Of a stretch of 64,000 bases of DNA, positions 1 to 64,000 are shown piece after piece; position 1 is the first letter of the stretch; each line of letters opens with the position of its first letter. Location: the NCBI RefSeq assembly GCF_000314735.2, contig NZ_KB375270.1, positions 1,178,001-1,242,000 of the forward strand, given 5' to 3'. The notes beneath the pieces are model-generated. The model saw nothing but the letters and a program-made list of their open reading frames with translations. It was not told where the DNA came from and searched no databases. This DNA is from Afipia felis ATCC 53690. GTDB lineage: Bacteria > Pseudomonadota > Alphaproteobacteria > Rhizobiales > Xanthobacteraceae. A program made the translations under genes and the position numbers.

Positions 1-2
1 CG

Positions 3-149
3 ATCAATTACGACATTCCCGATCCCGCGATCCCGTTCGACGTGGTGCCGAACACGGCTCGCGACGCCAAGGTGACGGCGGTGATGTCGAATTCGTTCGG
101 CTTCGGCGGACAGAACGCCTCGCTGATTCTGACTCGCGAGCCCGTCTAA
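3..149 (+). CDS. fabF1XL: 3' end of a beta-ketoacyl-ACP synthase II (FabF family), partial
   Basis: Only the last 48 codons are inside the window; the gene begins upstream. The reading frame ends in a stop at 147-149 and contains [12 protein letters not shown], the C-terminal signature of FabF-type condensing enzymes (usually GGTNASL; here Gln replaces Thr). These enzymes extend acyl chains on acyl carrier protein. The two genes that follow, a zinc-type alcohol dehydrogenase and a lipid A acyltransferase, match the known rhizobial order acpXL-fabZXL-fabF2XL-fabF1XL-adh2XL-lpxXL. The likely role is therefore building the very long 27-hydroxyoctacosanoyl chain of lipid A. The family is seen directly; the XL assignment is inferred from context. 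Confidence 0.8.
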
Positions 150-249
150 AGCACTGACGTACAATGTCTTTCTGGCCGGTTGACGCGGGCGCGCCAAGCG
201 GCGATACCTCCTGTCTTCCCACGGCTGATTTGTTTTCAGGACGCCTCCC

Positions 250-1272
250 ATGCGCGCGCTTACCCTCGTTGCCGACCGCCAGTTGACGGTCGCCGAACTG
301 CCTCCGCCGCCTCCTCCGGCGGATAACGAGGTGCAGATCCGCGTGCGCGCGGTCGCGCTCAACCATATCGACGTCTGGGGCTATCGCGGCATGGCCTTCG
401 CCAAGCGCAAGATGCCGCTGGTCGTCGGCGCGGAAGCCTCTGGCGAGATCGTTTCGGCCGGCAAGAACGCTACTCGCTTCAAGCCCGGCCAGAAGGTCGT
501 GATGTATGGCGCGCTGACCTGCGGCACCTGTAAGGCCTGCACGGAGGGCCGCGACAACCTCTGTGAGAACGTCGCGGGCATCATGGGCTTCCATGTCGAT
601 GGTTTCGCGCGCGAGTTGATGAACCTCGATGAGCGGCTGGTCATTCCGGTGCCGGACAACGTCAGCCTGCGCGATGCCGCATGCGCGCCGATTGCCTTCT
701 CCACCGTGCAGCACATGCTGTTCGACAACGCCAAGCTGCAACCGGGCGAGACAGTGCTCGTCCACGCCGGCGGCTCCGGCATCGGCACGGTCGCGATCAT
801 GATGGCGAAGGCCATCGGCTGCACCGTCATCACCACGGTCGGCAGCGACGAGAAGATCGAGGGCGTGAAGGCGCTCGGCGCGGACTACGTCATCAACTAT
901 CGCAAGGACCGTTTCGAGGGCGAGACGCGCAAGATCACCAAGAAGAAGGGCGTCGATGTCGTGTTCGAGCATGTCGGCGCGGATACCTTCAACGGCTCGC
1001 TGCTCTGCCTCAAGCGCGGCGGCCGCCTCGTCACCTGCGGCTCGACCTCCGGCCCCACCACCACCATCAACCTGATGCAACTGTTCCAGCAGCAGTACCG
1101 CATCATCGGCTCGTTCGGCGCGAGCATGCGCAACATCGCCGAGAGCCTCGACAAGATGGCGCAGGGCATCAAGCCCGTGATCGACACCGAGGTCCCGGTC
1201 GAGAACGTGGACAAGGCGCTGGAGCGGATGGAAAGCCGTCAGGTGTTCGGCAAGATCATCGTCACCCTGTAA
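250..1272 (+). CDS. adh2XL: Zinc-type alcohol dehydrogenase/quinone reductase-like MDR protein of the lipid A VLCFA cluster
   Basis: This is a 340-residue medium-chain dehydrogenase/reductase. The four structural zinc cysteines are C91, C94, C97 and C105, and the nucleotide-binding loop is GGSGIG at 174-179. The ATG at 250 follows an AGGA ribosome site at 238-241. It lies between a FabF-family gene and a lipid A acyltransferase whose ATG directly abuts its stop codon, so the two are almost certainly co-transcribed. In rhizobia the gene in this position is called adh2XL and belongs to the cluster that makes and attaches the C28 acyl chain of lipid A. Its exact substrate is not established here. 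An unrelated quinone oxidoreductase is the alternative if context is ignored. Confidence 0.85.
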   Translation: MRALTLVADRQLTVAELPPPPPPADNEVQIRVRAVALNHIDVWGYRGMAFAKRKMPLVVGAEASGEIVSAGKNATRFKPGQKVVMYGALTCGTCKACTEGRDNLCENVAGIMGFHVDGFARELMNLDERLVIPVPDNVSLRDAACAPIAFSTVQHMLFDNAKLQPGETVLVHAGGSGIGTVAIMMAKAIGCTVITTVGSDEKIEGVKALGADYVINYRKDRFEGETRKITKKKGVDVVFEHVGADTFNGSLLCLKRGGRLVTCGSTSGPTTTINLMQLFQQQYRIIGSFGASMRNIAESLDKMAQGIKPVIDTEVPVENVDKALERMESRQVFGKIIVTL

Positions 1273-2205
1273 ATGATCCGCATCCTCCATCGCATAAAGA
1301 GATTTCTCCGCGACAAAGCCGTTGCGGTGAAAAACGCCATCGTCGGCGCGGCGGCGGTCGGCCTGCTGCGTACCACGCGGCGTTTCGACGCCGAGAAGAC
1401 CGGCGACTTCTTCGCCAAGATCACGCGCACGATCGGCCCGTGGTGGCGAGAGCATCGCGTGGCACGCGCCAACCTTACCGCTGCTTTCCCAGAAAAATCG
1501 CCGGACGAGATCGAACAGATCCTCAGTGGCGTGTGGGACAATCTCGGCCGCATCGGCGCGGAGTTCGCCCATCTCGACCATATCTGGAAGTACGATCCGG
1601 CAACGCCGGAAACGAACAGCGTCGAGTTCACCCCGCAGACAGAGGCGCTGTTTCAGGAACTGAAGAACGACGGCAAGGGCGCGCTGATCTTCGCAAGCCA
1701 TCTCGGCAACTGGGAGCTTCCGGCGCTTGCGGCCGCAACCCACGGCCTCGACTCCGCCGTGCTGTTCCGTCGCCCCAACATCGCCGCCGCCGACCGCGCG
1801 GTGCAGGAATTGCGCTCGGTTAACATGGGCGAGATGATCGCCACCACCCATGACGCGCCGATCAAGCTCGCCGCCGCTCTTCAGCGCGGCGTCCATATAG
1901 GCATGCTGGTGGACCAGCATTTCGGACGCGGCGTCGATGTCATGTTTTTCGGCCGGAAGGTGAAGGCCAACCCCCTGCTCGCCCGCCTTGTCCGCCAGAT
2001 CGATTGCCCGGTCCACGGCGTGCGCGTCGTGCGGTTGCCGAACCGGCGCTTCCGCGTCGATCTCACCGAGCGCATCGAGCCCGCGCGCGACGCCTCAGGC
2101 GACGTCGATATTAAGGGCACCATGCAGCGCGTCACCTCGGTGATCGAGGGATGGGTTCGTGAACATCCCGAACAGTGGCTGTGGCTGCACCGCCGCTGGC
2201 GGTGA
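1273..2205 (+). CDS. lpxXL: Lipid A very-long-chain acyltransferase (LpxL/HtrB family)
   Basis: This 310-residue protein of the LpxL/LpxM/HtrB acyltransferase family starts at the ATG directly after the stop of the preceding dehydrogenase gene, so it is probably translationally coupled to it. The catalytic HX4E-type motif is HLGNWE at 143-148. It is followed by the family block around MLVDQHFGRG and a C-terminal WLWLHRRWR. The enzyme transfers an acyl chain from carrier protein to the lipid A precursor at the inner face of the cytoplasmic membrane. Placement after fabF1XL and adh2XL points to LpxXL, which adds the C28 chain carried by AcpXL. The specificity is inferred from gene order. Confidence 0.85.
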   Translation: MIRILHRIKRFLRDKAVAVKNAIVGAAAVGLLRTTRRFDAEKTGDFFAKITRTIGPWWREHRVARANLTAAFPEKSPDEIEQILSGVWDNLGRIGAEFAHLDHIWKYDPATPETNSVEFTPQTEALFQELKNDGKGALIFASHLGNWELPALAAATHGLDSAVLFRRPNIAAADRAVQELRSVNMGEMIATTHDAPIKLAAALQRGVHIGMLVDQHFGRGVDVMFFGRKVKANPLLARLVRQIDCPVHGVRVVRLPNRRFRVDLTERIEPARDASGDVDIKGTMQRVTSVIEGWVREHPEQWLWLHRRWR

Positions 2206-2222
2206 ACAAGCAGTTCAAACAC

Positions 2223-3113
2223 TCAGACGAAACGCTTGGCGCCCGCCACGCAGACGATGACAATCAAGGTGGACGCGATCATGCTCCACGCGATTGGCTC
2301 TCCCAGAAAGATCGCCGCCAGCAGGAAGCCGAAGAACGGTTGCAGCAGTTGTAACTGCGAGACACCGGCGATGCCGCCCAGCGCGAGACCGCGATACCAG
2401 AAGATGAATCCCAGCATCATGCTGAAGACCGAGACATAGGCGAGACCGATCCAGGCGGGAAGGCCGATACCGCTCCATGTTGCGGGCAGCGTGAACAGGA
2501 TGATCGCGCCCATCACCGGCAGGGACATGATCAGCGACCATGAAATGACCTGCCAGCCGCCAAGCCTGCGCGAGAGCACGGCCCCTTCCGCATAGGCAAG
2601 ACCGCACACCAGAATGGCAGCTATCATCAGCAGATCGCCCGCAACCGTGCCGCGATCGCTGCCATAAAGCGCGAAGCCGGCGACGGCCGCGGCTCCCATG
2701 ATCGAAAACAGCCAAAACGCGGGCTTGGGATGCTCTCCGCCCCGCAGCACGCCGAAGATCGCGGTCGCGAGCGGAAGCAGCCCGATGAAAACCAGGGAAT
2801 GCGCAGAAGTGACGTGCTGAAGCGCCATCGCCGTCAACAATGGGAAGCCGATCACGCCGCCGATGGCTACCAATGTCAGCGGGAAGATGTCGCGACGCCC
2901 GGGCCGCGTCTGGCGCAGCGCGAGCAGAAACATCGCGCCGAGGAACGCGGCGATCACCGCACGCGCCGCAGTCAGAAACATCGGCGAGAAATCCGCGACG
3001 GCCACGCGCGTGGCCGGGAGCGATCCGCTGAAGATGATGACGCCGAGAAGGCCGCTGCCCCACCCTGCCGTTGTCCGTTCCATGGAGTTCTCGCTTCCTT
3101 GAGCCGTTGCCAT
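2223..3113 (-). CDS. EamA/DMT-family transporter
   Basis: This is a 296-residue membrane protein with about ten hydrophobic segments in two EamA-type halves (RhaT/YdcZ-like drug/metabolite transporter superfamily). These proteins usually export amino acids or other metabolites. I chose the ATG at 3113 because GGAG precedes it by five bases; a second ATG at 3083 would also work. The gene is divergent from a MocR-type regulator, and a perfect inverted repeat sits between them. A DMT exporter paired with a MocR regulator is a common arrangement, so the regulator probably controls it. The substrate cannot be read from the sequence. Confidence 0.85.
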   Translation of the reverse strand: MATAQGSENSMERTTAGWGSGLLGVIIFSGSLPATRVAVADFSPMFLTAARAVIAAFLGAMFLLALRQTRPGRRDIFPLTLVAIGGVIGFPLLTAMALQHVTSAHSLVFIGLLPLATAIFGVLRGGEHPKPAFWLFSIMGAAAVAGFALYGSDRGTVAGDLLMIAAILVCGLAYAEGAVLSRRLGGWQVISWSLIMSLPVMGAIILFTLPATWSGIGLPAWIGLAYVSVFSMMLGFIFWYRGLALGGIAGVSQLQLLQPFFGFLLAAIFLGEPIAWSMIASTLIVIVCVAGAKRFV

Positions 3114-3161
3114 AGCGGCTCCGGTCTGGCGCGGACAGGGACAGTGAGATACAATTCCACA

Positions 3162-3193
3162 AAACTGTACTGATAATGTGATGAGTACAGTTT
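3162..3193. promoter_or_regulatory. Perfect 10-bp inverted repeat between the DMT and MocR genes, candidate MocR operator
   Basis: AAACTGTACT (3162-3171) and AGTACAGTTT (3184-3193) are exact reverse complements separated by 12 bases. They lie in the 93-bp gap between two divergent genes, 13 bp before the regulator's chosen ATG at 3207. MocR/PdxR-like regulators bind such divergent promoters, so this is the likely operator. No footprint evidence exists here. Confidence 0.65.
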
Positions 3194-3206
3194 GCGGGAG
3201 GGCTCT

Positions 3207-4607
3207 ATGGGCAGCACCGAAATCACGCGAACGGAATCCCTCATGAACGCGGTGCGCAGCCGGATCGCGAACCGGGCATTGAGTCCGGGCGATCGCCTGC
3301 CCTCGGTTCGCCGCTTCGCCGAGACAATGGGCGTCTCTCCCTCCACCGTGGTCGAGGCGTATGATCGCCTCGAAGCCGAGGGCGTCATTCGCGCGCGGCG
3401 AGGCTCCGGTTTCTACGTGACAGGCGCCGATCTGCCACCGATGGCTCTGGCGGAAATGGGACCCTCGCGCGAGCGCGATGTCGATCCGTTCTGGGTGTCG
3501 CGGCAATCGCTCGACGCCGCCCCTTCCGTCCTCAAACCCGGCTGCGGGTGGCTGCCCGCCGACTGGATGCCAAACGCCGCGCTTCGGAAAGGACTGCGCG
3601 CCCTCGGCCGCGCCGACGACACGCTACTGTCCGACTACGGCAGCACGCGCGGCTCGCTTGCGTTGCGCCGCCTGCTGCTCGGCCGCTTTGCTGACGAAGG
3701 CATTTCGGCGACAGCGGACCAGATCCTGCTGACGTCCTCCGGGACGCAGGCGACCGATTTGATCTGCCGCCTGCTGCTGCGGCCCGGCGACACCGTTCTG
3801 GTCGACGACCCGTGCTACTTCAACTTCCAGGCGCTGCTGCGCGCGCATCAGGTCCGGATCGTCGGCATTCCGTTCACACCCACCGGCCCTGACACCGCCG
3901 CCTTCGAGCAGGCGCTGGTCAGCGACAGTCCGCGCCTCTACATCACGAATTCGGCGCTCCATAACCCGACCGGCGGCAGCCTCTCACCGCAAACTGCGCA
4001 TCGCATCGTCAGCGCCGCGGCGATTCATGGCCTCACTATCGTCGAAGACGACATCTTCGCGGATTTCGAACCGACATTATCCCCGCGCCTCGCCACCCTC
4101 GACGGACTTAATCGTGTCATCAGGATCGGCAGCTTTTCCAAGACACTCTCGGCCGCAGCACGTTGCGGCTATATCGCGGCAAGAACCGACTGGATCGAAA
4201 ATCTGGTCGATCTGCAACTGGCGATAAACTTCGGTGGCCCGAGCCCGGTCGCCACAGAACTGATCGCAGGCGTTCTCGCTGGTGGCAGTTATCGCAAGCA
4301 TATGGACGAAGTACGCCAGCGACTGACCCGCGCCCGGAAAGATGCAGCGAACCGACTGGCAGCGCTCGGCATCGTTCCATGGATCAAGCCGCGCGGCGGC
4401 TACTATCTCTGGTGCCGTCTGCCCGATGGCCACGACTCCACGGCACTGGCGCGGCGATGCATGGAGGATGGCGTGGTGCTCGCGCCGGGTAACGTGTTCA
4501 GCGTATCCCAATCGGCACGGTCGTTCATCCGCTTCAACGTCGCCCATCTCGGAGACAGGCAGATTTTCTCGTCGTTGAGAACAGCGATGAAGGAAGCCGC
4601 ACGGTAA
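3207..4607 (+). CDS. MocR-type transcriptional regulator (GntR DNA-binding domain fused to class I aminotransferase fold)
   Basis: This is a 466-residue protein. Residues 1-75 form a GntR winged helix-turn-helix with LSPGDRLPSVRRFA and STVVEAYDRLEAEGV, and about 110-460 form a PLP-dependent aminotransferase fold. The PLP lysine is K312 in SFSKT, and HNPTGG carries the usual NPTG signature. The ATG at 3207 follows GGGAGGG. MocR proteins use PLP or its amino adducts as effectors and usually regulate a divergent gene. Here that is the EamA transporter at 2223-3113, with an inverted repeat between them. The effector is unknown; PdxR-like vitamin B6 sensing is one possibility, but no pdx gene is nearby. 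Confidence 0.9.
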   Translation: MGSTEITRTESLMNAVRSRIANRALSPGDRLPSVRRFAETMGVSPSTVVEAYDRLEAEGVIRARRGSGFYVTGADLPPMALAEMGPSRERDVDPFWVSRQSLDAAPSVLKPGCGWLPADWMPNAALRKGLRALGRADDTLLSDYGSTRGSLALRRLLLGRFADEGISATADQILLTSSGTQATDLICRLLLRPGDTVLVDDPCYFNFQALLRAHQVRIVGIPFTPTGPDTAAFEQALVSDSPRLYITNSALHNPTGGSLSPQTAHRIVSAAAIHGLTIVEDDIFADFEPTLSPRLATLDGLNRVIRIGSFSKTLSAAARCGYIAARTDWIENLVDLQLAINFGGPSPVATELIAGVLAGGSYRKHMDEVRQRLTRARKDAANRLAALGIVPWIKPRGGYYLWCRLPDGHDSTALARRCMEDGVVLAPGNVFSVSQSARSFIRFNVAHLGDRQIFSSLRTAMKEAAR

Positions 4608-4619
4608 GAGATTTCAGAG

Positions 4620-5711
4620 TCACCGCCCGATCTTCACCTTCGTCCACAACCGGTTGATGGAGCGCTGCATCGCGGGCGCCCGCGCGGTGATGATGAACAG
4701 ACGTTTCATCGTCGCTTCGTCCGGATAGACACCACGATCATTGAGGACTTTGGGATCGACGAATTTTTGCGCGGCGAGGTTGCCGCTCGCGTAGCCAAGG
4801 AAGCTCGCATTCTTCGCCGCCACCTCCGGCCGGTAAAGGTAATCAATCAGCGCGTAAGCCTCGTCGACGTTCTTCGCATCGGATGGGATGGCGAGATTGT
4901 CGAAGAACATCTGCGCGCCCTCTTTCGGAATCGCATAGGCGATCTCGACACCGTTATTGGATTCCGCCGCCCGCTTCTGCGCCTGCTTGATATCGCCGGA
5001 CCAGCCGACCGCGAGGCAGATTTCGCCCGTGGCAAGAGCGCTGAGATATTCGGACGAATGGAATTTGCGCACATAGGGACGGATTTTCGCGACCGCCTCC
5101 GCCGCCTTCTCCAGATCCTCGCGCCGCGTCGAATTCGGATCGAGGCCGAGCCAGTTCAGCGCCGCCGGCAGGATGTCGTCCGCGGAATCCAGCATATGGA
5201 TGCCGCAATCCTTGAACTTCGCGATCTTCTCCGGATCAAAAATCGTATCCCAGCTATCGATCACCGCATCGGGGCCGAGGATCTTGCGCACCGTCCCGAC
5301 ATTGTAGCCGATTCCGGTGGTGCCCCACATGTAGTTGGCCGCATAGGCGTTGCCGGGATCGTACTGCGCGAGACGGTTCATCACCTCGGGCCACGCATTG
5401 GCGAGGTTCGGCAATTTTGTCTTGTCGAGTTTCTGGAATACGCCGGCCACGATCTGGCGTTGCAGGAAATACGCCGTCGGCACGACGAGATCGTATCCAG
5501 ATTTTCCCGCGAGCAGCCGCGTCTCCAGTGTCTCGTTGGCGTCGAACGTGTCGTACACAACCTTGATGCCGGTCTCCTTGGTGAAATCCTCCAGCACGCC
5601 GGGAGCCATATAGCTCGACCAGTTATAGAAATTCACCACGCGTTCGGCCGCTTGCACGGACGTAAGGCTCATCGCCGCCACGACCACGAGCAAGGTCTTC
5701 GCAAATTTCAT
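4620..5711 (-). CDS. Polyamine-type ABC transporter periplasmic binding protein (PotF/PotD family)
   Basis: This 363-residue protein has a cleavable signal peptide (about residues 1-21, ending VQA-AE). The mature protein starts RVVNFYNWSSYM, as in PotF and PotD. The ATG at 5711 is preceded by AGGGG at suitable spacing. The family binds putrescine or spermidine in the periplasm and passes it to a PotGHI-type ABC permease. No permease or ATPase gene is adjacent, so it is an orphan binding protein here. It lies 10 bp after an aminotransferase gene in the same direction, so the two form a likely operon. Polyamine binding is inferred from family. Confidence 0.85.
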   Translation of the reverse strand: MKFAKTLLVVVAAMSLTSVQAAERVVNFYNWSSYMAPGVLEDFTKETGIKVVYDTFDANETLETRLLAGKSGYDLVVPTAYFLQRQIVAGVFQKLDKTKLPNLANAWPEVMNRLAQYDPGNAYAANYMWGTTGIGYNVGTVRKILGPDAVIDSWDTIFDPEKIAKFKDCGIHMLDSADDILPAALNWLGLDPNSTRREDLEKAAEAVAKIRPYVRKFHSSEYLSALATGEICLAVGWSGDIKQAQKRAAESNNGVEIAYAIPKEGAQMFFDNLAIPSDAKNVDEAYALIDYLYRPEVAAKNASFLGYASGNLAAQKFVDPKVLNDRGVYPDEATMKRLFIITARAPAMQRSINRLWTKVKIGR

Positions 5712-5721
5712 CGCTATCCCC

Positions 5722-6873
5722 TTACGACCGCAACACGCGAGACAAACGCTCAAGCGCCGTGTCGATGGTCGCGTCCGATTTGGCAAAGCAAAGCCGCACC
5801 ACCGAGCGCACTGGATCGTTCTCGTAAAACGACGACACCGGAATGGATGCGACTTTGTGTTCGACCACGATGCGCTTGGAAAAATCCTCGTCGGTCTCGT
5901 TGAGTCCGAGCGGCGCCAGATCGACGTTGAGGAAATACGTCCCCTGCGACTCCAGCACCGGAAAGCCGATGGACTTCAGGCCATTCGTCAGACGGTCACG
6001 GCTGCGCGCCAGATCCGCGCGCATGTCGGTAAAGAAGGCATCCGGCTTGCCCAGTCCATAGGCCACCGCCACCTGCAAATTCGGTGCAGTCGTGAAGGCA
6101 AGAAACTGATGCGCCTTGGCCAGCACGCGCAACAGTTCCGGCGCAGCGCAGACGAACCCGATCTTCCAGCCGGTCAGCGCGAAGATCTTGCCTGCCGAGC
6201 CGATCTTCACCGTGCGCTCTCGCATCCCAGGAATGGCGATCAACGGAATATGCGCGCGGCCATCGAACACGATGTGCTCCCACACCTCGTCGCAGATCGC
6301 GACCGCATCGAACTCCTGACAAAACCTCGCCAGCAATTCGAGGTCTTCGCGCGGATAAACGACCGCCGCGGGATTGAGCGGATTGTTGAAGATCACAAAC
6401 TTCGTCTTCGGCGTGAACGCCGCGCGCAGCGCCTCCTCGGTCAACCGCCAGTGCGGCGGCTCGAGCCGGACAAAGCGCACGGTGCCGCCCGCGCGCCGGA
6501 TCAACGGCACGTAGGCGTCGTAGAACGGCTGGAACACGACGACCTCATCGCCTGCGCCGACAAGGCCGAGGATCGCGCCTGCCAGCGCCTCGGTCGCACC
6601 CGAGGTCACCATCACTTCGCTCATCGGATCGAACGCGACGCCGTGCCAGTGCGCGTAATGATCGGAAATCGCCTGCCGCAGCTCGGGCAGGCCCATCATC
6701 GAGGGATACTGGTTGTAGCCGTTGAGCACCGCATCGGCGGCCTTACGGCGGATGTCTTCCGGCCCCGGCGCTTCAGGAAAGCCCTGCCCGAGGTTGATGG
6801 CGTCATGGTCGCGCGCGAGTTGCGACATCACCTCGAAAATCGTCACCGGAAGATCGGAGAAAATCGTGCTCAT
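5722..6873 (-). CDS. PLP-dependent class I/II aminotransferase (YbdL/kynurenine aminotransferase-like)
   Basis: This is a 383-residue fold-type I aminotransferase. The N-terminal INLGQGFPEAPGP matches the YbdL/KAT subgroup. The PLP lysine is K229 in GSAGKIFALTGWK, and the NNPLNPAA and CDEVWEH blocks are intact. YbdL-like enzymes transaminate methionine, phenylalanine and related amino acids using 2-oxo acids; the substrate here is not determined. Its stop lies 10 bp before the PotF-like gene, so they are likely co-transcribed. A role in polyamine or amino-acid turnover is possible but rests on context only. Confidence 0.88.
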   Translation of the reverse strand: MSTIFSDLPVTIFEVMSQLARDHDAINLGQGFPEAPGPEDIRRKAADAVLNGYNQYPSMMGLPELRQAISDHYAHWHGVAFDPMSEVMVTSGATEALAGAILGLVGAGDEVVVFQPFYDAYVPLIRRAGGTVRFVRLEPPHWRLTEEALRAAFTPKTKFVIFNNPLNPAAVVYPREDLELLARFCQEFDAVAICDEVWEHIVFDGRAHIPLIAIPGMRERTVKIGSAGKIFALTGWKIGFVCAAPELLRVLAKAHQFLAFTTAPNLQVAVAYGLGKPDAFFTDMRADLARSRDRLTNGLKSIGFPVLESQGTYFLNVDLAPLGLNETDEDFSKRIVVEHKVASIPVSSFYENDPVRSVVRLCFAKSDATIDTALERLSRVLRS

Positions 6874-6924
6874 ACCGCCCGCAAAATCGAGAACGATTGG
6901 CTCAGACGCAAAATGCGCCTGTTG

Positions 6925-7257
6925 CTAGCCGCCAACCTTGGTGGGGAGGCCCGCAGCCTTCCAGCCGATCATTCCGCCCATGAGGTGGGAGTTGTACGGC
7001 TTGCCGGCCGCCTGCGCGGCGAGCGAAGCGGTCACCGAGCGCTTGCCGGAGCGACAGGCAAACACCACCGTCCTGCCTTCGGGATCAGGCAACGCGGCCG
7101 GATCGAATGCTGAGAGCGGCATCGTCGCGCCCTCCGGATAGGCCTCTGCCGCGATCTCGTTGGGCTCGCGCACGTCGATCAGCAGATAGCGCCCCTCCAC
7201 GAGGCCCTTGGCCACCTCTTCCGGGGTCAGGTCGTGCACTGTGCTGGTATCGGACAA
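6925..7257 (-). CDS. Single-domain rhodanese-like sulfurtransferase
   Basis: This is a 110-residue rhodanese domain. The active-site loop is CRSGKRS with the catalytic cysteine at residue 68, and the domain begins with YLLIDVREPNEI. I chose a TTG start at 7257 because it is preceded by GGAGGC (7262-7267), and the sequence upstream of it is low-complexity and lacks family similarity. Such proteins carry sulfane sulfur as a cysteine persulfide in the cytoplasm. It runs in the same direction as the aminotransferase but 51 bp away, so a shared transcript is not certain. Confidence 0.85.
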   Translation of the reverse strand: MSDTSTVHDLTPEEVAKGLVEGRYLLIDVREPNEIAAEAYPEGATMPLSAFDPAALPDPEGRTVVFACRSGKRSVTASLAAQAAGKPYNSHLMGGMIGWKAAGLPTKVGG

Positions 7258-7348
7258 GGAAGCCTCCGCTGCGAGATGAGCCCGCGCAAACTCCCCCTTT
7301 GCGGCCTTAAAATCAAGGCCATCCGGTCGGGACTTGTGCGGCAACCGA

Positions 7349-9271
7349 TCAGATGACGACCTGTGTTCCGATTTCGACCACGCGGCCGGTCGGGATCTGG
7401 AAATGGTCCGTCGCATCGTTCGCCGAGCGGCTCATCGCAATGAAGAGACGATCCTGCCACAATGGCATGCTGGATTGAGCCGCCGGCTTCAACAGTCGGC
7501 GCGACAGGAAGAACGACGTCGCCATGATGTCGAACTGCCAGCCGAGCTTGCGTGCGACCCCGAGAGCTTTCGGCACGTTCGGCGTTTCCATGAAGCCGAA
7601 GCGCAGCGTGACGCGGGCGAATGTGTCGCCGATCTGTTCGATCCGCACGCGCTCATTCAAATGGACGCGCGGCGTACGCGCGACCTCGATCGTGAGAATG
7701 ACGTTCTTCTCGTGAAGCACCTTATAGTGCTTGAGGCTGTGCATCAGCGCGGTCGGCGCGAGCGTGGCGTTGCTCGTCAAAAACACCGCCGTGCCGGAAA
7801 CGCGTTGCGGCGGCTTTTTCTCCAGCATCCTCACAAGATCTTCCAGCGGAATTTCCTGCTTGTGGGATTTCTCGAACAGAATCCGGCTGCCTTTGCGCCA
7901 CGTATACATCAGCAGCATCATGACGCCGCCGATGGCCAGCGGCACCCAGCCGCCTTCAAAGACCTTGAGCAGATTGGCTGCAAGGAACGTCAGGTCGAAC
8001 ACCAGGAACGGCGCCATCAGGAGACCCGCTGCGAGCGGGCTCCATTTCCAGACGCGCCAGATCACGATGAAGCCCATGATCCCTGTCACCACCATGGTGC
8101 CCGTCACCGCGATGCCATAGGCCGATGCCAGGGCGCTCGAGGAGCGGAACAGAACCACCAGCAGCAGCACCGCGATGAACAGCAGGCGGTTGAGACGCGG
8201 AATGTAGATCTGCCCGGCATGGGTCGCGGACGTATGGCGAATCTCGAACCGGGGCAGCAACCCGAGTTGCACCGCCTGCCGGGTCAGTGAATACGCTCCG
8301 GTGATGACGGCCTGGCTCGCGATGACGGTCGCCACTGTCGCGAGCACGACCATCGGAACCAGTGCCCAACTCGGAAACATCAGGAAGAACGGGTTCTGCA
8401 CGGCGGCAGGATTGTGCATCACCATCGCCGCCTGCCCGAGATAATTCAGCGCCAGCGACGGCAACACGATCGCAAGCCAGGTGATCCGGATCGGCGACTT
8501 ACCGAAATGGCCGAGGTCCGCGTAGAGCGCCTCGGCACCCGTCACGGCGAGGAAGACCGCGCCGAGCGTGATAAGGCCGATGACCCCATGCTCCAGCATG
8601 AAGGCCACCGCGAGCAGCGGATTGAGCGCCAGAAAGACCTGCGGCTGGTTCAGGATCGGCGGGATCGCGGCAACGCCGATCACCGCGAACCAGAGGCACA
8701 TCAGAGGACCGAAGAATGCGGCGACCCGCGCGGTCCCACGTGACTGGACCGCGAACAGCGCCGCCAGGATCACTACGGTCAACGGCACGATGTAGGGATC
8801 CAGCGACTCGGTCGCGAGCTTCATGCCCTCAACCGCGGACAGCACCGACAGCGCAGGCGTGATGACGGCGTCGCCATAGAAAAGCGCGCCGCTGACGATG
8901 CCGAGCAGGATCAACCCGCCACCCGCGGTGCCGAGCGCGCGCTGCGCCAGCGCCATTAGCGCGAGCGTACCGCCCTCGCCGTTATTGTCGGCCCGGAGAA
9001 GGATGACGACGTATTTCAGCGTCACCACGATAATCAGCGTCCACAGGATCAGAGACAGGACGCCAAGCACGATACCCGGCTCCGGGGACCCCGATGCAGA
9101 CGCCGCGTTGATCGCCTCACGGAAGGCATACAGCGGCGAAGTGCCGATATCGCCGTAAACGACGCCAATGGAACCTATCATCAGCGCCTTGAAGGAGGCC
9201 GTAGAGTGCGCCTGCCCATCCTCCCCCGCCGCCGATGTTTCCGCGGCGGAGACCGATATATCGCTTGTCAT
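7349..9271 (-). CDS. kup: Low-affinity potassium uptake protein Kup, copy 1
   Basis: This is a 640-residue KUP/HAK/KT transporter. It has the N-terminal signature [18 protein letters not shown], about 12 hydrophobic segments in the first 430 residues and a soluble C-terminal domain ending in the family block around [14 protein letters not shown]. It mediates proton-coupled K+ uptake across the cytoplasmic membrane. The ATG at 9271 is preferred to a TTG five codons upstream because the family homology begins soon after it; its ribosome site is weak. A second Kup gene lies 109 bp upstream in the same orientation, suggesting an ancient tandem duplication and perhaps a shared transcript. Confidence 0.93.
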
Positions 9272-9380
9272 GGGGAGGTGCCTCAATGCCGAACAGCGGC
9301 AAGACGGGCAGCGCTATACGCTTGGACCGCAAGTATAGCAAGCGGCCGTAAGGGTCAAAAAGGCAGTATTTGAAACAATA

Positions 9381-11282
9381 TTATATTGTCACCTGCGTTC
9401 CGACCTCCACCACGCGGCCAGTCGGAATCTGGAAATAGTCGGTCGCGTCATTGGCAGATTTGCTCATCGCGATGAACAGATGATCCTGCCACAACGGCAT
9501 GCTGGATTGCGCGGCCGGTTTCAGCGAGCGGCGCGACACGAAGAACGACGTCGCCATGATGTCGAATTGCCAGCCGAGCTTGCGGGCGATGGCCAATGCC
9601 TTCGGCACGTTCGGCGTTTCCATGAAGCCGAAGTTCAGCCGCACGATGGAGAATTTCTCGCTGATGCCCTCGTACTCGACGCGGTCGATGGGATCGACGC
9701 GCGGCGTCGTCGCCGTGCGGATAGTGAGGATGACGTTGTGCTCGTGCAGAACCTTGTTGTGCTTCAAATTGTGAAGCAGCGCGGTCGGCACGAATTCCGG
9801 ATCGCTTGTCAGGAACACGGCCGTCCCCTTCACGACATGCGGCGGCCGCTTCTCGAGACTCTTGATGAGTTCACGCAACGGCACTTCCGTGCGGCGCGTC
9901 TTGTTCAGCAGAATGCTGGTGCCGCGCCGCCAGGTCCAGATCATCACGACAAGACAGAGTCCGAACAGCAGAGGCACCCACGCGCCTTCAAGCAGCTTCA
10001 GCAGGTTGGCGATGAAAAAGCTGGTGTCCACAAACACGAGCGGAGCGATCAGTGCGGCCGCTGTCGCCGCACGCCAGTTCCACAGCTTCCAGACCACGAT
10101 GAAACCCATGATGCCGTCCGCGACCATGGTGGTGGACACCGCGATGCCGTAGGCCGAGGCCAACCCGCTCGACGTGCGGAACAGACCGACCAGCAGCAAC
10201 ACGCCGATCAGCAGCATGGTGTTGACGCGCGGCAGATAGATCTGCCCGGCATGCGTCTCCGACGTATAGCGAACCTCGAAGCGTGGCAGCAGGCCGAGCT
10301 GGATCGCCTGCCGCGTCAGCGAATACGCGCCGGTGATGACCGCCTGGCTGGCGATGACCGTCGCCGCGGTCGCCAGAACGATCGCAGGCAACAGCAGGAA
10401 TTGCGGCACCATCCGGTAGAAGGTGTTGTCGATCGCCTCGGGATGGGCGAGCAGCATGGCGCCCTGCCCGAAATAGTTGATGAGCAGCGCGGGCAGCACG
10501 AAGAACAGCCACGCCGACTGGATCGATTTACGCCCGAAATGGCCGAGGTCGGCATACAACGCTTCGCCGCCCGTGACGCAAAGGAAAACGGCGCCGAGGG
10601 TGACGAGGCTGATCTCGCCATGCGTGAGCATGAACGAGACCGCGTAGTAAGGGTTGATCGCCGCGAGCACTGTCAGGTCGTCGACGATATGGTACGCGCC
10701 GAGCGCAGCCAGCGCGAGAAACCACACCATCATCACCGGCCCGAAGGCTGCGGCGATCCGGTGCGTACCGCTGCTCTGCACGGTGAACAGGATCACGAGG
10801 ATCAGCACCGTCAACGGCACGACGTAATGTTCGAACTCGGGCGCGGCGAGCTTGAGACCTTCGACGGCCGACAAAACCGAAATCGCCGGCGTGATCATCG
10901 AATCGCCGAGGAACATCGCTGCCCCCACGACGCCGAGCGCGAGCAGCACCCAGGTCTGACGGCCGAGCGCGCGCTGGCCAAGCGCCATCAGGGACAGGGT
11001 GCCCCCTTCGCCGTTGTTGTCGGCGCGCAGAAGCAGCAGCACGTATTTCGCTGTCACCACGATGAACAGCGCCCACAGTACCAGCGACAGCACGCCCAGC
11101 ACGATCGGGCGGGTGATGACCCCTGCTCCGGCCGCATTATGAGCCGCTTCGCGGAAAGCGTAGAGCGGCGAGGTGCCGATGTCGCCAAACACCACGCCGA
11201 TGGAGCCCAGAGTCAGGCGCCAGGAGCCGTCAGTGGGAGCGGCCTCGCGAGGGAGGTCGGTGGGCGGTTCGATAGCAGCCAT
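9381..11282 (-). CDS. kup: Low-affinity potassium uptake protein Kup, copy 2
   Basis: This is a 633-residue KUP-family transporter closely similar to the next gene downstream. It has [17 protein letters not shown] at the N terminus, [14 protein letters not shown] in the middle and an almost identical C-terminal tail. The chosen ATG is at 11282. Several in-frame codons lie upstream, but they encode an arginine/proline-rich stretch unlike the family. The two paralogs diverge most near their N termini and in the cytoplasmic C-terminal half, so different regulation or affinity is possible. The promoter is expected in 11283-11446, which is AT-rich near 11395-11440. K+ uptake is the established family role. 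Confidence 0.93.
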
Positions 11283-11446
11283 GAAGTGAGAAAAACGCCT
11301 TGATGGATCATGCGCCGCGACGCGGCCTGGAAGGGCGATCAGGGGCGACCGTATAGCATCGGTCGGTCGCTCTGCCCAAGGCATGAAGCGAGGAACTCAC
11401 ACTAAGGTAATATAGTAGCTTATAAAACTTTAGTTCGGTAAAGCCG

Positions 11447-12274
11447 TTACGGCTTCAGATCCGGCGGCAGCGGCGGGTCTTCCCGCATCAGGGTGATCGT
11501 CACGCGGCGATTGGCCGCGAGCGCAGGATCGTCCGGAAACAGCGGCTCGCTGTCGGCCTTGCCCGAGACCGAAAAGATATGGGTGCTCGGCAGCCCCTCC
11601 TGCTCCAGAATCTGGCGCACCGTGTTGGCGCGGTCGGCAGACAGATCGAAGGCATCGTAGCCAGGGCGCGGCGAAGCGAAATTCGACGAGGTATGGCCGA
11701 CGATCGCCACCCGCAGCGGTGACTGCCGCAAGGGCGCGGCCAGCTTACGGATCAGCATCCGGGTCCGCTCATAAGGCTGGCGCGAGCCTTCCGCGAACAT
11801 CGAACGGCCGTCCTGATCGACGATCTCGAGGTTGAGACCCTTCTTCGTCTCCTCGAAGATGATGTGTTTGGACAGCTCCGTCATCTCCGGCATGTCCTGC
11901 AACGCCTGCCGCAGCGAAGCCGACGCCAGCGCGAACTCGCGATCCGTCTTGATGCGAACACCATAGAGCTTGGCCTGCTCCTTCTCGTCCGGCGACGGAG
12001 TATTCGAGGCTTCGTCCGGCGGGATGTGATCGACATTCTTCAGCTTCGGCCGTGTCGGCAGGCCGTCGGTCTCGATCACACCGGAATAGCGCGCATTGGC
12101 CACGCCAAAGGCTTCGCGCATCGAACCCGCGACGATCTTCAGCTTGGTCTGGTCCTGATTGGAAAACGCGACCAGCATGACGAAAAAGCTCATCATCAGG
12201 CCCATCAGGTCCGCGAAGGTCACGAACCAGCCGTGTCCTCCGCCATGGGCATCGCCGCGCTTTTTCTTGGCCAT
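11447..12274 (-). CDS. motB: MotB-family stator protein with OmpA-like peptidoglycan-binding domain
   Basis: This 275-residue protein has a basic N terminus, one membrane helix (about 17-40) and a C-terminal OmpA-like domain. The helix carries the ion-carrying aspartate D22 in WFVTFADLMGLMMSFFVML. The OmpA-like domain has the blocks VAIVGHTSS, LSADRANTVRQIL and NRRVTITL. MotB anchors the MotA/MotB stator to peptidoglycan and supplies the channel aspartate that drives flagellar rotation. It follows motA by 30 bp on the same strand. No other flagellar gene is in the window. A non-flagellar MotAB-like energiser remains possible. Confidence 0.88.
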   Translation of the reverse strand: MAKKKRGDAHGGGHGWFVTFADLMGLMMSFFVMLVAFSNQDQTKLKIVAGSMREAFGVANARYSGVIETDGLPTRPKLKNVDHIPPDEASNTPSPDEKEQAKLYGVRIKTDREFALASASLRQALQDMPEMTELSKHIIFEETKKGLNLEIVDQDGRSMFAEGSRQPYERTRMLIRKLAAPLRQSPLRVAIVGHTSSNFASPRPGYDAFDLSADRANTVRQILEQEGLPSTHIFSVSGKADSEPLFPDDPALAANRRVTITLMREDPPLPPDLKP

Positions 12275-12304
12275 AGTGCTGTCCCCGCCCCGCGCAGGCG
12301 CCGC

Positions 12305-13078
12305 TTACGCGGGCACCGGCTCGCCAGCTTCGTGCCGATGCTTTTCCGGCAGGTAAGCGAGCAGCATTTCACGCACCAGAGTCGGGCTCTTGGCATCGCG
12401 GATCATGAGGATGCCATCGATGATGATGGTGCGGTTGGTCTCCTCATCCAGAAGCTTGCCGTGCAGCTTGTCGGCGATCGGCAGGCAGAACAGGTTGGCG
12501 ATCACCGCACCGTAAAGCGTCGCGAGCAGCGCGGTCGCCATGTAAGGGCCGAGCTTGGACGGATCGGTCATGTTGGCGAACATCTGCACCATGCCGATCA
12601 GTGTGCCGACCATACCGAACGCAGGCGCGCAATCGCCCACGGCGCGATAGATCTTGCTGCCCTCGTCGAGATGCATCAGGAAATTGTCGCGGTCGCGCTC
12701 GAGATTGTCGCGGATGAAATCCATGTCATAGCCGTCGGCGACGTAGCGGATGCCCTTGGCCAGGAACGGGTCCGGCGTCTCCACCTTCTCAAGCCCGACC
12801 GGGCCCTGCTTGCGGGCGATCTCGGCGATGCCGGCGAGTTCGTCGACGAGGCCGCGCGCGGTGGTGCGGCTCATGGTGAAGGCGTATTTCGCGCCGAGCG
12901 GCAAGCCGTGAAGAATCGAAACCAGCGGAAAACGGATCAGCGTCGCGGAGATCGAACCACCGAAAATGATGATCATGGCATGTTCGCTGACGAACATGTG
13001 CAGGTCGCCGCCCGTCAATATCAGCGCAACGATAACGATGCTGCCGGCGACGAGGCCAATGCTAGTGGTGATATCCAT
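12305..13078 (-). CDS. motA: MotA-family stator channel protein (MotP/PomA-like)
   Basis: This is a 257-residue membrane protein with four predicted helices and a cytoplasmic loop between helices 2 and 3. The block GMVGTLIGMVQMFANM followed by ATALLATLYGAVIANL is characteristic of the MotP/PomA branch of MotA proteins. With MotB it forms the ion channel that powers the flagellar motor. It is the first gene of a two-gene motA-motB operon. Its promoter probably lies in 13079-13294, shared with a small divergent gene. Similarity to the PomA branch suggests sodium coupling might be possible, but ion choice cannot be read reliably from sequence. Confidence 0.88.
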   Translation of the reverse strand: MDITTSIGLVAGSIVIVALILTGGDLHMFVSEHAMIIIFGGSISATLIRFPLVSILHGLPLGAKYAFTMSRTTARGLVDELAGIAEIARKQGPVGLEKVETPDPFLAKGIRYVADGYDMDFIRDNLERDRDNFLMHLDEGSKIYRAVGDCAPAFGMVGTLIGMVQMFANMTDPSKLGPYMATALLATLYGAVIANLFCLPIADKLHGKLLDEETNRTIIIDGILMIRDAKSPTLVREMLLAYLPEKHRHEAGEPVPA

Positions 13079-13294
13079 GAAGTACTCCGACGCGCACGGC
13101 GGCCATTCTGAGCCGCGTTTAGAACCGTAGCGTCGGCGCCATTAAATTCGCGTAAAGCCTGTGAAATGCTGGACGCAAAAGACTTCCCACTCCGCGCAGG
13201 ATGACGCCCGATGGGCGGCATCGCCGTCGTCATGGTTAATATTTTGAAAAGATAGCGGGCGTAGTCTCGGATCGATCAGCCAGTGAGAACTGAA

Positions 13295-13507
13295 ATGACC
13301 GCCATCAGCAATTCGATTTCGTCACAGGCCACTCTGGCCCAGGCGCAAGCCAAACTTGCCGCGGATCAGGCTGCCAAGGCTGACGAGGCCACACTCAAGG
13401 CCGATCAGAAAGCGGTCGACGAAGCCGTGAAGGCATCCCAGCAAACCGCAACTTCATCACAAGATAGCAGCGCTGCTCCGTCCGGCGGCGTGAACATCAC
13501 GGCCTGA
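13295..13507 (+). CDS. Small alanine/lysine-rich hypothetical protein
   Basis: This is a 70-residue protein of low complexity, rich in Ala, Gln, Lys, Asp and Ser, with a heptad-like helical stretch (about residues 10-50) and a C-terminal PSGGVNITA. It has no signal peptide, membrane segment or known domain that I recognise. The ATG at 13295 follows GAGAA; a GTG four codons upstream at 13283 is an alternative. It is divergent from motA-motB and separated from it by about 215 bp. The coding-like third-position GC supports a real gene. Function unknown. Confidence 0.55.
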   Translation: MTAISNSISSQATLAQAQAKLAADQAAKADEATLKADQKAVDEAVKASQQTATSSQDSSAAPSGGVNITA

Positions 13508-13533
13508 CTCACTCTCGCATCAAACGCAGATTG

Positions 13534-14415
13534 TCAGTTCAGTCGCGTGGGGCGATCGGCGGATTCGGAATCCGACGGCGGCGTGAACACCGTCTCCGGC
13601 ACATTGGCCGAAGCACCCCCCTGCCCGGCCTGCTGCGCGCGGAAGGTCCGCTCCTGCCTGCGGTACGCCGCCCAGCTGAACGGCAGCGCCGCGAGATAGA
13701 TCACCGATCCGACGCTCAGCACGTACCATGGATAGCTGATGAGCACGGCGATGAACAGCACCACAAAGATGACGAGCGGCACCGCCGCTTCCGGCGACAC
13801 GCGGGCGCCGAGCTTCTTGCCGGAGTAGACCGGCAGCCGCGACACCATCAGGAACGCCATGGTCAGCGTGAAAAGCAGAGTGATGGTCGGCGGCAGTTGC
13901 GGCAGGCCGATCAGCACCAGATACATCGGCAGCAGCACGCAGAGCGCTCCGAGCGGCGCGGGCACGCCGGTGAAATAATTCGCTGCGAACGGCAGATCGC
14001 TCGGCTCGTCGATCTGTGTATTGAAACGCGCGAGCCGCAGGCAGCTGCTGATCGCGAAGATGATCGCCGCGATCCAGCCGACGTTGTTGAACTCGTGCAA
14101 TTGCCAGAAATACAGGATGAGCGCCGGCGTTACGCCGAAGTTCACGAAGTCGGCGAGACTGTCGAGTTCGGCTCCAAAGCGCGATTGACCCTTGATCATC
14201 CGCGCCACGCGACCGTCGATGCCATCGAGAATGGCGGCGAACACGATCGCGCCGAGCGCGAGTTCGTTGCGGCCTTCGATCGACATGCGAATGGCGGACA
14301 GGCCCGCGCACAACGCAAGAAGCGTGATGACATTGGGCACGAGTACGCGCACCGGAATGGAGCCGAACCGGCGGCGGCGCACATCGGGTCTGTCAGAACG
14401 CGGAAGCATGCTCAT
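13534..14415 (-). CDS. pssA: CDP-diacylglycerol--serine O-phosphatidyltransferase
   Basis: This is a 293-residue multi-span membrane enzyme. The CDP-alcohol phosphotransferase motif is complete: D67-G68 and A71-R72, then G81, D85 and D89 (DG..AR...G...D...D). It condenses CDP-diacylglycerol with serine to give phosphatidylserine. The ATG at 14415 is preceded by AAGGG. It follows psd in the same direction with a 93-bp gap, so the two steps of phosphatidylethanolamine synthesis are encoded together. The C-terminal extension after about residue 250 is poorly conserved and proline-rich. Confidence 0.93.
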   Translation of the reverse strand: MSMLPRSDRPDVRRRRFGSIPVRVLVPNVITLLALCAGLSAIRMSIEGRNELALGAIVFAAILDGIDGRVARMIKGQSRFGAELDSLADFVNFGVTPALILYFWQLHEFNNVGWIAAIIFAISSCLRLARFNTQIDEPSDLPFAANYFTGVPAPLGALCVLLPMYLVLIGLPQLPPTITLLFTLTMAFLMVSRLPVYSGKKLGARVSPEAAVPLVIFVVLFIAVLISYPWYVLSVGSVIYLAALPFSWAAYRRQERTFRAQQAGQGGASANVPETVFTPPSDSESADRPTRLN

Positions 14416-14508
14416 GGCACCCTTTATATGGGGAATAACCTGCCCCGCCAACATGGCTTGAACATGCGGCAGGCGGCGGCACTCCCCCAACCATATGGGG
14501 GATAAAGG

Positions 14509-15207
14509 TTAATCTGTGCGGTAGACGCGCCCGCCATCGCCGATCTGGAAGTCGGCCAGCACGGTTTCACCCGCCACGGCCGTCTGCCCCACCGAGACCA
14601 GCGGCTTGGCACCGTCCGGCAGGAAAACGTCGAGCCGCGAGCCGAACCGGATCAGGCCGAAGCGCTGCCCGGCTGCGAGGCTCTCACCTTCGCGCACGAA
14701 AGAGACGATGCGCCGCGCCACGAGACCCGCGATCTGGATGACGCCAATACGCCCGGCCGGCGTCGAGATCACGAGCGAGTTGCGCTCATTGTCCTCGCTC
14801 GCCTTGTCGAGTTCGGCGTTGACGAACTTGCCCGGACGATAGGCGATGCGCTCGATCCGGCCCGCCACGGGGCTGCGGTTCACATGGCAGTTGAACACGC
14901 TCATGAAGATGGAAATCCGCATCAACGGCTTGTCGCCGAGGCCGAGTTCGGCGGGCGGCACCACCGGCTGCACCATCGACACCCGGCCATCCGCGGGCGA
15001 CACGACGAGCCCTTCCCGTACCGGCGTGGTGCGGACGGGATCGCGGAAGAACAAAGCACACCAGATCGTGAGCACCACGCCGATCCAGCCGAGCGGCACC
15101 CACAACCAGAACAGGATCAGGCTCGCCAGCGCGAAGCCGCCGATGAAAGGATATCCCTCCGGATGGATCGGCGGGATCTGCGCACGAATAGAATTGGCGA
15201 TCGACAT
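14509..15207 (-). CDS. psd: Phosphatidylserine decarboxylase proenzyme (short form)
   Basis: This is a 232-residue proenzyme. The self-cleavage site is G189-S190 in [12 protein letters not shown], where the serine becomes the pyruvoyl group. H108 lies in the NCHVN block and D73 in SPADGRV. The short length and single N-terminal hydrophobic region (about 22-55) match the archaeal/alphaproteobacterial type II group. It decarboxylates phosphatidylserine to phosphatidylethanolamine at the inner membrane. The ATG at 15207 follows GGAGCCCC. It is first in a psd-pssA operon. Confidence 0.93.
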
Positions 15208-15365
15208 GGGGCTCCGATGATATCCGTTTCACACGACAAAAATGGTGGTCCGGCAAGAATTGCGGCTCGCGCGGCAGAAGGACCGGGAATCTTTGCCCAT
15301 TCTAGGGCGCACGCCGCCAAAAGTCTCGGGAAAGCGACTCCCCGCCATCGAGTCGCGGCCGACGC

Positions 15366-17306
15366 CTACTCCGCGGCATCACGCGCCGGCGGAACGTCCC
15401 CAGCCTGCTCGTCCTTTTCGGCGAGTTCGTCGTCGCCGAACTGGGCCAGCTTCTCGCGCGCCTCGTCCGCCTCGCGCTGCCTGTTCCACATGCTGGCGTA
15501 AAGGCCGTCCGCCGCCATCAGCTGCATGTGCGTGCCGCGCTCGGCGATGCGCCCGCGCTCCAGCACGATGATCTCGTCGGCGCTCACGATGGTCGACAGG
15601 CGGTGCGCGATCACGAGCGAGGTGCGATTGCGCGACACTTTCTCCAGTTCGTCCTGGATTTCCTGCTCGGTATGACTGTCGAGCGCCGACGTCGCCTCGT
15701 CCAGCACGAGAATCGGGGGACCCTTGAGGATGGTGCGTGCGATCGCGACACGCTGCTTCTCGCCGCCCGAAAGTTTCAATCCGCGCTCGCCGACTTCGGT
15801 CTCATAGCCATGTGGCGACATGCGGATGAAGCCATCGATCTGCGCCATCTGCGCCGCCGCCTCGACCTCGGCATCGGTTGCGTCCCAGCGGCCATAACGA
15901 ATGTTGTAGCGGATGGTGTCGTTGAACAGCACCGTATCCTGCGGCACCATACCGATCGCCGCGCGCAGCGAGGTCTGCTGCACATCGCGGATGTCCTGCC
16001 CGTCGATGGTGATACGTCCGCTGCTGAGATCGTAGAGACGGAACAGAAGCCGCGAGATCGTTGATTTGCCCGCGCCCGAGGGACCGACGATGGCGACCGT
16101 CTTGCCCGCCGGCACCTCGAACGTGATGCCCTTGAGAATCTCGCGGTCGGGATCGTAGTGGAAGCGCACATCCTCGAAGCGCACCGTGCCCGCATTCACA
16201 TGTAGCGGTTTTGCGCCGGGCCTGTCCTTCACTTCCGGATTACGGCTCAGCACGCCGAACATCATCTCGATATCGATGATCGCCTGCTTGATCTCGCGAT
16301 AGACGAACCCCATGAAATTCAGGGGCTGATAAAGCTGGATCATCATGGCATTGATCATAACGAAATCGCCGACGCTCTGGGTGCCGTTGCGAATGCCGAT
16401 CACGCACATCACCATCGTCGCGGTAATGCCGATCGAAAAGATCACCGCCTGCCCGGTATTGAGCCACGCGAGCGAGGTGTAAGTCTTGGTGCTGGCGCGT
16501 TCATAGCGCTCCATCGAGACGTCGTAGCGTTGCGCTTCGCGAGTCTCCGCGCCGAAATATTTCACCGTCTCGTAATTGAGCAGCGAGTCGATGGCCTTGG
16601 TGTTGGCCTCGGTGTCAGACTCGTTCATGCGGCGGCGAATGTCGATCCGCCACTCGGTCGCGACATAGGTGAACCACATGTAGGCGAGCACGGTGCCGAC
16701 CGTGACCAGCACATAGCGCCAGTCGAACTGATACAGCAGCACGCCCATCATCATCGCCAGTTCGACAACGGTCGGCGCCAGTTGCTGGACGGCGAGACGC
16801 ACAATGGTCTCGATGCCGGTGCGGCCGCGTTCCAGAACGCGCGTCAGGCCGCCGGTCTTGCGCGCCAGATGAAAGCGCAGCGACAGCTCATGCATATGCA
16901 CGAAGGTGAGATAGGCGAGCTTGCGCACGGCATGCATCGCGACCTTGGCGAAGATGCCGTCGCGCCATTGCGTGAACACCGCCATCAGAATGCGGGTGCC
17001 GCCGTAAGCAAGCGTCATGACGATCGGAGATGCGATGAGCCACATCATCCAGTTCGACGGCGCGACCGGCGCGCTGCCCTGTCCGTTCAACGCATCGATC
17101 GCCCATTTGAATGTGAATGGCACGATCATGGTGAGCGCCTTGGCGATCACCAGAAGCACCATCGACCAGACCACCCGCATCTTCAGGTCGGCCCGCTCCC
17201 CCGGCCAGATGTACGGCCAGAGATGCACCAGCGTCCCGGTCAGCGAGGCGCTTTGCGCCACCGGGACGGGGCGGTTTTGATCGGCGGGAGTATCAGGGGC
17301 GGTCAT
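15366..17306 (-). CDS. Atm1/HMT1-type ABC exporter (fused permease and ATPase)
   Basis: This is a 646-residue half-transporter. Six membrane helices occupy about residues 40-330, followed by an ATPase domain with Walker A (GPSGAGKST near 408-416), signature LSGGEKQRVAIART and Walker B ILVLDEATSALD. The NYETVKYFGAETREAQRY block is typical of the ATM1/HMT1 heavy-metal and glutathione-conjugate exporter group. Members export glutathione polysulfide or metal-glutathione complexes from the cytoplasm. The ATG at 17306 follows AGGA. The C-terminal tail (about 615-646) is acidic and not conserved. Substrate is inferred from family only. Confidence 0.9.
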   Translation of the reverse strand: MTAPDTPADQNRPVPVAQSASLTGTLVHLWPYIWPGERADLKMRVVWSMVLLVIAKALTMIVPFTFKWAIDALNGQGSAPVAPSNWMMWLIASPIVMTLAYGGTRILMAVFTQWRDGIFAKVAMHAVRKLAYLTFVHMHELSLRFHLARKTGGLTRVLERGRTGIETIVRLAVQQLAPTVVELAMMMGVLLYQFDWRYVLVTVGTVLAYMWFTYVATEWRIDIRRRMNESDTEANTKAIDSLLNYETVKYFGAETREAQRYDVSMERYERASTKTYTSLAWLNTGQAVIFSIGITATMVMCVIGIRNGTQSVGDFVMINAMMIQLYQPLNFMGFVYREIKQAIIDIEMMFGVLSRNPEVKDRPGAKPLHVNAGTVRFEDVRFHYDPDREILKGITFEVPAGKTVAIVGPSGAGKSTISRLLFRLYDLSSGRITIDGQDIRDVQQTSLRAAIGMVPQDTVLFNDTIRYNIRYGRWDATDAEVEAAAQMAQIDGFIRMSPHGYETEVGERGLKLSGGEKQRVAIARTILKGPPILVLDEATSALDSHTEQEIQDELEKVSRNRTSLVIAHRLSTIVSADEIIVLERGRIAERGTHMQLMAADGLYASMWNRQREADEAREKLAQFGDDELAEKDEQAGDVPPARDAAE

Positions 17307-17507
17307 TCATCATCCTGCGGCCTCGGGACAAACGGCCCCGCGCCGAGCTTCGATTCGGCAACACAGACCTTGTCATATAGGATGCCAAAGAGAGTTCCGC
17401 ACCCGGCCGAGGCGATTTTTCTGCCTTTCCAGCGCCCTGCAGGATAGCCTTTTCGTGAAGCCCCGGCTCGTCTTGACGATGTCACGAGGCAATGCCACAT
17501 CGAGTCG

Positions 17508-18119
17508 ATGACCAAGAACAATATTATTAAGACAGTCTGCGTTTATTGCGGTTCCGGCCCCGGTACAGACCCCCAGTTCATGCAAGCGGCGAGCGCCCTC
17601 GGCAAAAGTTTTGCCGAGGCAGGCATCGGCCTTGTTTATGGCGGCGGCTCCATCGGACTGATGGGCGCGGTCGCCGATGGCGTTCTCGACCACGGCGGCC
17701 GGGTGACCGGCATCATTCCGGACTTCCTGACCACGCGCGAGCATGCGCTCGACCGCGTGCAGGAATTGATCGTTACCGAGAACATGCATGAGCGCAAACA
17801 GCTCATGTTCGAACGCTCGGACGCCTTCGTAGCCCTGCCCGGCGGCATCGGCACGCTGGAAGAGCTGGTCGAGCAGATGACGTGGGCGCAGCTCGGCCGT
17901 CACACCAAGCCGGTGCTGCTGGCCAACATCGGCAATTTCTGGGAGCCGCTGCTGTCGCTGCTCGCGCACATGCGCCAGAAGGAATTCATCCGTCAGGGGC
18001 TGACGGTGAATTTCCTCACCGCCAACCACGTCGAGGATATCGTGCCAAAGCTGCAAGCCGCAGCCGCAAACGCACAGGTCACCCCTATGCGGCCGGAAGC
18101 TGTCACCGCGCAGATGTAA
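17508..18119 (+). CDS. LOG-family nucleoside 5'-monophosphate phosphoribohydrolase (TIGR00730)
   Basis: This is a 203-residue LOG/YgdH-type protein. The signature PGGIGTLEE is at 111-119, and the N-terminal VCVYCGSGPG and GLVYGGGSIGLMGAVADG blocks are intact. The family hydrolyses cytokinin riboside 5'-phosphates or related nucleotides to the free base and ribose 5-phosphate. In bacteria the physiological substrate is often unclear. The ATG at 17508 lacks a strong ribosome site. The gene is convergent with the citramalate synthase gene, with a 20-bp palindrome between them. Confidence 0.9.
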   Translation: MTKNNIIKTVCVYCGSGPGTDPQFMQAASALGKSFAEAGIGLVYGGGSIGLMGAVADGVLDHGGRVTGIIPDFLTTREHALDRVQELIVTENMHERKQLMFERSDAFVALPGGIGTLEELVEQMTWAQLGRHTKPVLLANIGNFWEPLLSLLAHMRQKEFIRQGLTVNFLTANHVEDIVPKLQAAAANAQVTPMRPEAVTAQM

Positions 18120-18120
18120 C

Positions 18121-18140
18121 CCCGAGGGATATCCCTCGGG
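18121..18140. terminator. Palindromic hairpin between convergent genes
   Basis: CCCGAGGGAT followed directly by ATCCCTCGGG forms a perfect 20-bp palindrome in the 30-bp gap between the stops of two convergent genes. No clear T-run follows on either strand, so termination is possible but unproven. Confidence 0.45.
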
Positions 18141-18149
18141 TGACAATCA

Positions 18150-19742
18150 TCATGCCGGCGCGCCAGCCTTCACCAGCTTGTAGGTAAGCGAGTCCATCAG
18201 CGCCTGAAACGAGGCATCGATGACGTTGGACGACACGCCAATGGTGGTCCAGCGCGCGCCGTTCTCGTCCTCGCTCTCGATCAGCACGCGCGTCACCGCC
18301 TCCGTGCCGCCATTGAGGATACGTACACGGTAGTCGGTCAGCTTCAGGCCATCGATGTATTTCTGATACTTGCCGAGGTCCTTGCGCAGCGCGACGTCGA
18401 GCGCGTTGACCGGGCCGTTGCCTTCAGCAGCCGATATCAGCGTTTCGCCCGCGACGTCAACCTTCACCACCGCAAGAGCGACAGTCTGGGCGCGGCCGTT
18501 CGTTCGCTGCTCGACGTTGACGTCGAACTGTACGACGCGGAAATAATCCGGCACATGGCCAAGGGTGCGCCGTGCGAGCAATTCGAACGACGCATCGGCG
18601 GACTCATAGGCGTAACCGCCCGCCTCCCGCTCCTTCATCTCCTCGACGAGGCGCGTGACCTTCGGATCGTTCTTGTCGAAGGGGATGCCGGCGCGCTCCA
18701 GCGCCGCCAGCACGTTCGAACGCCCAGCCTGATCCGACACCAGAACCTGACGGCGGTTGCCGACTATCTCCGGCGCGATGTGCTCGTAGGTGTGCGGGTC
18801 CTTCAACACCGCTGAGGCATGAATGCCGGTCTTGGTGACGAACGCACTTTCGCCGACATAAGGCGCATGCTTGTCAGGCGCACGATTGAGGATTTCGTCG
18901 AGCGCGCGCGACACCTGCGTCAGCGTGGCGAGCTTTGCATCCGACACGCCGATCTCGAACATATCCGCGAACGGCTGCTTCAGTTTCAGCGTCGGGATCA
19001 GCGAGCACAGATTGGCGTTGCCGCACCGCTCGCCGAGACCGTTCAACGTTCCCTGAATCTGCCGCGCACCCGCACGCACCGCCGCAAGCGTATTCGCAAC
19101 CGCCTGCCCAGTGTCGTCATGCGCATGGATGCCGACATGAGTGCCCGGGATATGTTTCGTCACCTCGCCGACGATGGCAGAGATTTCATCCGGCATGGTG
19201 CCACCGTTGGTGTCGCACAGCACCACCCAGCGCGCGCCGGATTCATAAGCAGCCTTGGCGCAGGCCAGCGCGAATTCCGGATCTTCCTTGTAGCCGTCGA
19301 AGAAGTGCTCGCAATCGAGCATCGCCTCACCGCTTTTCTTGGCGGCCGCGCTGATGCTGTCGCGGATCGCGGCGATGTTCTCCTCCTTGGTCGTCTCCAG
19401 TGCGACCCGCACCTGATAGGCTGAGGCTTTCGCCACCAGACAGAACGCATCGGCTTTCGCTTCAAGCACGCCGACGAATCCGGGATCGTTCGCCGCCGAA
19501 CGGCCGGCGCGACGCACCATGCCGAAGGCGGTGAATTTCGCGTGGGCGAATTTCGGATGCGCGCTGAAGAACTCGCTGTCGGCGGGGTTCGCGCCCGGAT
19601 AGCCGCCTTCGACATAGTCGAGGCCAAGCTCGTCGAGCATCTGCGCGATCAGCCGCTTGTCGTGCAGCGTGAAGTCAACTCCGCTGGTCTGCGCGCCGTC
19701 GCGCAGCGTGGTGTCGAAAAGATAGAGTCGTTCGCGGCTCAT
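18150..19742 (-). CDS. cimA: Citramalate synthase (CimA; isopropylmalate synthase family)
   Basis: This is a 530-residue protein with an N-terminal DRE-TIM barrel beginning LYLFDTTLRDGAQT (D10-G16), with the metal-binding HIGIHAHDDTGQAV block. It also has a C-terminal LeuA-type allosteric domain from about residue 390. Length and the GVDFTLHDKRLIAQML block fit the CimA group (TIGR00977) better than LeuA. CimA condenses pyruvate with acetyl-CoA to (R)-citramalate, a threonine-independent route to 2-oxobutyrate and isoleucine. The ATG at 19742 is preceded by AAGG, 16 bp after the stop of the GNAT gene. It is last in a cysS-microprotein-GNAT-cimA run. Confidence 0.88.
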   Translation of the reverse strand: MSRERLYLFDTTLRDGAQTSGVDFTLHDKRLIAQMLDELGLDYVEGGYPGANPADSEFFSAHPKFAHAKFTAFGMVRRAGRSAANDPGFVGVLEAKADAFCLVAKASAYQVRVALETTKEENIAAIRDSISAAAKKSGEAMLDCEHFFDGYKEDPEFALACAKAAYESGARWVVLCDTNGGTMPDEISAIVGEVTKHIPGTHVGIHAHDDTGQAVANTLAAVRAGARQIQGTLNGLGERCGNANLCSLIPTLKLKQPFADMFEIGVSDAKLATLTQVSRALDEILNRAPDKHAPYVGESAFVTKTGIHASAVLKDPHTYEHIAPEIVGNRRQVLVSDQAGRSNVLAALERAGIPFDKNDPKVTRLVEEMKEREAGGYAYESADASFELLARRTLGHVPDYFRVVQFDVNVEQRTNGRAQTVALAVVKVDVAGETLISAAEGNGPVNALDVALRKDLGKYQKYIDGLKLTDYRVRILNGGTEAVTRVLIESEDENGARWTTIGVSSNVIDASFQALMDSLTYKLVKAGAPA

Positions 19743-19758
19743 GGTGCCAGCCTTATCA

Positions 19759-20274
19759 TCAAAGTCTTGGATTATCGTTGGACGGCGCATCGCCGAGCGT
19801 TTTCGTCATGGTGGTGTTAGCGAGCCATTCGTCGCCAATCGAAATCGAATTGCGCTGCTGGCCGACATAGCCGCGGCCAGCGAAAAACTCCTGCGCGGAA
19901 TCGCTGGCATCGACGCTCATGCGCGTCGCACCGCGTGCCGCAGCAAGCTTCTCGATCGCGTCGCACAGCGCGCTGGCCACGCCCTGCCGCACCGCGCCGG
20001 GATGGACGAACAGCATGTCGAGATGATCGGCCCCTTTCAGCGAGGCGAAGCCGACCGGCGAACCGTGCATGGTCGCGATCAATGTCAGTTGCGTGCCGAG
20101 CTTCTTGCCAAACGCCGCCTCGTCCTCGGCGCGTGAAGCCCATGCCTCGCGCTGCGCCTCGGAATAGCTGTCCTCGGTCAACTCCTCGATGCTCGCGATG
20201 AAGATCGCCGCAAGGATCGAGGTATCGGCCGGCAGAAACGGTCGCAGCCCTACTTTTGGAAGCGCCTGCGCCAT
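19759..20274 (-). CDS. GNAT-family N-acetyltransferase
   Basis: This is a 171-residue GNAT acetyltransferase. The acetyl-CoA-binding motif A is LDMLFVHPGAVRQGVASAL (an RxxGxxA type loop), followed by a C-terminal FFAGRGYVGQQRNSI block typical of the YafP/PhnO-like group. The ATG at 20274 overlaps the stop codon of a 37-residue membrane ORF (TGATG), and GGAG lies nine bases upstream. The substrate is unknown. Tight packing between cysS, the microprotein and cimA suggests one transcript. Confidence 0.85.
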   Translation of the reverse strand: MAQALPKVGLRPFLPADTSILAAIFIASIEELTEDSYSEAQREAWASRAEDEAAFGKKLGTQLTLIATMHGSPVGFASLKGADHLDMLFVHPGAVRQGVASALCDAIEKLAAARGATRMSVDASDSAQEFFAGRGYVGQQRNSISIGDEWLANTTMTKTLGDAPSNDNPRL

Positions 20275-20387
20275 CACCAGACTCCGAAATATTTCAGCGC
20301 GAGCGCGACCGCCAATGCGATCACGCACCATTTCAGCACGATGTAATAGCGCCAGTGGCGCGGAAAAGGCGTCTCGGGCCGCTTCAT
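20274..20387 (-). CDS. 37-residue membrane microprotein coupled to cysS and the GNAT gene
   Basis: This short ORF is predicted from the sequence alone. Its ATG (20387-20385) overlaps the cysS stop as ATGA, and its stop (20276-20274) overlaps the GNAT start as TGATG, so it exactly fills the gap between two genes. The product begins [17 protein letters not shown], has one hydrophobic helix (about residues 15-31, rich in Val/Ala/Leu) and ends KYFGVW. The basic, aromatic N terminus followed by one helix suggests a single-pass inner-membrane peptide. Precise double overlap is strong evidence for translation. No function is known to me. Confidence 0.7.
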
Positions 20388-21784
20388 CGCGCGATCTCCC
20401 AGGTGGTGCCTTCCTTGGAATCCTTGATGGCCACGCCCATCGCGGCCAGCTCATCGCGGATGCGGTCGGACTCTTTCCAGTCTTTGCGCGCGCGAGCAGC
20501 AGTGCGATCCGCAATCAAGGCACTGACTTGCGCGGCATCAACGCCGCTCGCCTGCTGTTTGCGGGCATCCCAATCCGCCTGGGTCTGCGCGAGGAACCCG
20601 AGCAGCCGCAGCGACGCCGCGAACTCAGCGCGCTGCGCTTCGCCGCCCTTTTCTGCCTGATGACGCAGGCCATGCAGCGCAGCGACCGTTTGCGCGGTGT
20701 TAAGATCGTCCAAAAGGGTTTCAAGTACGGCGCCGGCAGGCGCGCTGCCCGCGACGTCGCCTGCGGTCGCGTACCAGTCGTCCAGAACCTTCGCGCTTTC
20801 CTCCAGCCCCTTCAGCGTCCAGTCGATCGGCGAACGGTAATGGGTCTTGAGCATGTTGAGGCGCACGACTTCGCCCGGCCAATCCTTCAGCAGCTCATTG
20901 ATCGTGACGAAGTTGCCGAGCGACTTCGACATCTTCTCGCCTTCGACCTGCAGGAAGCCGTTGTGCAGCCAGTAATTCGCCATCGCATGCGTACCGTGGG
21001 CGCAGCGCGATTGCGCGATCTCGTTCTCATGGTGTGGGAAGATCAAGTCGAGGCCGCCGCCATGAATGTCGAACACGTCGCCGAGATAAGCCGCGCTCAT
21101 CGCCGAGCATTCGATGTGCCAGCCGGGCCGTCCCCGGCCCCACGGGCTGTCCCAACCCGGCTCGTCGCTTGATGACTGCTTCCACAGCACAAAGTCCGCC
21201 GGATTTTTCTTGTGCGCATCGACCGCGACGCGCGCGCCGGCCTGCTGATCCTCGAGTCTACGACCGGAGAGCTTGCCGTAGTCCGGCATCGAGGCGGTGT
21301 CGAACAGCACCTCGCCGCTCGCTTCATAGGCGTGACCGCGTGCGATCAGCGTCTTGATGAGCGTGACCATGTCGGCCTTGCCGTCAGCACGCGGCAGCAC
21401 GAAGTCGGTCGCGCGTGGCTCAACGGTCGGCGGCAGGCAGCCGAGTGCATCGACATCGGCATGAAACTGGTTCGCGGTCTTTTCCGTGACCTTGCGGATC
21501 GCCTCGTTCAGCGGCAGGCCGGGATAATCACGCAGCGCGCGGTCGTTGATCTTGTCGTCGACGTCGGTGATGTTGCGCACGTAAGTGACGTGCTTCTCAC
21601 CGTAAATGTGCCGCAGCAGGCGGAACAGCACGTCGAACACGATGACCGGGCGCGCATTGCCGATATGGGCGAAGTCGTAGACCGTCGGCCCGCACACATA
21701 CATCCGCACATTGCGCGGATCGAGCGGCACGAAGGCACGCTTGTCCTTCGTCAGCGTATCGTAGAGCCTCAGCTCCATAGACAT
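20384..21784 (-). CDS. cysS: Cysteine--tRNA ligase
   Basis: This is a 466-residue class I aminoacyl-tRNA synthetase. The HIGN motif is at 40-43, the zinc ligand C31 lies in YVCGPTVYD, and KMSKS is at 284-288. It charges tRNA-Cys with cysteine using ATP. The ATG at 21784 follows AAGGGAATT; a second ATG two codons later is possible. The C-terminal DALR-like region and the anticodon-binding end are complete. It heads a run that continues with a microprotein, a GNAT enzyme and citramalate synthase. Confidence 0.96.
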
Positions 21785-22059
21785 AATTCCCTTGCCTTGC
21801 GGCCGGGCGTCCGGTGATCTCGATTTGAGAAAAGACGGCTCCAGCCAGCGAATCGCTAGCTAATAATCTCGTGGCAAATGCCGAAAAACGAGGAAGAACC
21901 GTTCATGGCCGGCACAATGGCCAGCCGGCGTCGCCCCGTCAAGTGCCGGGCCCATCGATTGGTCAACAACGGCGCAATCGCTCGGCCGGGACGAATTAAT
22001 GATTTTTAACATTTTGGCCTTATCCGTGTCGGTCTTGTGATTCTTGGCCGGTGCTTCCC

Positions 22060-22362
22060 ATGCGATTGAGTTCCGCGGCTGCGTTGTTCGCCGTCTTCCT
22101 GACAACCTCCCCCGCCTTTGCCGACAGCCGGGTTTTCATCGTGGCCAACCAGCCGGACGGCTACGGCATCGACGAATGCCTCGCCAATGGCGCGAGCTGC
22201 GGCGCTTCCGCGGCACGGATGTACTGCGAATCCCATCAATTCGCGCGGGCGAGTTCCTATCATCGCATCGAGAACGACGAGGTCACCGGCGCTATCCCGG
22301 CCTCCGCCCGGAGCCCGGCCCCGCATGGCGACCGCTACGTCGCCATCACCTGCCAGCGGTAA
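22060..22362 (+). CDS. Small secreted hypothetical protein
   Basis: This is a 100-residue protein with a clear signal peptide (MRLSSAAALFAVFLTTSPAFA, cleavage after about residue 21). A short mature region contains four cysteines (in DECL, ASCG, MYCES and ITCQR) that could form two disulfides in the periplasm. The ATG at 22060 is chosen because it gives a textbook signal peptide; a GTG three codons upstream (22051) is an alternative. Neither has a strong ribosome site. I do not recognise a named family. It lies upstream of a DUF2865 gene in the same direction. Confidence 0.7.
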   Translation: MRLSSAAALFAVFLTTSPAFADSRVFIVANQPDGYGIDECLANGASCGASAARMYCESHQFARASSYHRIENDEVTGAIPASARSPAPHGDRYVAITCQR

Positions 22363-22497
22363 TCGCGCCTTACCTGCCGCGTTATTCACCGGGACGGCTG
22401 GGCCTGCCTTGAGAGCGCCCAGAAATCGGCGTGACCTTGCCCTCTGAAACGGCTATGCAAAATCGCATTGGCCGTGCCTGCGGCCGTTTTCCCGGAT

Positions 22498-23580
22498 ATG
22501 TACTTGCCGATGCTCCCTCGATCCCTGCCGATGCTGGCTGCCCTCGCTGCCGTGGGGCTGTCAGCCCCCGCTTTTGCCCAGAATTTCGCCCCGGGCGGCG
22601 GTCAGGGCAACCCGATGTGCCAGCGCCTCGAAGGCCAGCTTGCCGCCATCGACCGCGGCCAGGGCGGCGGCGATGCCGGCAAGGCCGATCAAATCCGGCG
22701 CTATGAGGATGCTGCAGGCCGCCAGCAGGCCGAACTCGAGCGCGTTCAGGCGCGGGCCCGCGATCAGGGCTGTGACAGTTCCGGATTCTTCTCGTTGTTC
22801 AACGGCCGCTCCGCGCAGTGCGGCCCGATCAACAACCAGATTCAGCAGATGCGGCAGAACCTCGACCAGATCACATCGAATCTGGAGCGGTTGCGCGCGG
22901 GCTCGGCGGGCGGCATGGACGATCCGCAGCGGCGTTCGGTGATCCTTGCGCTGGCGCAGAACAATTGCGGCCCGCAATACGCCAACATGGCGCGCTCCGG
23001 AAACTTCCTGAGCAACCTCTTCGGCGGTGGCGGCGGCGGTCCTGCCGAGAATAACGGCCTCGATCCGAACGCGCCGCAAGCCGGCACCTACCGCACCGTC
23101 TGCGTGCGAAGCTGCGACGGCGCCTATTTCCCGATTTCATTCGCGACGGTGCCAAGCCGTTTTGCGGACGACGAGCGCAGTTGCAAGAGCCAGTGCCCGA
23201 ACGCACAGGCCACGCTCTACACCTATCACAACCCGGGCGAGGACATTTCGCAGGCCGTCTCGATCAACGGCCAGCCCTACTCGCAATCGCCGAACGCCTT
23301 CCGCTTCCGCACCCAGTACGACAAGACGTGCAGTTGCCGCGCACCGGGACAAAGCTGGGCCGACGCGCTCAAGAACGTCGATACGTCGAGCGGTGCAGAA
23401 CAGGGCGACATCACCGTGACCGAGGATCGCGCGAAGCGGATGTCACAGCCGCCGCGCACCGCACCGGCGAAGCAGACTGCGCCCCAAGCCGCTGCTCCGG
23501 CAGCCGCAACCCCGCCGGCGAATACTGATCCGGGTCAAATTCGTGCAGTTGGACCGACCTTCATCCCGAACAATCACTAA
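22498..23580 (+). CDS. DUF2865-type secreted protein
   Basis: This protein of about 360 residues has a signal peptide ending in APAFAQ, a glutamine-rich helical region (about 60-150) and a glycine-rich linker (NLFGGGGGG). A conserved domain with several cysteines follows, containing YRTVCVRSCDGAYFPISFAT and CKSQCPNAQATLY, the block I associate with DUF2865 of alphaproteobacteria. The C terminus is Pro/Ala-rich. Start sites at 22468, 22498 and 22510 all keep the signal peptide; 22498 is a compromise. It probably acts in the periplasm. Function unknown. Confidence 0.75.
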   Translation: MYLPMLPRSLPMLAALAAVGLSAPAFAQNFAPGGGQGNPMCQRLEGQLAAIDRGQGGGDAGKADQIRRYEDAAGRQQAELERVQARARDQGCDSSGFFSLFNGRSAQCGPINNQIQQMRQNLDQITSNLERLRAGSAGGMDDPQRRSVILALAQNNCGPQYANMARSGNFLSNLFGGGGGGPAENNGLDPNAPQAGTYRTVCVRSCDGAYFPISFATVPSRFADDERSCKSQCPNAQATLYTYHNPGEDISQAVSINGQPYSQSPNAFRFRTQYDKTCSCRAPGQSWADALKNVDTSSGAEQGDITVTEDRAKRMSQPPRTAPAKQTAPQAAAPAAATPPANTDPGQIRAVGPTFIPNNH

Positions 23581-23638
23581 CGGCTGACAATCTTGGCTTC
23601 AATGCGTTCGCGCCTGAAGCGTGATTGCGGTCACATCC

Positions 23639-25393
23639 TCAGCCGTCAAAAACCTCGGTCGAATCCCGGCGCGAGCGTGTTACGAGCGACTGGTCGGGTT
23701 GCGGTTGCGAATCGCCGTTGTCGCGAAAGCGATTGGTGATCGGATAACGACGGTCCCGCCCAAAATTCTTGCGCGTTACCTTCACGCCCGGCGCAGCCTG
23801 CCGCCGTTTGTATTCCGCAAGATTGAGCAGCCTGTCGATGCGCAGCACCGTGTCACGGTCGAACCCCTCCTCCACGATCTCGGCAACCGACATGTCGTGT
23901 TCGACGAGCCGCTCCAGAATGCCGTCGAGAATATCGTATGGCGGCAGCGAGTCCTGATCGGTCTGGTTCTCGCGCAGCTCCGCCGTCGGCGGGCGCACGA
24001 TGATACTGACCGGGATGACCTTGCCGGAGGGACCGAGCGCGCCTTCCGGCTTCCACGAATTGCGCAGCGACGACAGGCGAAACACTTCGGTCTTGTAGAT
24101 ATCCTTGATCGGGTTGAAGCCGCCGTTCATGTCACCGTAGAGCGTCGCGTAGCCGACCGACATTTCGGACTTGTTGCCGGTCGTCACCAGCATGTCGCCG
24201 AACTTGTTCGAGATCGCCATCAGGAGCACGCCGCGGGTGCGCGCCTGAAGGTTCTCCTCGGTCACGTCGCGCGGTCTACCCTCGAAGACCCCCTTCAATA
24301 TCTCCTCGAACCCGTTCACCGCAGCGGCAATCGGCAGGACATCGTAACGAATACCAAGCCCGCGCGCGATCCGCGCAGCGTCCTCGATCGACTCCTTCGC
24401 GGTGAAGCGGAACGGCAGCATCACGCCACGCACGCGCTCCACGCCGATAGCGTCTACCGCGATAGCGAGACACAAAGCTGAATCGATGCCGCCCGAAATG
24501 CCGAGCAGCACGCCGGGGAAACCGTTTTTGCCGACATAATCGCGCAGTCCCAGCACGCAGGCGGCATAGTCCGCACGGTCACCTTCCAGCAGCGGCGCAA
24601 CCGGCCCCTTGCAGGTCCAGCCCTTCTCGCCTTTGGTCCACGTCAGCGTCACCATAGCTTCCTCGAAACAGGGAAGCTGCGCCGCGAGCGAGCAATCGGC
24701 GTTGAGCGCAAACGACGCGCCATCGAACACCAGTTCGTCCTGACCGCCGACCTGATTGACGTAGACGAACGGCAATCCGCTTTCGGTAACGCGCCCCACC
24801 GCCATCGACAGGCGGATATCATTCTTGCCGCGCGCGTAAGGCGAGCCGTTCGGTACGATCAGAATTTCGGCACCGGTCTCGGCGAGGCACTCGACGACGT
24901 TTTCGTAGTCCTCCGACTCCTCCATCCATGTGTCTTCGCAGATCGGCACGCCGACGCGGACACCGCGAATAGTCAGCGGACCCGCCGCCGGGCCGCGTGC
25001 AAAAATACGCTTCTCATCGAACACACCGTAATTCGGCAGATTGGCCTTGAAGCGCAGTCCCGCGATACGTCCACCGTCGAGCAATGCCACGGCGTTATAG
25101 AGCTTGCCTTCGTCGACCCATGGCGTGCCGATCAGCACCGCCGGACCGCCATCGGCGGTCTCGCGCGCGAGTTCTTCGACGGTTGCGCGGCATCGGGCCT
25201 GAAACGAGGGTTTGAGGACGATATCTTCCGGCGGATAGCCGCACAGGAAAAGTTCGGGAAGCACGACGAGCGCTGCCCCATCCGCGGCAGCCTTCGCGCG
25301 CGCCGCTCGCGCCTTGGTCGCGTTTCCGGCGATATCTCCGACCGTCGGATTGATCTGCGCCAGGGTCACCAGAAATTTTGCGGATTCACTCAT
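23639..25393 (-). CDS. nadE: Glutamine-dependent NAD+ synthetase
   Basis: This is a 584-residue two-domain enzyme. Residues 1-270 form a nitrilase-like glutaminase (LPELFLCGYPPEDI carries the catalytic glutamate; PICEDTW carries the nucleophilic cysteine). About 290-560 form an NAD synthase domain with the PP-loop SGGIDSAL. It amidates deamido-NAD+ to NAD+ using ATP and glutamine-derived ammonia. The start at 25393 (MSESAKF) is favoured; an in-frame ATG two codons earlier is close. The gene stands alone with no evident operon partner, although dgkA follows upstream on the same strand. Confidence 0.95.
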   Translation of the reverse strand: MSESAKFLVTLAQINPTVGDIAGNATKARAARAKAAADGAALVVLPELFLCGYPPEDIVLKPSFQARCRATVEELARETADGGPAVLIGTPWVDEGKLYNAVALLDGGRIAGLRFKANLPNYGVFDEKRIFARGPAAGPLTIRGVRVGVPICEDTWMEESEDYENVVECLAETGAEILIVPNGSPYARGKNDIRLSMAVGRVTESGLPFVYVNQVGGQDELVFDGASFALNADCSLAAQLPCFEEAMVTLTWTKGEKGWTCKGPVAPLLEGDRADYAACVLGLRDYVGKNGFPGVLLGISGGIDSALCLAIAVDAIGVERVRGVMLPFRFTAKESIEDAARIARGLGIRYDVLPIAAAVNGFEEILKGVFEGRPRDVTEENLQARTRGVLLMAISNKFGDMLVTTGNKSEMSVGYATLYGDMNGGFNPIKDIYKTEVFRLSSLRNSWKPEGALGPSGKVIPVSIIVRPPTAELRENQTDQDSLPPYDILDGILERLVEHDMSVAEIVEEGFDRDTVLRIDRLLNLAEYKRRQAAPGVKVTRKNFGRDRRYPITNRFRDNGDSQPQPDQSLVTRSRRDSTEVFDG

Positions 25394-25457
25394 GGGCATG
25401 TTGTAGCCCGCCCCGAGACGCTTCCGCAATTGCGGGCTTTGCGCGGGGAGTTGTCAA

Positions 25458-25811
25458 TCAGATGATCCCGATCCGCTCGGCGATGGCGAACAGCCATGTC
25501 AGGCCGGCAATGGCAAGCGTCACGCCGACAGCGGCGGAGCCCATATCCTTGACCCGGCCAATCTGCGGGTCGTGATCGAGCGTCAGCCGATCGGCCAGCT
25601 TCTCGATCGCGGTGTTGAGCAATTCGACGACGAGAAGCAGGAGCACGACACAAACAAGCTCCAGCCGTCGCGCGGGCGTGACGCCGATCAGCCAAGACAG
25701 CGGAAGCGACAGGATCAGCGCCACGACCTCTTCGCGAACCGCCCGCTCGGAGCGGAACGCGAAGATGAGGCCGTTGACGCTGTTAATGGTGGCGCGCCAG
25801 AAGCGCAGCAC
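25458..25811 (-). CDS. dgkA: Diacylglycerol kinase
   Basis: This is a 117-residue membrane protein with three hydrophobic helices and the DgkA signatures AVREEVVALIL and ELLNTAIEKLADR followed by GRVKDMGSAAVGVTL. It phosphorylates diacylglycerol (or undecaprenol) in the inner membrane to recycle lipid turnover products. It starts at a GTG at 25811, one base after the aroG stop (25813-25815), so it is likely translated by coupling with aroG. Undecaprenol kinase activity is an alternative for this family, but the helix signature fits DgkA. Confidence 0.92.
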   Translation of the reverse strand: MLRFWRATINSVNGLIFAFRSERAVREEVVALILSLPLSWLIGVTPARRLELVCVVLLLLVVELLNTAIEKLADRLTLDHDPQIGRVKDMGSAAVGVTLAIAGLTWLFAIAERIGII

Positions 25812-25812
25812 G

Positions 25813-27201
25813 TCAGAGGCCGGCCACCGCAGGCAGTGGCTGCGCCTTGCGCTCGCGGCCCTGCTTGAGGAATTCCGCGATCAGGAATGCCATGTCGATC
25901 GACTGTTCGGCATTCAGGCGCGGATCGCAGACCGTGTGATAGCGGTCGTTGAGATCCTCATCGGTGATCGCACGCGCGCCGCCGATGCACTCGGTGACGT
26001 CCTGCCCGGTCATCTCGAGATGCACACCGCCGGCATGGGTGCCTTCCGCCGCGTGAACCTCAAAGAACGCCTTCAGTTCGGACAGAATGCGGTCGAACGG
26101 CCGCGTCTTGTAACCGCTGGTCGAAGTGATCGTGTTGCCGTGCATCGGATCGCACGACCACACCACCGCCTTGCCCTCACGCTGCACGGCGCGAATGAAC
26201 TGCGGCAGCGTATCGCCAACCTTGTCCGCGCCCGAACGGTTGATGAGCGTCAACCGGCCCGGCTCGTTCTCCGGGTTGAGAATGTCGATCAGCTTGAGCA
26301 GTTCGTCCGGCTTCAGCGAGGGGCCGCACTTCAGGCCGATCGGGTTCTTGATGCCGCGGAAATACTCAACATGCCCGTGATCGAGCTGACGCGTGCGATC
26401 GCCGATCCAGAGCATGTGCCCGGAGGTCGCGTACCAGTCGCCCGTGGTGGAATCGACGCGCGTGAACGCCTGCTCGTAACCAAGCAGCAGCGCCTCATGG
26501 CTGGTGTAGAACTCGGTCGCACGCAGTTCCGGATGGCTCTCCAGATTGAGACCGCAGGCACGCATGAAGTTCAGCGCGTCGGAAATGCGGTCCGCCAATT
26601 CCTTGTAGCGGCGCGACTGCTGCGAATCCTTCACGAAGCCGAGCATCCACTGATGCACGCTGCCGAGATTGGCGAAGCCGCCGGTCGCGAACGCGCGCAG
26701 CAGGTTGAGCGTCGCCGCCGACTGGCGGTACGCGGACAACTGGCGGCGCGGATCGGGAATGCGCGCTTCCGGCGTGAAGGCGATGTCATTGATGATGTCA
26801 CCGCGATAGCTCGGCAACTCGACGCCGTTGATCTTTTCCGTCGGCGAAGAACGCGGCTTGGCGAACTGACCGGCGATGCGGCCGACCTTCACCACCGGCA
26901 GCGCGCCGGCATAGGTCAGCACCACCGCCATCTGCAGGAAGACGCGGAAAAAATCGCGGATGTTGTTGGCGCCGTGCTCGGCGAAACTCTCGGCGCAATC
27001 GCCGCCCTGCAACAGGAAAGCCTCGCCAGCGGCCACGCGCGCCAGCGACTTCTTCAGGTTGCGTGCCTCGCCTGCAAAAACCAGCGGCGGAAAGGTGGCG
27101 AGTTGTTCCTCGACACCCGCCAATGCCTTCGCATCCGGATAGTCCGGCACCTGCAAAACCGGTTTGTTGCGCCAGCTATCGGGCGTCCACCGCTCAGCCA
27201 T
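25813..27201 (-). CDS. aroG: Class II 3-deoxy-D-arabino-heptulosonate 7-phosphate (DAHP) synthase
   Basis: This 462-residue protein of the plant/actinobacterial class II DAHP synthase family begins [19 protein letters not shown] and contains [20 protein letters not shown] and [15 protein letters not shown]. It condenses phosphoenolpyruvate with erythrose 4-phosphate, the first step of the shikimate pathway. The ATG at 27201 follows AGGAG at ten bases. It is followed almost directly by dgkA on the same strand. The class is clear from motifs; the gene name aroG is a convention used in related genomes. Confidence 0.94.
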
Positions 27202-27339
27202 GATCGAAAACTCCTGCCTGATCGTCCCATGATCGGCCGGGGCTTATATACACAGCCGGCCGTCCGCTTTCCACCCGCAATTCGTCCTGTCTGCTCAACA
27301 GGTTAAGCGGGGGCTACTACCCTGCCCGTCTCAGGACGC

Positions 27340-27375
27340 AAAAAGGCCGCCGCCGGAGGATGACCGGCGGCGGCC
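27340..27375 (-). terminator. Rho-independent terminator of the beta-propeller gene
   Basis: A perfect 12-bp stem (27345-27356 with 27364-27375, GGCCGCCGCCGG arms) and a 7-base loop are followed on the minus strand by five T. It lies 14 bp past the stop of the propeller gene and upstream of aroG. Confidence 0.85.
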
Positions 27376-27388
27376 CGGGATCAAACGC

Positions 27389-28549
27389 TTACTTGTCGGC
27401 GATGCGGATGCCAGCCGGCCCGTTGGCCTTCAGCGAACCGCTCTTTTTCAGCTTCTTGCCGTCGAAATCGAACACCATGATCTCGTTCTCGATCATGCAC
27501 TGGACCAGCACCTTCTTGGCGTCCTTGTTGAAGGTAACGCCCTGGCACCAATGACCGACATCCGCCTGCGTCACGAACGTCAGCTTCTTGTCCTTGAGAC
27601 GATAGATTTTCAGGATGCCGTGGTCATTGTAGATCGGCGCGGCCTTGGCCTTGTTCGATCCATTCATAACCGCGAGCGCGAGATATTTGCCGTCACGGGA
27701 CAGCGTCATGCCCTCGGGCGTCGGACCAACGGTGACAGTGTCGATGGTGCGCGGCGGCTTCGCCTTCACGTCGATGATGCTGACCGTATCGTCGTCGCCA
27801 TTGCCGTTGTTGAGACCAAGATCCGCGACCAGCGCCACGTCACCCTTCGGCGACATGTTGATGCCGTAGGGCCGCAGGCCCGCGCCGACATCGCGCTTGG
27901 TATATTCGACCTTTTCGCCGTCGATCTTGAGCACCGAAACCTTGTTGTCGCCATCGCGCGTGACGAAAGCGAGCTTGCCGTCCGGCGTGAAGGCGATCGC
28001 GCAGGGACCCGAGTTCGCCGCACCGAAATCGATCTTGCCCGCAGGCGTCACCGTCTTGCCGCTGATCTTGAAGATCGAGACCGTACCGTCATTGCGATTG
28101 GCCACGAGAGCCAGATCGCCCGCAGGATTGATCGTGACGCCCGTGGCACCGGGTCCGGCCTCCAGCGTCGCCGATACGACCGGCGGCTTCGCCTTCAGGT
28201 CGATCACCGAAAGCTTGTTATCGGGCACGACCTTCTTGCCATCGGCATCGACCTTCATGGCGCCGGTGACAAGCGCGAACGATTCATCCTTGGCAACCGC
28301 GACGCTGGTCGGCGGGCCGACCGCGCTGGCGGGCGCCGCTACCTCGCCGATGATCTTCGGGGGCGTCTGGTTGAGATCGATGATGGATACGGAGTCCGGC
28401 ACAAGCGGACTGCGCATCTGAGGCTTTCCGTCGTTCAAAGCCGATTTGCCGTCATTGGCGGATACGGCGATCTGGGCCGTCGCGGCCACCGGCGTCAGCA
28501 AGGCGAGCGCCAAAACAAGGGCGCACTTCTGCGGTACTCGATAAACCAT
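27389..28549 (-). CDS. Secreted YncE-like seven-bladed beta-propeller protein
   Basis: This 386-residue protein has a signal peptide (MVYRVPQKCALVLALALLTP..., cleaved near ATAQ) and repeated blade motifs of the form NxxxxTVSxxD (for example DNKLSVIDLKAK, NDGTVSIFKISG, DNKVSVLKIDG and DDTVSIIDVKAK). Such lactonase/YncE-type propellers are periplasmic and often bind DNA, metals or quinone-linked partners; no catalytic residues are obvious. The ATG at 28549 follows GGAG. It ends at a strong terminator. Function unknown. Confidence 0.8.
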   Translation of the reverse strand: MVYRVPQKCALVLALALLTPVAATAQIAVSANDGKSALNDGKPQMRSPLVPDSVSIIDLNQTPPKIIGEVAAPASAVGPPTSVAVAKDESFALVTGAMKVDADGKKVVPDNKLSVIDLKAKPPVVSATLEAGPGATGVTINPAGDLALVANRNDGTVSIFKISGKTVTPAGKIDFGAANSGPCAIAFTPDGKLAFVTRDGDNKVSVLKIDGEKVEYTKRDVGAGLRPYGINMSPKGDVALVADLGLNNGNGDDDTVSIIDVKAKPPRTIDTVTVGPTPEGMTLSRDGKYLALAVMNGSNKAKAAPIYNDHGILKIYRLKDKKLTFVTQADVGHWCQGVTFNKDAKKVLVQCMIENEIMVFDFDGKKLKKSGSLKANGPAGIRIADK

Positions 28550-28664
28550 GGATGTTCTCTCCCCCCGGTGTTTTTTCGCAGACCGGAATCCCGGGCAGCG
28601 CCGGTCTGACAGTGCAGCTAACACCGTCGCGGCCAAATCCGTCCACTAGAACTTGGGTAGGAGG

Positions 28665-30050
28665 CTATTCCGCCGCTTGCCGGACGTGCCGCGCCGTGGG
28701 GGTGCGCATAGTGACGAGTTCTTCGGCGCTTGTCGGATGCAACGCCATGGTCGCATCGAAATCGGCCTTGGTCGCCTTCATCCTGATGGCGATGGCCACC
28801 ACCTGCGTCAGTTCGGCCGCTTCGGGGCCCACGATATGGCAGCCGAGAATGCGGTCCGTGCTGCCGTCAACCACGAGCTTCATCAGCACGCGGCTTTCGC
28901 TGCCGGACATCGTCGCCTTGATGGGACGGAAATCAGCCTTGTAGATATCGACGCGATCGTATCGCGCGCGGGCGTCCTCTTCCGTCAGGCCAACGGTCCC
29001 GACCTGCGGCTGCGAGAACACCGCGGTCGGAATGCAGTCATGATCGACCACGACCGGCTTGTTGCCAAACACCGTGTCGGCAAAGGCGTGCCCTTCCCTG
29101 ATCGCCACCGGCGTCAGGTTCATGCGGTGGGTGACGTCGCCCACCGCATAGATATGCGGGACATTGGTGCGCGAATGCTCGTCCACCGCGATACCGCCAT
29201 TGACGGGATTGAGTGCGACGCCGGCTTTCTCCAGGCCTAGCCCGTTGACGCAGGGGTGACGGCCGATCGCGAACATCACCTGGTCGGCGGCAACGCTCGA
29301 GCCGTTCGACAGATGCGCGGTGAAGGTGTCGCCATGACGCTCGACGCGATTGACCGTGCAGGAGGTCAGAACCGTAACGCCCGCCTTCTCCATCTCGCCG
29401 CGGACATGTTTGCGCACATCATTGTCGAAACCGCGCAGGATGTTGTCGCCGCGATAGATCAGCGTGACGTCAGCACCGAGGCCGTTGAAGATCGACGCGA
29501 ATTCCAGCGCGATATAGCCGCCGCCCTGAATGACGATCCGCTCAGGGAATTTTTCCAGATGGAAAACCTCGTTCGAGGAAATCACATGCTCGATGCCGGG
29601 AATGGCAGCGCCGTGATTGGGCATGCCGCCGGTCGCGATCAGGATGTGCCCGGCCGTTACCTTCTCGCCGGTCGATAGCCGCAGCGTATGCGGATCCTCG
29701 AACACCGCGCGCGCCTTCACAGTCTGCGCGCCGGCCTTTTCCACATTGGTGGCATAGATGCCTTCAAGGCGAGCGATTTCCGCGTCCTTGTTGGCGATCA
29801 GCGTGGTCCAGTCGAAATCCGCTTCCGGAATGGTCCAGCCGAATCCGGCGGCATCCTTCACGTCCGTCGAGACCAGCGAGGCCAGCATCATCAGCTTCTT
29901 CGGCACGCAGCCCCGGATCACACAGGTGCCGCCGAAACGATATTCTTCCGCAACCATGACGCGCGCGCCATAACCGGCAGCGATACGAGCCGCGCGGACA
30001 CCGCCGGAGCCGCCCCCGATCACGAACAGATCGACGTCGAAATTTGCCAT
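28665..30050 (-). CDS. gor: Glutathione-disulfide reductase
   Basis: This is a 461-residue FAD/NAD(P)H oxidoreductase. An N-terminal FAD Rossmann motif (GGGSGGVRAAR) is followed by the redox-active disulfide block GGTCVIRGCVPKK. An NAD(P) domain begins at about residue 165, and the C-terminal interface domain has LHPTSAEE carrying the active-site histidine. It reduces glutathione disulfide with NADPH. The ATG at 30050 follows GGGAAG. It is last in an rpiA-DUF2059-gor run on the minus strand. Trypanothione-type or mercuric reductases share the fold, but the CVPKK and HPTSAEE blocks fit Gor. Confidence 0.93.
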   Translation of the reverse strand: MANFDVDLFVIGGGSGGVRAARIAAGYGARVMVAEEYRFGGTCVIRGCVPKKLMMLASLVSTDVKDAAGFGWTIPEADFDWTTLIANKDAEIARLEGIYATNVEKAGAQTVKARAVFEDPHTLRLSTGEKVTAGHILIATGGMPNHGAAIPGIEHVISSNEVFHLEKFPERIVIQGGGYIALEFASIFNGLGADVTLIYRGDNILRGFDNDVRKHVRGEMEKAGVTVLTSCTVNRVERHGDTFTAHLSNGSSVAADQVMFAIGRHPCVNGLGLEKAGVALNPVNGGIAVDEHSRTNVPHIYAVGDVTHRMNLTPVAIREGHAFADTVFGNKPVVVDHDCIPTAVFSQPQVGTVGLTEEDARARYDRVDIYKADFRPIKATMSGSESRVLMKLVVDGSTDRILGCHIVGPEAAELTQVVAIAIRMKATKADFDATMALHPTSAEELVTMRTPTARHVRQAAE

Positions 30051-30112
30051 GTGCTTCCCGTCCGCCCCGAGGCCGGGCGTTCGTGGCAAGCCGCGAACGC
30101 CCTACGCTGGCG

Positions 30113-30616
30113 TCAGATGTTCTTGCCGCGCGCCTTCATCTCGGCGCGGAACTTGTCGATCACCTTCTGGGAGAAAGTCTGCGCCCACTGGTCCATGTAG
30201 CCGCGCGAGGCCGCGAAGATTTCCGGCTCCTGCTCGATCACCTTCTTGCCGAGCGGCGACTTGTACCAGGCAGCAATGTCCTTCAGTTCCTGTTCGGAAA
30301 AGCGCGAGGCGTAGATCTTGGCGATCTGATCACCGATCTCCTTCTCGCTGCCGGCGAGTTCCTTCGCCACCTTAATCGCGACCTCGTTGAGATCCTTCTG
30401 ATAGTTCAGGTTGCTCTGCAACAGCGTGAGCTTGCTGCGCTCGACAAGGCTCGGCACGGCCTCCTTGTAAAGCTCCTCGATGTGCTTGTCGGTGAGGATC
30501 TGCTTGGCAGTCGCAATCGCCGCCGGCGACGGATTGGGGTTCGATTGCGCGAGCGCCGGACCTGCAACCACGCTGACAAAGCCAGCCGCCAGAAGGGCGT
30601 AAATCGTCTTCTTCAT
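30113..30616 (-). CDS. DUF2059-domain secreted protein
   Basis: This 167-residue protein has a signal peptide (MKKTIYALLAAGFVSVVAGPALAQ) followed by a helical DUF2059 domain; the block FSEQELKDIAAWYKSPLGKK is characteristic. DUF2059 proteins are periplasmic and of unknown function. The ATG at 30616 has a strong GAGGAG ribosome site. It lies 10 bp after the rpiA stop and 62 bp before gor, so it is probably co-transcribed with both. A link to redox or pentose phosphate metabolism is only contextual. Confidence 0.85.
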   Translation of the reverse strand: MKKTIYALLAAGFVSVVAGPALAQSNPNPSPAAIATAKQILTDKHIEELYKEAVPSLVERSKLTLLQSNLNYQKDLNEVAIKVAKELAGSEKEIGDQIAKIYASRFSEQELKDIAAWYKSPLGKKVIEQEPEIFAASRGYMDQWAQTFSQKVIDKFRAEMKARGKNI

Positions 30617-30626
30617 GTCAAACTCC

Positions 30627-31337
30627 TCAAACCCGGCCTGCCGGCCGATCAACGATACGAAGCCCCTGCGATCCGGCGAGAATGGCCGTCTTCGCAAGGC
30701 CGATGAACAATCCATGCTCCACCACGCCGGGAATGGCGCTGAGAAGCGCGGCAAGGCGCGGCGGATCCGGGATCCGTCCCAGATGAGCGTCCACGATCCA
30801 GTGGCCGCCATCGGTGACAAAAGCATGGCCATCCTTGCCTTGCCGCAGGCTTATTTCCCCTGCGACGCCGGCCTGCGCGAACGCCGCGCCAAGCGCCCGG
30901 CGCGTAGCCGCGAGGCCGAACGGGATGACTTCCACCGGCAGCGGAAACTGGCCCAGCGTGTCCACCCATTTGCTGTCGTCGGAAATCACAACCATTCGGG
31001 CCGAGGACGCTGCCACGATCTTCTCGCGCAGGAGCGCGCCGCCGCCGCCTTTGATGAGATTGAGCGCAGGATCGATTTCGTCGGCGCCGTCCACCGTGAG
31101 ATCGAGATGATCGATCTCGTCGAGGGTCGTCAGCGGCACGCCACAGCGCTCGGCATCGGCCCGCGTCGCCTCGGATGTCGGTACTCCGATTACGCGCAGC
31201 CCCCCGCGCACGCGCTCGCCGAGCAGTTCCACGAAATGCTTCGCCGTCGAGCCGGTCCCAAGACCAAGCTGCATGCCGTCTTCGACATACTCAAGGGCCT
31301 TTGCGGCCGCAGCTCGTTTCAGCTCTTCCTTCGACAT
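30627..31337 (-). CDS. rpiA: Ribose 5-phosphate isomerase A
   Basis: This is a 236-residue protein. The blocks [16 protein letters not shown] (phosphate loop), [13 protein letters not shown] (catalytic aspartates) and [15 protein letters not shown] are all present. It interconverts ribose 5-phosphate and ribulose 5-phosphate in the pentose phosphate and Calvin pathways. The ATG at 31337 follows GAGAGGGG. The DUF2059 gene starts 10 bp after its stop. It is divergent from gph; the 136-bp gap holds both promoters. Confidence 0.95.
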
Positions 31338-31473
31338 TTCGCCCCTCTCGTGACGCCCGAACGGCGCGGCGTTTCTACCCTCGATTTCGCCCGAGGAACA
31401 GGGTCGAGCCCCTTGAAATCCGCTGATTTTTCCTCCCCCTTGCACAAGTAGCGGACGCGGGGTAGCGAACGGT

Positions 31474-32166
31474 ATGAACAATCTCCCCCTTATCGTATTC
31501 GATCTCGACGGCACGCTTGTGGACAGCGCGCCAGACCTCGTCAGTGCATTGAATTTCGTGCTGGAGCGCGAAGGTCTGCCGGCCGTTCCGCTTGCACCGG
31601 CACGGAAAATGATCGGCGCCGGCGCACGCGCCATGATCGAGCGGGCGCTCGAGGCCGAGGGCCGCGCCTGCACGCAAGAACACGTCGCGAAAATGACCGA
31701 CGATTTCATCGCGTTCTACGCCGACCACATCGCCGACCAGACGCGCCCCTTCGAGGGCACCGAAGCGGCGCTCGACGAACTCGCGAGCCTGGGCCACCGG
31801 CTCGCGGTCTGCACGAACAAGCTCGAATGGCTGTCCAACCGCCTGCTGGACAAGCTGAACATGAGCACACGGTTTGCAGCGATCTGCGGCGCGGATACTT
31901 TCGGCGTTCAGAAACCCGACCCCATCATCCTGCGCCAGACCATCGCCCGCGCCGGCGGCACACCTGCAGCGGCCATTATGGTGGGCGATTCCGGGCCCGA
32001 TATCGGGGTTGCCAAACGCGCCGGCGTTCCCGTCATCGCCGTCGATTTCGGCTACACGCCGATCGCGATCAAAGACCTCGAGCCCGATCGGCTGATCTCC
32101 CACATGCGCGACCTTCCCGCGACCGTAGCGGAGATGCTGCAAACAAAATACGCTACAAGCGATTGA
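31474..32166 (+). CDS. gph: Phosphoglycolate phosphatase (HAD superfamily)
   Basis: This is a 230-residue HAD hydrolase. Motif I is FDLDGTL (D10/D12), motif II is CTNK, and motif IV is VGDSGPD; a four-helix cap domain occupies about 20-85. It dephosphorylates 2-phosphoglycolate to glycolate, which can feed the glyoxylate and glycerate pathway. The ATG at 31474 has a loose purine-rich site upstream. It is divergent from rpiA. Other HAD substrates are possible, but length and motifs fit Gph. Confidence 0.9.
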
Positions 32167-32186
32167 TCGAATTTGGCTTTATCGAT

Positions 32187-32224
32187 CATCTTAAGAGATC
32201 GCGTTAACCGCATCTCTTAAGATG
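32187..32224. repeat. Perfect 13-bp inverted repeat after gph
   Basis: CATCTTAAGAGAT (32187-32199) and ATCTCTTAAGATG (32212-32224) are exact reverse complements around a 12-base loop that contains GTTAAC. It lies 21 bp after the gph stop. It has no T-run, so it may be a terminator of an unusual type, an operator for the downstream lipoprotein gene, or a small repeat element. Confidence 0.6.
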
Positions 32225-32315
32225 CGGCGGCGTCCAGTTGCGCTCATATGCCGCGACCCGTATGCTCGGCCCCGGGGATCGTGCGCCAGCCGCACCAAAA
32301 AAGACGGATAATATC

Positions 32316-32771
32316 ATGCGTGTCGTTCTGATCGTTGCGGCAGGGCTTAGCCTTGCAGGCTGCTCGTCCACGGATTTGTTCAAGTCCACGCCGCCGCAGG
32401 CGACCCTGCAACTCGATTCCACGCCTCCGGGCGCCGATGCGACGACCTCGGTCGGTCCGGGATGTAAAACTCCCTGTTCCGTACAAGTGCCGGCCGGCGA
32501 GAATTTCACCGTAACCTACGCGCTGGCGAAATATCAGCCGGCAACCGTGGAAGTGACGGTCGTCAAGCAGCCTGGCAGCGACCCGATCCTCGATCCTAAT
32601 CCTGCGGTCGCAGAGTTGCAGCTTGCCACTCCGCCCAAGAAGCCAAAACGCAGGCCGCACCCGAAGCCAAAAACCGCGCCGAGGGCGGCCGCTCCCGCAG
32701 CGGAACCCGCACCTGCCGCAACCGCTTCGCCGCCGCCGAACGGCCTGTCTCCTTTCCCGCCGGTCCGCTAG
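32316..32771 (+). CDS. Lipoprotein with a PEGA-like domain and proline-rich tail
   Basis: This is a 151-residue protein with a lipoprotein signal peptide: a lipobox LAGC places the lipidated cysteine near residue 16. A short beta-rich region follows (LQLDSTPPGADATTSVGPGC, then TPCSVQVPAGENFTVTYA), resembling a PEGA domain, and then a basic Lys/Pro-rich linker and an Ala/Pro-rich tail. It is probably anchored to a membrane and exposed to the periplasm. The ATG at 32316 lacks a strong ribosome site. Function unknown. Confidence 0.75.
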   Translation: MRVVLIVAAGLSLAGCSSTDLFKSTPPQATLQLDSTPPGADATTSVGPGCKTPCSVQVPAGENFTVTYALAKYQPATVEVTVVKQPGSDPILDPNPAVAELQLATPPKKPKRRPHPKPKTAPRAAAPAAEPAPAATASPPPNGLSPFPPVR

Positions 32772-32837
32772 GCCGAATTCGAATGCCCTGCGGCCTATCG
32801 CCGATTGTGCCAGGCCCTTGCAGCGCCTAAATAAAGC

Positions 32838-32868
32838 TAGGCAGCCCGGCTTCAGCCGGGCATAGCCT
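32838..32868 (+). promoter_or_regulatory. Hairpin in the moaA leader next to the ribosome site
   Basis: A 7-bp GC stem (32844-32850 with 32855-32861, loop TTCA) is extended by AGGC (32839-32842) pairing with GCCT (32865-32868), directly before the GGCGGG ribosome site of moaA. It could affect moaA translation. It lacks the length of the known Moco RNA motif, so no riboswitch is claimed. Confidence 0.35.
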
Positions 32869-32879
32869 GGCGGGATATC

Positions 32880-33908
32880 ATGAACGCTCCTCAGGACATC
32901 AAGACCGGCTCTTCCGCAATGATCGATCCGTTCGGTCGCGCGATCAGCTATCTGCGTGTCTCGGTGACAGACCGCTGCGACCTGCGCTGCTTCTACTGCA
33001 TGTCCGAGGACATGACGTTCCTGCCCCGCAGCGACCTGCTCACGCTGGAAGAACTAGACCGGCTATGTTCCGCCTTTGTCGCCAAGGGTGTCCGCAAGCT
33101 GCGCCTGACCGGCGGGGAACCGCTGGTCCGCCGCAACGTGATGTCGCTGTTCCGCTCGCTCTCGCGTCATCTGCAGAGCGGCGCGCTGAACGAACTGACC
33201 CTGACGAGTAACGGCTCGCAGCTTGAGAAATATGCGGCAGAGCTGGCCGATTGCGGCGTGCGCCGGATCAACGTGTCGCTCGACACGCTCGACCGCGACA
33301 AATTCCGCGCCATCACCCGCTGGGGCGATATCGACAAGGTGCTGGCCGGAATCAAAGCGGCGCAACGCGCCGGCCTGCGCGTGAAGATCAACGTCGTCGC
33401 CCTCAAGAATATGAACGAGGACGAGATCCCTTCCCTGATGCGCTGGGCGCACGGCGAGGACATGGACATGACGCTGATCGAAGTCATGCCGATGGGCGAT
33501 ATCAGCGGTGGCCGCCTCGACCAGTATGTGCCGCTGTCGATGGTGCGCTCGCGTCTTGCGACCCAGTTCACCCTGACCGATTTGCCTGAAAGCTCAGGCG
33601 GCCCGGCACGATATGTTCATATCGGCGAGACCGGCGGCAAGCTCGGCTTCATTACCCCGCTGACGCATAATTTCTGCGAATCCTGCAACCGCGTCCGCAT
33701 TACCTGCACTGGCACCCTGCACACCTGCCTCGGCCAGGAGGATGCCTCTGACCTGCGCAAGCCGCTACGCGCATCGTCAGACGACGCCCTGCTGGGTGCG
33801 GCGATCGACCGCGCCATTGGGTTGAAGCCCAAGGGCCATGATTTCGTGATCGACCGCCGCCACAACGGCCCAAGCGTCAGCCGGCACATGAGCGTGACCG
33901 GCGGCTGA
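32880..33908 (+). CDS. moaA: GTP 3',8-cyclase (molybdenum cofactor biosynthesis protein MoaA)
   Basis: This is a 342-residue radical SAM enzyme. The N-terminal iron-sulfur ligands are C33, C37 and C40, and the C-terminal cluster ligands are C266, C269 and C283. The C-terminal Gly-Gly is present (SVTGG). It converts GTP to 3',8-cyclo-GTP, the first committed step of molybdenum cofactor synthesis. The ATG at 32880 follows GGCGGG. Upstream lies a small hairpin. No other moa gene is adjacent. Confidence 0.96.
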
Positions 33909-34075
33909 CGATACTTTCGTACCCTACCCGGTATCTCCAAACTTCCAATTGACGTCCGCTTTGGGCGCTGGAATCTTGGGTCCGCATACCATCCCGGACA
34001 GATTGACGTGTTCGACGGAGGGCAGACAATCCAGCTAAGCTGCCGGGGCGTCTGCGCGTAGGGGGAGATTTTATT

Positions 34076-34672
34076 TTGCAAACGTTGCTCAAACTGAGCC
34101 GCGGCATCGACGCGTTCACAACCGTGATCGGGCGATACCTGTCTTGGCTCATCCTCGTCGCCGTCATTATCTCGGCTGCGAACGCGATCATCCGAAAAGT
34201 TTTCGACGTCTCGTCAAACGCCTATCTCGAACTGCAATGGGTTCTGTTCGGCGTCGTCTTTCTGCTGTGCTCGCCGTGGGCCCTGCTGAACGGCGACCAC
34301 ATCAAAATCGACATCGTCAATCACCATCTGCCGCTCAAGGTCAGAAGCTGGATCGACCTGATCGGCCACGTCTTCTTCCTGGTGCCGTTTTGTGTCGTCC
34401 TGCTCTGGACGTCGATCCCGTTCTTCCTCGTCTCCTACCATCAGAATGAGCAATCGTTCAGCGCCGGCGGTTTGCCGCAATGGCCGGCGAAGTCGCTCGT
34501 CGTGATCGCCTCTGCTCTGCTGCTGGTGCAGGCCGTTTCCGAGATCATCAAGCGCATCGCCGTGATGCGGGGATTGTTGCCCGACCCCAACAAGCTGGCG
34601 CTCTCCTCTCACGAGCAGGCTGCCCTCGAGGCAGAACGGCTTGCTGAAGCTATTTCATCCGAAAAACATTAA
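34076..34672 (+). CDS. dctQ: TRAP transporter small permease (DctQ family)
   Basis: This is a 198-residue protein with four hydrophobic helices. It contains ELQWVLFGVVFLLCSPWALLNGDHI, the conserved DctQ core. It starts at TTG (34076) behind GGGGGAG. The subunit partners DctM in a sodium-driven tripartite transporter that uses a periplasmic binding protein. The dctM gene follows 38 bp later. The binding proteins are encoded convergently at 36619-38968. Confidence 0.88.
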   Translation: MQTLLKLSRGIDAFTTVIGRYLSWLILVAVIISAANAIIRKVFDVSSNAYLELQWVLFGVVFLLCSPWALLNGDHIKIDIVNHHLPLKVRSWIDLIGHVFFLVPFCVVLLWTSIPFFLVSYHQNEQSFSAGGLPQWPAKSLVVIASALLLVQAVSEIIKRIAVMRGLLPDPNKLALSSHEQAALEAERLAEAISSEKH

Positions 34673-34710
34673 GCGCGCGACCGCATCAAACGCTCAAAGG
34701 ACGCAACTGA

Positions 34711-36555
34711 ATGGCTGCGATTTTTATTGAATACATGGCACCGATCATGTTTGCCTCGTTGGTGCTGTTTTTGCTCCTCGGCTATCCGGTTGCATTTTCG
34801 CTCGCCGCCAACGGCCTGCTGTTCGCCCTGATCGGCATCGAGCTTGGGCTGTTCCGCCCGGACTTCCTTCAAGCATTGCCTGAACGCGTCTACGGCGTGA
34901 TGAACAACGAGACGCTGCTTGCCATCCCGTTCTTCACTTTCATGGGGTTGATCCTCGAACGATCCGGCATGGCGGAGGATCTGCTCGAAACCATCGGGCA
35001 GCTTTTCGGCAGCGTCCGTGGCGGCATCGCCTATGCGGTGGTTTTCGTCGGCGCCCTGCTCGCTGCGACCACCGGCGTCGTCGCCGCATCGGTGATTTCG
35101 ATGGGCCTGATCTCGCTGCCCATCATGTTGCGCTACGGTTATGACCGCCGGGTTGCCACAGGCATCATCGCCGCGTCCGGCACGCTGGCGCAGATCATTC
35201 CGCCCTCGCTCGTCCTGATCGTGATGGCCGACCAGCTCGGCCGCTCCGTCGGCGACATGTATGAAGGCGCCTTCATTCCCGGCATCGTGCTGTCGATCCT
35301 CTACGCGACCTACATTTTCCTGCTGACGATCTTCTCGCCGAAGTCGGTGCCGGGATTGCCGCTGGAGGCTCAAACGCTGCGCGATCCCGAGACGGCCCAG
35401 CACAAGCTGGTTCTGCCCGTCGCCGCTCTGGCTGCCGCCGGCGCCGCCTATCTCTTCGCGGTCAAGCTCGGCCTGTTCGACTGGACCGCGCCGGTGTTCG
35501 ACAAGATTTCGAGCAATGAACAGATCCGTCACGGTTTCTGGTTCATGATTCTGCTGGCTATCCTGGTCAGGCCGTTCATCAACATCATCCGGACCACAAC
35601 ACTTTCGCTCTTCCTCGTCTTTGTCAGCTCGACGACCCTCGCCTTGATCGCGATGAGCTTCACCAACGTGAAAGCCGGCGCTGATTACGTGGTTCTCACC
35701 ATGTCGCTGGTGGTGGCGATCTCGTTCGTGATCGCCGTTCTGAACAAGTTCAGCGGCCTGAAGCTGCTCTCGCGCCTTGCCGAACAGGTCGTGTTCGTCA
35801 TGGTCCCCCCACTCGGCCTCGTCTTTCTCGTGCTGGGTACGATCTTCATCGGCGTCGCCACGCCGACCGAGGGCGGCGCGATGGGCGCCTCGGGTGCCCT
35901 GATCCTGGGTCTGATGAAACGCCGCCTGAGCTTCGACCTGACCCGTCAGGCCGTCGAGTCGACCGCAAAACTGTCGGCTTTCGTGATGTTCATCCTGGTC
36001 GGTGCACGCGTCTTCTCCCTGACCTTCTACGGCGTGGACGGCCACCGCTGGGTCGAGCATCTGCTGGTCTCGCTGCCGGGCGGACAGATCGGCTTCCTGC
36101 TGTTCGTCAACGCCTTCGTCTTCGTTCTCGCCTTCTTCCTCGACTTCTTCGAGCTTGCCTTCATCATCATTCCCCTGCTCGGACCTGTCGCGGAAAAACT
36201 CGGCATCGACCTGATCTGGTTCGGCGTTATCCTCGGCGTGAACATGCAGACCTCCTTCATGCATCCGCCGTTCGGATTTGCGCTGTTCTACCTGCGCTCG
36301 GTCGCGCCGAAGGAATCCTACATTGATCGCATCAGCCGCAAACGGATGGAGCCTGTCACCACCGCACAGATCTATTGGGGTTCCGTGCCTTTCGTCATCA
36401 TCCAGGTCATCATGGTGTGCCTGGTCATCCTCTTCCCGCAGATGGTGATGCACTACAAAGGCACGCTCTCCACGGTAGATCCATCGAAAGTGAAAATCGA
36501 AATTCCACAGATCGACATGCCTCAGCTTGATCTTGGAATACCCAGCATCAAGTAG
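34711..36555 (+). CDS. dctM: TRAP transporter large permease (DctM family)
   Basis: This is a 614-residue membrane protein. It has the DctM core in two halves, separated by an extra hydrophobic insert (about residues 220-370), so it is longer than the usual 430 residues. Conserved blocks include NETLLAIPFFTFMGLILERSG, the ASGTLAQIIPPSLVL segment, and TPTEGGAMGASGALILG. It is the transport subunit of a 2-oxo acid or lactate-type TRAP system. It is followed by a bidirectional terminator and converges on two TakP-like binding protein genes. Confidence 0.9.
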   Translation: MAAIFIEYMAPIMFASLVLFLLLGYPVAFSLAANGLLFALIGIELGLFRPDFLQALPERVYGVMNNETLLAIPFFTFMGLILERSGMAEDLLETIGQLFGSVRGGIAYAVVFVGALLAATTGVVAASVISMGLISLPIMLRYGYDRRVATGIIAASGTLAQIIPPSLVLIVMADQLGRSVGDMYEGAFIPGIVLSILYATYIFLLTIFSPKSVPGLPLEAQTLRDPETAQHKLVLPVAALAAAGAAYLFAVKLGLFDWTAPVFDKISSNEQIRHGFWFMILLAILVRPFINIIRTTTLSLFLVFVSSTTLALIAMSFTNVKAGADYVVLTMSLVVAISFVIAVLNKFSGLKLLSRLAEQVVFVMVPPLGLVFLVLGTIFIGVATPTEGGAMGASGALILGLMKRRLSFDLTRQAVESTAKLSAFVMFILVGARVFSLTFYGVDGHRWVEHLLVSLPGGQIGFLLFVNAFVFVLAFFLDFFELAFIIIPLLGPVAEKLGIDLIWFGVILGVNMQTSFMHPPFGFALFYLRSVAPKESYIDRISRKRMEPVTTAQIYWGSVPFVIIQVIMVCLVILFPQMVMHYKGTLSTVDPSKVKIEIPQIDMPQLDLGIPSIK

Positions 36556-36567
36556 GTTGGGACAAAC

Positions 36568-36597
36568 AAAAGCCCGGCTCCATGAGCCGGGCTTTTT
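36568..36597. terminator. Bidirectional terminator between dctM and the first TakP-like gene
   Basis: A 9-bp stem (AGCCCGGCT at 36571-36579 with AGCCGGGCT at 36585-36593) and a 5-base loop are flanked by an A-run on the left and TTTTT on the right. It can end transcription from both converging operons. Confidence 0.85.
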
Positions 36598-36618
36598 GCA
36601 TATCAGGAGCTTTGCGTA

Positions 36619-37707
36619 TCAGCCGCGGCTGCGGGACCGGATCTGAAAATTGTCGAACGTCATTTCCGCGACCTGCCACCACAGATATTCGTCGTTGCGA
36701 TAAGCCTGCATCGCATCGATCGACTTCTTGAAATTCTCGTTCTTGGCGGAAATCTCGGTCCACAACTCATTCGTCGCCGTGAAAGCCGACTGCAGAATTT
36801 CCTGACTGAAGGGACGCAGCATCGAGCCGCTCGCCACCAGACGTTTCAGAGCAGCGGGATTCTGCTGATCGTAGCGCGCCGCCATATAGGTGTTGGCGTT
36901 CGCCATCGCATTGGCGACGATCGCCTGATAGGTCTTCGGCAGCGAATTCCACTTCGCCAGATTGGTGAAGACGTGGATCATCGGCCCGCCTTCCCAGAAT
37001 CCCGGATAATAATAGAACGGCGCCACCTTCTGGAATCCGAGCTTTTCGTCGTCATACGGCCCAACCCACTCGGCCGCGTCGATGGTGCCTTTTTCCAGCG
37101 CCGGATAGATGTCGCTACCGGCGAGTTGCTGCGGCACGACACCGAGCTTCGCCATGACCTGCCCTGCGATGCCGCCGATGCGCATTTTCAGGCCACGAAG
37201 ATCAGCGAGCGTCTTGATCTCCTTGCGAAACCAGCCGCCCATCTGGGTGTTGGTGTTGCCGCACGGGTGCGCGATCACGCCGTACTTCTGGAAGAATTCG
37301 TTGCCGAGTTGCTCACCACCGCCCTGATACCACCACGAATTCTGCATTCGCGCATTCAATCCGAATGGCACGCAGGAATAGACCGCGAAGGTCGGGTCCT
37401 TGCCGACGTAGTAGTAAGCGACGCTGTGTCCCATCTCGACGGTGCCGTTCGCGGCCGCGTCGAAAGCCTGCAAGCCGGGTACGACTTCACCTGCCGCGAA
37501 GACTTCGATCTGAAACTTGTTGTCGGTCATTTCGGCGACCTGCTTCGCCATCACCACGCCCGCGCCGAACAGCGTGTCGAGGGATTTCGGGAAGCTCGAC
37601 GTCATCCGCCACTTGATGACGGGCGCCGACTGGGCAATCGCCGGCGCCGCAATGGATGCGCCCGCCATACCAGCCGCCGATGTTTTCAAAAAATCGCGAC
37701 GCTTCAT
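36619..37707 (-). CDS. TRAP transporter solute-binding protein, TakP-like, copy 1
   Basis: This 362-residue protein has a twin-arginine-type signal (MKRRDFLKTSAAGMAG, cleaved after PAIAQ). The mature part follows the 2-oxo acid-binding TakP family: SSFPKSLDT, YYYVGKDPTFA, GNTNTQMGGWFRKEI, QQLAGSDIYPALEKGTIDA and EWVGPYDDEKLGF. TakP binds pyruvate and other 2-oxo acids with a bound sodium ion. The ATG at 37707 follows GGGGGGA. The paralog at 37880-38968 is highly similar, and both face the dctQM permease genes. Confidence 0.9.
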   Translation of the reverse strand: MKRRDFLKTSAAGMAGASIAAPAIAQSAPVIKWRMTSSFPKSLDTLFGAGVVMAKQVAEMTDNKFQIEVFAAGEVVPGLQAFDAAANGTVEMGHSVAYYYVGKDPTFAVYSCVPFGLNARMQNSWWYQGGGEQLGNEFFQKYGVIAHPCGNTNTQMGGWFRKEIKTLADLRGLKMRIGGIAGQVMAKLGVVPQQLAGSDIYPALEKGTIDAAEWVGPYDDEKLGFQKVAPFYYYPGFWEGGPMIHVFTNLAKWNSLPKTYQAIVANAMANANTYMAARYDQQNPAALKRLVASGSMLRPFSQEILQSAFTATNELWTEISAKNENFKKSIDAMQAYRNDEYLWWQVAEMTFDNFQIRSRSRG

Positions 37708-37826
37708 GAATCCCCCCGCAGCATGCTTGGAATCGGGTCTATCGGAATTGCACGCGGCAAAAAAGGACTTTTGCCATCGTCACACGAGAGTTTTGTCGTG
37801 CAATGCAACAGAACCTTCGGCACAGC

Positions 37827-37853
37827 AAAAAAGCCCGGCCTTTCGGCCGGGCT
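37827..37853 (-). terminator. Terminator of the second TakP-like gene
   Basis: A 9-bp stem (37832-37840 with 37845-37853, loop TTTC) is followed on the minus strand by a T-run of six. It lies 26 bp past the stop of the upstream TakP-like gene, so the two binding-protein genes have separate transcripts. Confidence 0.85.
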
Positions 37854-37879
37854 TTGATGTTGAGTTTTGTATTCGACGA

Positions 37880-38968
37880 TTAGCCGCGGGTGCGCGAGCG
37901 AATCTGGAAGCTGTCGAAGGTGTATTCGGCAACCTGCCACCACAGATATTGGTCGTTGCGATACGCCTGCATCGCATCGATCGACTTCTTGAAGTCCGGG
38001 TTCTTCGCCGAAATTTCAGCCCACAGGGTGTTGGTGGCCTTCAGACTCGCCTCGAGCACTTCATTGCTGAAAGGACGAAGCTGCGTGCCGCCCGCAACGA
38101 GACGCTTGAGCGCGCCGGGGTTCTGCAGATCATAGCGCGCCTGCATGTAGGAGTTTGCGTTGGCGGCCGCGTTGGCGAGAACTGCCTGATAGGCCTTCGG
38201 CAGCGAATTCCACTTCTCGAGGTTGGTGAGCGAGTGGACCATCAGGCCGCCTTCCCAGAAGCCGGGATAGTAGTAATACGGCGCGACCTTGTTGAAGCCG
38301 AGCTTCTCGTCGTCATACGGACCGATCCACTCGGCCGCGTCGATCGTGCCTTTTTCCAGCGACGGATAGATGTCGCCACCCGCGAGCTGCTGCGGCACGA
38401 CGCCGAGCTTCGCCAGCACCTGACCCGCGATGCCGCCGATGCGCATCTTCAAGCCGGAGAGATCGGCAACGGTCTTGATCTCCTTGCGGAACCAGCCGCC
38501 CATCTGGGTGCCGGTGTTGCCGCACGGATGGCCGATCACGCCGTGCTTCTTGAAGAACTCGTTGCCGAGCTGCTCGCCGCCGCCCTGGTACCACCAGGAG
38601 TTCTGCATGCGCGCGTTCAGGCCGAACGGCACGGCTGCATAGATCGCGAAGGTCGGGTCCTTGCCGACGTAATAGTAGGTCGCGGTGTGGCACATCTCGA
38701 CGGTGCCGTTCGAGGTGGCATCGAGCGCCTGCAGGCCAGGCACGACTTCACCGGCGGCGAAGACCTGGATCTGAAACTTGTTGTCGGTCATTTCGGCGAC
38801 TTGCTTCGCCATGATTTCGGCGGCGCCGTAGATCGTATCCAGCGACTTCGGGAAGCTGGACGTCAAACGCCACTTGATCTCAGGCGACGATTGAGCAATC
38901 GCTGGCGAGGCGACGGCCGCAGTTGCTGCACCTGCAGCCGTTACTTTCAGAAAATCGCGACGTTTCAT
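37880..38968 (-). CDS. TRAP transporter solute-binding protein, TakP-like, copy 2
   Basis: This is a 362-residue protein with a twin-arginine-type signal (MKRRDFLKVTAAGAAT, cleaved after PAIAQ) and the same block order as copy 1: SSFPKSLDT, YYYVGKDPTFA, QQLAGGDIYPSLEKGTIDA. It has the same length as copy 1 and differs by scattered substitutions, so this is a clear tandem duplicate. The ATG at 38968 follows a near-perfect AGGAGGT ribosome site, stronger than that of copy 1. It ends at its own terminator. Binding of 2-oxo acids is inferred from the TakP family; the two copies may differ in affinity or expression. Confidence 0.9.
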   Translation of the reverse strand: MKRRDFLKVTAAGAATAAVASPAIAQSSPEIKWRLTSSFPKSLDTIYGAAEIMAKQVAEMTDNKFQIQVFAAGEVVPGLQALDATSNGTVEMCHTATYYYVGKDPTFAIYAAVPFGLNARMQNSWWYQGGGEQLGNEFFKKHGVIGHPCGNTGTQMGGWFRKEIKTVADLSGLKMRIGGIAGQVLAKLGVVPQQLAGGDIYPSLEKGTIDAAEWIGPYDDEKLGFNKVAPYYYYPGFWEGGLMVHSLTNLEKWNSLPKAYQAVLANAAANANSYMQARYDLQNPGALKRLVAGGTQLRPFSNEVLEASLKATNTLWAEISAKNPDFKKSIDAMQAYRNDQYLWWQVAEYTFDSFQIRSRTRG

Positions 38969-39110
38969 CTACTCGTACCTCCTCTGGCAGACCTCATGTC
39001 GGGCCCTAAACTCCCCGTCTAGCATGGAACTTTCAAGTCCAAAACGCGACAAGTGGTTCTGCACCCTAGATACTAAGGTCGCATAGCAGCAGACGCCGAA
39101 ACGCGGCCGG

Positions 39111-40223
39111 TCAGACGACCGCCGTTTCGAGTCGCAATTCGTTTTTGATCTTGCTCGCAATCGCACGATATATTTCGGCGTGAGAACCGCTCGGATCGGT
39201 CTCGAGCACCGGGCGACCCGCATCCGAGCCCTCGCGAATTGCCATATGGAGCGGGACCTCTCCCAGGAAAGGAACGTGAAGCCGCTCCGCTTCATGGCGC
39301 GCGCCACCATGTCCGAAAATATCGGATCGCGTGTTGCAGTGCGGGCAAAGGAAATAGCTCATGTTCTCGACGATACCGAGGGTCGGCACATCGACCTTCT
39401 TGAACATCGTGATTCCGCGCCGCGCGTCGATCAAAGCAAGGTCCTGCGGGGTCGAGACGATGACCGCGCCTGCCAGCGGCACCTGCTGGGCGAGCGAGAG
39501 CTGGGCGTCGCCCGTGCCCGGCGGCATGTCGACCACCAGCAGATCGAGTTCTCCCCACGCGACATCCCACAGCATCTGCCGAATCGCCGACTGAATCATC
39601 GGGCCGCGCCAGATCATCGCGGTTTCTTCCGCCACGAGGAAGCCGATCGACATCAACGGCATGCCGAAGCGCTGGAGCGGAATCATCTTCTTGTCGTCAG
39701 TGAGCTGCGGCATCTCCTTGACGCCCGTCAGCCTCGGCACAGAAGGCCCGTAAATATCGGCGTCGAGCAACCCCACCTTCAATCCGAGGTCGCGCAGGCC
39801 GAGCGCGAGGTTGAGCGCCGTCGTCGATTTGCCGACCCCGCCCTTGCCCGAGGCGACCGCGATGATCGTCTTGATGCCGGGAATGGCCTTCTGCTTGCCC
39901 ATCGGCGAATCCGCACCCGCGCCATGCTGGTGCGAGGCTGCCGGCTTGACGCCGCCCGGAGCCGGTCCCGAGCCCGGCCGCCGCTCGGCCGTGAGCGCGA
40001 CCATCACCGTCTGGACCCCCGGAAGGGCGCGCACCGCCGCCTCCGCCTGGGCCCTGATCGCTTCCCAGGCGCGGGCTTCCGCTGCGTCCACTGTCAGAGA
40101 GAAAAACACCTTGCCGTCGGTTGCTGTGATCTCGGACAGAACCTTCGCAGCCGGGAGCGGCACCCCCCGGGGGGTCTGAATCTTGGCCAAACTGTTCAAA
40201 ACGTCGTCTTTGGTTACGCTCAC
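39111..40223 (-). CDS. Mrp/NBP35-type P-loop ATPase, iron-sulfur carrier (ApbC family)
   Basis: This is a 370-residue protein. An N-terminal MIP18/DUF59-like domain occupies about 1-85, then a His/Pro-rich linker, then the deviant Walker A block (SGKGGVGKST), VDMPPGTGDAQ and a CxxC (CPHC) that binds an iron-sulfur cluster. It assembles or transfers Fe-S clusters to apoproteins in the cytoplasm. I chose the GTG at 40223, which has AGGAG seven bases upstream. It is divergent from the DUF47-Pit pair. Plain Mrp is the usual label for this family. Confidence 0.9.
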   Translation of the reverse strand: MSVTKDDVLNSLAKIQTPRGVPLPAAKVLSEITATDGKVFFSLTVDAAEARAWEAIRAQAEAAVRALPGVQTVMVALTAERRPGSGPAPGGVKPAASHQHGAGADSPMGKQKAIPGIKTIIAVASGKGGVGKSTTALNLALGLRDLGLKVGLLDADIYGPSVPRLTGVKEMPQLTDDKKMIPLQRFGMPLMSIGFLVAEETAMIWRGPMIQSAIRQMLWDVAWGELDLLVVDMPPGTGDAQLSLAQQVPLAGAVIVSTPQDLALIDARRGITMFKKVDVPTLGIVENMSYFLCPHCNTRSDIFGHGGARHEAERLHVPFLGEVPLHMAIREGSDAGRPVLETDPSGSHAEIYRAIASKIKNELRLETAVV

Positions 40224-40476
40224 GTCGGTCTCCTGACAGCCTGATCGCGTGACTTCATCCCTATTGATGGATTCCAAGCCTTCATGCGAACGGGACGGTC
40301 ATACCACCGCGCCCCGGGCGGTACCACCGCTCCCTCACCGGCATTTTTTCCGTCAAATCGCGCCCGGCCCTGCCCTTTTGAAAGCGGTGGATGAAGGTTT
40401 TTGACGCGGAAAATTCTGCGCCAAATAACAAAAATGACATAAAAGGTTCACGCGATCTGAGACTGGGGACCCATCC

Positions 40477-41118
40477 ATGAAATGGTTCAAGGCGTTGATG
40501 CCAAAGGAACATTCGTTCTTTGAGCTATTCGCCAGGCATTCCCGCACCATCGTGGATGGCGCGGAAGCCCTGCAAGGCATGCTGCGCGGCGGCGCGGAAA
40601 TCGAATTCTACTGCGACAAGATCAGTCAGTACGAAAACGAGGCCGACAACATCACCCGCGAAGTGATGATGGCGATCCGGCGCTCCTTCATCACCCCCTT
40701 CGACCGGGGCGACATCAAGAACCTTGTCGCCTCGATGGACGACGCCATCGACCAGATGCAGCAGACGGCGAAAACGGTTCGCCTGTTCGAGGTCAAGGAA
40801 TTTGACCAGCCGATGCGGGAGATGGGCGCCATCATCCAGCATTGTGCAGAACTGGTGGTCCGCGCCATTCCTCTCCTGCAGTCGATCGGCACCAACGTCA
40901 CCACGCTCTCCTCGATCACGGAAGAACTTACGCGGCTCGAAGGCAAAGTGGACGACCTGCACGATCTCGGTCTGAAGAAGCTGTTCCTCAAGCATCGCGA
41001 CGGCAACACCATGGACTACATCGTCGGCGCCGAAATCTACGATCACCTTGAGAAGGTGGCGGATCGCTTCGACGACGTCGCCAACGAAATCAACAGCATC
41101 GTGCTTGAACAGGTCTGA
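40477..41118 (+). CDS. DUF47/PhoU-like phosphate transport accessory protein
   Basis: This is a 213-residue all-helical protein of the DUF47 (TIGR00153) family, distantly related to PhoU; it contains FITPFDRGDIKNLVASMDDAIDQ. DUF47 genes are almost always next to pit genes and are thought to modulate phosphate transport. Here the pit gene starts 12 bp downstream. The ATG at 40477 follows GGGGA. The 253-bp gap upstream (40224-40476) separates it from the divergent Mrp gene and holds both promoters. No clear Pho box was seen. Confidence 0.92.
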   Translation: MKWFKALMPKEHSFFELFARHSRTIVDGAEALQGMLRGGAEIEFYCDKISQYENEADNITREVMMAIRRSFITPFDRGDIKNLVASMDDAIDQMQQTAKTVRLFEVKEFDQPMREMGAIIQHCAELVVRAIPLLQSIGTNVTTLSSITEELTRLEGKVDDLHDLGLKKLFLKHRDGNTMDYIVGAEIYDHLEKVADRFDDVANEINSIVLEQV

Positions 41119-41130
41119 ACGGATAGCCCT

Positions 41131-42135
41131 GTGACCGCTTCACTCGCGCCCCAGCTTCTGATCGGCCTGATCGCGGTCGCGCTGCTGTTCGATTTCCTCA
41201 ACGGCCTGCACGATGCGGCGAACTCGATCGCAACGATCGTTTCCACGCGCGTGTTGAAGCCGCAATACGCTGTCCTGTGGGCGGCTTTCTTCAACTTTAT
41301 CGCGTTCCTGTTTTTCGGCCTCCACGTTGCCGAGACGCTGGGGACCGGAATCATCGATCCCGGCATCGTCGATCCGCATGTGATCTTCGCAGCCCTCACG
41401 GGCGCGATCGTGTGGAATCTCATCACGTGGTGGGCGGCGATCCCCTCCTCGAGCTCGCATGCCTTGATCGGCGGGCTGGTCGGTGCGGGCCTTGCGAAAG
41501 CAGGCATCGGCGCGCTGGAATGGTCGGGCCTGACCAAAACCATTCTGGCGATTTTCCTGTCGCCGATGATCGGATTCGTTCTCGCTCTCGTTCTCATCGT
41601 CATCGTGGCGTGGTGCTCCGCGCGCTCGACGCCTTTCATGGTGGACAGCGCTTTCCGTATCCTGCAGTTCGGCTCTGCCTCGCTCTATTCGCTCGGCCAC
41701 GGCGGCAACGACGCGCAGAAGACCATGGGCATCATCGCGATCCTGCTTTATTCGCAAGGCTATGGCGGCGACCATTTTCACGTCCCGCTCTGGGTCGTGC
41801 TGGCCTGTCAGGCGGCGATGGCACTCGGCACCCTGATGGGTGGCTGGCGCATCGTGCGCACCATGGGCAGCCGCATCACTCACCTCAATCCGATGCAAGG
41901 CTTTTGCGCGGAGACCGGCGGCGCGCTGACACTCTTCGCAGCCACCGCACTCGGCGTTCCGGTCTCGACCACGCACACCATCACCGGCGCCATCGTTGGT
42001 GTCGGCTCCGCGCGGCGGCTGTCCGCCGTCCGCTGGAATATCGCAAGCTCCATCGTGGTGGCCTGGATCATCACCATTCCAGCGGCGGCAACCGTCGCGG
42101 CTCTTGTGTATTGGCTCGTTCCGATCTTTCATTAG
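41131..42135 (+). CDS. pit: Low-affinity inorganic phosphate transporter (Pit family)
   Basis: This is a 334-residue membrane protein with the Pit signatures NGLHDAANSIATIVSTR (N-terminal) and VPVSTTHTITGAIVGVG (C-terminal). It carries out metal phosphate-proton symport across the inner membrane. It starts at a GTG at 41131, 12 bp after the DUF47 gene, with which it forms an operon. The length and the single intact repeat pair are normal for the short Pit group. Confidence 0.93.
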   Translation: MTASLAPQLLIGLIAVALLFDFLNGLHDAANSIATIVSTRVLKPQYAVLWAAFFNFIAFLFFGLHVAETLGTGIIDPGIVDPHVIFAALTGAIVWNLITWWAAIPSSSSHALIGGLVGAGLAKAGIGALEWSGLTKTILAIFLSPMIGFVLALVLIVIVAWCSARSTPFMVDSAFRILQFGSASLYSLGHGGNDAQKTMGIIAILLYSQGYGGDHFHVPLWVVLACQAAMALGTLMGGWRIVRTMGSRITHLNPMQGFCAETGGALTLFAATALGVPVSTTHTITGAIVGVGSARRLSAVRWNIASSIVVAWIITIPAAATVAALVYWLVPIFH

Positions 42136-42159
42136 CCCCTCCAGCAAAGTGGGGTGTCG

Positions 42160-42867
42160 ATGATCGCTAACGCAGAGATACTTCTTCGACTGGCCGTGGC
42201 TGCTCTTCTGGGCAGCATGGTGGGCTTCGAGCGCGAGCGACTGCTCTGGGCTGCCGGAATCCGCACCCACATGCTGGTGTGCGTCGGCTCATGCCTGATC
42301 ATGATCGTGTCGGCTTACGGATTTGCAGGCGTACTGGACCAACAGCACACCGTGCTGGACCCTTCCCGCGTCGCCGCCCAGGTCGTCTCGGGCATCGGCT
42401 TTCTCGGCGCGGGCTCGATCCTTGCCCGCGGGGAGATCATCAAGGGACTGACCACCGCGGCCAGCATCTGGACCGTCGCGGCCATCGGTCTCGCCATCGG
42501 CGGCGGCCTCTACTTCGCGGGCACAGCCTCCACCATCCTGATCCTTATCATCCTGGCGGGGGTGAAGCCGCTGGAAGAGGCCTATCGCGCCCGCAACCAG
42601 ACCGTCCATTTCAGAATCACGGCAGAGCGCGGCGCCCTCACGCCTGAGGAATTGCGCCAGACGCTGTCGCTGCGGGTGAGCCAGATCAAGCGCTTCGTGG
42701 TGGAAAACCGCAGCGGCGACGAGGGTAACGACGAAATCCTCGTCCTGCTGAACAAGGTCTCCTCGCAGGATATCGCCGACTTCAAAAACAGGCTGAACGA
42801 CGTTCCTTCGATCCGCCGGGTCGATCTCATCAGCCGCTCCGCCACCGACAACTCCTCCGCCACCTGA
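42160..42867 (+). CDS. MgtC/SapB-family membrane protein
   Basis: This is a 235-residue protein with five hydrophobic segments in the first 140 residues and the family block GIGFLGAGSILARGEIIKGLTTAASIW. An ACT-like soluble tail covers about 150-235. MgtC-family proteins affect magnesium homeostasis, membrane potential and, in pathogens, survival in macrophages. The ATG at 42160 follows GTGGGG; a GTG two codons earlier (42154) is also possible. It lies 24 bp after pit, so it may be in the same transcript. Confidence 0.88.
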   Translation: MIANAEILLRLAVAALLGSMVGFERERLLWAAGIRTHMLVCVGSCLIMIVSAYGFAGVLDQQHTVLDPSRVAAQVVSGIGFLGAGSILARGEIIKGLTTAASIWTVAAIGLAIGGGLYFAGTASTILILIILAGVKPLEEAYRARNQTVHFRITAERGALTPEELRQTLSLRVSQIKRFVVENRSGDEGNDEILVLLNKVSSQDIADFKNRLNDVPSIRRVDLISRSATDNSSAT

Positions 42868-43033
42868 TCGACGGGTTTCGGTCGAAACGCCCTGCGGCGC
42901 GACCTGCCGCAGGCCGCAGATTCATTCTTCGTTAACCTAATTAAATCTGACTTTAAGGCCCCTCTTAATGATTTCCCGCCAGAAATAAGGCTGGGATATT
43001 GGTGGCCTGCGCGTACCGGGAATTAATTTGTAA

Positions 43034-44614
43034 ATGAGTGATCTCGTGCCTTCTCCGGCCGATAGCGCGGCCGCTGCGCCCGCAAGGACGCGGCGCGTGG
43101 CTGCCCAGCGCGTGAGAGAAGCCCGCGACCGCCTGACGTCGTCGAGCGGCACCCGGCCCGCATTCGATCACGAACTGCTACGCCAGTATGCCCAGACGCG
43201 CATGTCCGCCTCGCTCGTGGTGATCCTGCTCGTCATCGGCACGGGAGCGCTTTCCAGCCTCTGGATCCCGATGCTGAATGCCGCCATCTGGACCGCCGGG
43301 GTTCTGGCGATCCATGCAGTCGTGATCCGCCTCTGCTCGCGATTTCTGAACTTGCCGCCGACACCCGCGACCACGCGCAAATGGCGGCACCGCTTCGTCG
43401 CGCTCGATCTGCTTTACGGCCTTGGCTGGACGCTGATCCTCGTTCATCCGTCCGGGGTCGACGCGGTGTCGAACACGCTGATGCTGTTCCTGATGCTGCT
43501 CGTCGTCGCAGTCTCGAGCATGCTTGCCGCAAGCCTGCCGATCGCGGCCTTCGCCTCAACCATTCCGGTGACGGCTGCAATCGCGCTGAATTTCGTGCTG
43601 CGCGGAACGCTCGACGATTACATTCTCGCGGCACTCGCTCTCGCCGCCGAAGGCTACTTCGCCCTGCTCGCCCACAGGCTGCATTCGACGACGCTCGCTA
43701 CGCTGGAGGCCCGCGCGGAAAAGGACGCGCTGATCGGCGAGCTCGAACAGGCCAAGGCGATCTCCGACGAGGCGCGCCACCGCGCCGAAGCCGCCAACGT
43801 CTCCAAATCGCGCTTTCTGGCGCAGATGAGCCACGAGCTGCGCACACCGCTCAACGCCATTCTCGGCTTCTCCGAGGTCATGAAGAGCGAGATTTTCGGT
43901 ACGCACGAAGTTGCCGTCTACAAGGATTATTCCGCCGACATCCACAATTCGGGCGTGCACCTTCTCAATCTCATCAACGAAATTCTCGACCTGTCGCGTA
44001 TCGAGGCCGGCCGCTACGAGCTGAACGAGGAACCCTTCTCGCTCGTTCACGTGGTCGCCGAATGCCATCATCTCCTGAAGTTGCGCGCATCGAGCCGGGG
44101 CATCACCATCCACGAAGTCTTCGAGGATGAAATGCCGAAGCTGTGGGGCGACGAACGCGCCACGCGCCAGATCGTGCTCAACCTTCTGTCCAATGCGATC
44201 AAGTTCACGCCGCAGGGCGGCGAGATCTGGCTGAAGTCCGGCTGGACCGCATCCGGCGGACAATATCTCAGTGTCAAGGATACCGGCTCCGGCATTCCCG
44301 AGGACGAAATCCCGATCGTGCTCGCGTCATTCGGACAAGGTTCGAACTCCATCAAATCGGCCGAGCAAGGCGCGGGCCTTGGCCTGCCGATCGCCAAGAA
44401 CCTGATCGACATGCACGGCGGCACGTTCACGCTGAAATCAAAGCTGCGCATCGGCACCGAGGTCATCATCACCTTCCCGCCCGAGCGGGTGATGGCGGCG
44501 CTCGCCCCGATGCCGGAAGGCCCGCCCCTGCAGCCGGATCAATTCGACATGAGCGACGAACGCAGCAGACCGCGCGGGCGGCCGATCATGACTGCAGGCA
44601 CCACCCTGCCCTAG
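43034..44614 (+). CDS. Membrane sensor histidine kinase (PdhS/PleC-like)
   Basis: This is a 526-residue protein with a disordered Ala-rich N terminus, four to six hydrophobic helices (about 57-215), a coiled coil (about 215-255), HisKA with H267 in FLAQMSHELRTPLNAILGF, and a HATPase domain with NLLSNAIKFTPQGG, DTGSGIP and GAGLGLPIAKNLI. The FSEVMKSEIFG segment is typical of the PdhS/DivJ/PleC group that controls the alphaproteobacterial cell cycle. It has no adjacent response regulator. An AT-rich stretch with four TTAA boxes lies upstream. The partner regulator is unknown. Confidence 0.9.
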   Translation: MSDLVPSPADSAAAAPARTRRVAAQRVREARDRLTSSSGTRPAFDHELLRQYAQTRMSASLVVILLVIGTGALSSLWIPMLNAAIWTAGVLAIHAVVIRLCSRFLNLPPTPATTRKWRHRFVALDLLYGLGWTLILVHPSGVDAVSNTLMLFLMLLVVAVSSMLAASLPIAAFASTIPVTAAIALNFVLRGTLDDYILAALALAAEGYFALLAHRLHSTTLATLEARAEKDALIGELEQAKAISDEARHRAEAANVSKSRFLAQMSHELRTPLNAILGFSEVMKSEIFGTHEVAVYKDYSADIHNSGVHLLNLINEILDLSRIEAGRYELNEEPFSLVHVVAECHHLLKLRASSRGITIHEVFEDEMPKLWGDERATRQIVLNLLSNAIKFTPQGGEIWLKSGWTASGGQYLSVKDTGSGIPEDEIPIVLASFGQGSNSIKSAEQGAGLGLPIAKNLIDMHGGTFTLKSKLRIGTEVIITFPPERVMAALAPMPEGPPLQPDQFDMSDERSRPRGRPIMTAGTTLP

Positions 44615-44644
44615 CGAGACAAATTCGACGCGGATCGATCAAAC

Positions 44645-45154
44645 GTGACACGCTTCTCTCTCATTCTCGCTCTGCTTTTGACCGCTGCCGGCGCGACGCT
44701 TGCCGCACAACCGGCCACGCTCGACCATATGAAGCACTTCGTACGCACGTCGCTCAACCAGTATGCGGCGCGCGAAGCGCGCTATGTGCACATTCCCCGC
44801 TCGCATAACGGCGATTTCGTGCTCCGCGCCAAGGTCAACGGCGTCGCGACGCCGATGGTGATCGACACCGGCGCGACCTCCGTGGTGCTTACGTATGAGA
44901 CGGCGAAGGCCGCGGGCTTGCCACTCGATCTTGCGACTTACGATGTCGATGTGGAAACCGCGGGTGGCCACGTCCGCGCAGCGCGCGTGACGCTCGCCCG
45001 GCTGGCAGTCGGGAAACTTGTCGAGCTGTCGGTCCCGGCGCTTGTCGTGCCGCGCGGCCGGCTGAAAACCAACCTGCTCGGCATGAGCTTCCTCAACAGG
45101 CTCGAAAGCTGGGAAGTCAGCCCGGACAAACTCGTGCTGCGCGGCTATCCGTAA
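44645..45154 (+). CDS. Retropepsin-like aspartic protease (clan AA, TIGR02281 type)
   Basis: This 169-residue protein has an N-terminal hydrophobic signal or anchor (MTRFSLILALLLTAAG). The single aspartic-protease motif DTGAT is at 74-78, followed by a flap-like region and LLGMSFLNRLESWEV. Members act as homodimeric proteases in the periplasm or at the membrane; related rickettsial and alphaproteobacterial proteins are active. The start is GTG at 44645, chosen to keep the hydrophobic segment; there is no clear ribosome site. It is 30 bp after the histidine kinase gene. Confidence 0.85.
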   Translation: MTRFSLILALLLTAAGATLAAQPATLDHMKHFVRTSLNQYAAREARYVHIPRSHNGDFVLRAKVNGVATPMVIDTGATSVVLTYETAKAAGLPLDLATYDVDVETAGGHVRAARVTLARLAVGKLVELSVPALVVPRGRLKTNLLGMSFLNRLESWEVSPDKLVLRGYP

Positions 45155-46153
45155 TCAGGCCGCCGCGCCTGCGGTCTCGGCGGGCACGATGAGCTTCAAT
45201 GCATCGCGCAACTGCTCGATGCCCGCATCAGGCTTCACGCAATTTTCCGCCAACGCACGACGGAACGCCCGCGCCCCGGGAATACCGTGAAACGCGCCGA
45301 CCATGTGGCGCGTGATCGCATGCAGCCGCATGCCGCGCGCGCGTTCCCTCTCGATATAGGGAAACAGCGACTCGATCGCCTCGTGCATCGAAGCATGCGG
45401 CGCTGGCACACCGAACAGTTCGGGATCGACCGCCAGAAGACGCCACGGCTCCTGATAGGCCGCGCGGCCCATCATCACGCCGTCGACATGCTGCAGATGA
45501 GCCTTTGCCTGTTCAATTGAGGTAATGCCGCCGTTGATCGAAATCATAGTATCCGGCATCGCGGTTTTCAGCCGATAGACCCGGTCGTAATCGAGCGGTG
45601 GAATGTCCCGGTTTTCCTTCGGCGATAATCCCTCGAGCCATGCCTTGCGGGCATGTACGATCAAGGCATCGGCCCCCGCCGTCACCACACTGCGCGCAAG
45701 CGCGTCGAGCGCCTGTTCGGAGTCCTGGTTGTCGATGCCGATGCGGCACTTCACCGTCACCGGCACGCGGACAGCGGCCTTCATCGCGGCGACGCATTCG
45801 CCGACCAGTTGCGGCACCGCCATCAGGCAGGCGCCGAAGCGGCCGTCCTGCACGCGGTCCGACGGGCAGCCGACATTCAGATTGATCTCGTCGTAGCCGA
45901 CCCCCTCGCCGATCCTCGCGCTTTCGGCAAGATCGCGCGGATTGGACCCGCCGAGCTGCAACGCGACCGGATGTTCGCAGGCGTCGAAACCGAGCAGCCG
46001 TTCGCGGTCGCCGTGGATCACTGCACCCGTCGTCAGCATCTCGGTGTACAGCTTCGCCCGACGCGTCAACGCACGATGGAAGACGCGGCAATGCCGGTCC
46101 GTCCAATCCATCATGGGCGCAACGCTCAGTCTATCCGATTGATATTCAATCAT
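45155..46153 (-). CDS. dusA: tRNA-dihydrouridine synthase A
   Basis: This is a 332-residue FMN-dependent TIM-barrel enzyme. The blocks VAPMMDWTDRHCRVFHR, NLNVGCPSDRVQDG (catalytic cysteine) and INGGITSIEQA are typical of the DusA subgroup. It reduces uridine 20/20a in tRNA D-loops. The ATG at 46153 is chosen over an upstream in-frame codon because family similarity starts at SVAPMMDWTD. It is convergent with the retropepsin gene, with abutting stops. Confidence 0.93.
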   Translation of the reverse strand: MIEYQSDRLSVAPMMDWTDRHCRVFHRALTRRAKLYTEMLTTGAVIHGDRERLLGFDACEHPVALQLGGSNPRDLAESARIGEGVGYDEINLNVGCPSDRVQDGRFGACLMAVPQLVGECVAAMKAAVRVPVTVKCRIGIDNQDSEQALDALARSVVTAGADALIVHARKAWLEGLSPKENRDIPPLDYDRVYRLKTAMPDTMISINGGITSIEQAKAHLQHVDGVMMGRAAYQEPWRLLAVDPELFGVPAPHASMHEAIESLFPYIERERARGMRLHAITRHMVGAFHGIPGARAFRRALAENCVKPDAGIEQLRDALKLIVPAETAGAAA

Positions 46154-46260
46154 TTTCTGCAAGGCTCGGGGTCGCCGGATGCGACTGCTACCGGCGTTAT
46201 ACCCCAACCGTGACGACTATTGGATATCGCCGCACCGATAGCTTAACGCCAGTGCGTGCG

Positions 46261-46994
46261 CTACAGGCCGAGATAGGCCTTGCGCACCTGCGGATCGTCG
46301 ATCAGATCCTTGGCCGTGCCGCTATGGACGATGCGGCCTGTCTCCATGACGTAGCCGCGGTCTGCGCCCGACAGCGCCAGATGGATATCCTGCTCGACGA
46401 GCAGTACGGTCACGCCGTCGTTGCGGATCGAGGCTAGCACATCCATCAATTGCTCGGCGATCACTGGCGCGAGACCAAGGCTCATCTCGTCGATCATCAA
46501 AAGCTTCGGCGACGCCATCAGGCCGCGCGCCATGGCGCACATCTGCTGCTCGCCACCCGACATGCTGCCCGCGAGCTGGCGACGGCGTTCCGACAGTTTC
46601 GGAAACAGCGTGTACATCTTGTCGAGATCGCGCGCGATCGCGGCCTTGTCCTTGCGCTGGAACGCGCCCATCAGCAGGTTGTCCTGCACCGTCATGCGGT
46701 CGAACAATTGCCGTCCTTCCGGTACCTGCACGAGCCCCACGCCGAATGCCTGATCCGGTGTCATCGAAACGAGATTCTTGCCGTCGAGAATAATCTCGCC
46801 CGTGCAGGCAAGAACGCGCGACAGCGCGCGCAGCAACGTCGTCTTGCCAGCGCCGTTGCTGCCGACGAGCGCGACGATCTCCGCCGGATAGACATCGAGC
46901 GACACGTCGTTGAGCACCGGCATGCCGCCATAGCCGCCGCTGACGCCGCGCACGCTGAGCATCACGTCTTTCTTGTCCGCAACCGCCGCCATCG

Positions 46995-46998
<4 letters not shown>
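46261..46998 (-). CDS. livF: Branched-chain amino acid-type ABC transporter ATPase (LivF family)
   Basis: This is a 245-residue ATPase with Walker A GSNGAGKTT, signature SGGEQQMCAMARGLM and Walker B LLMIDEMSLGLAP. It has the short LivF form. Its ATG overlaps the stop of livG (ATGA), so translation is coupled. It is last in a five-gene ABC operon. The substrate is set by the binding protein at 49582-50799. Confidence 0.92.
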
Positions 46999-47725
<727 letters not shown>

Positions 47726-47729
<4 letters not shown>

Positions 47730-48673
47730 AGCCGGGTCGCCTTGATGTTTTCGGAGAAGTAACGCCAGCCCGTCTTGCGGAACTGGCGGATGATGTCGGC
47801 AAGGCCGCGCGGCATCAGCACGACTGCCGCGACTACCACGACGCCGAAGAACAGGCCCGCGATGCTGGTGACTTCGCTCGACAGCACTTCGGAGATCGCG
47901 GAGAGCGACAGCGCGCCCACGATCGGCCCGAGGATGGTGCCGGGACCGCCGAAGACCGCCATGATGATCATCTTGACGTTGAGGCTGATGTCGAACGCGC
48001 TTTCAGGATCGATGAACGTCACCCAATAGGCGTGGATGCCGCCCGCGAGCGAGCTGAACACGCCCGACAGCGCGAACGCCATCACCTTGTAGAGCGTCGT
48101 GTTGACGCCCATCACCTTGGCGCCCTCTTCGTTCTCGCGGATCGCAATCAGGCCGAAACCGAACTTGCTGCGCGACAGCCACCAGATCGTCAACGTCACC
48201 GCGACGAGCAGGCCGAGCGCCAATTCATAGAACAGCATGTCGTTGTTCAGCGGCGGCAGTACAAGGCCGATGTTCTGGCCCGCCAGCGGCACGTTGGACA
48301 CGATCGCCGCCATCACCTGCGCCAGAGCCAGCGTCGCGATCGCGAAGTAATGCCCCTTCAGCCGCAACACGGGAATGCCGAGCAGGATCGCGAACGCAAC
48401 GGCCAGCACGACGCCGAGGGCGAGACCCACGCCGAACGGCAGGTCCCACTGCACCATCGCGATGCCGACGCCGTAGCTACCAAGACCATAGAACACCGAA
48501 TTGCCGAAGGATGCATAACCGGTGTAGCCGCCGATGATGTTCCAGCCCTGCGCCAGTACGGCCAGCAGCAACGCGTTGATGCCGAATTGCACCAGCACGT
48601 CGGAGCCGAACCACGGCACCGCGATCAATACAATGAGCGCTATGAGGATGAGGATGGTGCGAAGCGCTTTCAT
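47726..48673 (-). CDS. livM: Branched-chain amino acid-type ABC transporter permease (LivM family)
   Basis: This is a 315-residue permease with about eight to ten helices and the LivM signatures GYTGYASFGNSVFYGLGSY and RENEEGAKVMGVNTTLYK, followed by GGIHAYWVTFIDPESAF. Its ATG overlaps the livH stop (ATGA). It forms the membrane channel with LivH. It is translationally coupled with its neighbours on both sides. Confidence 0.92.
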
Positions 48674-49533
48674 GCCGTTTTTCCAAGAAGGCCGCTCGGG
48701 CGCACGATCAGCACCAGCACCAGCACGCCGAAGCTCGCCACGTCGGCGAAGGTCGCGCCGATATAGAGCACCGCCAGCGATTCAATGATGCCGAGGAACA
48801 GGCCGCCGACGATCACGCCGAGTGGATTGTCGAGACCGCCGATGATGGCGATCGCGAACGATTTCGCCGTCAGCGTCGCGCCGATATAGGGGTTGATCTG
48901 CGACACCGTGCCATAAAGACCACCAGCGGCACCCGCGAGGCCAATGCCGATGCCAAAAGTCATCGCATAAAGATGGCGCGGCTCGACGCCGTAAAGGCGC
49001 GCGGCGACGAGGTTCTGCGCGGTCGCCCGAATGGCTCGGCCGAGCCGGGTGTGAAGAAGAAACAGCCACATCGCAACCGTCAGCACGATAGCGACGGCGA
49101 AGGCGAGAAGGCGCGCCAGCGGGAGCACGACGGCACCGAGCTGGATGCTGTTACCCGCATAGGAAGGATTGATGGTGCGGAAGTCAGCGGAGAATGCGAG
49201 CTGCGCGAGATAGGTCAGCACGACTTCCAGCCCGAAGGTGATGAGCAGCGTGTTGAACATCGGCGCCCGCACGACGAGGTTCAGAAGTCCTCGCTGCACG
49301 GCATAGCCGAAAGCGAACATCACCACCGCCGTAATCGGCAAGCCGAGAAAAGGATCGATACCGAGATACGTATAGAGATGCCAGGACAGATAGGCGCCGA
49401 GCATGATGAACGCGCCATGCGCCAGATTGACGATGTTCAGCACACCCCAAACCAGCGCGAGGCCGAGGGCCATCACGGCGTACAGCCCTCCGAGCAGTAC
49501 GCCGTTGACCAGAATTTGTATGAGCAGGTCCAA
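48670..49533 (-). CDS. livH: Branched-chain amino acid-type ABC transporter permease (LivH family)
   Basis: This is a 287-residue permease with the LivH signatures NGVLLGGLYAVMALGLALVW and NIVNLAHGAFIMLGAYLS and the conserved EP-type loop GVEPRHLYAMTFG. It starts at a TTG (49533) with AGAGGG upstream. It lies 48 bp after the binding protein gene. With LivM it forms the pore for a branched-chain amino acid-like or other small organic acid substrate. Confidence 0.92.
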   Translation of the reverse strand: MDLLIQILVNGVLLGGLYAVMALGLALVWGVLNIVNLAHGAFIMLGAYLSWHLYTYLGIDPFLGLPITAVVMFAFGYAVQRGLLNLVVRAPMFNTLLITFGLEVVLTYLAQLAFSADFRTINPSYAGNSIQLGAVVLPLARLLAFAVAIVLTVAMWLFLLHTRLGRAIRATAQNLVAARLYGVEPRHLYAMTFGIGIGLAGAAGGLYGTVSQINPYIGATLTAKSFAIAIIGGLDNPLGVIVGGLFLGIIESLAVLYIGATFADVASFGVLVLVLIVRPSGLLGKTA

Positions 49534-49581
49534 GATGCCCTCTCCCGTTCAGCCTCGGAATAGCAACGCCAAGCCGAAGGC

Positions 49582-50799
49582 TTAGCGTGCGTTCCAGGCC
49601 GGCATCGGATACTTCGGCGGATTGATCGCACCCTTGGTGCCGTAGATGGCGACAAGCTTCTCGCCCTGCACCTGGATCACCGTCTGCGGCAGGTCGATCT
49701 GGCCGTTGGCGGCAAAGGCGATCGGGCCGTAGATGCTCTCGAACTTCACCGCGGCGAGCGCATCGCGAACCTTCGCGGGATCGGTCGAACCGGCATCCTC
49801 GATCGCCTGAACCAGCGCCTCGACGTCGGCGGCGCCCGAAGCGGCGTGGTAGTCCGGCTCATAGTTGAACTTCGCCTTGTATTCGCTCTCGAACTTGGCC
49901 GCGTCGCCGAACCAGCGGTCCTTCAGGTCCGCCGAAGGCAGCCACGCAGTCATGCCGAAAGCGTAATCGGCATCCTTGCCAAGCGCCTTGCGGAAGTCTT
50001 CGCTCGGCACACCGACCGTGAACGAATACATCTTCGGCGCAACCGTGAGGCTCTTGGCCTGACGCACGAAGTTGAGAATTTCGGTCTCGTGACCTGCGAC
50101 CAGCACCGCATCGACGTTCTTGCTGCGGATCTGCGACAGCAGCGAATTGAAGTCCGTCGCGTTAGTGCTGTAGCGCTCGTCCATCACGACGTCGAAACCG
50201 GCAGCCTTGAGCTTGGGCCGGGTGCCGTCGGCCACTGACACGTCGAAGGAGTCGTCGGCGTACAACAGCGCCACCGACTTCGGCGCGGGCTTCAAACCCT
50301 TCATCATGTCGATGGTGGAGCCGAAATAGTTGCTGGCGGGCGCCAGCGTGCCGAAGATGTATTTGAACTTACGAGCGAAGATCTGGTCCGAAGCACCACC
50401 GCCTTGCACCATCGGGATCTTGTATTTTTCCGACACGGCGGAATCGGCCAGCGCGAAGTTGCTGGCAAACGGCCCGAGCAGGAAGTCCACCTTGTCCTGC
50501 GAGACGAGCTGGGTGTACTGCCGCACGCTCAAATTCACATCGGACTGGTTATCGTAAATCTTGAGAACGACCTTGCGCTTCTCGTTACCGACCTTCACGC
50601 CGCCAGCCGCGTTGATCTTTTCGACCGCGAGTTCATAGGCGTCGCGGTAATAGCGGCCGGTGTTAGCGACGGGGCCGGTCAACTGCACCGACGCGCCGAA
50701 AACGATGTCCTTCGCAGTCGCCGGATTGGCCGCAAACGCCAATACCGCAGCAGAAGCTGCAGCAATCAAAGTCTTTTTGGAGATCAATCGGTTCGACAT
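49582..50799 (-). CDS. Periplasmic binding protein of a Liv-type ABC transporter
   Basis: This is a 405-residue type I periplasmic-binding-fold protein with a signal peptide (about 1-29, ending NPATA-KD). The mature part begins [17 protein letters not shown]. Family members bind leucine, other amino acids, amides, urea or aromatic and dicarboxylic acids; the ligand is not readable here. The ATG at 50799 is chosen; a GTG three codons upstream also exists. It heads the livH-livM-livG-livF operon. A terminator and a gap of about 200 bp separate it from the oxc-frc operon upstream, so regulation is probably separate. Confidence 0.85.
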
Positions 50800-50945
50800 G
50801 GCTATCACCCGCTCTCTAACGAAAATGAGATATCGCTTGATAAGGCTGCGACAGAAAAACGCAACCGTCGAGGCTTGCCACTATCGTTTAAAGATGCCTT
50901 GGCGGTACCGACCAATCCCGCTCGCGCTGCATTGCAGCGCATAAA

Positions 50946-50974
50946 TAAAAAAAGGCCGGGGCAAAGCCCCGGCC
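50946..50974 (-). terminator. Rho-independent terminator of the oxc-frc operon
   Basis: A 9-bp stem (GGCCGGGGC at 50954-50962 with GCCCCGGCC at 50966-50974, 3-base loop) is followed on the minus strand by a long T-run. It lies 28 bp past the frc stop. Confidence 0.9.
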
Positions 50975-51002
50975 AAGGTCATCCTCGGGGGAGAGACTTG
51001 AG

Positions 51003-52277
51003 TTACTCGGCGGCGAGCGGAACTTCGCCGAGCGCGCCGGACGAGCGGATGTCGCTGATCTGGTTGTCGGAGAACTTCAGAACTTCGCGCAGGATTTCAT
51101 CGGTGTGCTCGCCGAGCAGCGGCGAACGCACCACTTCCGTCGGGCTGTCGGACAGCTTGATCGGGTTGCCGACCGAGATGTACTTGCCGCGGGTCGGATG
51201 ATCGACTTCGACAAGCGTGCCGGTCGCATACAGCGACTTGTCCTCGGAGATTTCCTTCATCGACAGGATCGGGCCGCACGGAATGTCGACCTTGTTGAGG
51301 ATGTCCATGCACTCGAACTTGGTCTTGGTCATGGTCCACTGCTCGATGCGACCGAAAATCTCGTTCAGGCGCGGCAGGCGGGCTGCCGGCTTGGCGTAGT
51401 TCGGATCGGTCTTCCAGGTGGGCTCGCCGATCACGTCGCAGATCTTCTCCCAGACCGGAGCCTGGGTGATGAAGTACAGGTAAGCGTTCGGGTCGGTTTC
51501 CCAGCCCTTGCACTTCACGATGCGGCCCGGCTGGCCGCCACCGGAATCGTTGCCGGCGCGCGGGGTGGCTTCGCCGAACGGAATGCCCTCGCCGAACTGG
51601 CTGTATTCCTTGAGCGGGCCATGCGCGAGGCGCTGCTGGTCGCGCAGCTTGACGCGGCACAGGTTGAGCACGCCGTCCTGCATCGCGACGGTAACGCGCT
51701 GGCCCTTGCCCGACTGGGTGCGATGGTAAAGCGCGGTGACGATGCCGAGCGCCAGGTGCAGGCCGGTGCCGCTATCGCCGATCTGGGCGCCGGTCACGAG
51801 AGGCAGGCCGTCACGGAAGCCCGTGGTCGAAGCCGAACCGCCGGTGCACTGCGCGACGTTTTCGTAAACCTTGCAGTCCTCGAACGGACCGGGGCCGAAG
51901 CCCTTGATCGAAGCAACGATCAGCTTCGGATTGATCTTCTGGATGTTTTCCCAGGTGAAGCCCATGCGGTCGAGCACGCCGGGGGCAAAGTTTTCGACCA
52001 TGACATCGCAGCTCTTCATGAGCGCGGTGAGGACTTCCTTGCCCTTCGCGTTCTTCGCATCGAGCGTGAGCGAACGCTTGTTATGGTTCAGCATCGTGAA
52101 ATACAGGCTGTCCGCGTTCGGGACATCCTGAAGCTGACCGCGGGTGATGTCGCCGGTGCCGGGACGCTCAACCTTGATAACGTCCGCGCCGAACCACGCG
52201 AGTAGCTGAGTACAAGTCGGTCCCGATTGAACGTGAGTAAAGTCCAGAATACGGACCCCGTTGAGCGCCTTCGTCAT
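51003..52277 (-). CDS. frc: Formyl-CoA:oxalate CoA-transferase (class III CoA-transferase)
   Basis: This is a 424-residue protein. It aligns along its length with the Oxalobacter Frc family: [21 protein letters not shown] at the N terminus, catalytic aspartate D168 in [37 protein letters not shown] and [14 protein letters not shown] sequence at the end. It transfers CoA from formyl-CoA (or another acyl-CoA donor) to oxalate, giving oxalyl-CoA in the cytoplasm. The ATG at 52277 is chosen because GGAGGA lies just upstream; a second ATG nine codons earlier lacks such a site. It follows oxc by 76 bp on the same strand and is ended by a strong terminator. CoA donor specificity is inferred. Confidence 0.94.
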
Positions 52278-52353
52278 AGCTTCCTCCAGTTGATTCTTAT
52301 TCACCTTTGTCCCGACCGCCCCTTCCCGAAGGAAGAGGCGCCGGAGTTGTCAC

Positions 52354-54093
52354 TCATTTCTTCTTCACAACCACGCTTTGCGGATTGAGGCTGCCGATGT
52401 TGCCGCTCTCGGTACCCGCTGCCGGATCGATCACCGCGTTGATGAGGGTCGGCTTGCCGGAATCCATGGCGGCGATGACGGCGCGCTTCAGTTCATCCGG
52501 CGTCGTCACGTGAACGCCGACACCGCCAAACGCTTCCATCATCTTGTCGTAGCGAGCGTCCTTCACGAACACCATCGGCGCAACGTCGGGACCGCCCGTC
52601 GGATTGACGTCGGTGCCGCGATAGATGCCGTTGTTGTTGAAGATCACGACGCAGACCGGCAGGTTGTAGCGGCAGATCGTCTCCACCTCCATGCCGGAGA
52701 AGCCGAACGCGCTGTCGCCCTCGATCGCGAGGACCGGCTGGCCGGTTTCGACAGCCGCGGCCACGGCAAAGCCCATGCCGATGCCCATCACGCCCCAGGT
52801 ACCGACGTCGAGACGCTTGCGCGGCTTGTACATGTCGATGATGCCGCGAGCGAGGTCGAGCGTGTTGGCGCCTTCGTTGACAAGGATCGCATCCGGACGA
52901 TCCTTGATGATCGTGCGGAGTGCGCCGAGCGCGCTGTGGTAGTTCATCGGCGAAGCGTTGTTCATCAGCTTCGGCGCCATCTTTGCGATGTTGGCTTCCT
53001 TCTTGGCGTTGACGGAGCCAGTCCAGTCGGCAGGAGCCTTCGCCCACTTGCTGTCCATGCCTGCGAGCAGAGCGGACACGCAGGAGCCGATATCGCCCAC
53101 CAGCGGCGCGACGATTTCGACGTTCGAGTCCATTTCCTTCGGCTCGATATCGATCTGAATGAACTTCTTGGGTTCGGAGCCCCAGCTCTTGCCCTTGCCG
53201 TGCGACAGCAGCCAGTTGAGGCGTGCGCCGATCAGCATGACGACGTCGGAGTCCTTCAGCACGGTCGAACGCGCTGCGCCGGCCGACAGCGGATGCGTAT
53301 CCGGCAGAATGCCCTTGGCCATCGACATCGGCAGGAACGGAATGCCGGTCTTTTCGATCAGTTCACGGATCTTGTCGTCGACCTGCGCGTAGGAAGCGCC
53401 CTTGCCCAGAATGATCAGAGGGCGCTTGGCACCCTTGAGCACGTCGAGCGCGCGCTTGACGGCGGACGGCGCAGGAATCTGCTCCGGCGCAGCGTCGATC
53501 ACCTTGACGAGCGACTTGGCGCCCGCTTCCGCGGTCATGACCTGCGAGAAGAACTTCGCCGGCAGATCGAGATAGACGCCACCCGGACGGCCCGAGCAGG
53601 CAGCGCGGATCGCGCGAGCAATGCCGATGCCGACATCCTGCGCGTGCAGCACGCGGAAGGCCGCCTTGCAGAGCGGCTTGGCGATCGCGAGCTGATCCAT
53701 TTCTTCGTAGTCGCCCTGCTGGAGGTCGACGATCTCACGCTCGGACGAGCCGGAGATCAGGATCATCGGAAAACAGTTGGTGGTGGCGTTGGCGAGCGCC
53801 GTCAGACCGTTGAGGAAGCCGGGAGCCGAAACGGTGAGGCAGATGCCGGGCTTCTGGGTCAGGTATCCAGCGATCGCGGCGGCGTTGCCGGCGTGCTGCT
53901 CGTGACGGAACGAAATGACACGGATGCCCTCGCCCTGAGCCATACGGCAGAGATCCGAAATCGGAATCCCCGGCACGGCATAAATCGTGTTGATATCGTT
54001 CAGCTTGAGCGCGTCGATGACGAGATGGAAGCCATCCGTCAATTCCTGCTCTGCTGCATTGGTGTCAACGTTTGCTACTGCTGCTACTGACAT
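52354..54093 (-). CDS. oxc: Oxalyl-CoA decarboxylase
   Basis: This is a 579-residue thiamine diphosphate enzyme with an N-terminal pyrimidine-binding domain whose catalytic glutamate is E65 in [12 protein letters not shown]. It has a central domain and a C-terminal diphosphate-binding domain with [11 protein letters not shown] near 459-469 and [13 protein letters not shown]. The length and sequence match the Oxalobacter/YfdU group. It converts oxalyl-CoA to formyl-CoA and CO2. The ATG at 54093 has GGGAGG upstream; an in-frame ATG at 54114 is less likely. It heads the oxc-frc operon and is divergent from the oxalate-type transporter, with 657 bp between them. Confidence 0.95.
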
Positions 54094-54401
54094 CAGTACC
54101 CTCCCAGGGTTCATTCCGCTTCACGCGGTTTTCTATCGAGGTGACCTGCTCGCGAGGAACGAGCTGCTTGTGTTTTGGTGGATCGTCGTTCGTAAAATCA
54201 TGGCTTACAGATGAGACTTCTTACATCCGCTGCAGACCTATCCAGCCTGTGAACGTGTGATCGGCTGCCGAGCGCCACAACCTCATCTTCATCGCCGAAG
54301 CTGCGAAGATATCGGGTTGGGCAGGCGCGCCCCACTCATCGTCACAAGCCGAGCATCCGATAAACCACATATGAAATGCATATCGTTGCTGAAAAAATCC
54401 A

Positions 54402-54420
54402 TTGGCATACAAAATACCAA
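54402..54420. promoter_or_regulatory. Palindromic operator candidate A of the oxalate island
   Basis: TTGGCAT-ACAAA-ATACCAA: two 7-bp half-sites (TTGGYAT / ATRCCAA) separated by 5 bp. The arms are identical to those at 54685. Half-sites of the TTGGTATACCAA type are usual for FCD-subfamily GntR regulators, and one (60756-61511) is encoded at the end of the cluster. Confidence 0.7.
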
Positions 54421-54684
54421 GTGTCAACGACGACGCGGATGCCTCCACACTCCTTTCAGTAGCCAAATGTCGCAGACTGATGGCTGTGGCAGCCTATTCC
54501 CCCATTCGACTCAGTCCCGCCGGCTACAGCGACGGTTCCGTCGTCTCACGACATAAAACGGCAGCAGAAAAAATTTATCCAATAATAATAAGGCGTAAGG
54601 TGGATATTTTAATGCAGTCCGGCAGCGTTTTCGGCCGGAATGATGCGCATAACAGCGCAGTTTTGATCGATACCCTCTTGCCTA

Positions 54685-54703
54685 TTGGCATATCATATAC
54701 CAA
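54685..54703. promoter_or_regulatory. Palindromic operator candidate B, before the transporter gene
   Basis: TTGGCAT-ATCAT-ATACCAA has the same arms and the same 5-bp spacing as 54402-54420 but a different spacer, which argues that the arms are under selection. It ends 47 bp before the chosen ATG of the MFS transporter. Confidence 0.75.
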
Positions 54704-54750
54704 AATCACCCTACGCACTTCGACTAAGAAAGTGCCTTTGGGAGGAATTT

Positions 54751-56055
54751 ATGACGCTATCGACAGGGAATGACGTCACCCGTGTGAGCGACGCGTATCG
54801 CTGGACTCAGCTTGCGCTCGGCGTTGCTTGCATGGTGATGATTGCGAACCTTCAGTACGGCTGGACCTTCTTCGTCCCCGACATCGAAAAACAATTCGGC
54901 TGGGATCGCGCGTCGATCCAATGGGCCTTCACCCTCTTCGTGCTCTTCGAAACCTGGCTCGTGCCAGTCGAGGGCTGGATCGTCGACAAGTACGGCCCGC
55001 GCCTCGTGATCCTGATGGGCGGCGCGTTTTGCGCCATCGGCTGGGTCATCAACTCCTACGCGGCGTCGCTGAGCGCTTTCTATCTCGGCCAGGTCATCGC
55101 GGGTATCGGCGCGGGCGCTGTATACGGCACTTGCGTCGGCAACGCGCTGAAGTGGTTTCCTGACAAGCGCGGTCTTTGCGCGGGTATCACCGCAGCAGGC
55201 TTTGGTGCTGGCTCTGCCTTCACCGTCGCTCCCATTCAGGCCATGATCAAGGACGACGGCTTCCAAAACGCGTTCTTCAATTTCGGCATCGGCCAGGGCG
55301 TGATCTGCATGATTCTGGCGCTCTTCATTTTTGCGCCAAAACCCGGCCAGACTCCGAAGCCGGTGGTGAACACCAACATCCAGCAGACCCGCCGCGACTA
55401 CAGCCCGAGCGAAGTCGCCAAGACCGGCGTGTTCTGGCTGATGTATTTCATGTTCGTCATCGTCGGCGCCGGCGGCCTGCTCGTCACCGCCAACCTGAAG
55501 CCGATCGCAGCCGACTGGAATATCGCCAACTCCCCCGTCACGATCGCCGGTCTGACGATGACCGCGGTGACCTTCGCCGCAACCATCGACCGCGTGCTGA
55601 ACGGCCTCACCCGTCCGTTCTTCGGCTGGATCTCCGATAGGATCGGACGCGAGAACACCATGTTCATCGCATTCGGTCTGGAAGGTGTCGGCATCGCGGC
55701 GCTTTATCTGTGGGGCCACGACCCGCTCTGGTTCGTAATCCTGACCGGCTCCGTGTTCTTCGCATGGGGCGAGATCTACAGCCTGTTTCCGGCAGCCTGC
55801 ACCGACACCTACGGCACGAAATTCGCAACGACCAACGCGGGCATGCTTTACACCGCGAAGGGGTTTGCGGCGCTTCTCGTACCGTTCGGCAACTACATGC
55901 AGCAGGCCACGGGCAGCTGGGATGGCGTCTTCCTGCTTGCTGCAGGCGCGAACATCCTCGCCTCCCTGCTGGCCGTCTTCGTGTTGAAGCCCTGGCGCAA
56001 GTCTGTTGTTATGAACAGCCAGCTTCCAAACGCCGCAGGTCATTTGGCCACGTAA
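54751..56055 (+). CDS. OxlT-like major facilitator transporter, probable oxalate/formate antiporter
   Basis: This is a 434-residue MFS protein with twelve predicted helices. It has the OxlT-family features WTFFVPDIEKQFGWDRASIQ near the N terminus, VEGWIVDKYGPR in loop 2-3, and a lysine (K370) in the LYTAKGFAALLVPF segment of helix 11, matching the essential Lys355 of OxlT. Basic residues R281/R288 lie in the helix 8 region. It would exchange external oxalate for formate or import oxalate. I chose the ATG at 54751 because GGAGG ends five bases upstream; the open frame extends further upstream but over an operator. It is divergent from oxc-frc and followed by the fused ligase. Substrate is inferred from family and context. 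Confidence 0.88.
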   Translation: MTLSTGNDVTRVSDAYRWTQLALGVACMVMIANLQYGWTFFVPDIEKQFGWDRASIQWAFTLFVLFETWLVPVEGWIVDKYGPRLVILMGGAFCAIGWVINSYAASLSAFYLGQVIAGIGAGAVYGTCVGNALKWFPDKRGLCAGITAAGFGAGSAFTVAPIQAMIKDDGFQNAFFNFGIGQGVICMILALFIFAPKPGQTPKPVVNTNIQQTRRDYSPSEVAKTGVFWLMYFMFVIVGAGGLLVTANLKPIAADWNIANSPVTIAGLTMTAVTFAATIDRVLNGLTRPFFGWISDRIGRENTMFIAFGLEGVGIAALYLWGHDPLWFVILTGSVFFAWGEIYSLFPAACTDTYGTKFATTNAGMLYTAKGFAALLVPFGNYMQQATGSWDGVFLLAAGANILASLLAVFVLKPWRKSVVMNSQLPNAAGHLAT

Positions 56056-56384
56056 AACCCCAGCAAAATCGAGCCCGCCGGATATTCCGGCGGGCTCCCG
56101 CCTTTGACAAATCCGATCCCAAGCATGTCTAATATCCGGTATGCCACGCCTGATATTTGAAATACCAAACGGGCAAACGCATTTGAAATAACCCTCGCCG
56201 CCAGCCAAAAGCGGTGGCGAACGAATTTAAAAAACCGATCGCTCTGATATGGGCTATAGCGGCCAGCAGATCGCCTCGGGAAACCATCTGAACGGACGGC
56301 AACGTCCCGTTCGATACAAGAAGCAACGCCGATACCCTATCGGCAGACGCGACGATCAACGTTGAAAAACATCGGAGTTTACTT
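56056..56384. other. Intergenic region before the fused CoA ligase, with operator-like site and direct repeat
   Basis: This 329-bp gap has no gene. It holds a GGTATGCC core at 56138-56145, an operator-like site at 56150-56168, and two copies of ATTTGAAATA (56155-56164 and 56181-56190). A ribosome site GGAG precedes the ATG at 56385. It suggests the ligase-sucCD genes have their own promoter besides any read-through from the transporter. Confidence 0.6.
56150..56168. promoter_or_regulatory. Degraded operator candidate C, before the fused CoA ligase
   Basis: CTGATAT-TTGAA-ATACCAA keeps a perfect right half-site (ATACCAA) at the same 5-bp spacing, with a weak left half. A separate GGTATGCC core lies just upstream at 56138-56145. 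Confidence 0.5.
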
Positions 56385-58517
56385 ATGGCAATCGACAAAG
56401 CATCCGTCCGCAAGGTTCTGGACAAGGTCAAGGCCGACGGCCGCGACAGCCTGACTGCGCCGGAAGGCAAACTGGTTTGTGACGCGTACGGCATCGCCGT
56501 CCCGGGTGAAGGCGTCGCCAAGTCGGCCGACGAAGCGACCAAGCTTGCCAGCGGCATGGGCTATCCGGTGGTGATGAAGATCGTCTCGCCGGACATTCTT
56601 CACAAGACCGAAGCCGGCGGCGTTGTGGTCGGTGTTAAGGACGACGCGGCTGCGAAGGCTGCTTACGACCAGATTCTCGCGAACGCCAAGAAGTACAAGG
56701 CCGACGCCAAGATCGAAGGCATCCAGGTTCAGCAGATGCTGACTGGCGGCACCGAAGTGATCGTCGGTTCGATCACCGACGATTCGTTCGGTAAGCTCGT
56801 TGCGTTCGGCCTCGGCGGCGTGCTCGTCGAAGTGCTCAAGGACATCACCTTCCGCATGGCCCCCGCCACCAAGGAAGACGCGCTCTCGATGCTCGACGGC
56901 ATCCAGGCCAAGGAAATGCTGCACGGCGTTCGCGGTGGCGATCCGGTGAACCGTGACGCGCTGGCCAACATCATCGTCGGCGTCTCGCAACTCGTGACCG
57001 ACTTCCCTGAAATCGTCGAACTCGATCTCAACCCGGTGTTCGCGACCAAGAAGGATGCGATTGCCGCCGACGTGCGCATCGTCGTCGACTTCAACTACAA
57101 GCCCAAGCCTGCTCCGCGTCCGGATTCGGAAATCGTCACGGCGATGAACCGCATCATGATGCCGAAGTCCGTCGCGGTCATCGGCGCTTCCGCCGAAGAC
57201 GGCAAGATCGGCAACTCCGTGATGAAGAACCTCATCAACGGCGGCTACAAGGGTCAAATCTACCCCGTCCATCCGAAGGCTGCCGACATCCTCGGCCACA
57301 AGGCCTACAAGAGCGTCAAGGACATCCCGGGCGACGTCGACGTGGCAGTGTTCGCGATCCCGGCCAAGTTCGTGGCCGGCGCGCTGACCGAGTGCGGCGA
57401 GAAGAAGATTCCCGGCGCCGTTCTCATTCCGTCGGGCTTCGCCGAAGCCAACGAGCCTGAGCTTCAGGAAGAAATCGTCAAGATCGGCAAGAAGTACGAC
57501 ATCCGCCTGATGGGGCCGAACATTTACGGCTTCTACTACACCCCGGCCAACCTCTGCGCGACGTTCTGTACGGCGTTCGACGTCAAGGGTTCGGCGGCGC
57601 TGTCGTCGCAGTCCGGCGGCATCGGCATGGCGATCATCGGCTTCTCGCGCTCGGCCAAGATGGGCGTGTCGGCGATCGTGGGTCTCGGCAACAAGTCGGA
57701 CATCGACGAGGACGATCTGCTCGCCTTCTTCGAGCAGGACAAGAACACCAACGTCATCGCGATGCATTGCGAAGACCTGAAGGACGGCCGCGCGTTCGCG
57801 AATGCCGCCAAGCGCGTGTCCAAGAAGAAGCCGGTCATCGTGCTGAAGGGTGGCCGCACGTCAGCGGGCGCCAAGGCAGCGGCGTCGCACACCGGCGCCC
57901 TCGCCGGTAACGACAAGATCTACGAGGATGTCTTCAAGCAGGCTGGCGTGATCCGCGCCCGCTCGCTGCGTCAGCTCCTCGAGTTCGCACGCGGCGTTCC
58001 GTTGCTGCCGACCCCGAAGGGCGAAAACGTCCTCATCATCACGGGTGCCGGTGGTTCGGGCGTGCTGCTGTCGGACGCTGTGGTCGACAACGGCCTCTCG
58101 CTGATGACCATGCCGGCCGATCTCGATGCGGCGTTCCGTAAGTTCATCCCGCCGTTCGGCGCTTCGGGCAACCCGGTTGACATCACCGGTGGCGAACCGC
58201 CGATCACCTACGTCAACACCGTGAAGCTCGGCCTCACCGACGATCGCATCCACTCGCTGATCCTCGGCTACTGGCACACGATCGTGACGCCTCCGATGGT
58301 GTTCGCGAAGAACATGGTGCAGATCAAGAACGAGATGAAGGCCCAGGGCTTCGAGAAGCCGATGGTCGCTTCGCTCGCGGGCGACGTCGAAGTCGAGGAA
58401 GCTTCCGAATACCTCTACCAGAACGGCATCCCGGCTTATGCGTACTCGACCGAACTTCCGGTGGAAGTGCTCGGTGCGAAGTACAAGTGGGCGCGCGGCG
58501 CCGGCCTCATCAAGTAA
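56385..58517 (+). CDS. ADP-forming acyl-CoA synthetase (fused ATP-grasp and CoA-ligase domains)
   Basis: This is a 710-residue protein. An ATP-grasp domain comes first (about 1-240: MKIVSPDILHKTEAGGV, then EVIVGSITDDSFG, then VELDLNPVF), followed by a CoA-binding domain (about 255-370: SVAVIGASAEDGKIG) and a succinyl-CoA-ligase-type domain. The phosphohistidine is H502 in AASHTGALAG. The conserved GPNCxG loop reads GPNIYG at 377-382. The family makes acyl-CoA from acid, CoA and ATP, giving ADP and phosphate; acetate is the usual substrate. Here it lies between an oxalate transporter and sucCD. Oxalate, formate or acetate are candidate substrates. The ATG follows GGAG. Confidence 0.9.
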   Translation: MAIDKASVRKVLDKVKADGRDSLTAPEGKLVCDAYGIAVPGEGVAKSADEATKLASGMGYPVVMKIVSPDILHKTEAGGVVVGVKDDAAAKAAYDQILANAKKYKADAKIEGIQVQQMLTGGTEVIVGSITDDSFGKLVAFGLGGVLVEVLKDITFRMAPATKEDALSMLDGIQAKEMLHGVRGGDPVNRDALANIIVGVSQLVTDFPEIVELDLNPVFATKKDAIAADVRIVVDFNYKPKPAPRPDSEIVTAMNRIMMPKSVAVIGASAEDGKIGNSVMKNLINGGYKGQIYPVHPKAADILGHKAYKSVKDIPGDVDVAVFAIPAKFVAGALTECGEKKIPGAVLIPSGFAEANEPELQEEIVKIGKKYDIRLMGPNIYGFYYTPANLCATFCTAFDVKGSAALSSQSGGIGMAIIGFSRSAKMGVSAIVGLGNKSDIDEDDLLAFFEQDKNTNVIAMHCEDLKDGRAFANAAKRVSKKKPVIVLKGGRTSAGAKAAASHTGALAGNDKIYEDVFKQAGVIRARSLRQLLEFARGVPLLPTPKGENVLIITGAGGSGVLLSDAVVDNGLSLMTMPADLDAAFRKFIPPFGASGNPVDITGGEPPITYVNTVKLGLTDDRIHSLILGYWHTIVTPPMVFAKNMVQIKNEMKAQGFEKPMVASLAGDVEVEEASEYLYQNGIPAYAYSTELPVEVLGAKYKWARGAGLIK

Positions 58518-58529
58518 GGGTCCAGCATA

Positions 58530-59726
58530 ATGAATATTCACGAGTATCAAGCGAAAGCCGTACTGAAGGAATTCGGCGTGCCCGTCTCCAAGGGCATTCC
58601 GATCCTCAAGGCTTCCGACGCCGAAGCTGCCGCCAAGGAACTTGGCGGCCCGGTGTGGGTGGTGAAGAGCCAGATCCACGCTGGCGGCCGCGGCAAGGGC
58701 AAGTTCAAGGAAGCCTCTGCCGGTGATAAAGGCGGCGTCCGACTCGCGAAGTCGGTCGACGAGGTGAAGACCTTCGTCCAGCAGATGCTGGGCGCCACCC
58801 TGGTGACGGTGCAAACCGGCCCCGCGGGCAAGCAGGTCAATCGCCTCTATCTCGAGGAAGGCGCGGACATCGACAAGGAATTCTACCTGTCGGCGCTCGT
58901 TGACCGCGAGACCTCCCGTATCGCCTTCGTGGTTTCCACCGAAGGCGGCATGGACATCGAAACGGTCGCCCACGACACCCCCGAGAAGATCGTCACCTTC
59001 TCGGTGGATCCGGCGACCGGCATCATGCCTCACCATGGCCGCAAGATCGCACAGGCGTTGAAGCTGAAGGGCGACCAGGCCAAGCAGGCCGAGAGCCTCG
59101 TCAGCAAGCTCTACGCGGCCTTCGTCGGCAAGGACATGTCGATGCTGGAGATCAATCCGTTGATCCTCTCCAAGCAGGGCGAACTGAAGTGCCTCGACGC
59201 CAAGGTGTCGTTCGACTCCAACGCCATCTACCGTCATCCCGACGTGCTGGCGCTGCGCGACGAGACCGAAGAAGATGCCAAGGAAATCGAAGCGTCGAAG
59301 TACGACCTCGCCTACATCGCGCTCGATGGCACCATCGGCTGCATGGTGAACGGCGCGGGTCTTGCGATGGCGACCCTCGACATCATCAAGCTCTACGGCG
59401 AAAGCCCGGCCAACTTCCTCGACGTCGGTGGCGGCGCTTCCGAGGAAAAGGTGACCGCTGCGTTCAAGATCATCACTGCCGATCCGAACGTGAAGGGCAT
59501 TCTCGTCAACATCTTCGGTGGCATCATGAAGTGCGACGTCATCGCTGCCGGCGTCGTTGCCGCGGTGAAGGCCGTCGGTCTGAAGGTGCCGCTGGTTGTC
59601 CGCCTCGAAGGCACCAACGTCGAGGAAGGCAAGAAGATCATCCGCGAGAGCGGCCTCAACGTTCTGCCAGCCGACGATCTGGACGACGCTGCACAGAAGA
59701 TCGTCAAGGCCGTGAAGGGAAAGTAA
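58530..59726 (+). CDS. sucC: Succinate--CoA ligase beta subunit (second SucC candidate)
   Basis: This is a 398-residue protein. The ATP-grasp start [34 protein letters not shown] and the [13 protein letters not shown] loop are standard SucC. It makes the nucleotide- and succinate-binding subunit of an (alpha-beta)n ligase. The ATG at 58530 follows AAGGG and lies 12 bp after the fused ligase stop. It is directly followed by sucD. In related genomes the citric-acid-cycle sucCD lies beside mdh and sucA, so this may be a second copy devoted to the oxalate cluster. That is an inference; the rest of the genome is not seen. Confidence 0.92.
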
Positions 59727-59730
59727 GCCA

Positions 59731-60639
59731 ATGTCAGTCATGATCGACAAGAACACGAAGGTCATTTGCCAGGGCTTCACCGGCAAGAATGGTACCTTCC
59801 ACTCCGAAGCGGCGATCGCTTACGGCACCAAGATGGTCGGCGGCACCTCGCCGGGCAAAGGCGGCTCGACCCACCTCGGCCTGCCGGTGTTCGACAGCGT
59901 CGCCGAGGCCCGCGCCAAGACCGGCGCGGACGCCTCCGTCGTCTACGTGCCGCCGCCGGGCGCTGCGGATGCGATCTGCGAAGCCATCGACGCGGAGATC
60001 CCACTGATCGTCTGCATCACCGAGGGCATTCCGGTGCTCGACATGGTGCGGGTGAAGCGTGCCCTCTCCGGCTCGAAGTCGCGCCTGCTCGGCCCGAACT
60101 GCCCCGGCGTCGTCACCGCCGGTGAGTGCAAGATCGGCATCATGCCGACCAACATCTTCAAGCCGGGCAATGTCGGCATCGTGTCCCGCTCGGGCACGCT
60201 GACCTACGAAGCCGTGTTCCAGACCACCCAGGTCGGCTTCGGCCAGACCACGGCGGTCGGCATCGGTGGCGACCCGGTCAAGGGCACCGAGTTCATCGAC
60301 GTGCTGGAGATGTTCCTCGCCGACGACAAGACGGAATCGATCATCATGATCGGTGAGATCGGCGGCTCTGCCGAGGAAGACGCGGCTCAGTTCCTCAAGG
60401 ACGAAGCCAAGCGCGGCCGCAAGAAGCCGATGGTCGGCTTCATCGCGGGCCGTACCGCTCCTCCGGGACGCCGGATGGGCCATGCCGGCGCCATCGTGGC
60501 GGGCGGCAAGGGCGATGCGGAATCCAAAATTGCCGCGATGGAAGCAGCCGGGATCTCGGTCTCGGCCTCCCCGGCCCGGCTCGGAAGCACGCTGGTGGAG
60601 CTCCTGAAAGGGAATAAGCCAGCAAAACGAACCGCTTAA
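59731..60639 (+). CDS. sucD: Succinate--CoA ligase alpha subunit
   Basis: This is a 302-residue protein. The active-site phosphohistidine is H251 in [16 protein letters not shown], and the CoA-binding cysteine C124 is in [11 protein letters not shown]. It interacts with SucC to convert succinate, CoA and nucleoside triphosphate to succinyl-CoA. The ATG at 59731 lies 5 bp after the sucC stop. The C terminus is longer than usual and ends [11 protein letters not shown] terminator follows at 60650-60677. Malate thiokinase (MtkB) is a family alternative but context gives no C1-serine-cycle genes. Confidence 0.92.
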
Positions 60640-60649
60640 AAAAGACTGA

Positions 60650-60677
60650 CCAAGGCCCCTTCTGGGGCCTTGGTTTT
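60650..60677 (+). terminator. Rho-independent terminator after sucD
   Basis: A 10-bp stem (CCAAGGCCCC at 60650-60659 with GGGGCCTTGG at 60664-60673, loop TTCT) is followed by TTTT. It ends the ligase-sucCD transcript before gntR. Confidence 0.9.
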
Positions 60678-60736
60678 ATGGGCCAAGACCCTCTAGTATA
60701 GGAATCGGACCCTAATACCCACTAAACCGCCAGTTA

Positions 60737-60762
60737 CTGGCATACGGCAGGAAATATGCCAG
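60737..60762. promoter_or_regulatory. Palindromic operator candidate D at the regulator start
   Basis: CTGGCATA (60737-60744) and TATGCCAG (60755-60762) are exact reverse complements with a 10-bp spacer. The right arm overlaps the ATG at 60756. The half-sites match those of candidates A and B, but spacing differs. This suggests autoregulation of the GntR gene. Confidence 0.55.
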
Positions 60763-61511
60763 ATAATAACGGGATGGAACGCGTGAAACCAATCGCCCAG
60801 CGGGCGCCCTTGTCGAAGCCGGCACCTGAACTCGTCGTCGGCCGGTTCGCACCTGAGCAAACTTTCAAGACCCGCGCCTATGAGGCTCTGAAGCAGGCCA
60901 TCCTCGATATGGATATCTACGCTTCCGCCGAGCCCGCGTGGATCGACGAGCGGCAGCTCTCCGAACAGCTTGGCGTCAGCCGCACTCCGGTCCGCGAAGC
61001 CATCGTGATGCTCGAGCACGAAGGCCTCGTCAAATCAGTGCCGCGCAAGGGCGTGATGGTTCTGAAGAAGACCAAACGCGAAGTCATCGACATGATCCAG
61101 GCCTGGGCCGCACTGGAAAGCATGGCGGCCCGCCTCGCCACCCTGCATGCGAGCGACGAAGCCATCGCCGGCCTGCGCCGCCTGTTCCGGGGGTTCGACG
61201 ACGCCCACAAGCCGTCCGATCACCTCAGCGAATATTCTTCGGCCAACATTCTGTTTCACCAGACCATCGTGAAGCTGTCGGGCTCGCAGGTGCTGGTCGA
61301 CATGACTGAGCAGATCCTGCTGCACGTACGGGGCCTGCGTCAGATCACCATCGGCCGCGACGACCGCGCCTCGCGTTCGATCGTCGATCACCTCGCCATC
61401 ATCGACGCCATTGAGAAGCGCGAGACCGAACGCGCCGTGATCCTGTCGCGCGACCACACGCTTGGCCTCGCCGACTATGTGGCCGCCCACAGCGACGGCA
61501 TCTTCGAATAG
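60756..61511 (+). CDS. GntR/FCD-family transcriptional regulator of the oxalate island
   Basis: This is a 251-residue protein. The winged helix region (about 45-105) has SEQLGVSRTPVREAIVMLEHEGLV, and the FCD ligand domain (about 115-240) has SSANILFHQTIVKLSG and SIVDHLAIIDAIEKRE with the metal-binding histidines. FCD regulators typically repress catabolic operons until a small acid, often with a bound metal, is present. The start is uncertain: ATG 60756 overlaps an operator, and ATG 60774 gives a shorter form. Position at the end of the cluster and shared half-sites make it the likely regulator of oxc-frc and the transporter-ligase genes. Confidence 0.85.
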   Translation: MPDNNGMERVKPIAQRAPLSKPAPELVVGRFAPEQTFKTRAYEALKQAILDMDIYASAEPAWIDERQLSEQLGVSRTPVREAIVMLEHEGLVKSVPRKGVMVLKKTKREVIDMIQAWAALESMAARLATLHASDEAIAGLRRLFRGFDDAHKPSDHLSEYSSANILFHQTIVKLSGSQVLVDMTEQILLHVRGLRQITIGRDDRASRSIVDHLAIIDAIEKRETERAVILSRDHTLGLADYVAAHSDGIFE

Positions 61512-61534
61512 GTGCCTTGGCCCTGCTTGAATCG

Positions 61535-61567
61535 AAAAAGCCGCCTGCGATCGCAGGCGGCTTTTTT
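61535..61567. terminator. Bidirectional terminator between gntR and the FAH-family gene
   Basis: GCCGCCTGCGA and TCGCAGGCGGC (61540-61561) form a perfect 22-bp palindrome, flanked by an A-run on the left and TTTTTT on the right. It serves two converging genes. Confidence 0.9.
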
Positions 61568-61596
61568 AATGTGGTGTCTTCTGCGGAAACCGGTTG

Positions 61597-62370
61597 TCAG
61601 TTCTCGTACACATTATGCAGCGTGCCGATGCCCTCGATCGTCACGTCCATGATGTTGCTCGGCTCCTTCATGGTGCCTACACCGATCGAAGTACCGCAGC
61701 AGATCAGATCGCCGGGATTCAGCGTCATATCGTGCGACAGCATGCTGACGAGCTTGCGCGGCTGGAAGATCATGTCAGAGACCTTGTAGTTCTGCCGCTC
61801 CGCACCATTCAGGACGAGACGCACCGACAACGTCGCCGGATCAAGTCCCGTCGCGATCACCGGACCGAACGGACCAAACCCGTCGTAGCTCTTGGCGCGG
61901 GTCCACTGAGCGAAGCTCTCATCCTTGAAGAGGACTTCAGCCGCCGTGATGTCGTTGACGCAAGTGTAGCCGAAGATCGCCTTCTCGGCCTCTTCCTCCG
62001 AGGCGTTGGTACAGGTCTTGCCGATGACGATGCCGAGTTCGCCCTCATACACGACCTTGCCGGCATAGGCTTTCGGCCGCTTGATCGTTGTGTTCGGCGA
62101 AGTAATGCTGGAATTCGCCTTGATGAAGTAAAGCGGCTCCGGCGGAATCGACTGCTTCAGTTTCGCCGCGAGTTCACGGAAATTATTCCACAGCGCAACG
62201 ATCTTGGTCGGCTCGGACGGCGGCAGCACCTCGACGCTGGAAATCGCCAGCGTCTGCCCCGTGGCCTTGGGCGATGCGAACATGTCGCCAGTATGCTCGG
62301 CGATGGTGTCCCCGCTCAGCGTACCGAAGCCCGCCTTGCCGTTCGCACGATATCGAATCCACTGTGTCAT
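61597..62370 (-). CDS. Fumarylacetoacetate hydrolase-family protein
   Basis: This is a 257-residue protein of the FAH superfamily. Conserved blocks are YEGELGIVIGK (metal-binding glutamates), NDITAAEV and KSYDGFGPFGPVI. Family members are fumarylpyruvate or acylpyruvate hydrolases, oxaloacetate tautomerases and decarboxylases, or 2-keto-4-pentenoate hydratases. The ATG at 62370 follows GGGGAA. It lies upstream of pyk in the converging direction from gntR. A role in oxaloacetate or 2-oxo acid handling in C2 metabolism is possible, but only family level is supported. Confidence 0.85.
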   Translation of the reverse strand: MTQWIRYRANGKAGFGTLSGDTIAEHTGDMFASPKATGQTLAISSVEVLPPSEPTKIVALWNNFRELAAKLKQSIPPEPLYFIKANSSITSPNTTIKRPKAYAGKVVYEGELGIVIGKTCTNASEEEAEKAIFGYTCVNDITAAEVLFKDESFAQWTRAKSYDGFGPFGPVIATGLDPATLSVRLVLNGAERQNYKVSDMIFQPRKLVSMLSHDMTLNPGDLICCGTSIGVGTMKEPSNIMDVTIEGIGTLHNVYEN

Positions 62371-62410
62371 CGTTTCCCCTGCTCTTACGCCTTATGTCGC
62401 GCGCTTCCGG

Positions 62411-63820
62411 TCAGACGGTAACGACGCGGAGATTGTTGGTCGAACCCGATTTGCCGAATGGCACGCCCGCGACCACGACGATGCAGTCGCCGTCCTTCGC
62501 AAGCCCGCTGTCCTTGGCATGATGAACCGCATGGCTCACCATTTCGTCATATGACGCAATATCGTCCGAACGCATGCTCGTCGAGCCCCACAGCCAGGCC
62601 AGCTGGCGGGCGGTCGACTCATTCGGCGTCACGCTCAGGATCGGCGTCGGCGAACGCTGGCGCGCGATCCGGTAGGCGGTCGCGCCGCTCGAGGTGAACG
62701 CCACGATACAGGCGGCACTGATGGAGTCGGCGACCTCCGTGGCCGCCGCCGCGATCGCGTGCTGCGGCAAAGGCTCGACCTGCGGATGCAGCGCCGCGAC
62801 GATGCTGCGATACGCCTTGTGCTGCTCGGTCCGGCGGATGATGCGGTCCATCGTCTGGACCGCCTGCACCGGAAACTGCCCCGAAGCGGACTCGGCCGAC
62901 AACATCACCGCGTCGGAGCCGTCATAGATCGCGGTCGCGACGTCGGAGGATTCCGCGCGCGTCGGCGTCGGCGTCTGGATCATCGATTCCAGCATCTGGG
63001 TCGCGATGATGACCGGCTTGCCCGCCAGACGGCACAGCCGCACCAGATCTTTCTGCGCGCCCGGCACGTCCTCCGGCGGGATTTCCACGCCGAGATCGCC
63101 GCGCGCCACCATGATGGAATCCGACAGTGCGACGATATCCTCGATCACCGACATCGCCGCCGGCTTCTCGATCTTCGACATCACGCCCGCGCGCCCGCCA
63201 ACCAGCGTGTGCGCCTCGATCAGGTCGGAGGCGCGCTGCACGAACGAGAACGCGACCCAGTCGACGCCAAGCTCGAGGCCGAAGGCGAGATCGACGCGAT
63301 CCTTCTCGGTGATCGGCGACAGCGCCAGAATCGTGTCCGGCAGGTTGACGCCCTTGCGGTCGCTGACGATGCCGCCGGCAATCACCCTGGCATCGATATA
63401 GCCCTCGCCCACGCCGGTCGCCGACAGCCGCACCTTGCCGTCGTCGATCAGAAGCTGGTTGCCCGGCACGATGGCGTCGAACACCTCCTTGTGCGGCAGC
63501 GGCAGGTCGTTGCCCTTCGCAGTCTTTTCGCAGACGAAGCGAACCGTGCTGCCGTTGGTCAGTTCGCGCTTGCCGCCTTCCAGCGGCCCGAGGCGGATCT
63601 TCGGACCCTGCAGATCCTGCAGGATCGCGATCGGCGTGCCGACCTCGCGCTCGACCGCGCGGATCGCCTCATAGCGCGCGCGGTGATCCTCGTGGGTACC
63701 GTGGCTGAAATTGAGCCGGAACATGTCGACCCCGGCATCATAGAGCTTGCGGATCATCTCGGGCGAGGAACTCGCCGGGCCTAGCGTCGCAACGATCTTC
63801 GCGCGCCGATTGCGGCTCAT
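62411..63820 (-). CDS. pyk: Pyruvate kinase
   Basis: This is a 469-residue enzyme with the Pyk blocks RRAKIVATLGPAS, LNFSHGTHEDH, LQGPKIRLG, MSKIEKPAAM and VARGDLGVEIPPEDVP, and a complete C-terminal allosteric domain. It converts phosphoenolpyruvate and ADP to pyruvate and ATP. The ATG at 63820 follows AAGGA. It lies 66 bp after the gene for a tartronate-semialdehyde-reductase-type protein on the same strand, an arrangement found in rhizobial gcl-hyi-glxR-pyk clusters, so it may be part of the glycerate branch. Confidence 0.95.
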   Translation of the reverse strand: MSRNRRAKIVATLGPASSSPEMIRKLYDAGVDMFRLNFSHGTHEDHRARYEAIRAVEREVGTPIAILQDLQGPKIRLGPLEGGKRELTNGSTVRFVCEKTAKGNDLPLPHKEVFDAIVPGNQLLIDDGKVRLSATGVGEGYIDARVIAGGIVSDRKGVNLPDTILALSPITEKDRVDLAFGLELGVDWVAFSFVQRASDLIEAHTLVGGRAGVMSKIEKPAAMSVIEDIVALSDSIMVARGDLGVEIPPEDVPGAQKDLVRLCRLAGKPVIIATQMLESMIQTPTPTRAESSDVATAIYDGSDAVMLSAESASGQFPVQAVQTMDRIIRRTEQHKAYRSIVAALHPQVEPLPQHAIAAAATEVADSISAACIVAFTSSGATAYRIARQRSPTPILSVTPNESTARQLAWLWGSTSMRSDDIASYDEMVSHAVHHAKDSGLAKDGDCIVVVAGVPFGKSGSTNNLRVVTV

Positions 63821-63847
63821 CTTCAATTCCTTCCGTCAATATAACTG

Positions 63848-63878
63848 GGATATCCGGGGCACGAAGCCCCGGATGTCC
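63848..63878. other. Hairpin between glxR and pyk
   Basis: A 13-bp imperfect stem (63848-63860 with 63866-63878, one G-T pair, loop ACGAA) has no T-run. It could attenuate transcription or stabilise the upstream message. Confidence 0.5.
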
Positions 63879-63886
63879 GGTATTGC

Positions 63887-64000
63887 TTACTTCTTGCCGG
63901 CGACCGCGTGGTTGGCCATCAGCTCGAGCGCCTTCACCATGCCCGAGTGATCCCACGCCTTGCCGCCATTGGCCGCACAGGTGTTGAACAATTCCTGCGC
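63887..64000 (-). CDS. glxR: 3' end of 2-hydroxy-3-oxopropionate reductase (tartronate semialdehyde reductase), partial
   Basis: Only the last 37 codons are inside the window; the gene starts beyond it. The frame contains LFNTCAANGGKAWDHSGMVKALELM, which is characteristic of the GlxR/GarR branch of the 3-hydroxyisobutyrate dehydrogenase family. It reduces tartronate semialdehyde to D-glycerate with NAD(P)H. The location beside pyk fits the rhizobial glyoxylate carboligase cluster. It would link C2 acids such as glyoxylate to central metabolism. A 3-hydroxyisobutyrate dehydrogenase is the alternative. Confidence 0.8.
   Translation of the reverse strand, partial: AQELFNTCAANGGKAWDHSGMVKALELMANHAVAGKK

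Follow-up and report, generated by a model that had tools for sequence, protein, structure and literature searches.

A Fused ADP-Forming Acyl-CoA Ligase and sucCD in an Oxalate Locus of Afipia felis: a Candidate ATP-Paid Supply of CoA Thioesters

Results

Genes of the Oxalate Locus

The window analysed here, 64,000 nucleotides of the Afipia felis ATCC 53690 genome, contains frc, oxc, oxlT, a gene for a fused ADP-forming acyl-CoA ligase (hereafter LIG), sucC and sucD, all at the coordinates given in a preliminary description (Table 1). Five of these six genes exceed curated NCBIfam cut-offs, LIG being the exception, and the oxalotrophy set Frc, Oxc and OxlT passes them within this one locus. 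Frc is 58% identical to an E. coli frc product, and oxc is the sole gene of the genome above the TIGR03254 cut-off. The start of frc is probably the ATG at 52277 and not the GTG at 52304 of the open reading frame list; that of oxlT is likely the ATG at 54751, because an operator-like site lies over the alternative TTG at 54685.

Table 1. Features of the oxalate locus, in window coordinates.
Feature	Position	Strand	Evidence
frc, formyl-CoA:oxalate CoA-transferase	51003..52277	-	TIGR03253, 725.9 bits (cut-off 504.2)
oxc, oxalyl-CoA decarboxylase	52354..54114	-	TIGR03254, 1015 bits (cut-off 739.4)
Operator-like palindrome TTGGCATACAAAATACCAA, between oxc and oxlT	54402..54420		0 mismatches to TTGGYATNNNNNATRCCAA
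Operator-like palindrome TTGGCATATCATATACCAA, 48-66 bp before likely oxlT start	54685..54703		0 mismatches
oxlT, oxalate/formate antiporter	54751..56055	+	TIGR04259, 633 bits (cut-off 335)
Hairpin directly 3' of oxlT, 12-pair stem	56071..56097		T-run on minus strand only
Weak operator-like site upstream of LIG	56150..56168		2 mismatches
LIG, fused ADP-forming acyl-CoA ligase, 710 aa	56385..58517	+	Pfam domains
sucC, succinate-CoA ligase beta	58530..59726	+	NF001913, 581.8 bits (cut-off 370)
sucD, succinate-CoA ligase alpha	59731..60639	+	NF004230, 459.4 bits (cut-off 336)
Hairpin directly 3' of sucD, 11-pair stem	60649..60674		T-run of five on minus strand only; TTTT on plus
GntR/FCD-family regulator	60756..61511	+	PF00392 + PF07729
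Fumarylacetoacetate-hydrolase-family protein	61597..62370	-	PF01557
Pyruvate kinase	62411..63826	-	TIGR01064, 498.5 bits (cut-off 306.4)

The preliminary description had frc and oxc diverging from oxlT, with LIG, sucC and sucD following in a tightly packed row. The order and the gene identities stand, but the tight packing applies to LIG-sucCD only: 12 bp separate LIG from sucC and 4 bp sucC from sucD, whereas 329 bp lie between oxlT and LIG. The pyruvate kinase gene opens a block of glycerate-route genes that runs past the end of the window, where the locus adds a panE-like gene, glxR, hyi, gcl, a gene for a BhcR-type regulator and a further SucDC-like pair.

LIG Belongs to an Unnamed Clade of ADP-Forming Ligases

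LIG carries the ATP-grasp_5, CoA-binding, Succ_CoA_lig and Ligase_CoA_2 domains, all over the Pfam gathering scores and arranged with the ATP-grasp part first and the CoA-binding half second, which makes it a member of the ADP-forming acyl-CoA ligase superfamily. His502, within SHTGALAG, and His73 are each conserved in all 10 aligned ligases; we take the alpha-half SHTG motif to hold the phosphohistidine. Its relatives of solved structure are 8wzu (4-hydroxybutyrate), 9y43 (3-hydroxypropionate) and 4xyl (acetyl-CoA synthetase), 9y43 giving a near full-length profile match with the same domain order, and the sequence makes the fold clear. LIG shares its domains with these three enzymes but lies in another clade, sharply bounded and unnamed, and is linked to oxalate genes. 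Matches to LIG in five phage records were set aside, all being below 60% identity and the three listed at 25-34%.

The proteins of the clade are named "acetate--CoA ligase family protein" and similar in databases, which would suit a general acetate-type ligase expressed with the oxalate genes by chance. Such an enzyme could perhaps furnish acetyl-CoA to a transferase like YfdE, which uses acetyl-CoA and can prime oxalate catabolism from it in some bacteria (PMC3720670). LIG, however, falls below the cut-offs of all nine NCBIfam models that it matches, scoring 473.1 bits against 567.15 and 491.5 against 1200 for acetate, and 565.3 and 472.9, each against 1300, for 4-hydroxybutyrate and 3-hydroxypropionate CoA ligases. 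Nor was a YfdE partner found among ten window proteins scanned, of which Frc scored best (197.4 against the NF008511 cut-off of 522). We therefore consider an acetate-type function very improbable. YfdE and LIG may share the task of priming oxalate catabolism when formyl-CoA is missing, YfdE by transferring CoA from acetyl-CoA and LIG by a proposed ATP-driven ligation.

LIG Is Linked to Oxalate Genes across Genomes

Linkage was followed in two samples: 80 named LIG loci with flanks of up to 10 kb, and 80 genomes of the family Xanthobacteraceae, 12 of which carry LIG and 68 frc. In the first, frc or oxc occurs in the flanks of LIG at 73 of 80 loci (49 of the 51 with full flanks). In the second, one or the other lies within 20 kb of LIG in 12 of 12 LIG-bearing genomes; in one of them (G040) the linked gene is frc, and no oxc exceeds the cut-off. 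The seven loci with neither gene comprise two with 10 kb on both sides (L066, L098), two with 10 kb on one side (L100, L105) and three on short contigs (L069, L099, L102). Since it recurs across genomes, the linkage of ligase and oxalate genes exceeds chance. The co-location that the preliminary description had proposed to look for is thus conserved for the fused ligase; for sucCD it recurs as well, SucC at 50% identity or more being present at 19 of the 80 named loci. Streptomyces and Nonomuraea loci hold frc, LIG and SucCD-like genes together.

The panE-like gene beyond the window belongs to the 2-dehydropantoate 2-reductase subfamily NF005089 (467 bits, cut-off 223) and, judging by gene context only, probably encodes an oxalyl-CoA reductase of the PanE2 kind. 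Among the 68 frc genomes, LIG or a second frc is present in 21 of the 25 with panE within 20 kb, as against 4 of the 43 without (Fisher p = 6e-10, uncorrected for kinship); one genome counted as panE-linked (G026) has a panE match of only 102 residues. Four LIG genomes lack a linked panE (G043, G059, G064, G066). The fumarylacetoacetate-hydrolase-family gene repeatedly accompanies panE in oxalate loci. It occurs in 13 of the 80 LIG loci and separates panE from sucC in L170 and L171, and the order gcl-hyi-glxR-panE-FAA-sucCD is seen in two genomes.

Within the family, LIG (12 genomes) and the second frc (13 genomes) never occur together. This alternation falls short of significance over the 68 frc genomes (p = 0.10), with p = 5e-4 in the 25 panE-linked ones, and it may follow kinship. 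It is not universal, being broken by Cupriavidus (L081, L083), and plasmid records of A. brasilense, probably from one strain, hold frc-LIG plus a close relative of the second frc. In relatives the second frc stands in the order oxc-frc-second frc-sucCD. Its product is 71% identical to an E. coli frc product and scores 744 bits as a formyl-CoA transferase (cut-off 504); the identity favours use of formyl-CoA, and together the two values weaken the case for a clear succinyl-CoA:oxalate transferase.

These arrangements bear on the substrate of LIG. As a formate-CoA ligase, it would convert formate and ATP to formyl-CoA and so prime or refill the Frc cycle, with the same physiological role on another substrate. 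Formate is plentiful in the oxalate pathway, frc lies less than 600 bp upstream of LIG on the same strand at 31 of the 80 loci, and plasmids of M. nodulans and A. brasilense carry frc-LIG with no oxc within the 10 kb examined. The within-family alternation with a second CoA-transferase, however, suits activation of oxalate at least as well, and we regard the formate reading as unlikely.

The sucCD Pair Is the Citric-Acid-Cycle Copy

In addition to their model scores, the products of sucC and sucD contain the motifs SRSGTLTYE and DVGGGASEE, presumably the substrate loops of SucCD. A malate-CoA ligase (MtkAB) was considered and rejected, the beta subunit scoring 485.4 against the NF010647 cut-off of 604. 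The window sucC is the sole canonical copy of the genome, the other two SucC-like proteins being 35-36% identical; mdh and sucA adjoin with no sucCD between them; and in the SucC tree the window protein sits inside the citric-acid-cycle clade. An AU test gave p = 0.024 against grouping it with the oxalate copies of congeners, a group that was defined after the tree was viewed. Copy number and phylogeny identify the window sucCD as the citric-acid-cycle pair, transferred to the oxalate locus, and the dedicated SucCD envisaged in the preliminary description is rejected for this genome, the lack of another sucCD being an outcome that the description itself had named as refuting. With the pair now in the operon, one copy would have to serve both pathways in this lineage. 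The downstream SucDC-like pair (L011:9135-11178) only just exceeds a SucC cut-off (379.3 against 370), but its substrate loops are changed and it was rejected as a citric-acid-cycle enzyme. Another pair (L012) was dropped as a SucCD candidate: it adjoins a SauS equivalog (798 bits, cut-off 600) and probably encodes a sulfoacetate-CoA ligase.

Could the pair have merely relocated, so that its common promoter with LIG is fortuitous and it plays no part in oxalate metabolism? Its single copy, the citric-acid-cycle placement and the empty mdh-sucA junction are all compatible with this, as is the single canonical sucC in the metagenome-assembled genome (MAG) of locus L032. On the other side, SucC directly follows LIG at 10 of the 80 named loci, including Bosea, Mesorhizobium and Phyllobacterium genomes that retain another sucC beside mdh/sucA, and the sole sucC match of each of two further genomes (G022, G062) also lies in an oxalate-assimilation locus. 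Accidental relocation is thus a minority reading in our view, although the one to which we give most weight among the alternatives. Relatives do retain a dedicated extra pair: seven family genomes have two full-length sucC genes, and in every one of them the second copy lies 5-9 kb from oxc. On the SucC tree the oxalate-linked label requires five changes (gains or losses), at least four of them forced by well-supported branches.

A Palindrome Shared by the Oxalate Genes

With at most one mismatch, the palindrome of Table 1 occurs at four places in 4.2 Mb, of which two fall in the oxc-oxlT intergenic region and one at gcl. The site at 54402..54420 lies within a 27-bp block that aligns with the MAG of L032 while the flanks of the block do not, and the site at 54685..54703 is likewise present in L032. 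Upstream of LIG, within 350 bp, the palindrome was found at 38 of 77 loci, compared with 9 of 3075 control windows; 31 of the 38 are Bradyrhizobium, Tardiphaga or Afipia kin. The window LIG has only the 2-mismatch site of Table 1 upstream, and betaproteobacterial LIG loci had no palindrome; upstream of LIG in L032 there was none within one mismatch, and no operator was found in front of the second LIG copy of the genome. The palindrome thus marks a likely regulon that would comprise oxc, oxlT and gcl, with LIG included mostly in relatives. The GntR/FCD-family protein, which has a relative of at least 45% identity at 58 of the 80 LIG loci, is a candidate reader. A terminator role for the strong hairpins behind oxlT and sucD is unsupported, since their T-runs are on the minus strand only and a scan for hairpins with T-runs gave 14 sites versus 9.2 +/- 3.4 in shuffled sequence.

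Discussion

Gene content, linkage across genomes, the shared palindrome and the captured citric-acid-cycle sucCD are read directly from sequence; the mechanism that we infer is as follows. Frc and Oxc alone would recycle one thioester: formyl-CoA and oxalate give oxalyl-CoA and formate, and oxalyl-CoA gives formyl-CoA and CO2. The PanE-like enzyme would reduce oxalyl-CoA to glyoxylate, passed on to Gcl, Hyi, GlxR and pyruvate kinase. Such reduction loses a thioester, and therefore each oxalate assimilated would require a new one. LIG could form this thioester directly at the expense of ATP. It would most likely be an oxalate-CoA ligase of the ADP-forming type; formate, the less likely substrate, would serve via Frc. 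SucCD would make succinyl-CoA, giving a Frc-type transferase another source of CoA. That LIG-sucC-sucD is the ATP-paid thioester supply of an oxalate-assimilation locus is a proposal to which we assign roughly even odds. Of the two functions put forward in the preliminary description, supply of activated CoA fits best, while recovery of formyl-CoA energy as ATP finds no support in the stoichiometry, because the closed Frc cycle reuses each thioester and yields no net ATP.

Such recovery would pay only if oxalyl-CoA arose oxidatively from glyoxylate. A module running in that direction, with a PanE-like enzyme oxidising glyoxylate from glycolate or haloacetates to oxalyl-CoA, and LIG and/or a CoA-transferase with SucCD recovering ATP, has a precedent in the variant tricarboxylic acid cycle of P. 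fluorescens, in which glyoxylate dehydrogenase, oxalate CoA-transferase and succinyl-CoA synthetase yield ATP from oxalyl-CoA (PMC2752808). The second LIG copy of A. felis (G000:C1:3186567-3188693), whose protein is 98% and whose DNA is 94.0% identical to the window copy, also has neighbours different from those in the window. From their translations we take these to be pntAB, two dehalogenases and a second reductase. This haloacid-type linkage, however, is seen in one genome only, the genes of the module accompany an oxalate importer and oxc, and a closed Frc cycle on oxalate leaves no surplus thioester; we think an ATP-yielding module improbable. The P. fluorescens cycle likewise links SucCD, a CoA-transferase and oxalyl-CoA, but it makes oxalate and ATP under aluminium stress, and the available portions of its description contain no gene cluster or fused ligase (PMC2752808).

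Among the closest known systems to the proposed supply module is oxalate assimilation via oxalyl-CoA reductase and the glycerate pathway, with PanE2 in M. extorquens and ApbA2 in C. necator; C. necator also has a CoA-acylating glyoxylate dehydrogenase near frc-oxc (PMC7486775). The present locus shares with that route oxc, frc, a panE-like gene and gcl-hyi-glxR, all within it or close by, and oxalyl-CoA would here too be reduced to glyoxylate. The window locus differs in adding two ATP-linked CoA ligases, whereas the text of PMC7486775 available to us describes no ligase or sucCD. Oxalate CoA-transferase (EC 2.8.3.2) was described in 1961, and as late as 2023 "no genes have been identified" (PMC10192776). 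The order oxc-frc-second frc-sucCD in relatives similarly places succinyl-CoA synthesis beside CoA-transferases, but the window has one frc only, and the accessible literature on EC 2.8.3.2 mentions no gene linkage or LIG. No description of a LIG-sucCD oxalate module was found in the literature searched, a non-exhaustive set that included PMC9476978.

The means by which oxalate users cover the cost of the initial CoA thioester, and of those consumed when oxalyl-CoA is reduced to glyoxylate, have been explained only in part; LIG and the frc-frc-sucCD arrangements are concrete candidates for that supply. A broader proposal, which we hold tentatively and with less than even confidence, is that LIG is the founding member of a family of ADP-forming, reversible oxalyl-CoA or formyl-CoA synthetases extending from Alphaproteobacteria to Actinomycetota and coupling oxalate and glyoxylate metabolism to ATP in either direction; that citric-acid-cycle sucCD was taken up by oxalate clusters on more than one occasion and there powers the oxalate CoA-transferase reaction, long without an assigned gene; and that the citric acid cycle of the present lineage now depends on the oxalate-operon pair. 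If the supply reading is right, the clade proteins now carrying acetate--CoA ligase names would gain a function, oxalate clusters that have the module could be classed as assimilating and those without it as degrading only, and an ADP-forming activation step would become available to engineered pathways for oxalate or glyoxylate. The repetition of the pattern among relatives suggests that the two ATP-using ligases meet the initial expense of converting oxalate to biomass.

Gene content and extent of the oxalate locus

The six-gene arrangement of the preliminary description, in which frc and oxc diverge from oxlT, the fused ADP-forming acyl-CoA ligase gene (LIG), sucC and sucD, was confirmed with small corrections by gene positions, profile scores and Pfam domains. 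The single tight run consists of LIG, sucC and sucD. Hairpins lie 3' of oxlT and of sucD; their T-runs are confined to the minus strand. The window spans G000:C1:1178001-1242000 of a 4.2 Mb genome, and past its end the locus continues with a panE-like gene (a putative oxalyl-CoA reductase assigned only to the 2-dehydropantoate 2-reductase subfamily), glxR, hyi, gcl, a BhcR-type regulator (372 bits, cut-off 350) and another SucDC-like pair. The name gcl is backed by an annotated relative, while glxR and hyi are what we take these genes to be from their sequences. Since glycerate-route genes stand beside oxc and oxlT, the locus combines the uptake and decarboxylation of oxalate with its assimilation through the glycerate route. 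Two further features, an ABC transporter directly beyond frc and a fused frame arising from either tandem duplication or faulty assembly, are included in the table.

Locations of features in the window, in other loci of this genome (G000; L010 to L012) and in loci of other organisms
Feature	Location	Strand	Remarks
LIG	window 56385..58517	+	710 aa
sucC	window 58530..59726	+	
sucD	window 59731..60639	+	
Branched-chain-amino-acid-type ABC transporter genes	window 47726-50808	same as frc	periplasmic binding protein PF13458
Operator-like site, one mismatch	window 17370-17388		far from oxalate genes
ABC transporter gene (presumed)	window 15366-17306	minus	flanks the 17370 site
LOG-family gene (presumed)	window 17508	plus	flanks the 17370 site
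328-aa frame, pyruvate kinase first part (~185 residues) fused to GlxR C-terminal part	window 63887-64000, continuing in L011:1888-2874		between full copies of both
SucDC-like pair past window end	L011:9135-11178		
SucDC-like pair	L012:8160-11624		next to SauS equivalog
Second LIG copy	G000:C1:3186567-3188693 (L010:10062-12197)		98% protein, 94.0% DNA identity
Reductase-like gene	L010:17164		haloacid-type locus
58% relative of that gene	L169:4001-5071		near GntR-frc-frc
LIG-sucC-sucD-sucA in a row	L102:207-7711		alphaproteobacterial MAG contig
Thiamine-diphosphate enzyme, ~26% identical to Oxc	L029:5691-7445; L131:10520; others		beside frc and LIG

The ligase is tied to oxalate genes

The LIG protein is 99% identical to one from [Pseudomonas] carboxydohydrogena. 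It occurs at 80% identity or more in 12 of the 80 Xanthobacteraceae genomes; these carriers score at least 1260 bits, against 352 bits (36% identity) for the next match by score, and shorter partial matches outside them reach up to 45%. In each of the 12, LIG has frc or oxc no more than 20 kb away. In G040, which has LIG and frc with no Oxc over the cut-off, a thiamine-diphosphate enzyme below that cut-off takes the place of oxc.

Among the best 80 of 586 LIG relatives in the species collection, frc was found near LIG in 71 loci, oxc in 55 and either gene in 73, and sucCD was recurrent, so that the co-location of ligase and sucCD with oxc-frc proposed for relatives was borne out; 31 of the 80 are by title Bradyrhizobium, Tardiphaga or Afipia kin and hence non-independent. 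With full flanks (51 of these loci), the counts were 48 for frc and 49 for either gene. Neither gene was found in seven loci: L066 and L098, which have 10 kb of flank on each side, L100 and L105, which have 10 kb on one side, and the short contigs L069, L099 and L102. The last of these places LIG at the citric-acid-cycle genes themselves. A thiamine-diphosphate enzyme with only about 26% identity to Oxc, a candidate alternative oxalyl-CoA decarboxylase, accompanies frc and LIG in 13 of the 80.

Of 482 matching records in the plasmid collection, 16 carry LIG at 63-83% identity; the rest fall below 60%, and the non-LIG records among the 40 matches listed do not exceed 39%. In the 8 of 16 neighbourhoods inspected, annotation places oxalate genes and sucCD by LIG in Streptomyces, Phyllobacterium, Paracoccus and Skermanella, the M. 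nodulans and A. brasilense plasmids have frc near LIG and neither oxc nor sucCD nearby, and tblastn locates frc and SucC-like genes in unannotated Cupriavidus and Nonomuraea records. As a small control, no oxalate gene was found near two 33% paralogues of LIG in this genome (L013, L014). Judged by sequence and neighbourhood, LIG is a family of oxalate loci.

The second LIG copy of A. felis shares homology with the window within the gene only. It is preceded by what we take to be selA-selB-selD and pntAB, and followed presumably by DehI-type and HAD-type dehalogenase-like genes, an SSS transporter and a reductase-like gene; two neighbours have no NCBIfam match, and a haloacetate role is possible. 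The relative of the reductase-like gene listed in the table is carried by a plasmid of Ancylobacter polymorphus that was typed as conjugative.

sucCD in oxalate loci and the origin of the A. felis copy

A second canonical sucC lies 5-9 kb from oxc in all seven family genomes that have two full-length sucC (G016, G025, G041, G043, G059, G065 and G073). SucC of at least 50% identity is found in the flanks of 19 of the best 80 LIG loci, directly after LIG in 10, and, of 22 genomes examined from among those behind such loci, 14 have two. On a tree of 59 SucC sequences, the label "oxalate-linked" requires five changes, at least four of them forced by well-supported branches; these are gains or losses, and several rows are long-branched. 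Local arrangements include oxc-frc-second frc-sucC (G018, G041, G073), the second frc being a distinct CoA-transferase gene 62-65% identical to the window frc; frc-second frc-sucC on a short contig (G001); GntR-oxc-frc-sucC-sucD with LIG absent nearby (A. ramasamyi); frc-LIG with sucCD absent nearby (A. brasilense); and oxc-frc-LIG-sucCD (Skermanella). The single SucC match of G022, and likewise that of G062, closes the series gcl-hyi-glxR-panE-FAA-sucCD.

The dedicated SucCD initially proposed does not hold for A. felis itself. Apart from the window SucC, its genome encodes two SucC-like proteins, at 35-36% identity to it. One adjoins a SauS equivalog, with further neighbours that we take to be tricarboxylate-type transport genes and a TPP enzyme, and this is probably a sulfoacetate degradation locus. 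The other, past the window end, adjoins gcl and BhcR and is 35% identical to SucC with its substrate loops changed, yet just over a SucC cut-off. Relatives of this pair occur in oxalate clusters of Phyllobacterium, Mesorhizobium, Bosea and P. alcaliphilus, giving three NDP-forming ligases in such loci. The gene sucA (over cut-off) is separated by 284 bp from what is presumably mdh, and sucCD is missing from this gap. The congeners G025 and G065 have the order mdh-sucCD-sucA-sucB plus a second sucCD in the oxalate locus. The SucC proteins of the window and of the MAG locus L032 fall inside the citric-acid-cycle clade (support 100/97), grouping with the copies of G025, G065 and G026 (99/89). Forcing the two with the congeners' oxalate copies was rejected (AU p 0.024, for a group named after the tree was seen). 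In the L032 MAG, a possibly incomplete assembly of 2.7 Mb, the genes follow the same order and canonical SucC is again single, so a misassembly of one genome does not account for the arrangement. The window sucCD is thus the citric-acid-cycle copy, moved.

Linkage to panE

Counting panE-like genes at 53% identity or more to the locus copy and within 20 kb of oxc or frc, we found panE linked in 25 of 68 frc-bearing family genomes. Eight of these carry LIG, 13 the second frc, none both and four neither; among the 43 without linked panE, 4 carry LIG. The association with LIG or second frc has a Fisher p of 6e-10 over the 68 genomes, kinship uncorrected. In G064 panE is on another contig, and the G026 linkage is a 102-residue match only. 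Where sucC stands no more than 12.5 kb from oxc or frc (14 genomes), LIG (6) or the second frc (8) is always present. For mutual exclusion of LIG and second frc, p was 0.10 when all 68 genomes were counted and 5e-4 when the 25 with linked panE were. Beyond the family this exclusion is broken by Cupriavidus L081 and L083, which have LIG, second frc and sucCD. The A. brasilense plasmid records, probably from one strain, break it too, with an 88% relative of the second frc as well as frc-LIG.

A palindrome in the oxalate locus

The palindrome TTGGYATNNNNNATRCCAA was derived from a block common to the window and L032. The window has two sites between oxc and oxlT, a weak one before LIG and one at 17370; within two mismatches 4 were found versus 0.27 expected, and 0 of 100 shuffles reached 4. 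Within one mismatch the whole genome has four places (both oxc-oxlT sites, gcl/BhcR and 17370), and none for the reversed pattern. In 38 of 77 other loci the palindrome is found in the 350 bp upstream of LIG, compared with 9 of 3075 control windows. Bradyrhizobium, Tardiphaga or Afipia kin make up 31 of the 38, and none of the betaproteobacterial loci has it there. Several loci have it in front of oxlT, oxc and gntR too, and it may be bound by the GntR protein encoded here. The 17370 site is either chance or an unexpected regulon member.

Discussion

An ATP-linked CoA-activation module recurs in oxalate loci. This part of the original interpretation now stands more strongly than sequence alone could show; the SucCD dedicated to it in A. 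felis does not. The open-licence papers searched contained no description of such a module. Part of PMC12188714 already names sucCD as a succinyl-CoA source for oxalate activation, with no mention there of gene linkage. A passage of PMC7486775 places a CoA-acylating glyoxylate dehydrogenase near frc-oxc in C. necator, where its deletion slows growth on oxalate.

The position of the second LIG copy after putative pntAB genes, as we name them, makes the transhydrogenase of M. extorquens of interest. Its expression is high on oxalate, as cited in a passage of PMC13344952.

The activities considered here would follow from family membership. The module might run toward ATP recovery, as first suggested, and we retain this as a rival; it requires, however, an oxidative source of oxalyl-CoA, of the kind found in a section of PMC2752808. 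For the direction of CoA activation, the need differs with the fate of oxalate. Because Frc and Oxc together preserve the thioester, priming is all that plain decarboxylation requires. Reduction of oxalyl-CoA to glyoxylate frees CoA, and a new thioester is therefore required for every oxalate assimilated, a gap that would be filled by the ATP-driven ligase acting on oxalate (or formate) or, alternatively, by SucCD together with a CoA-transferase.
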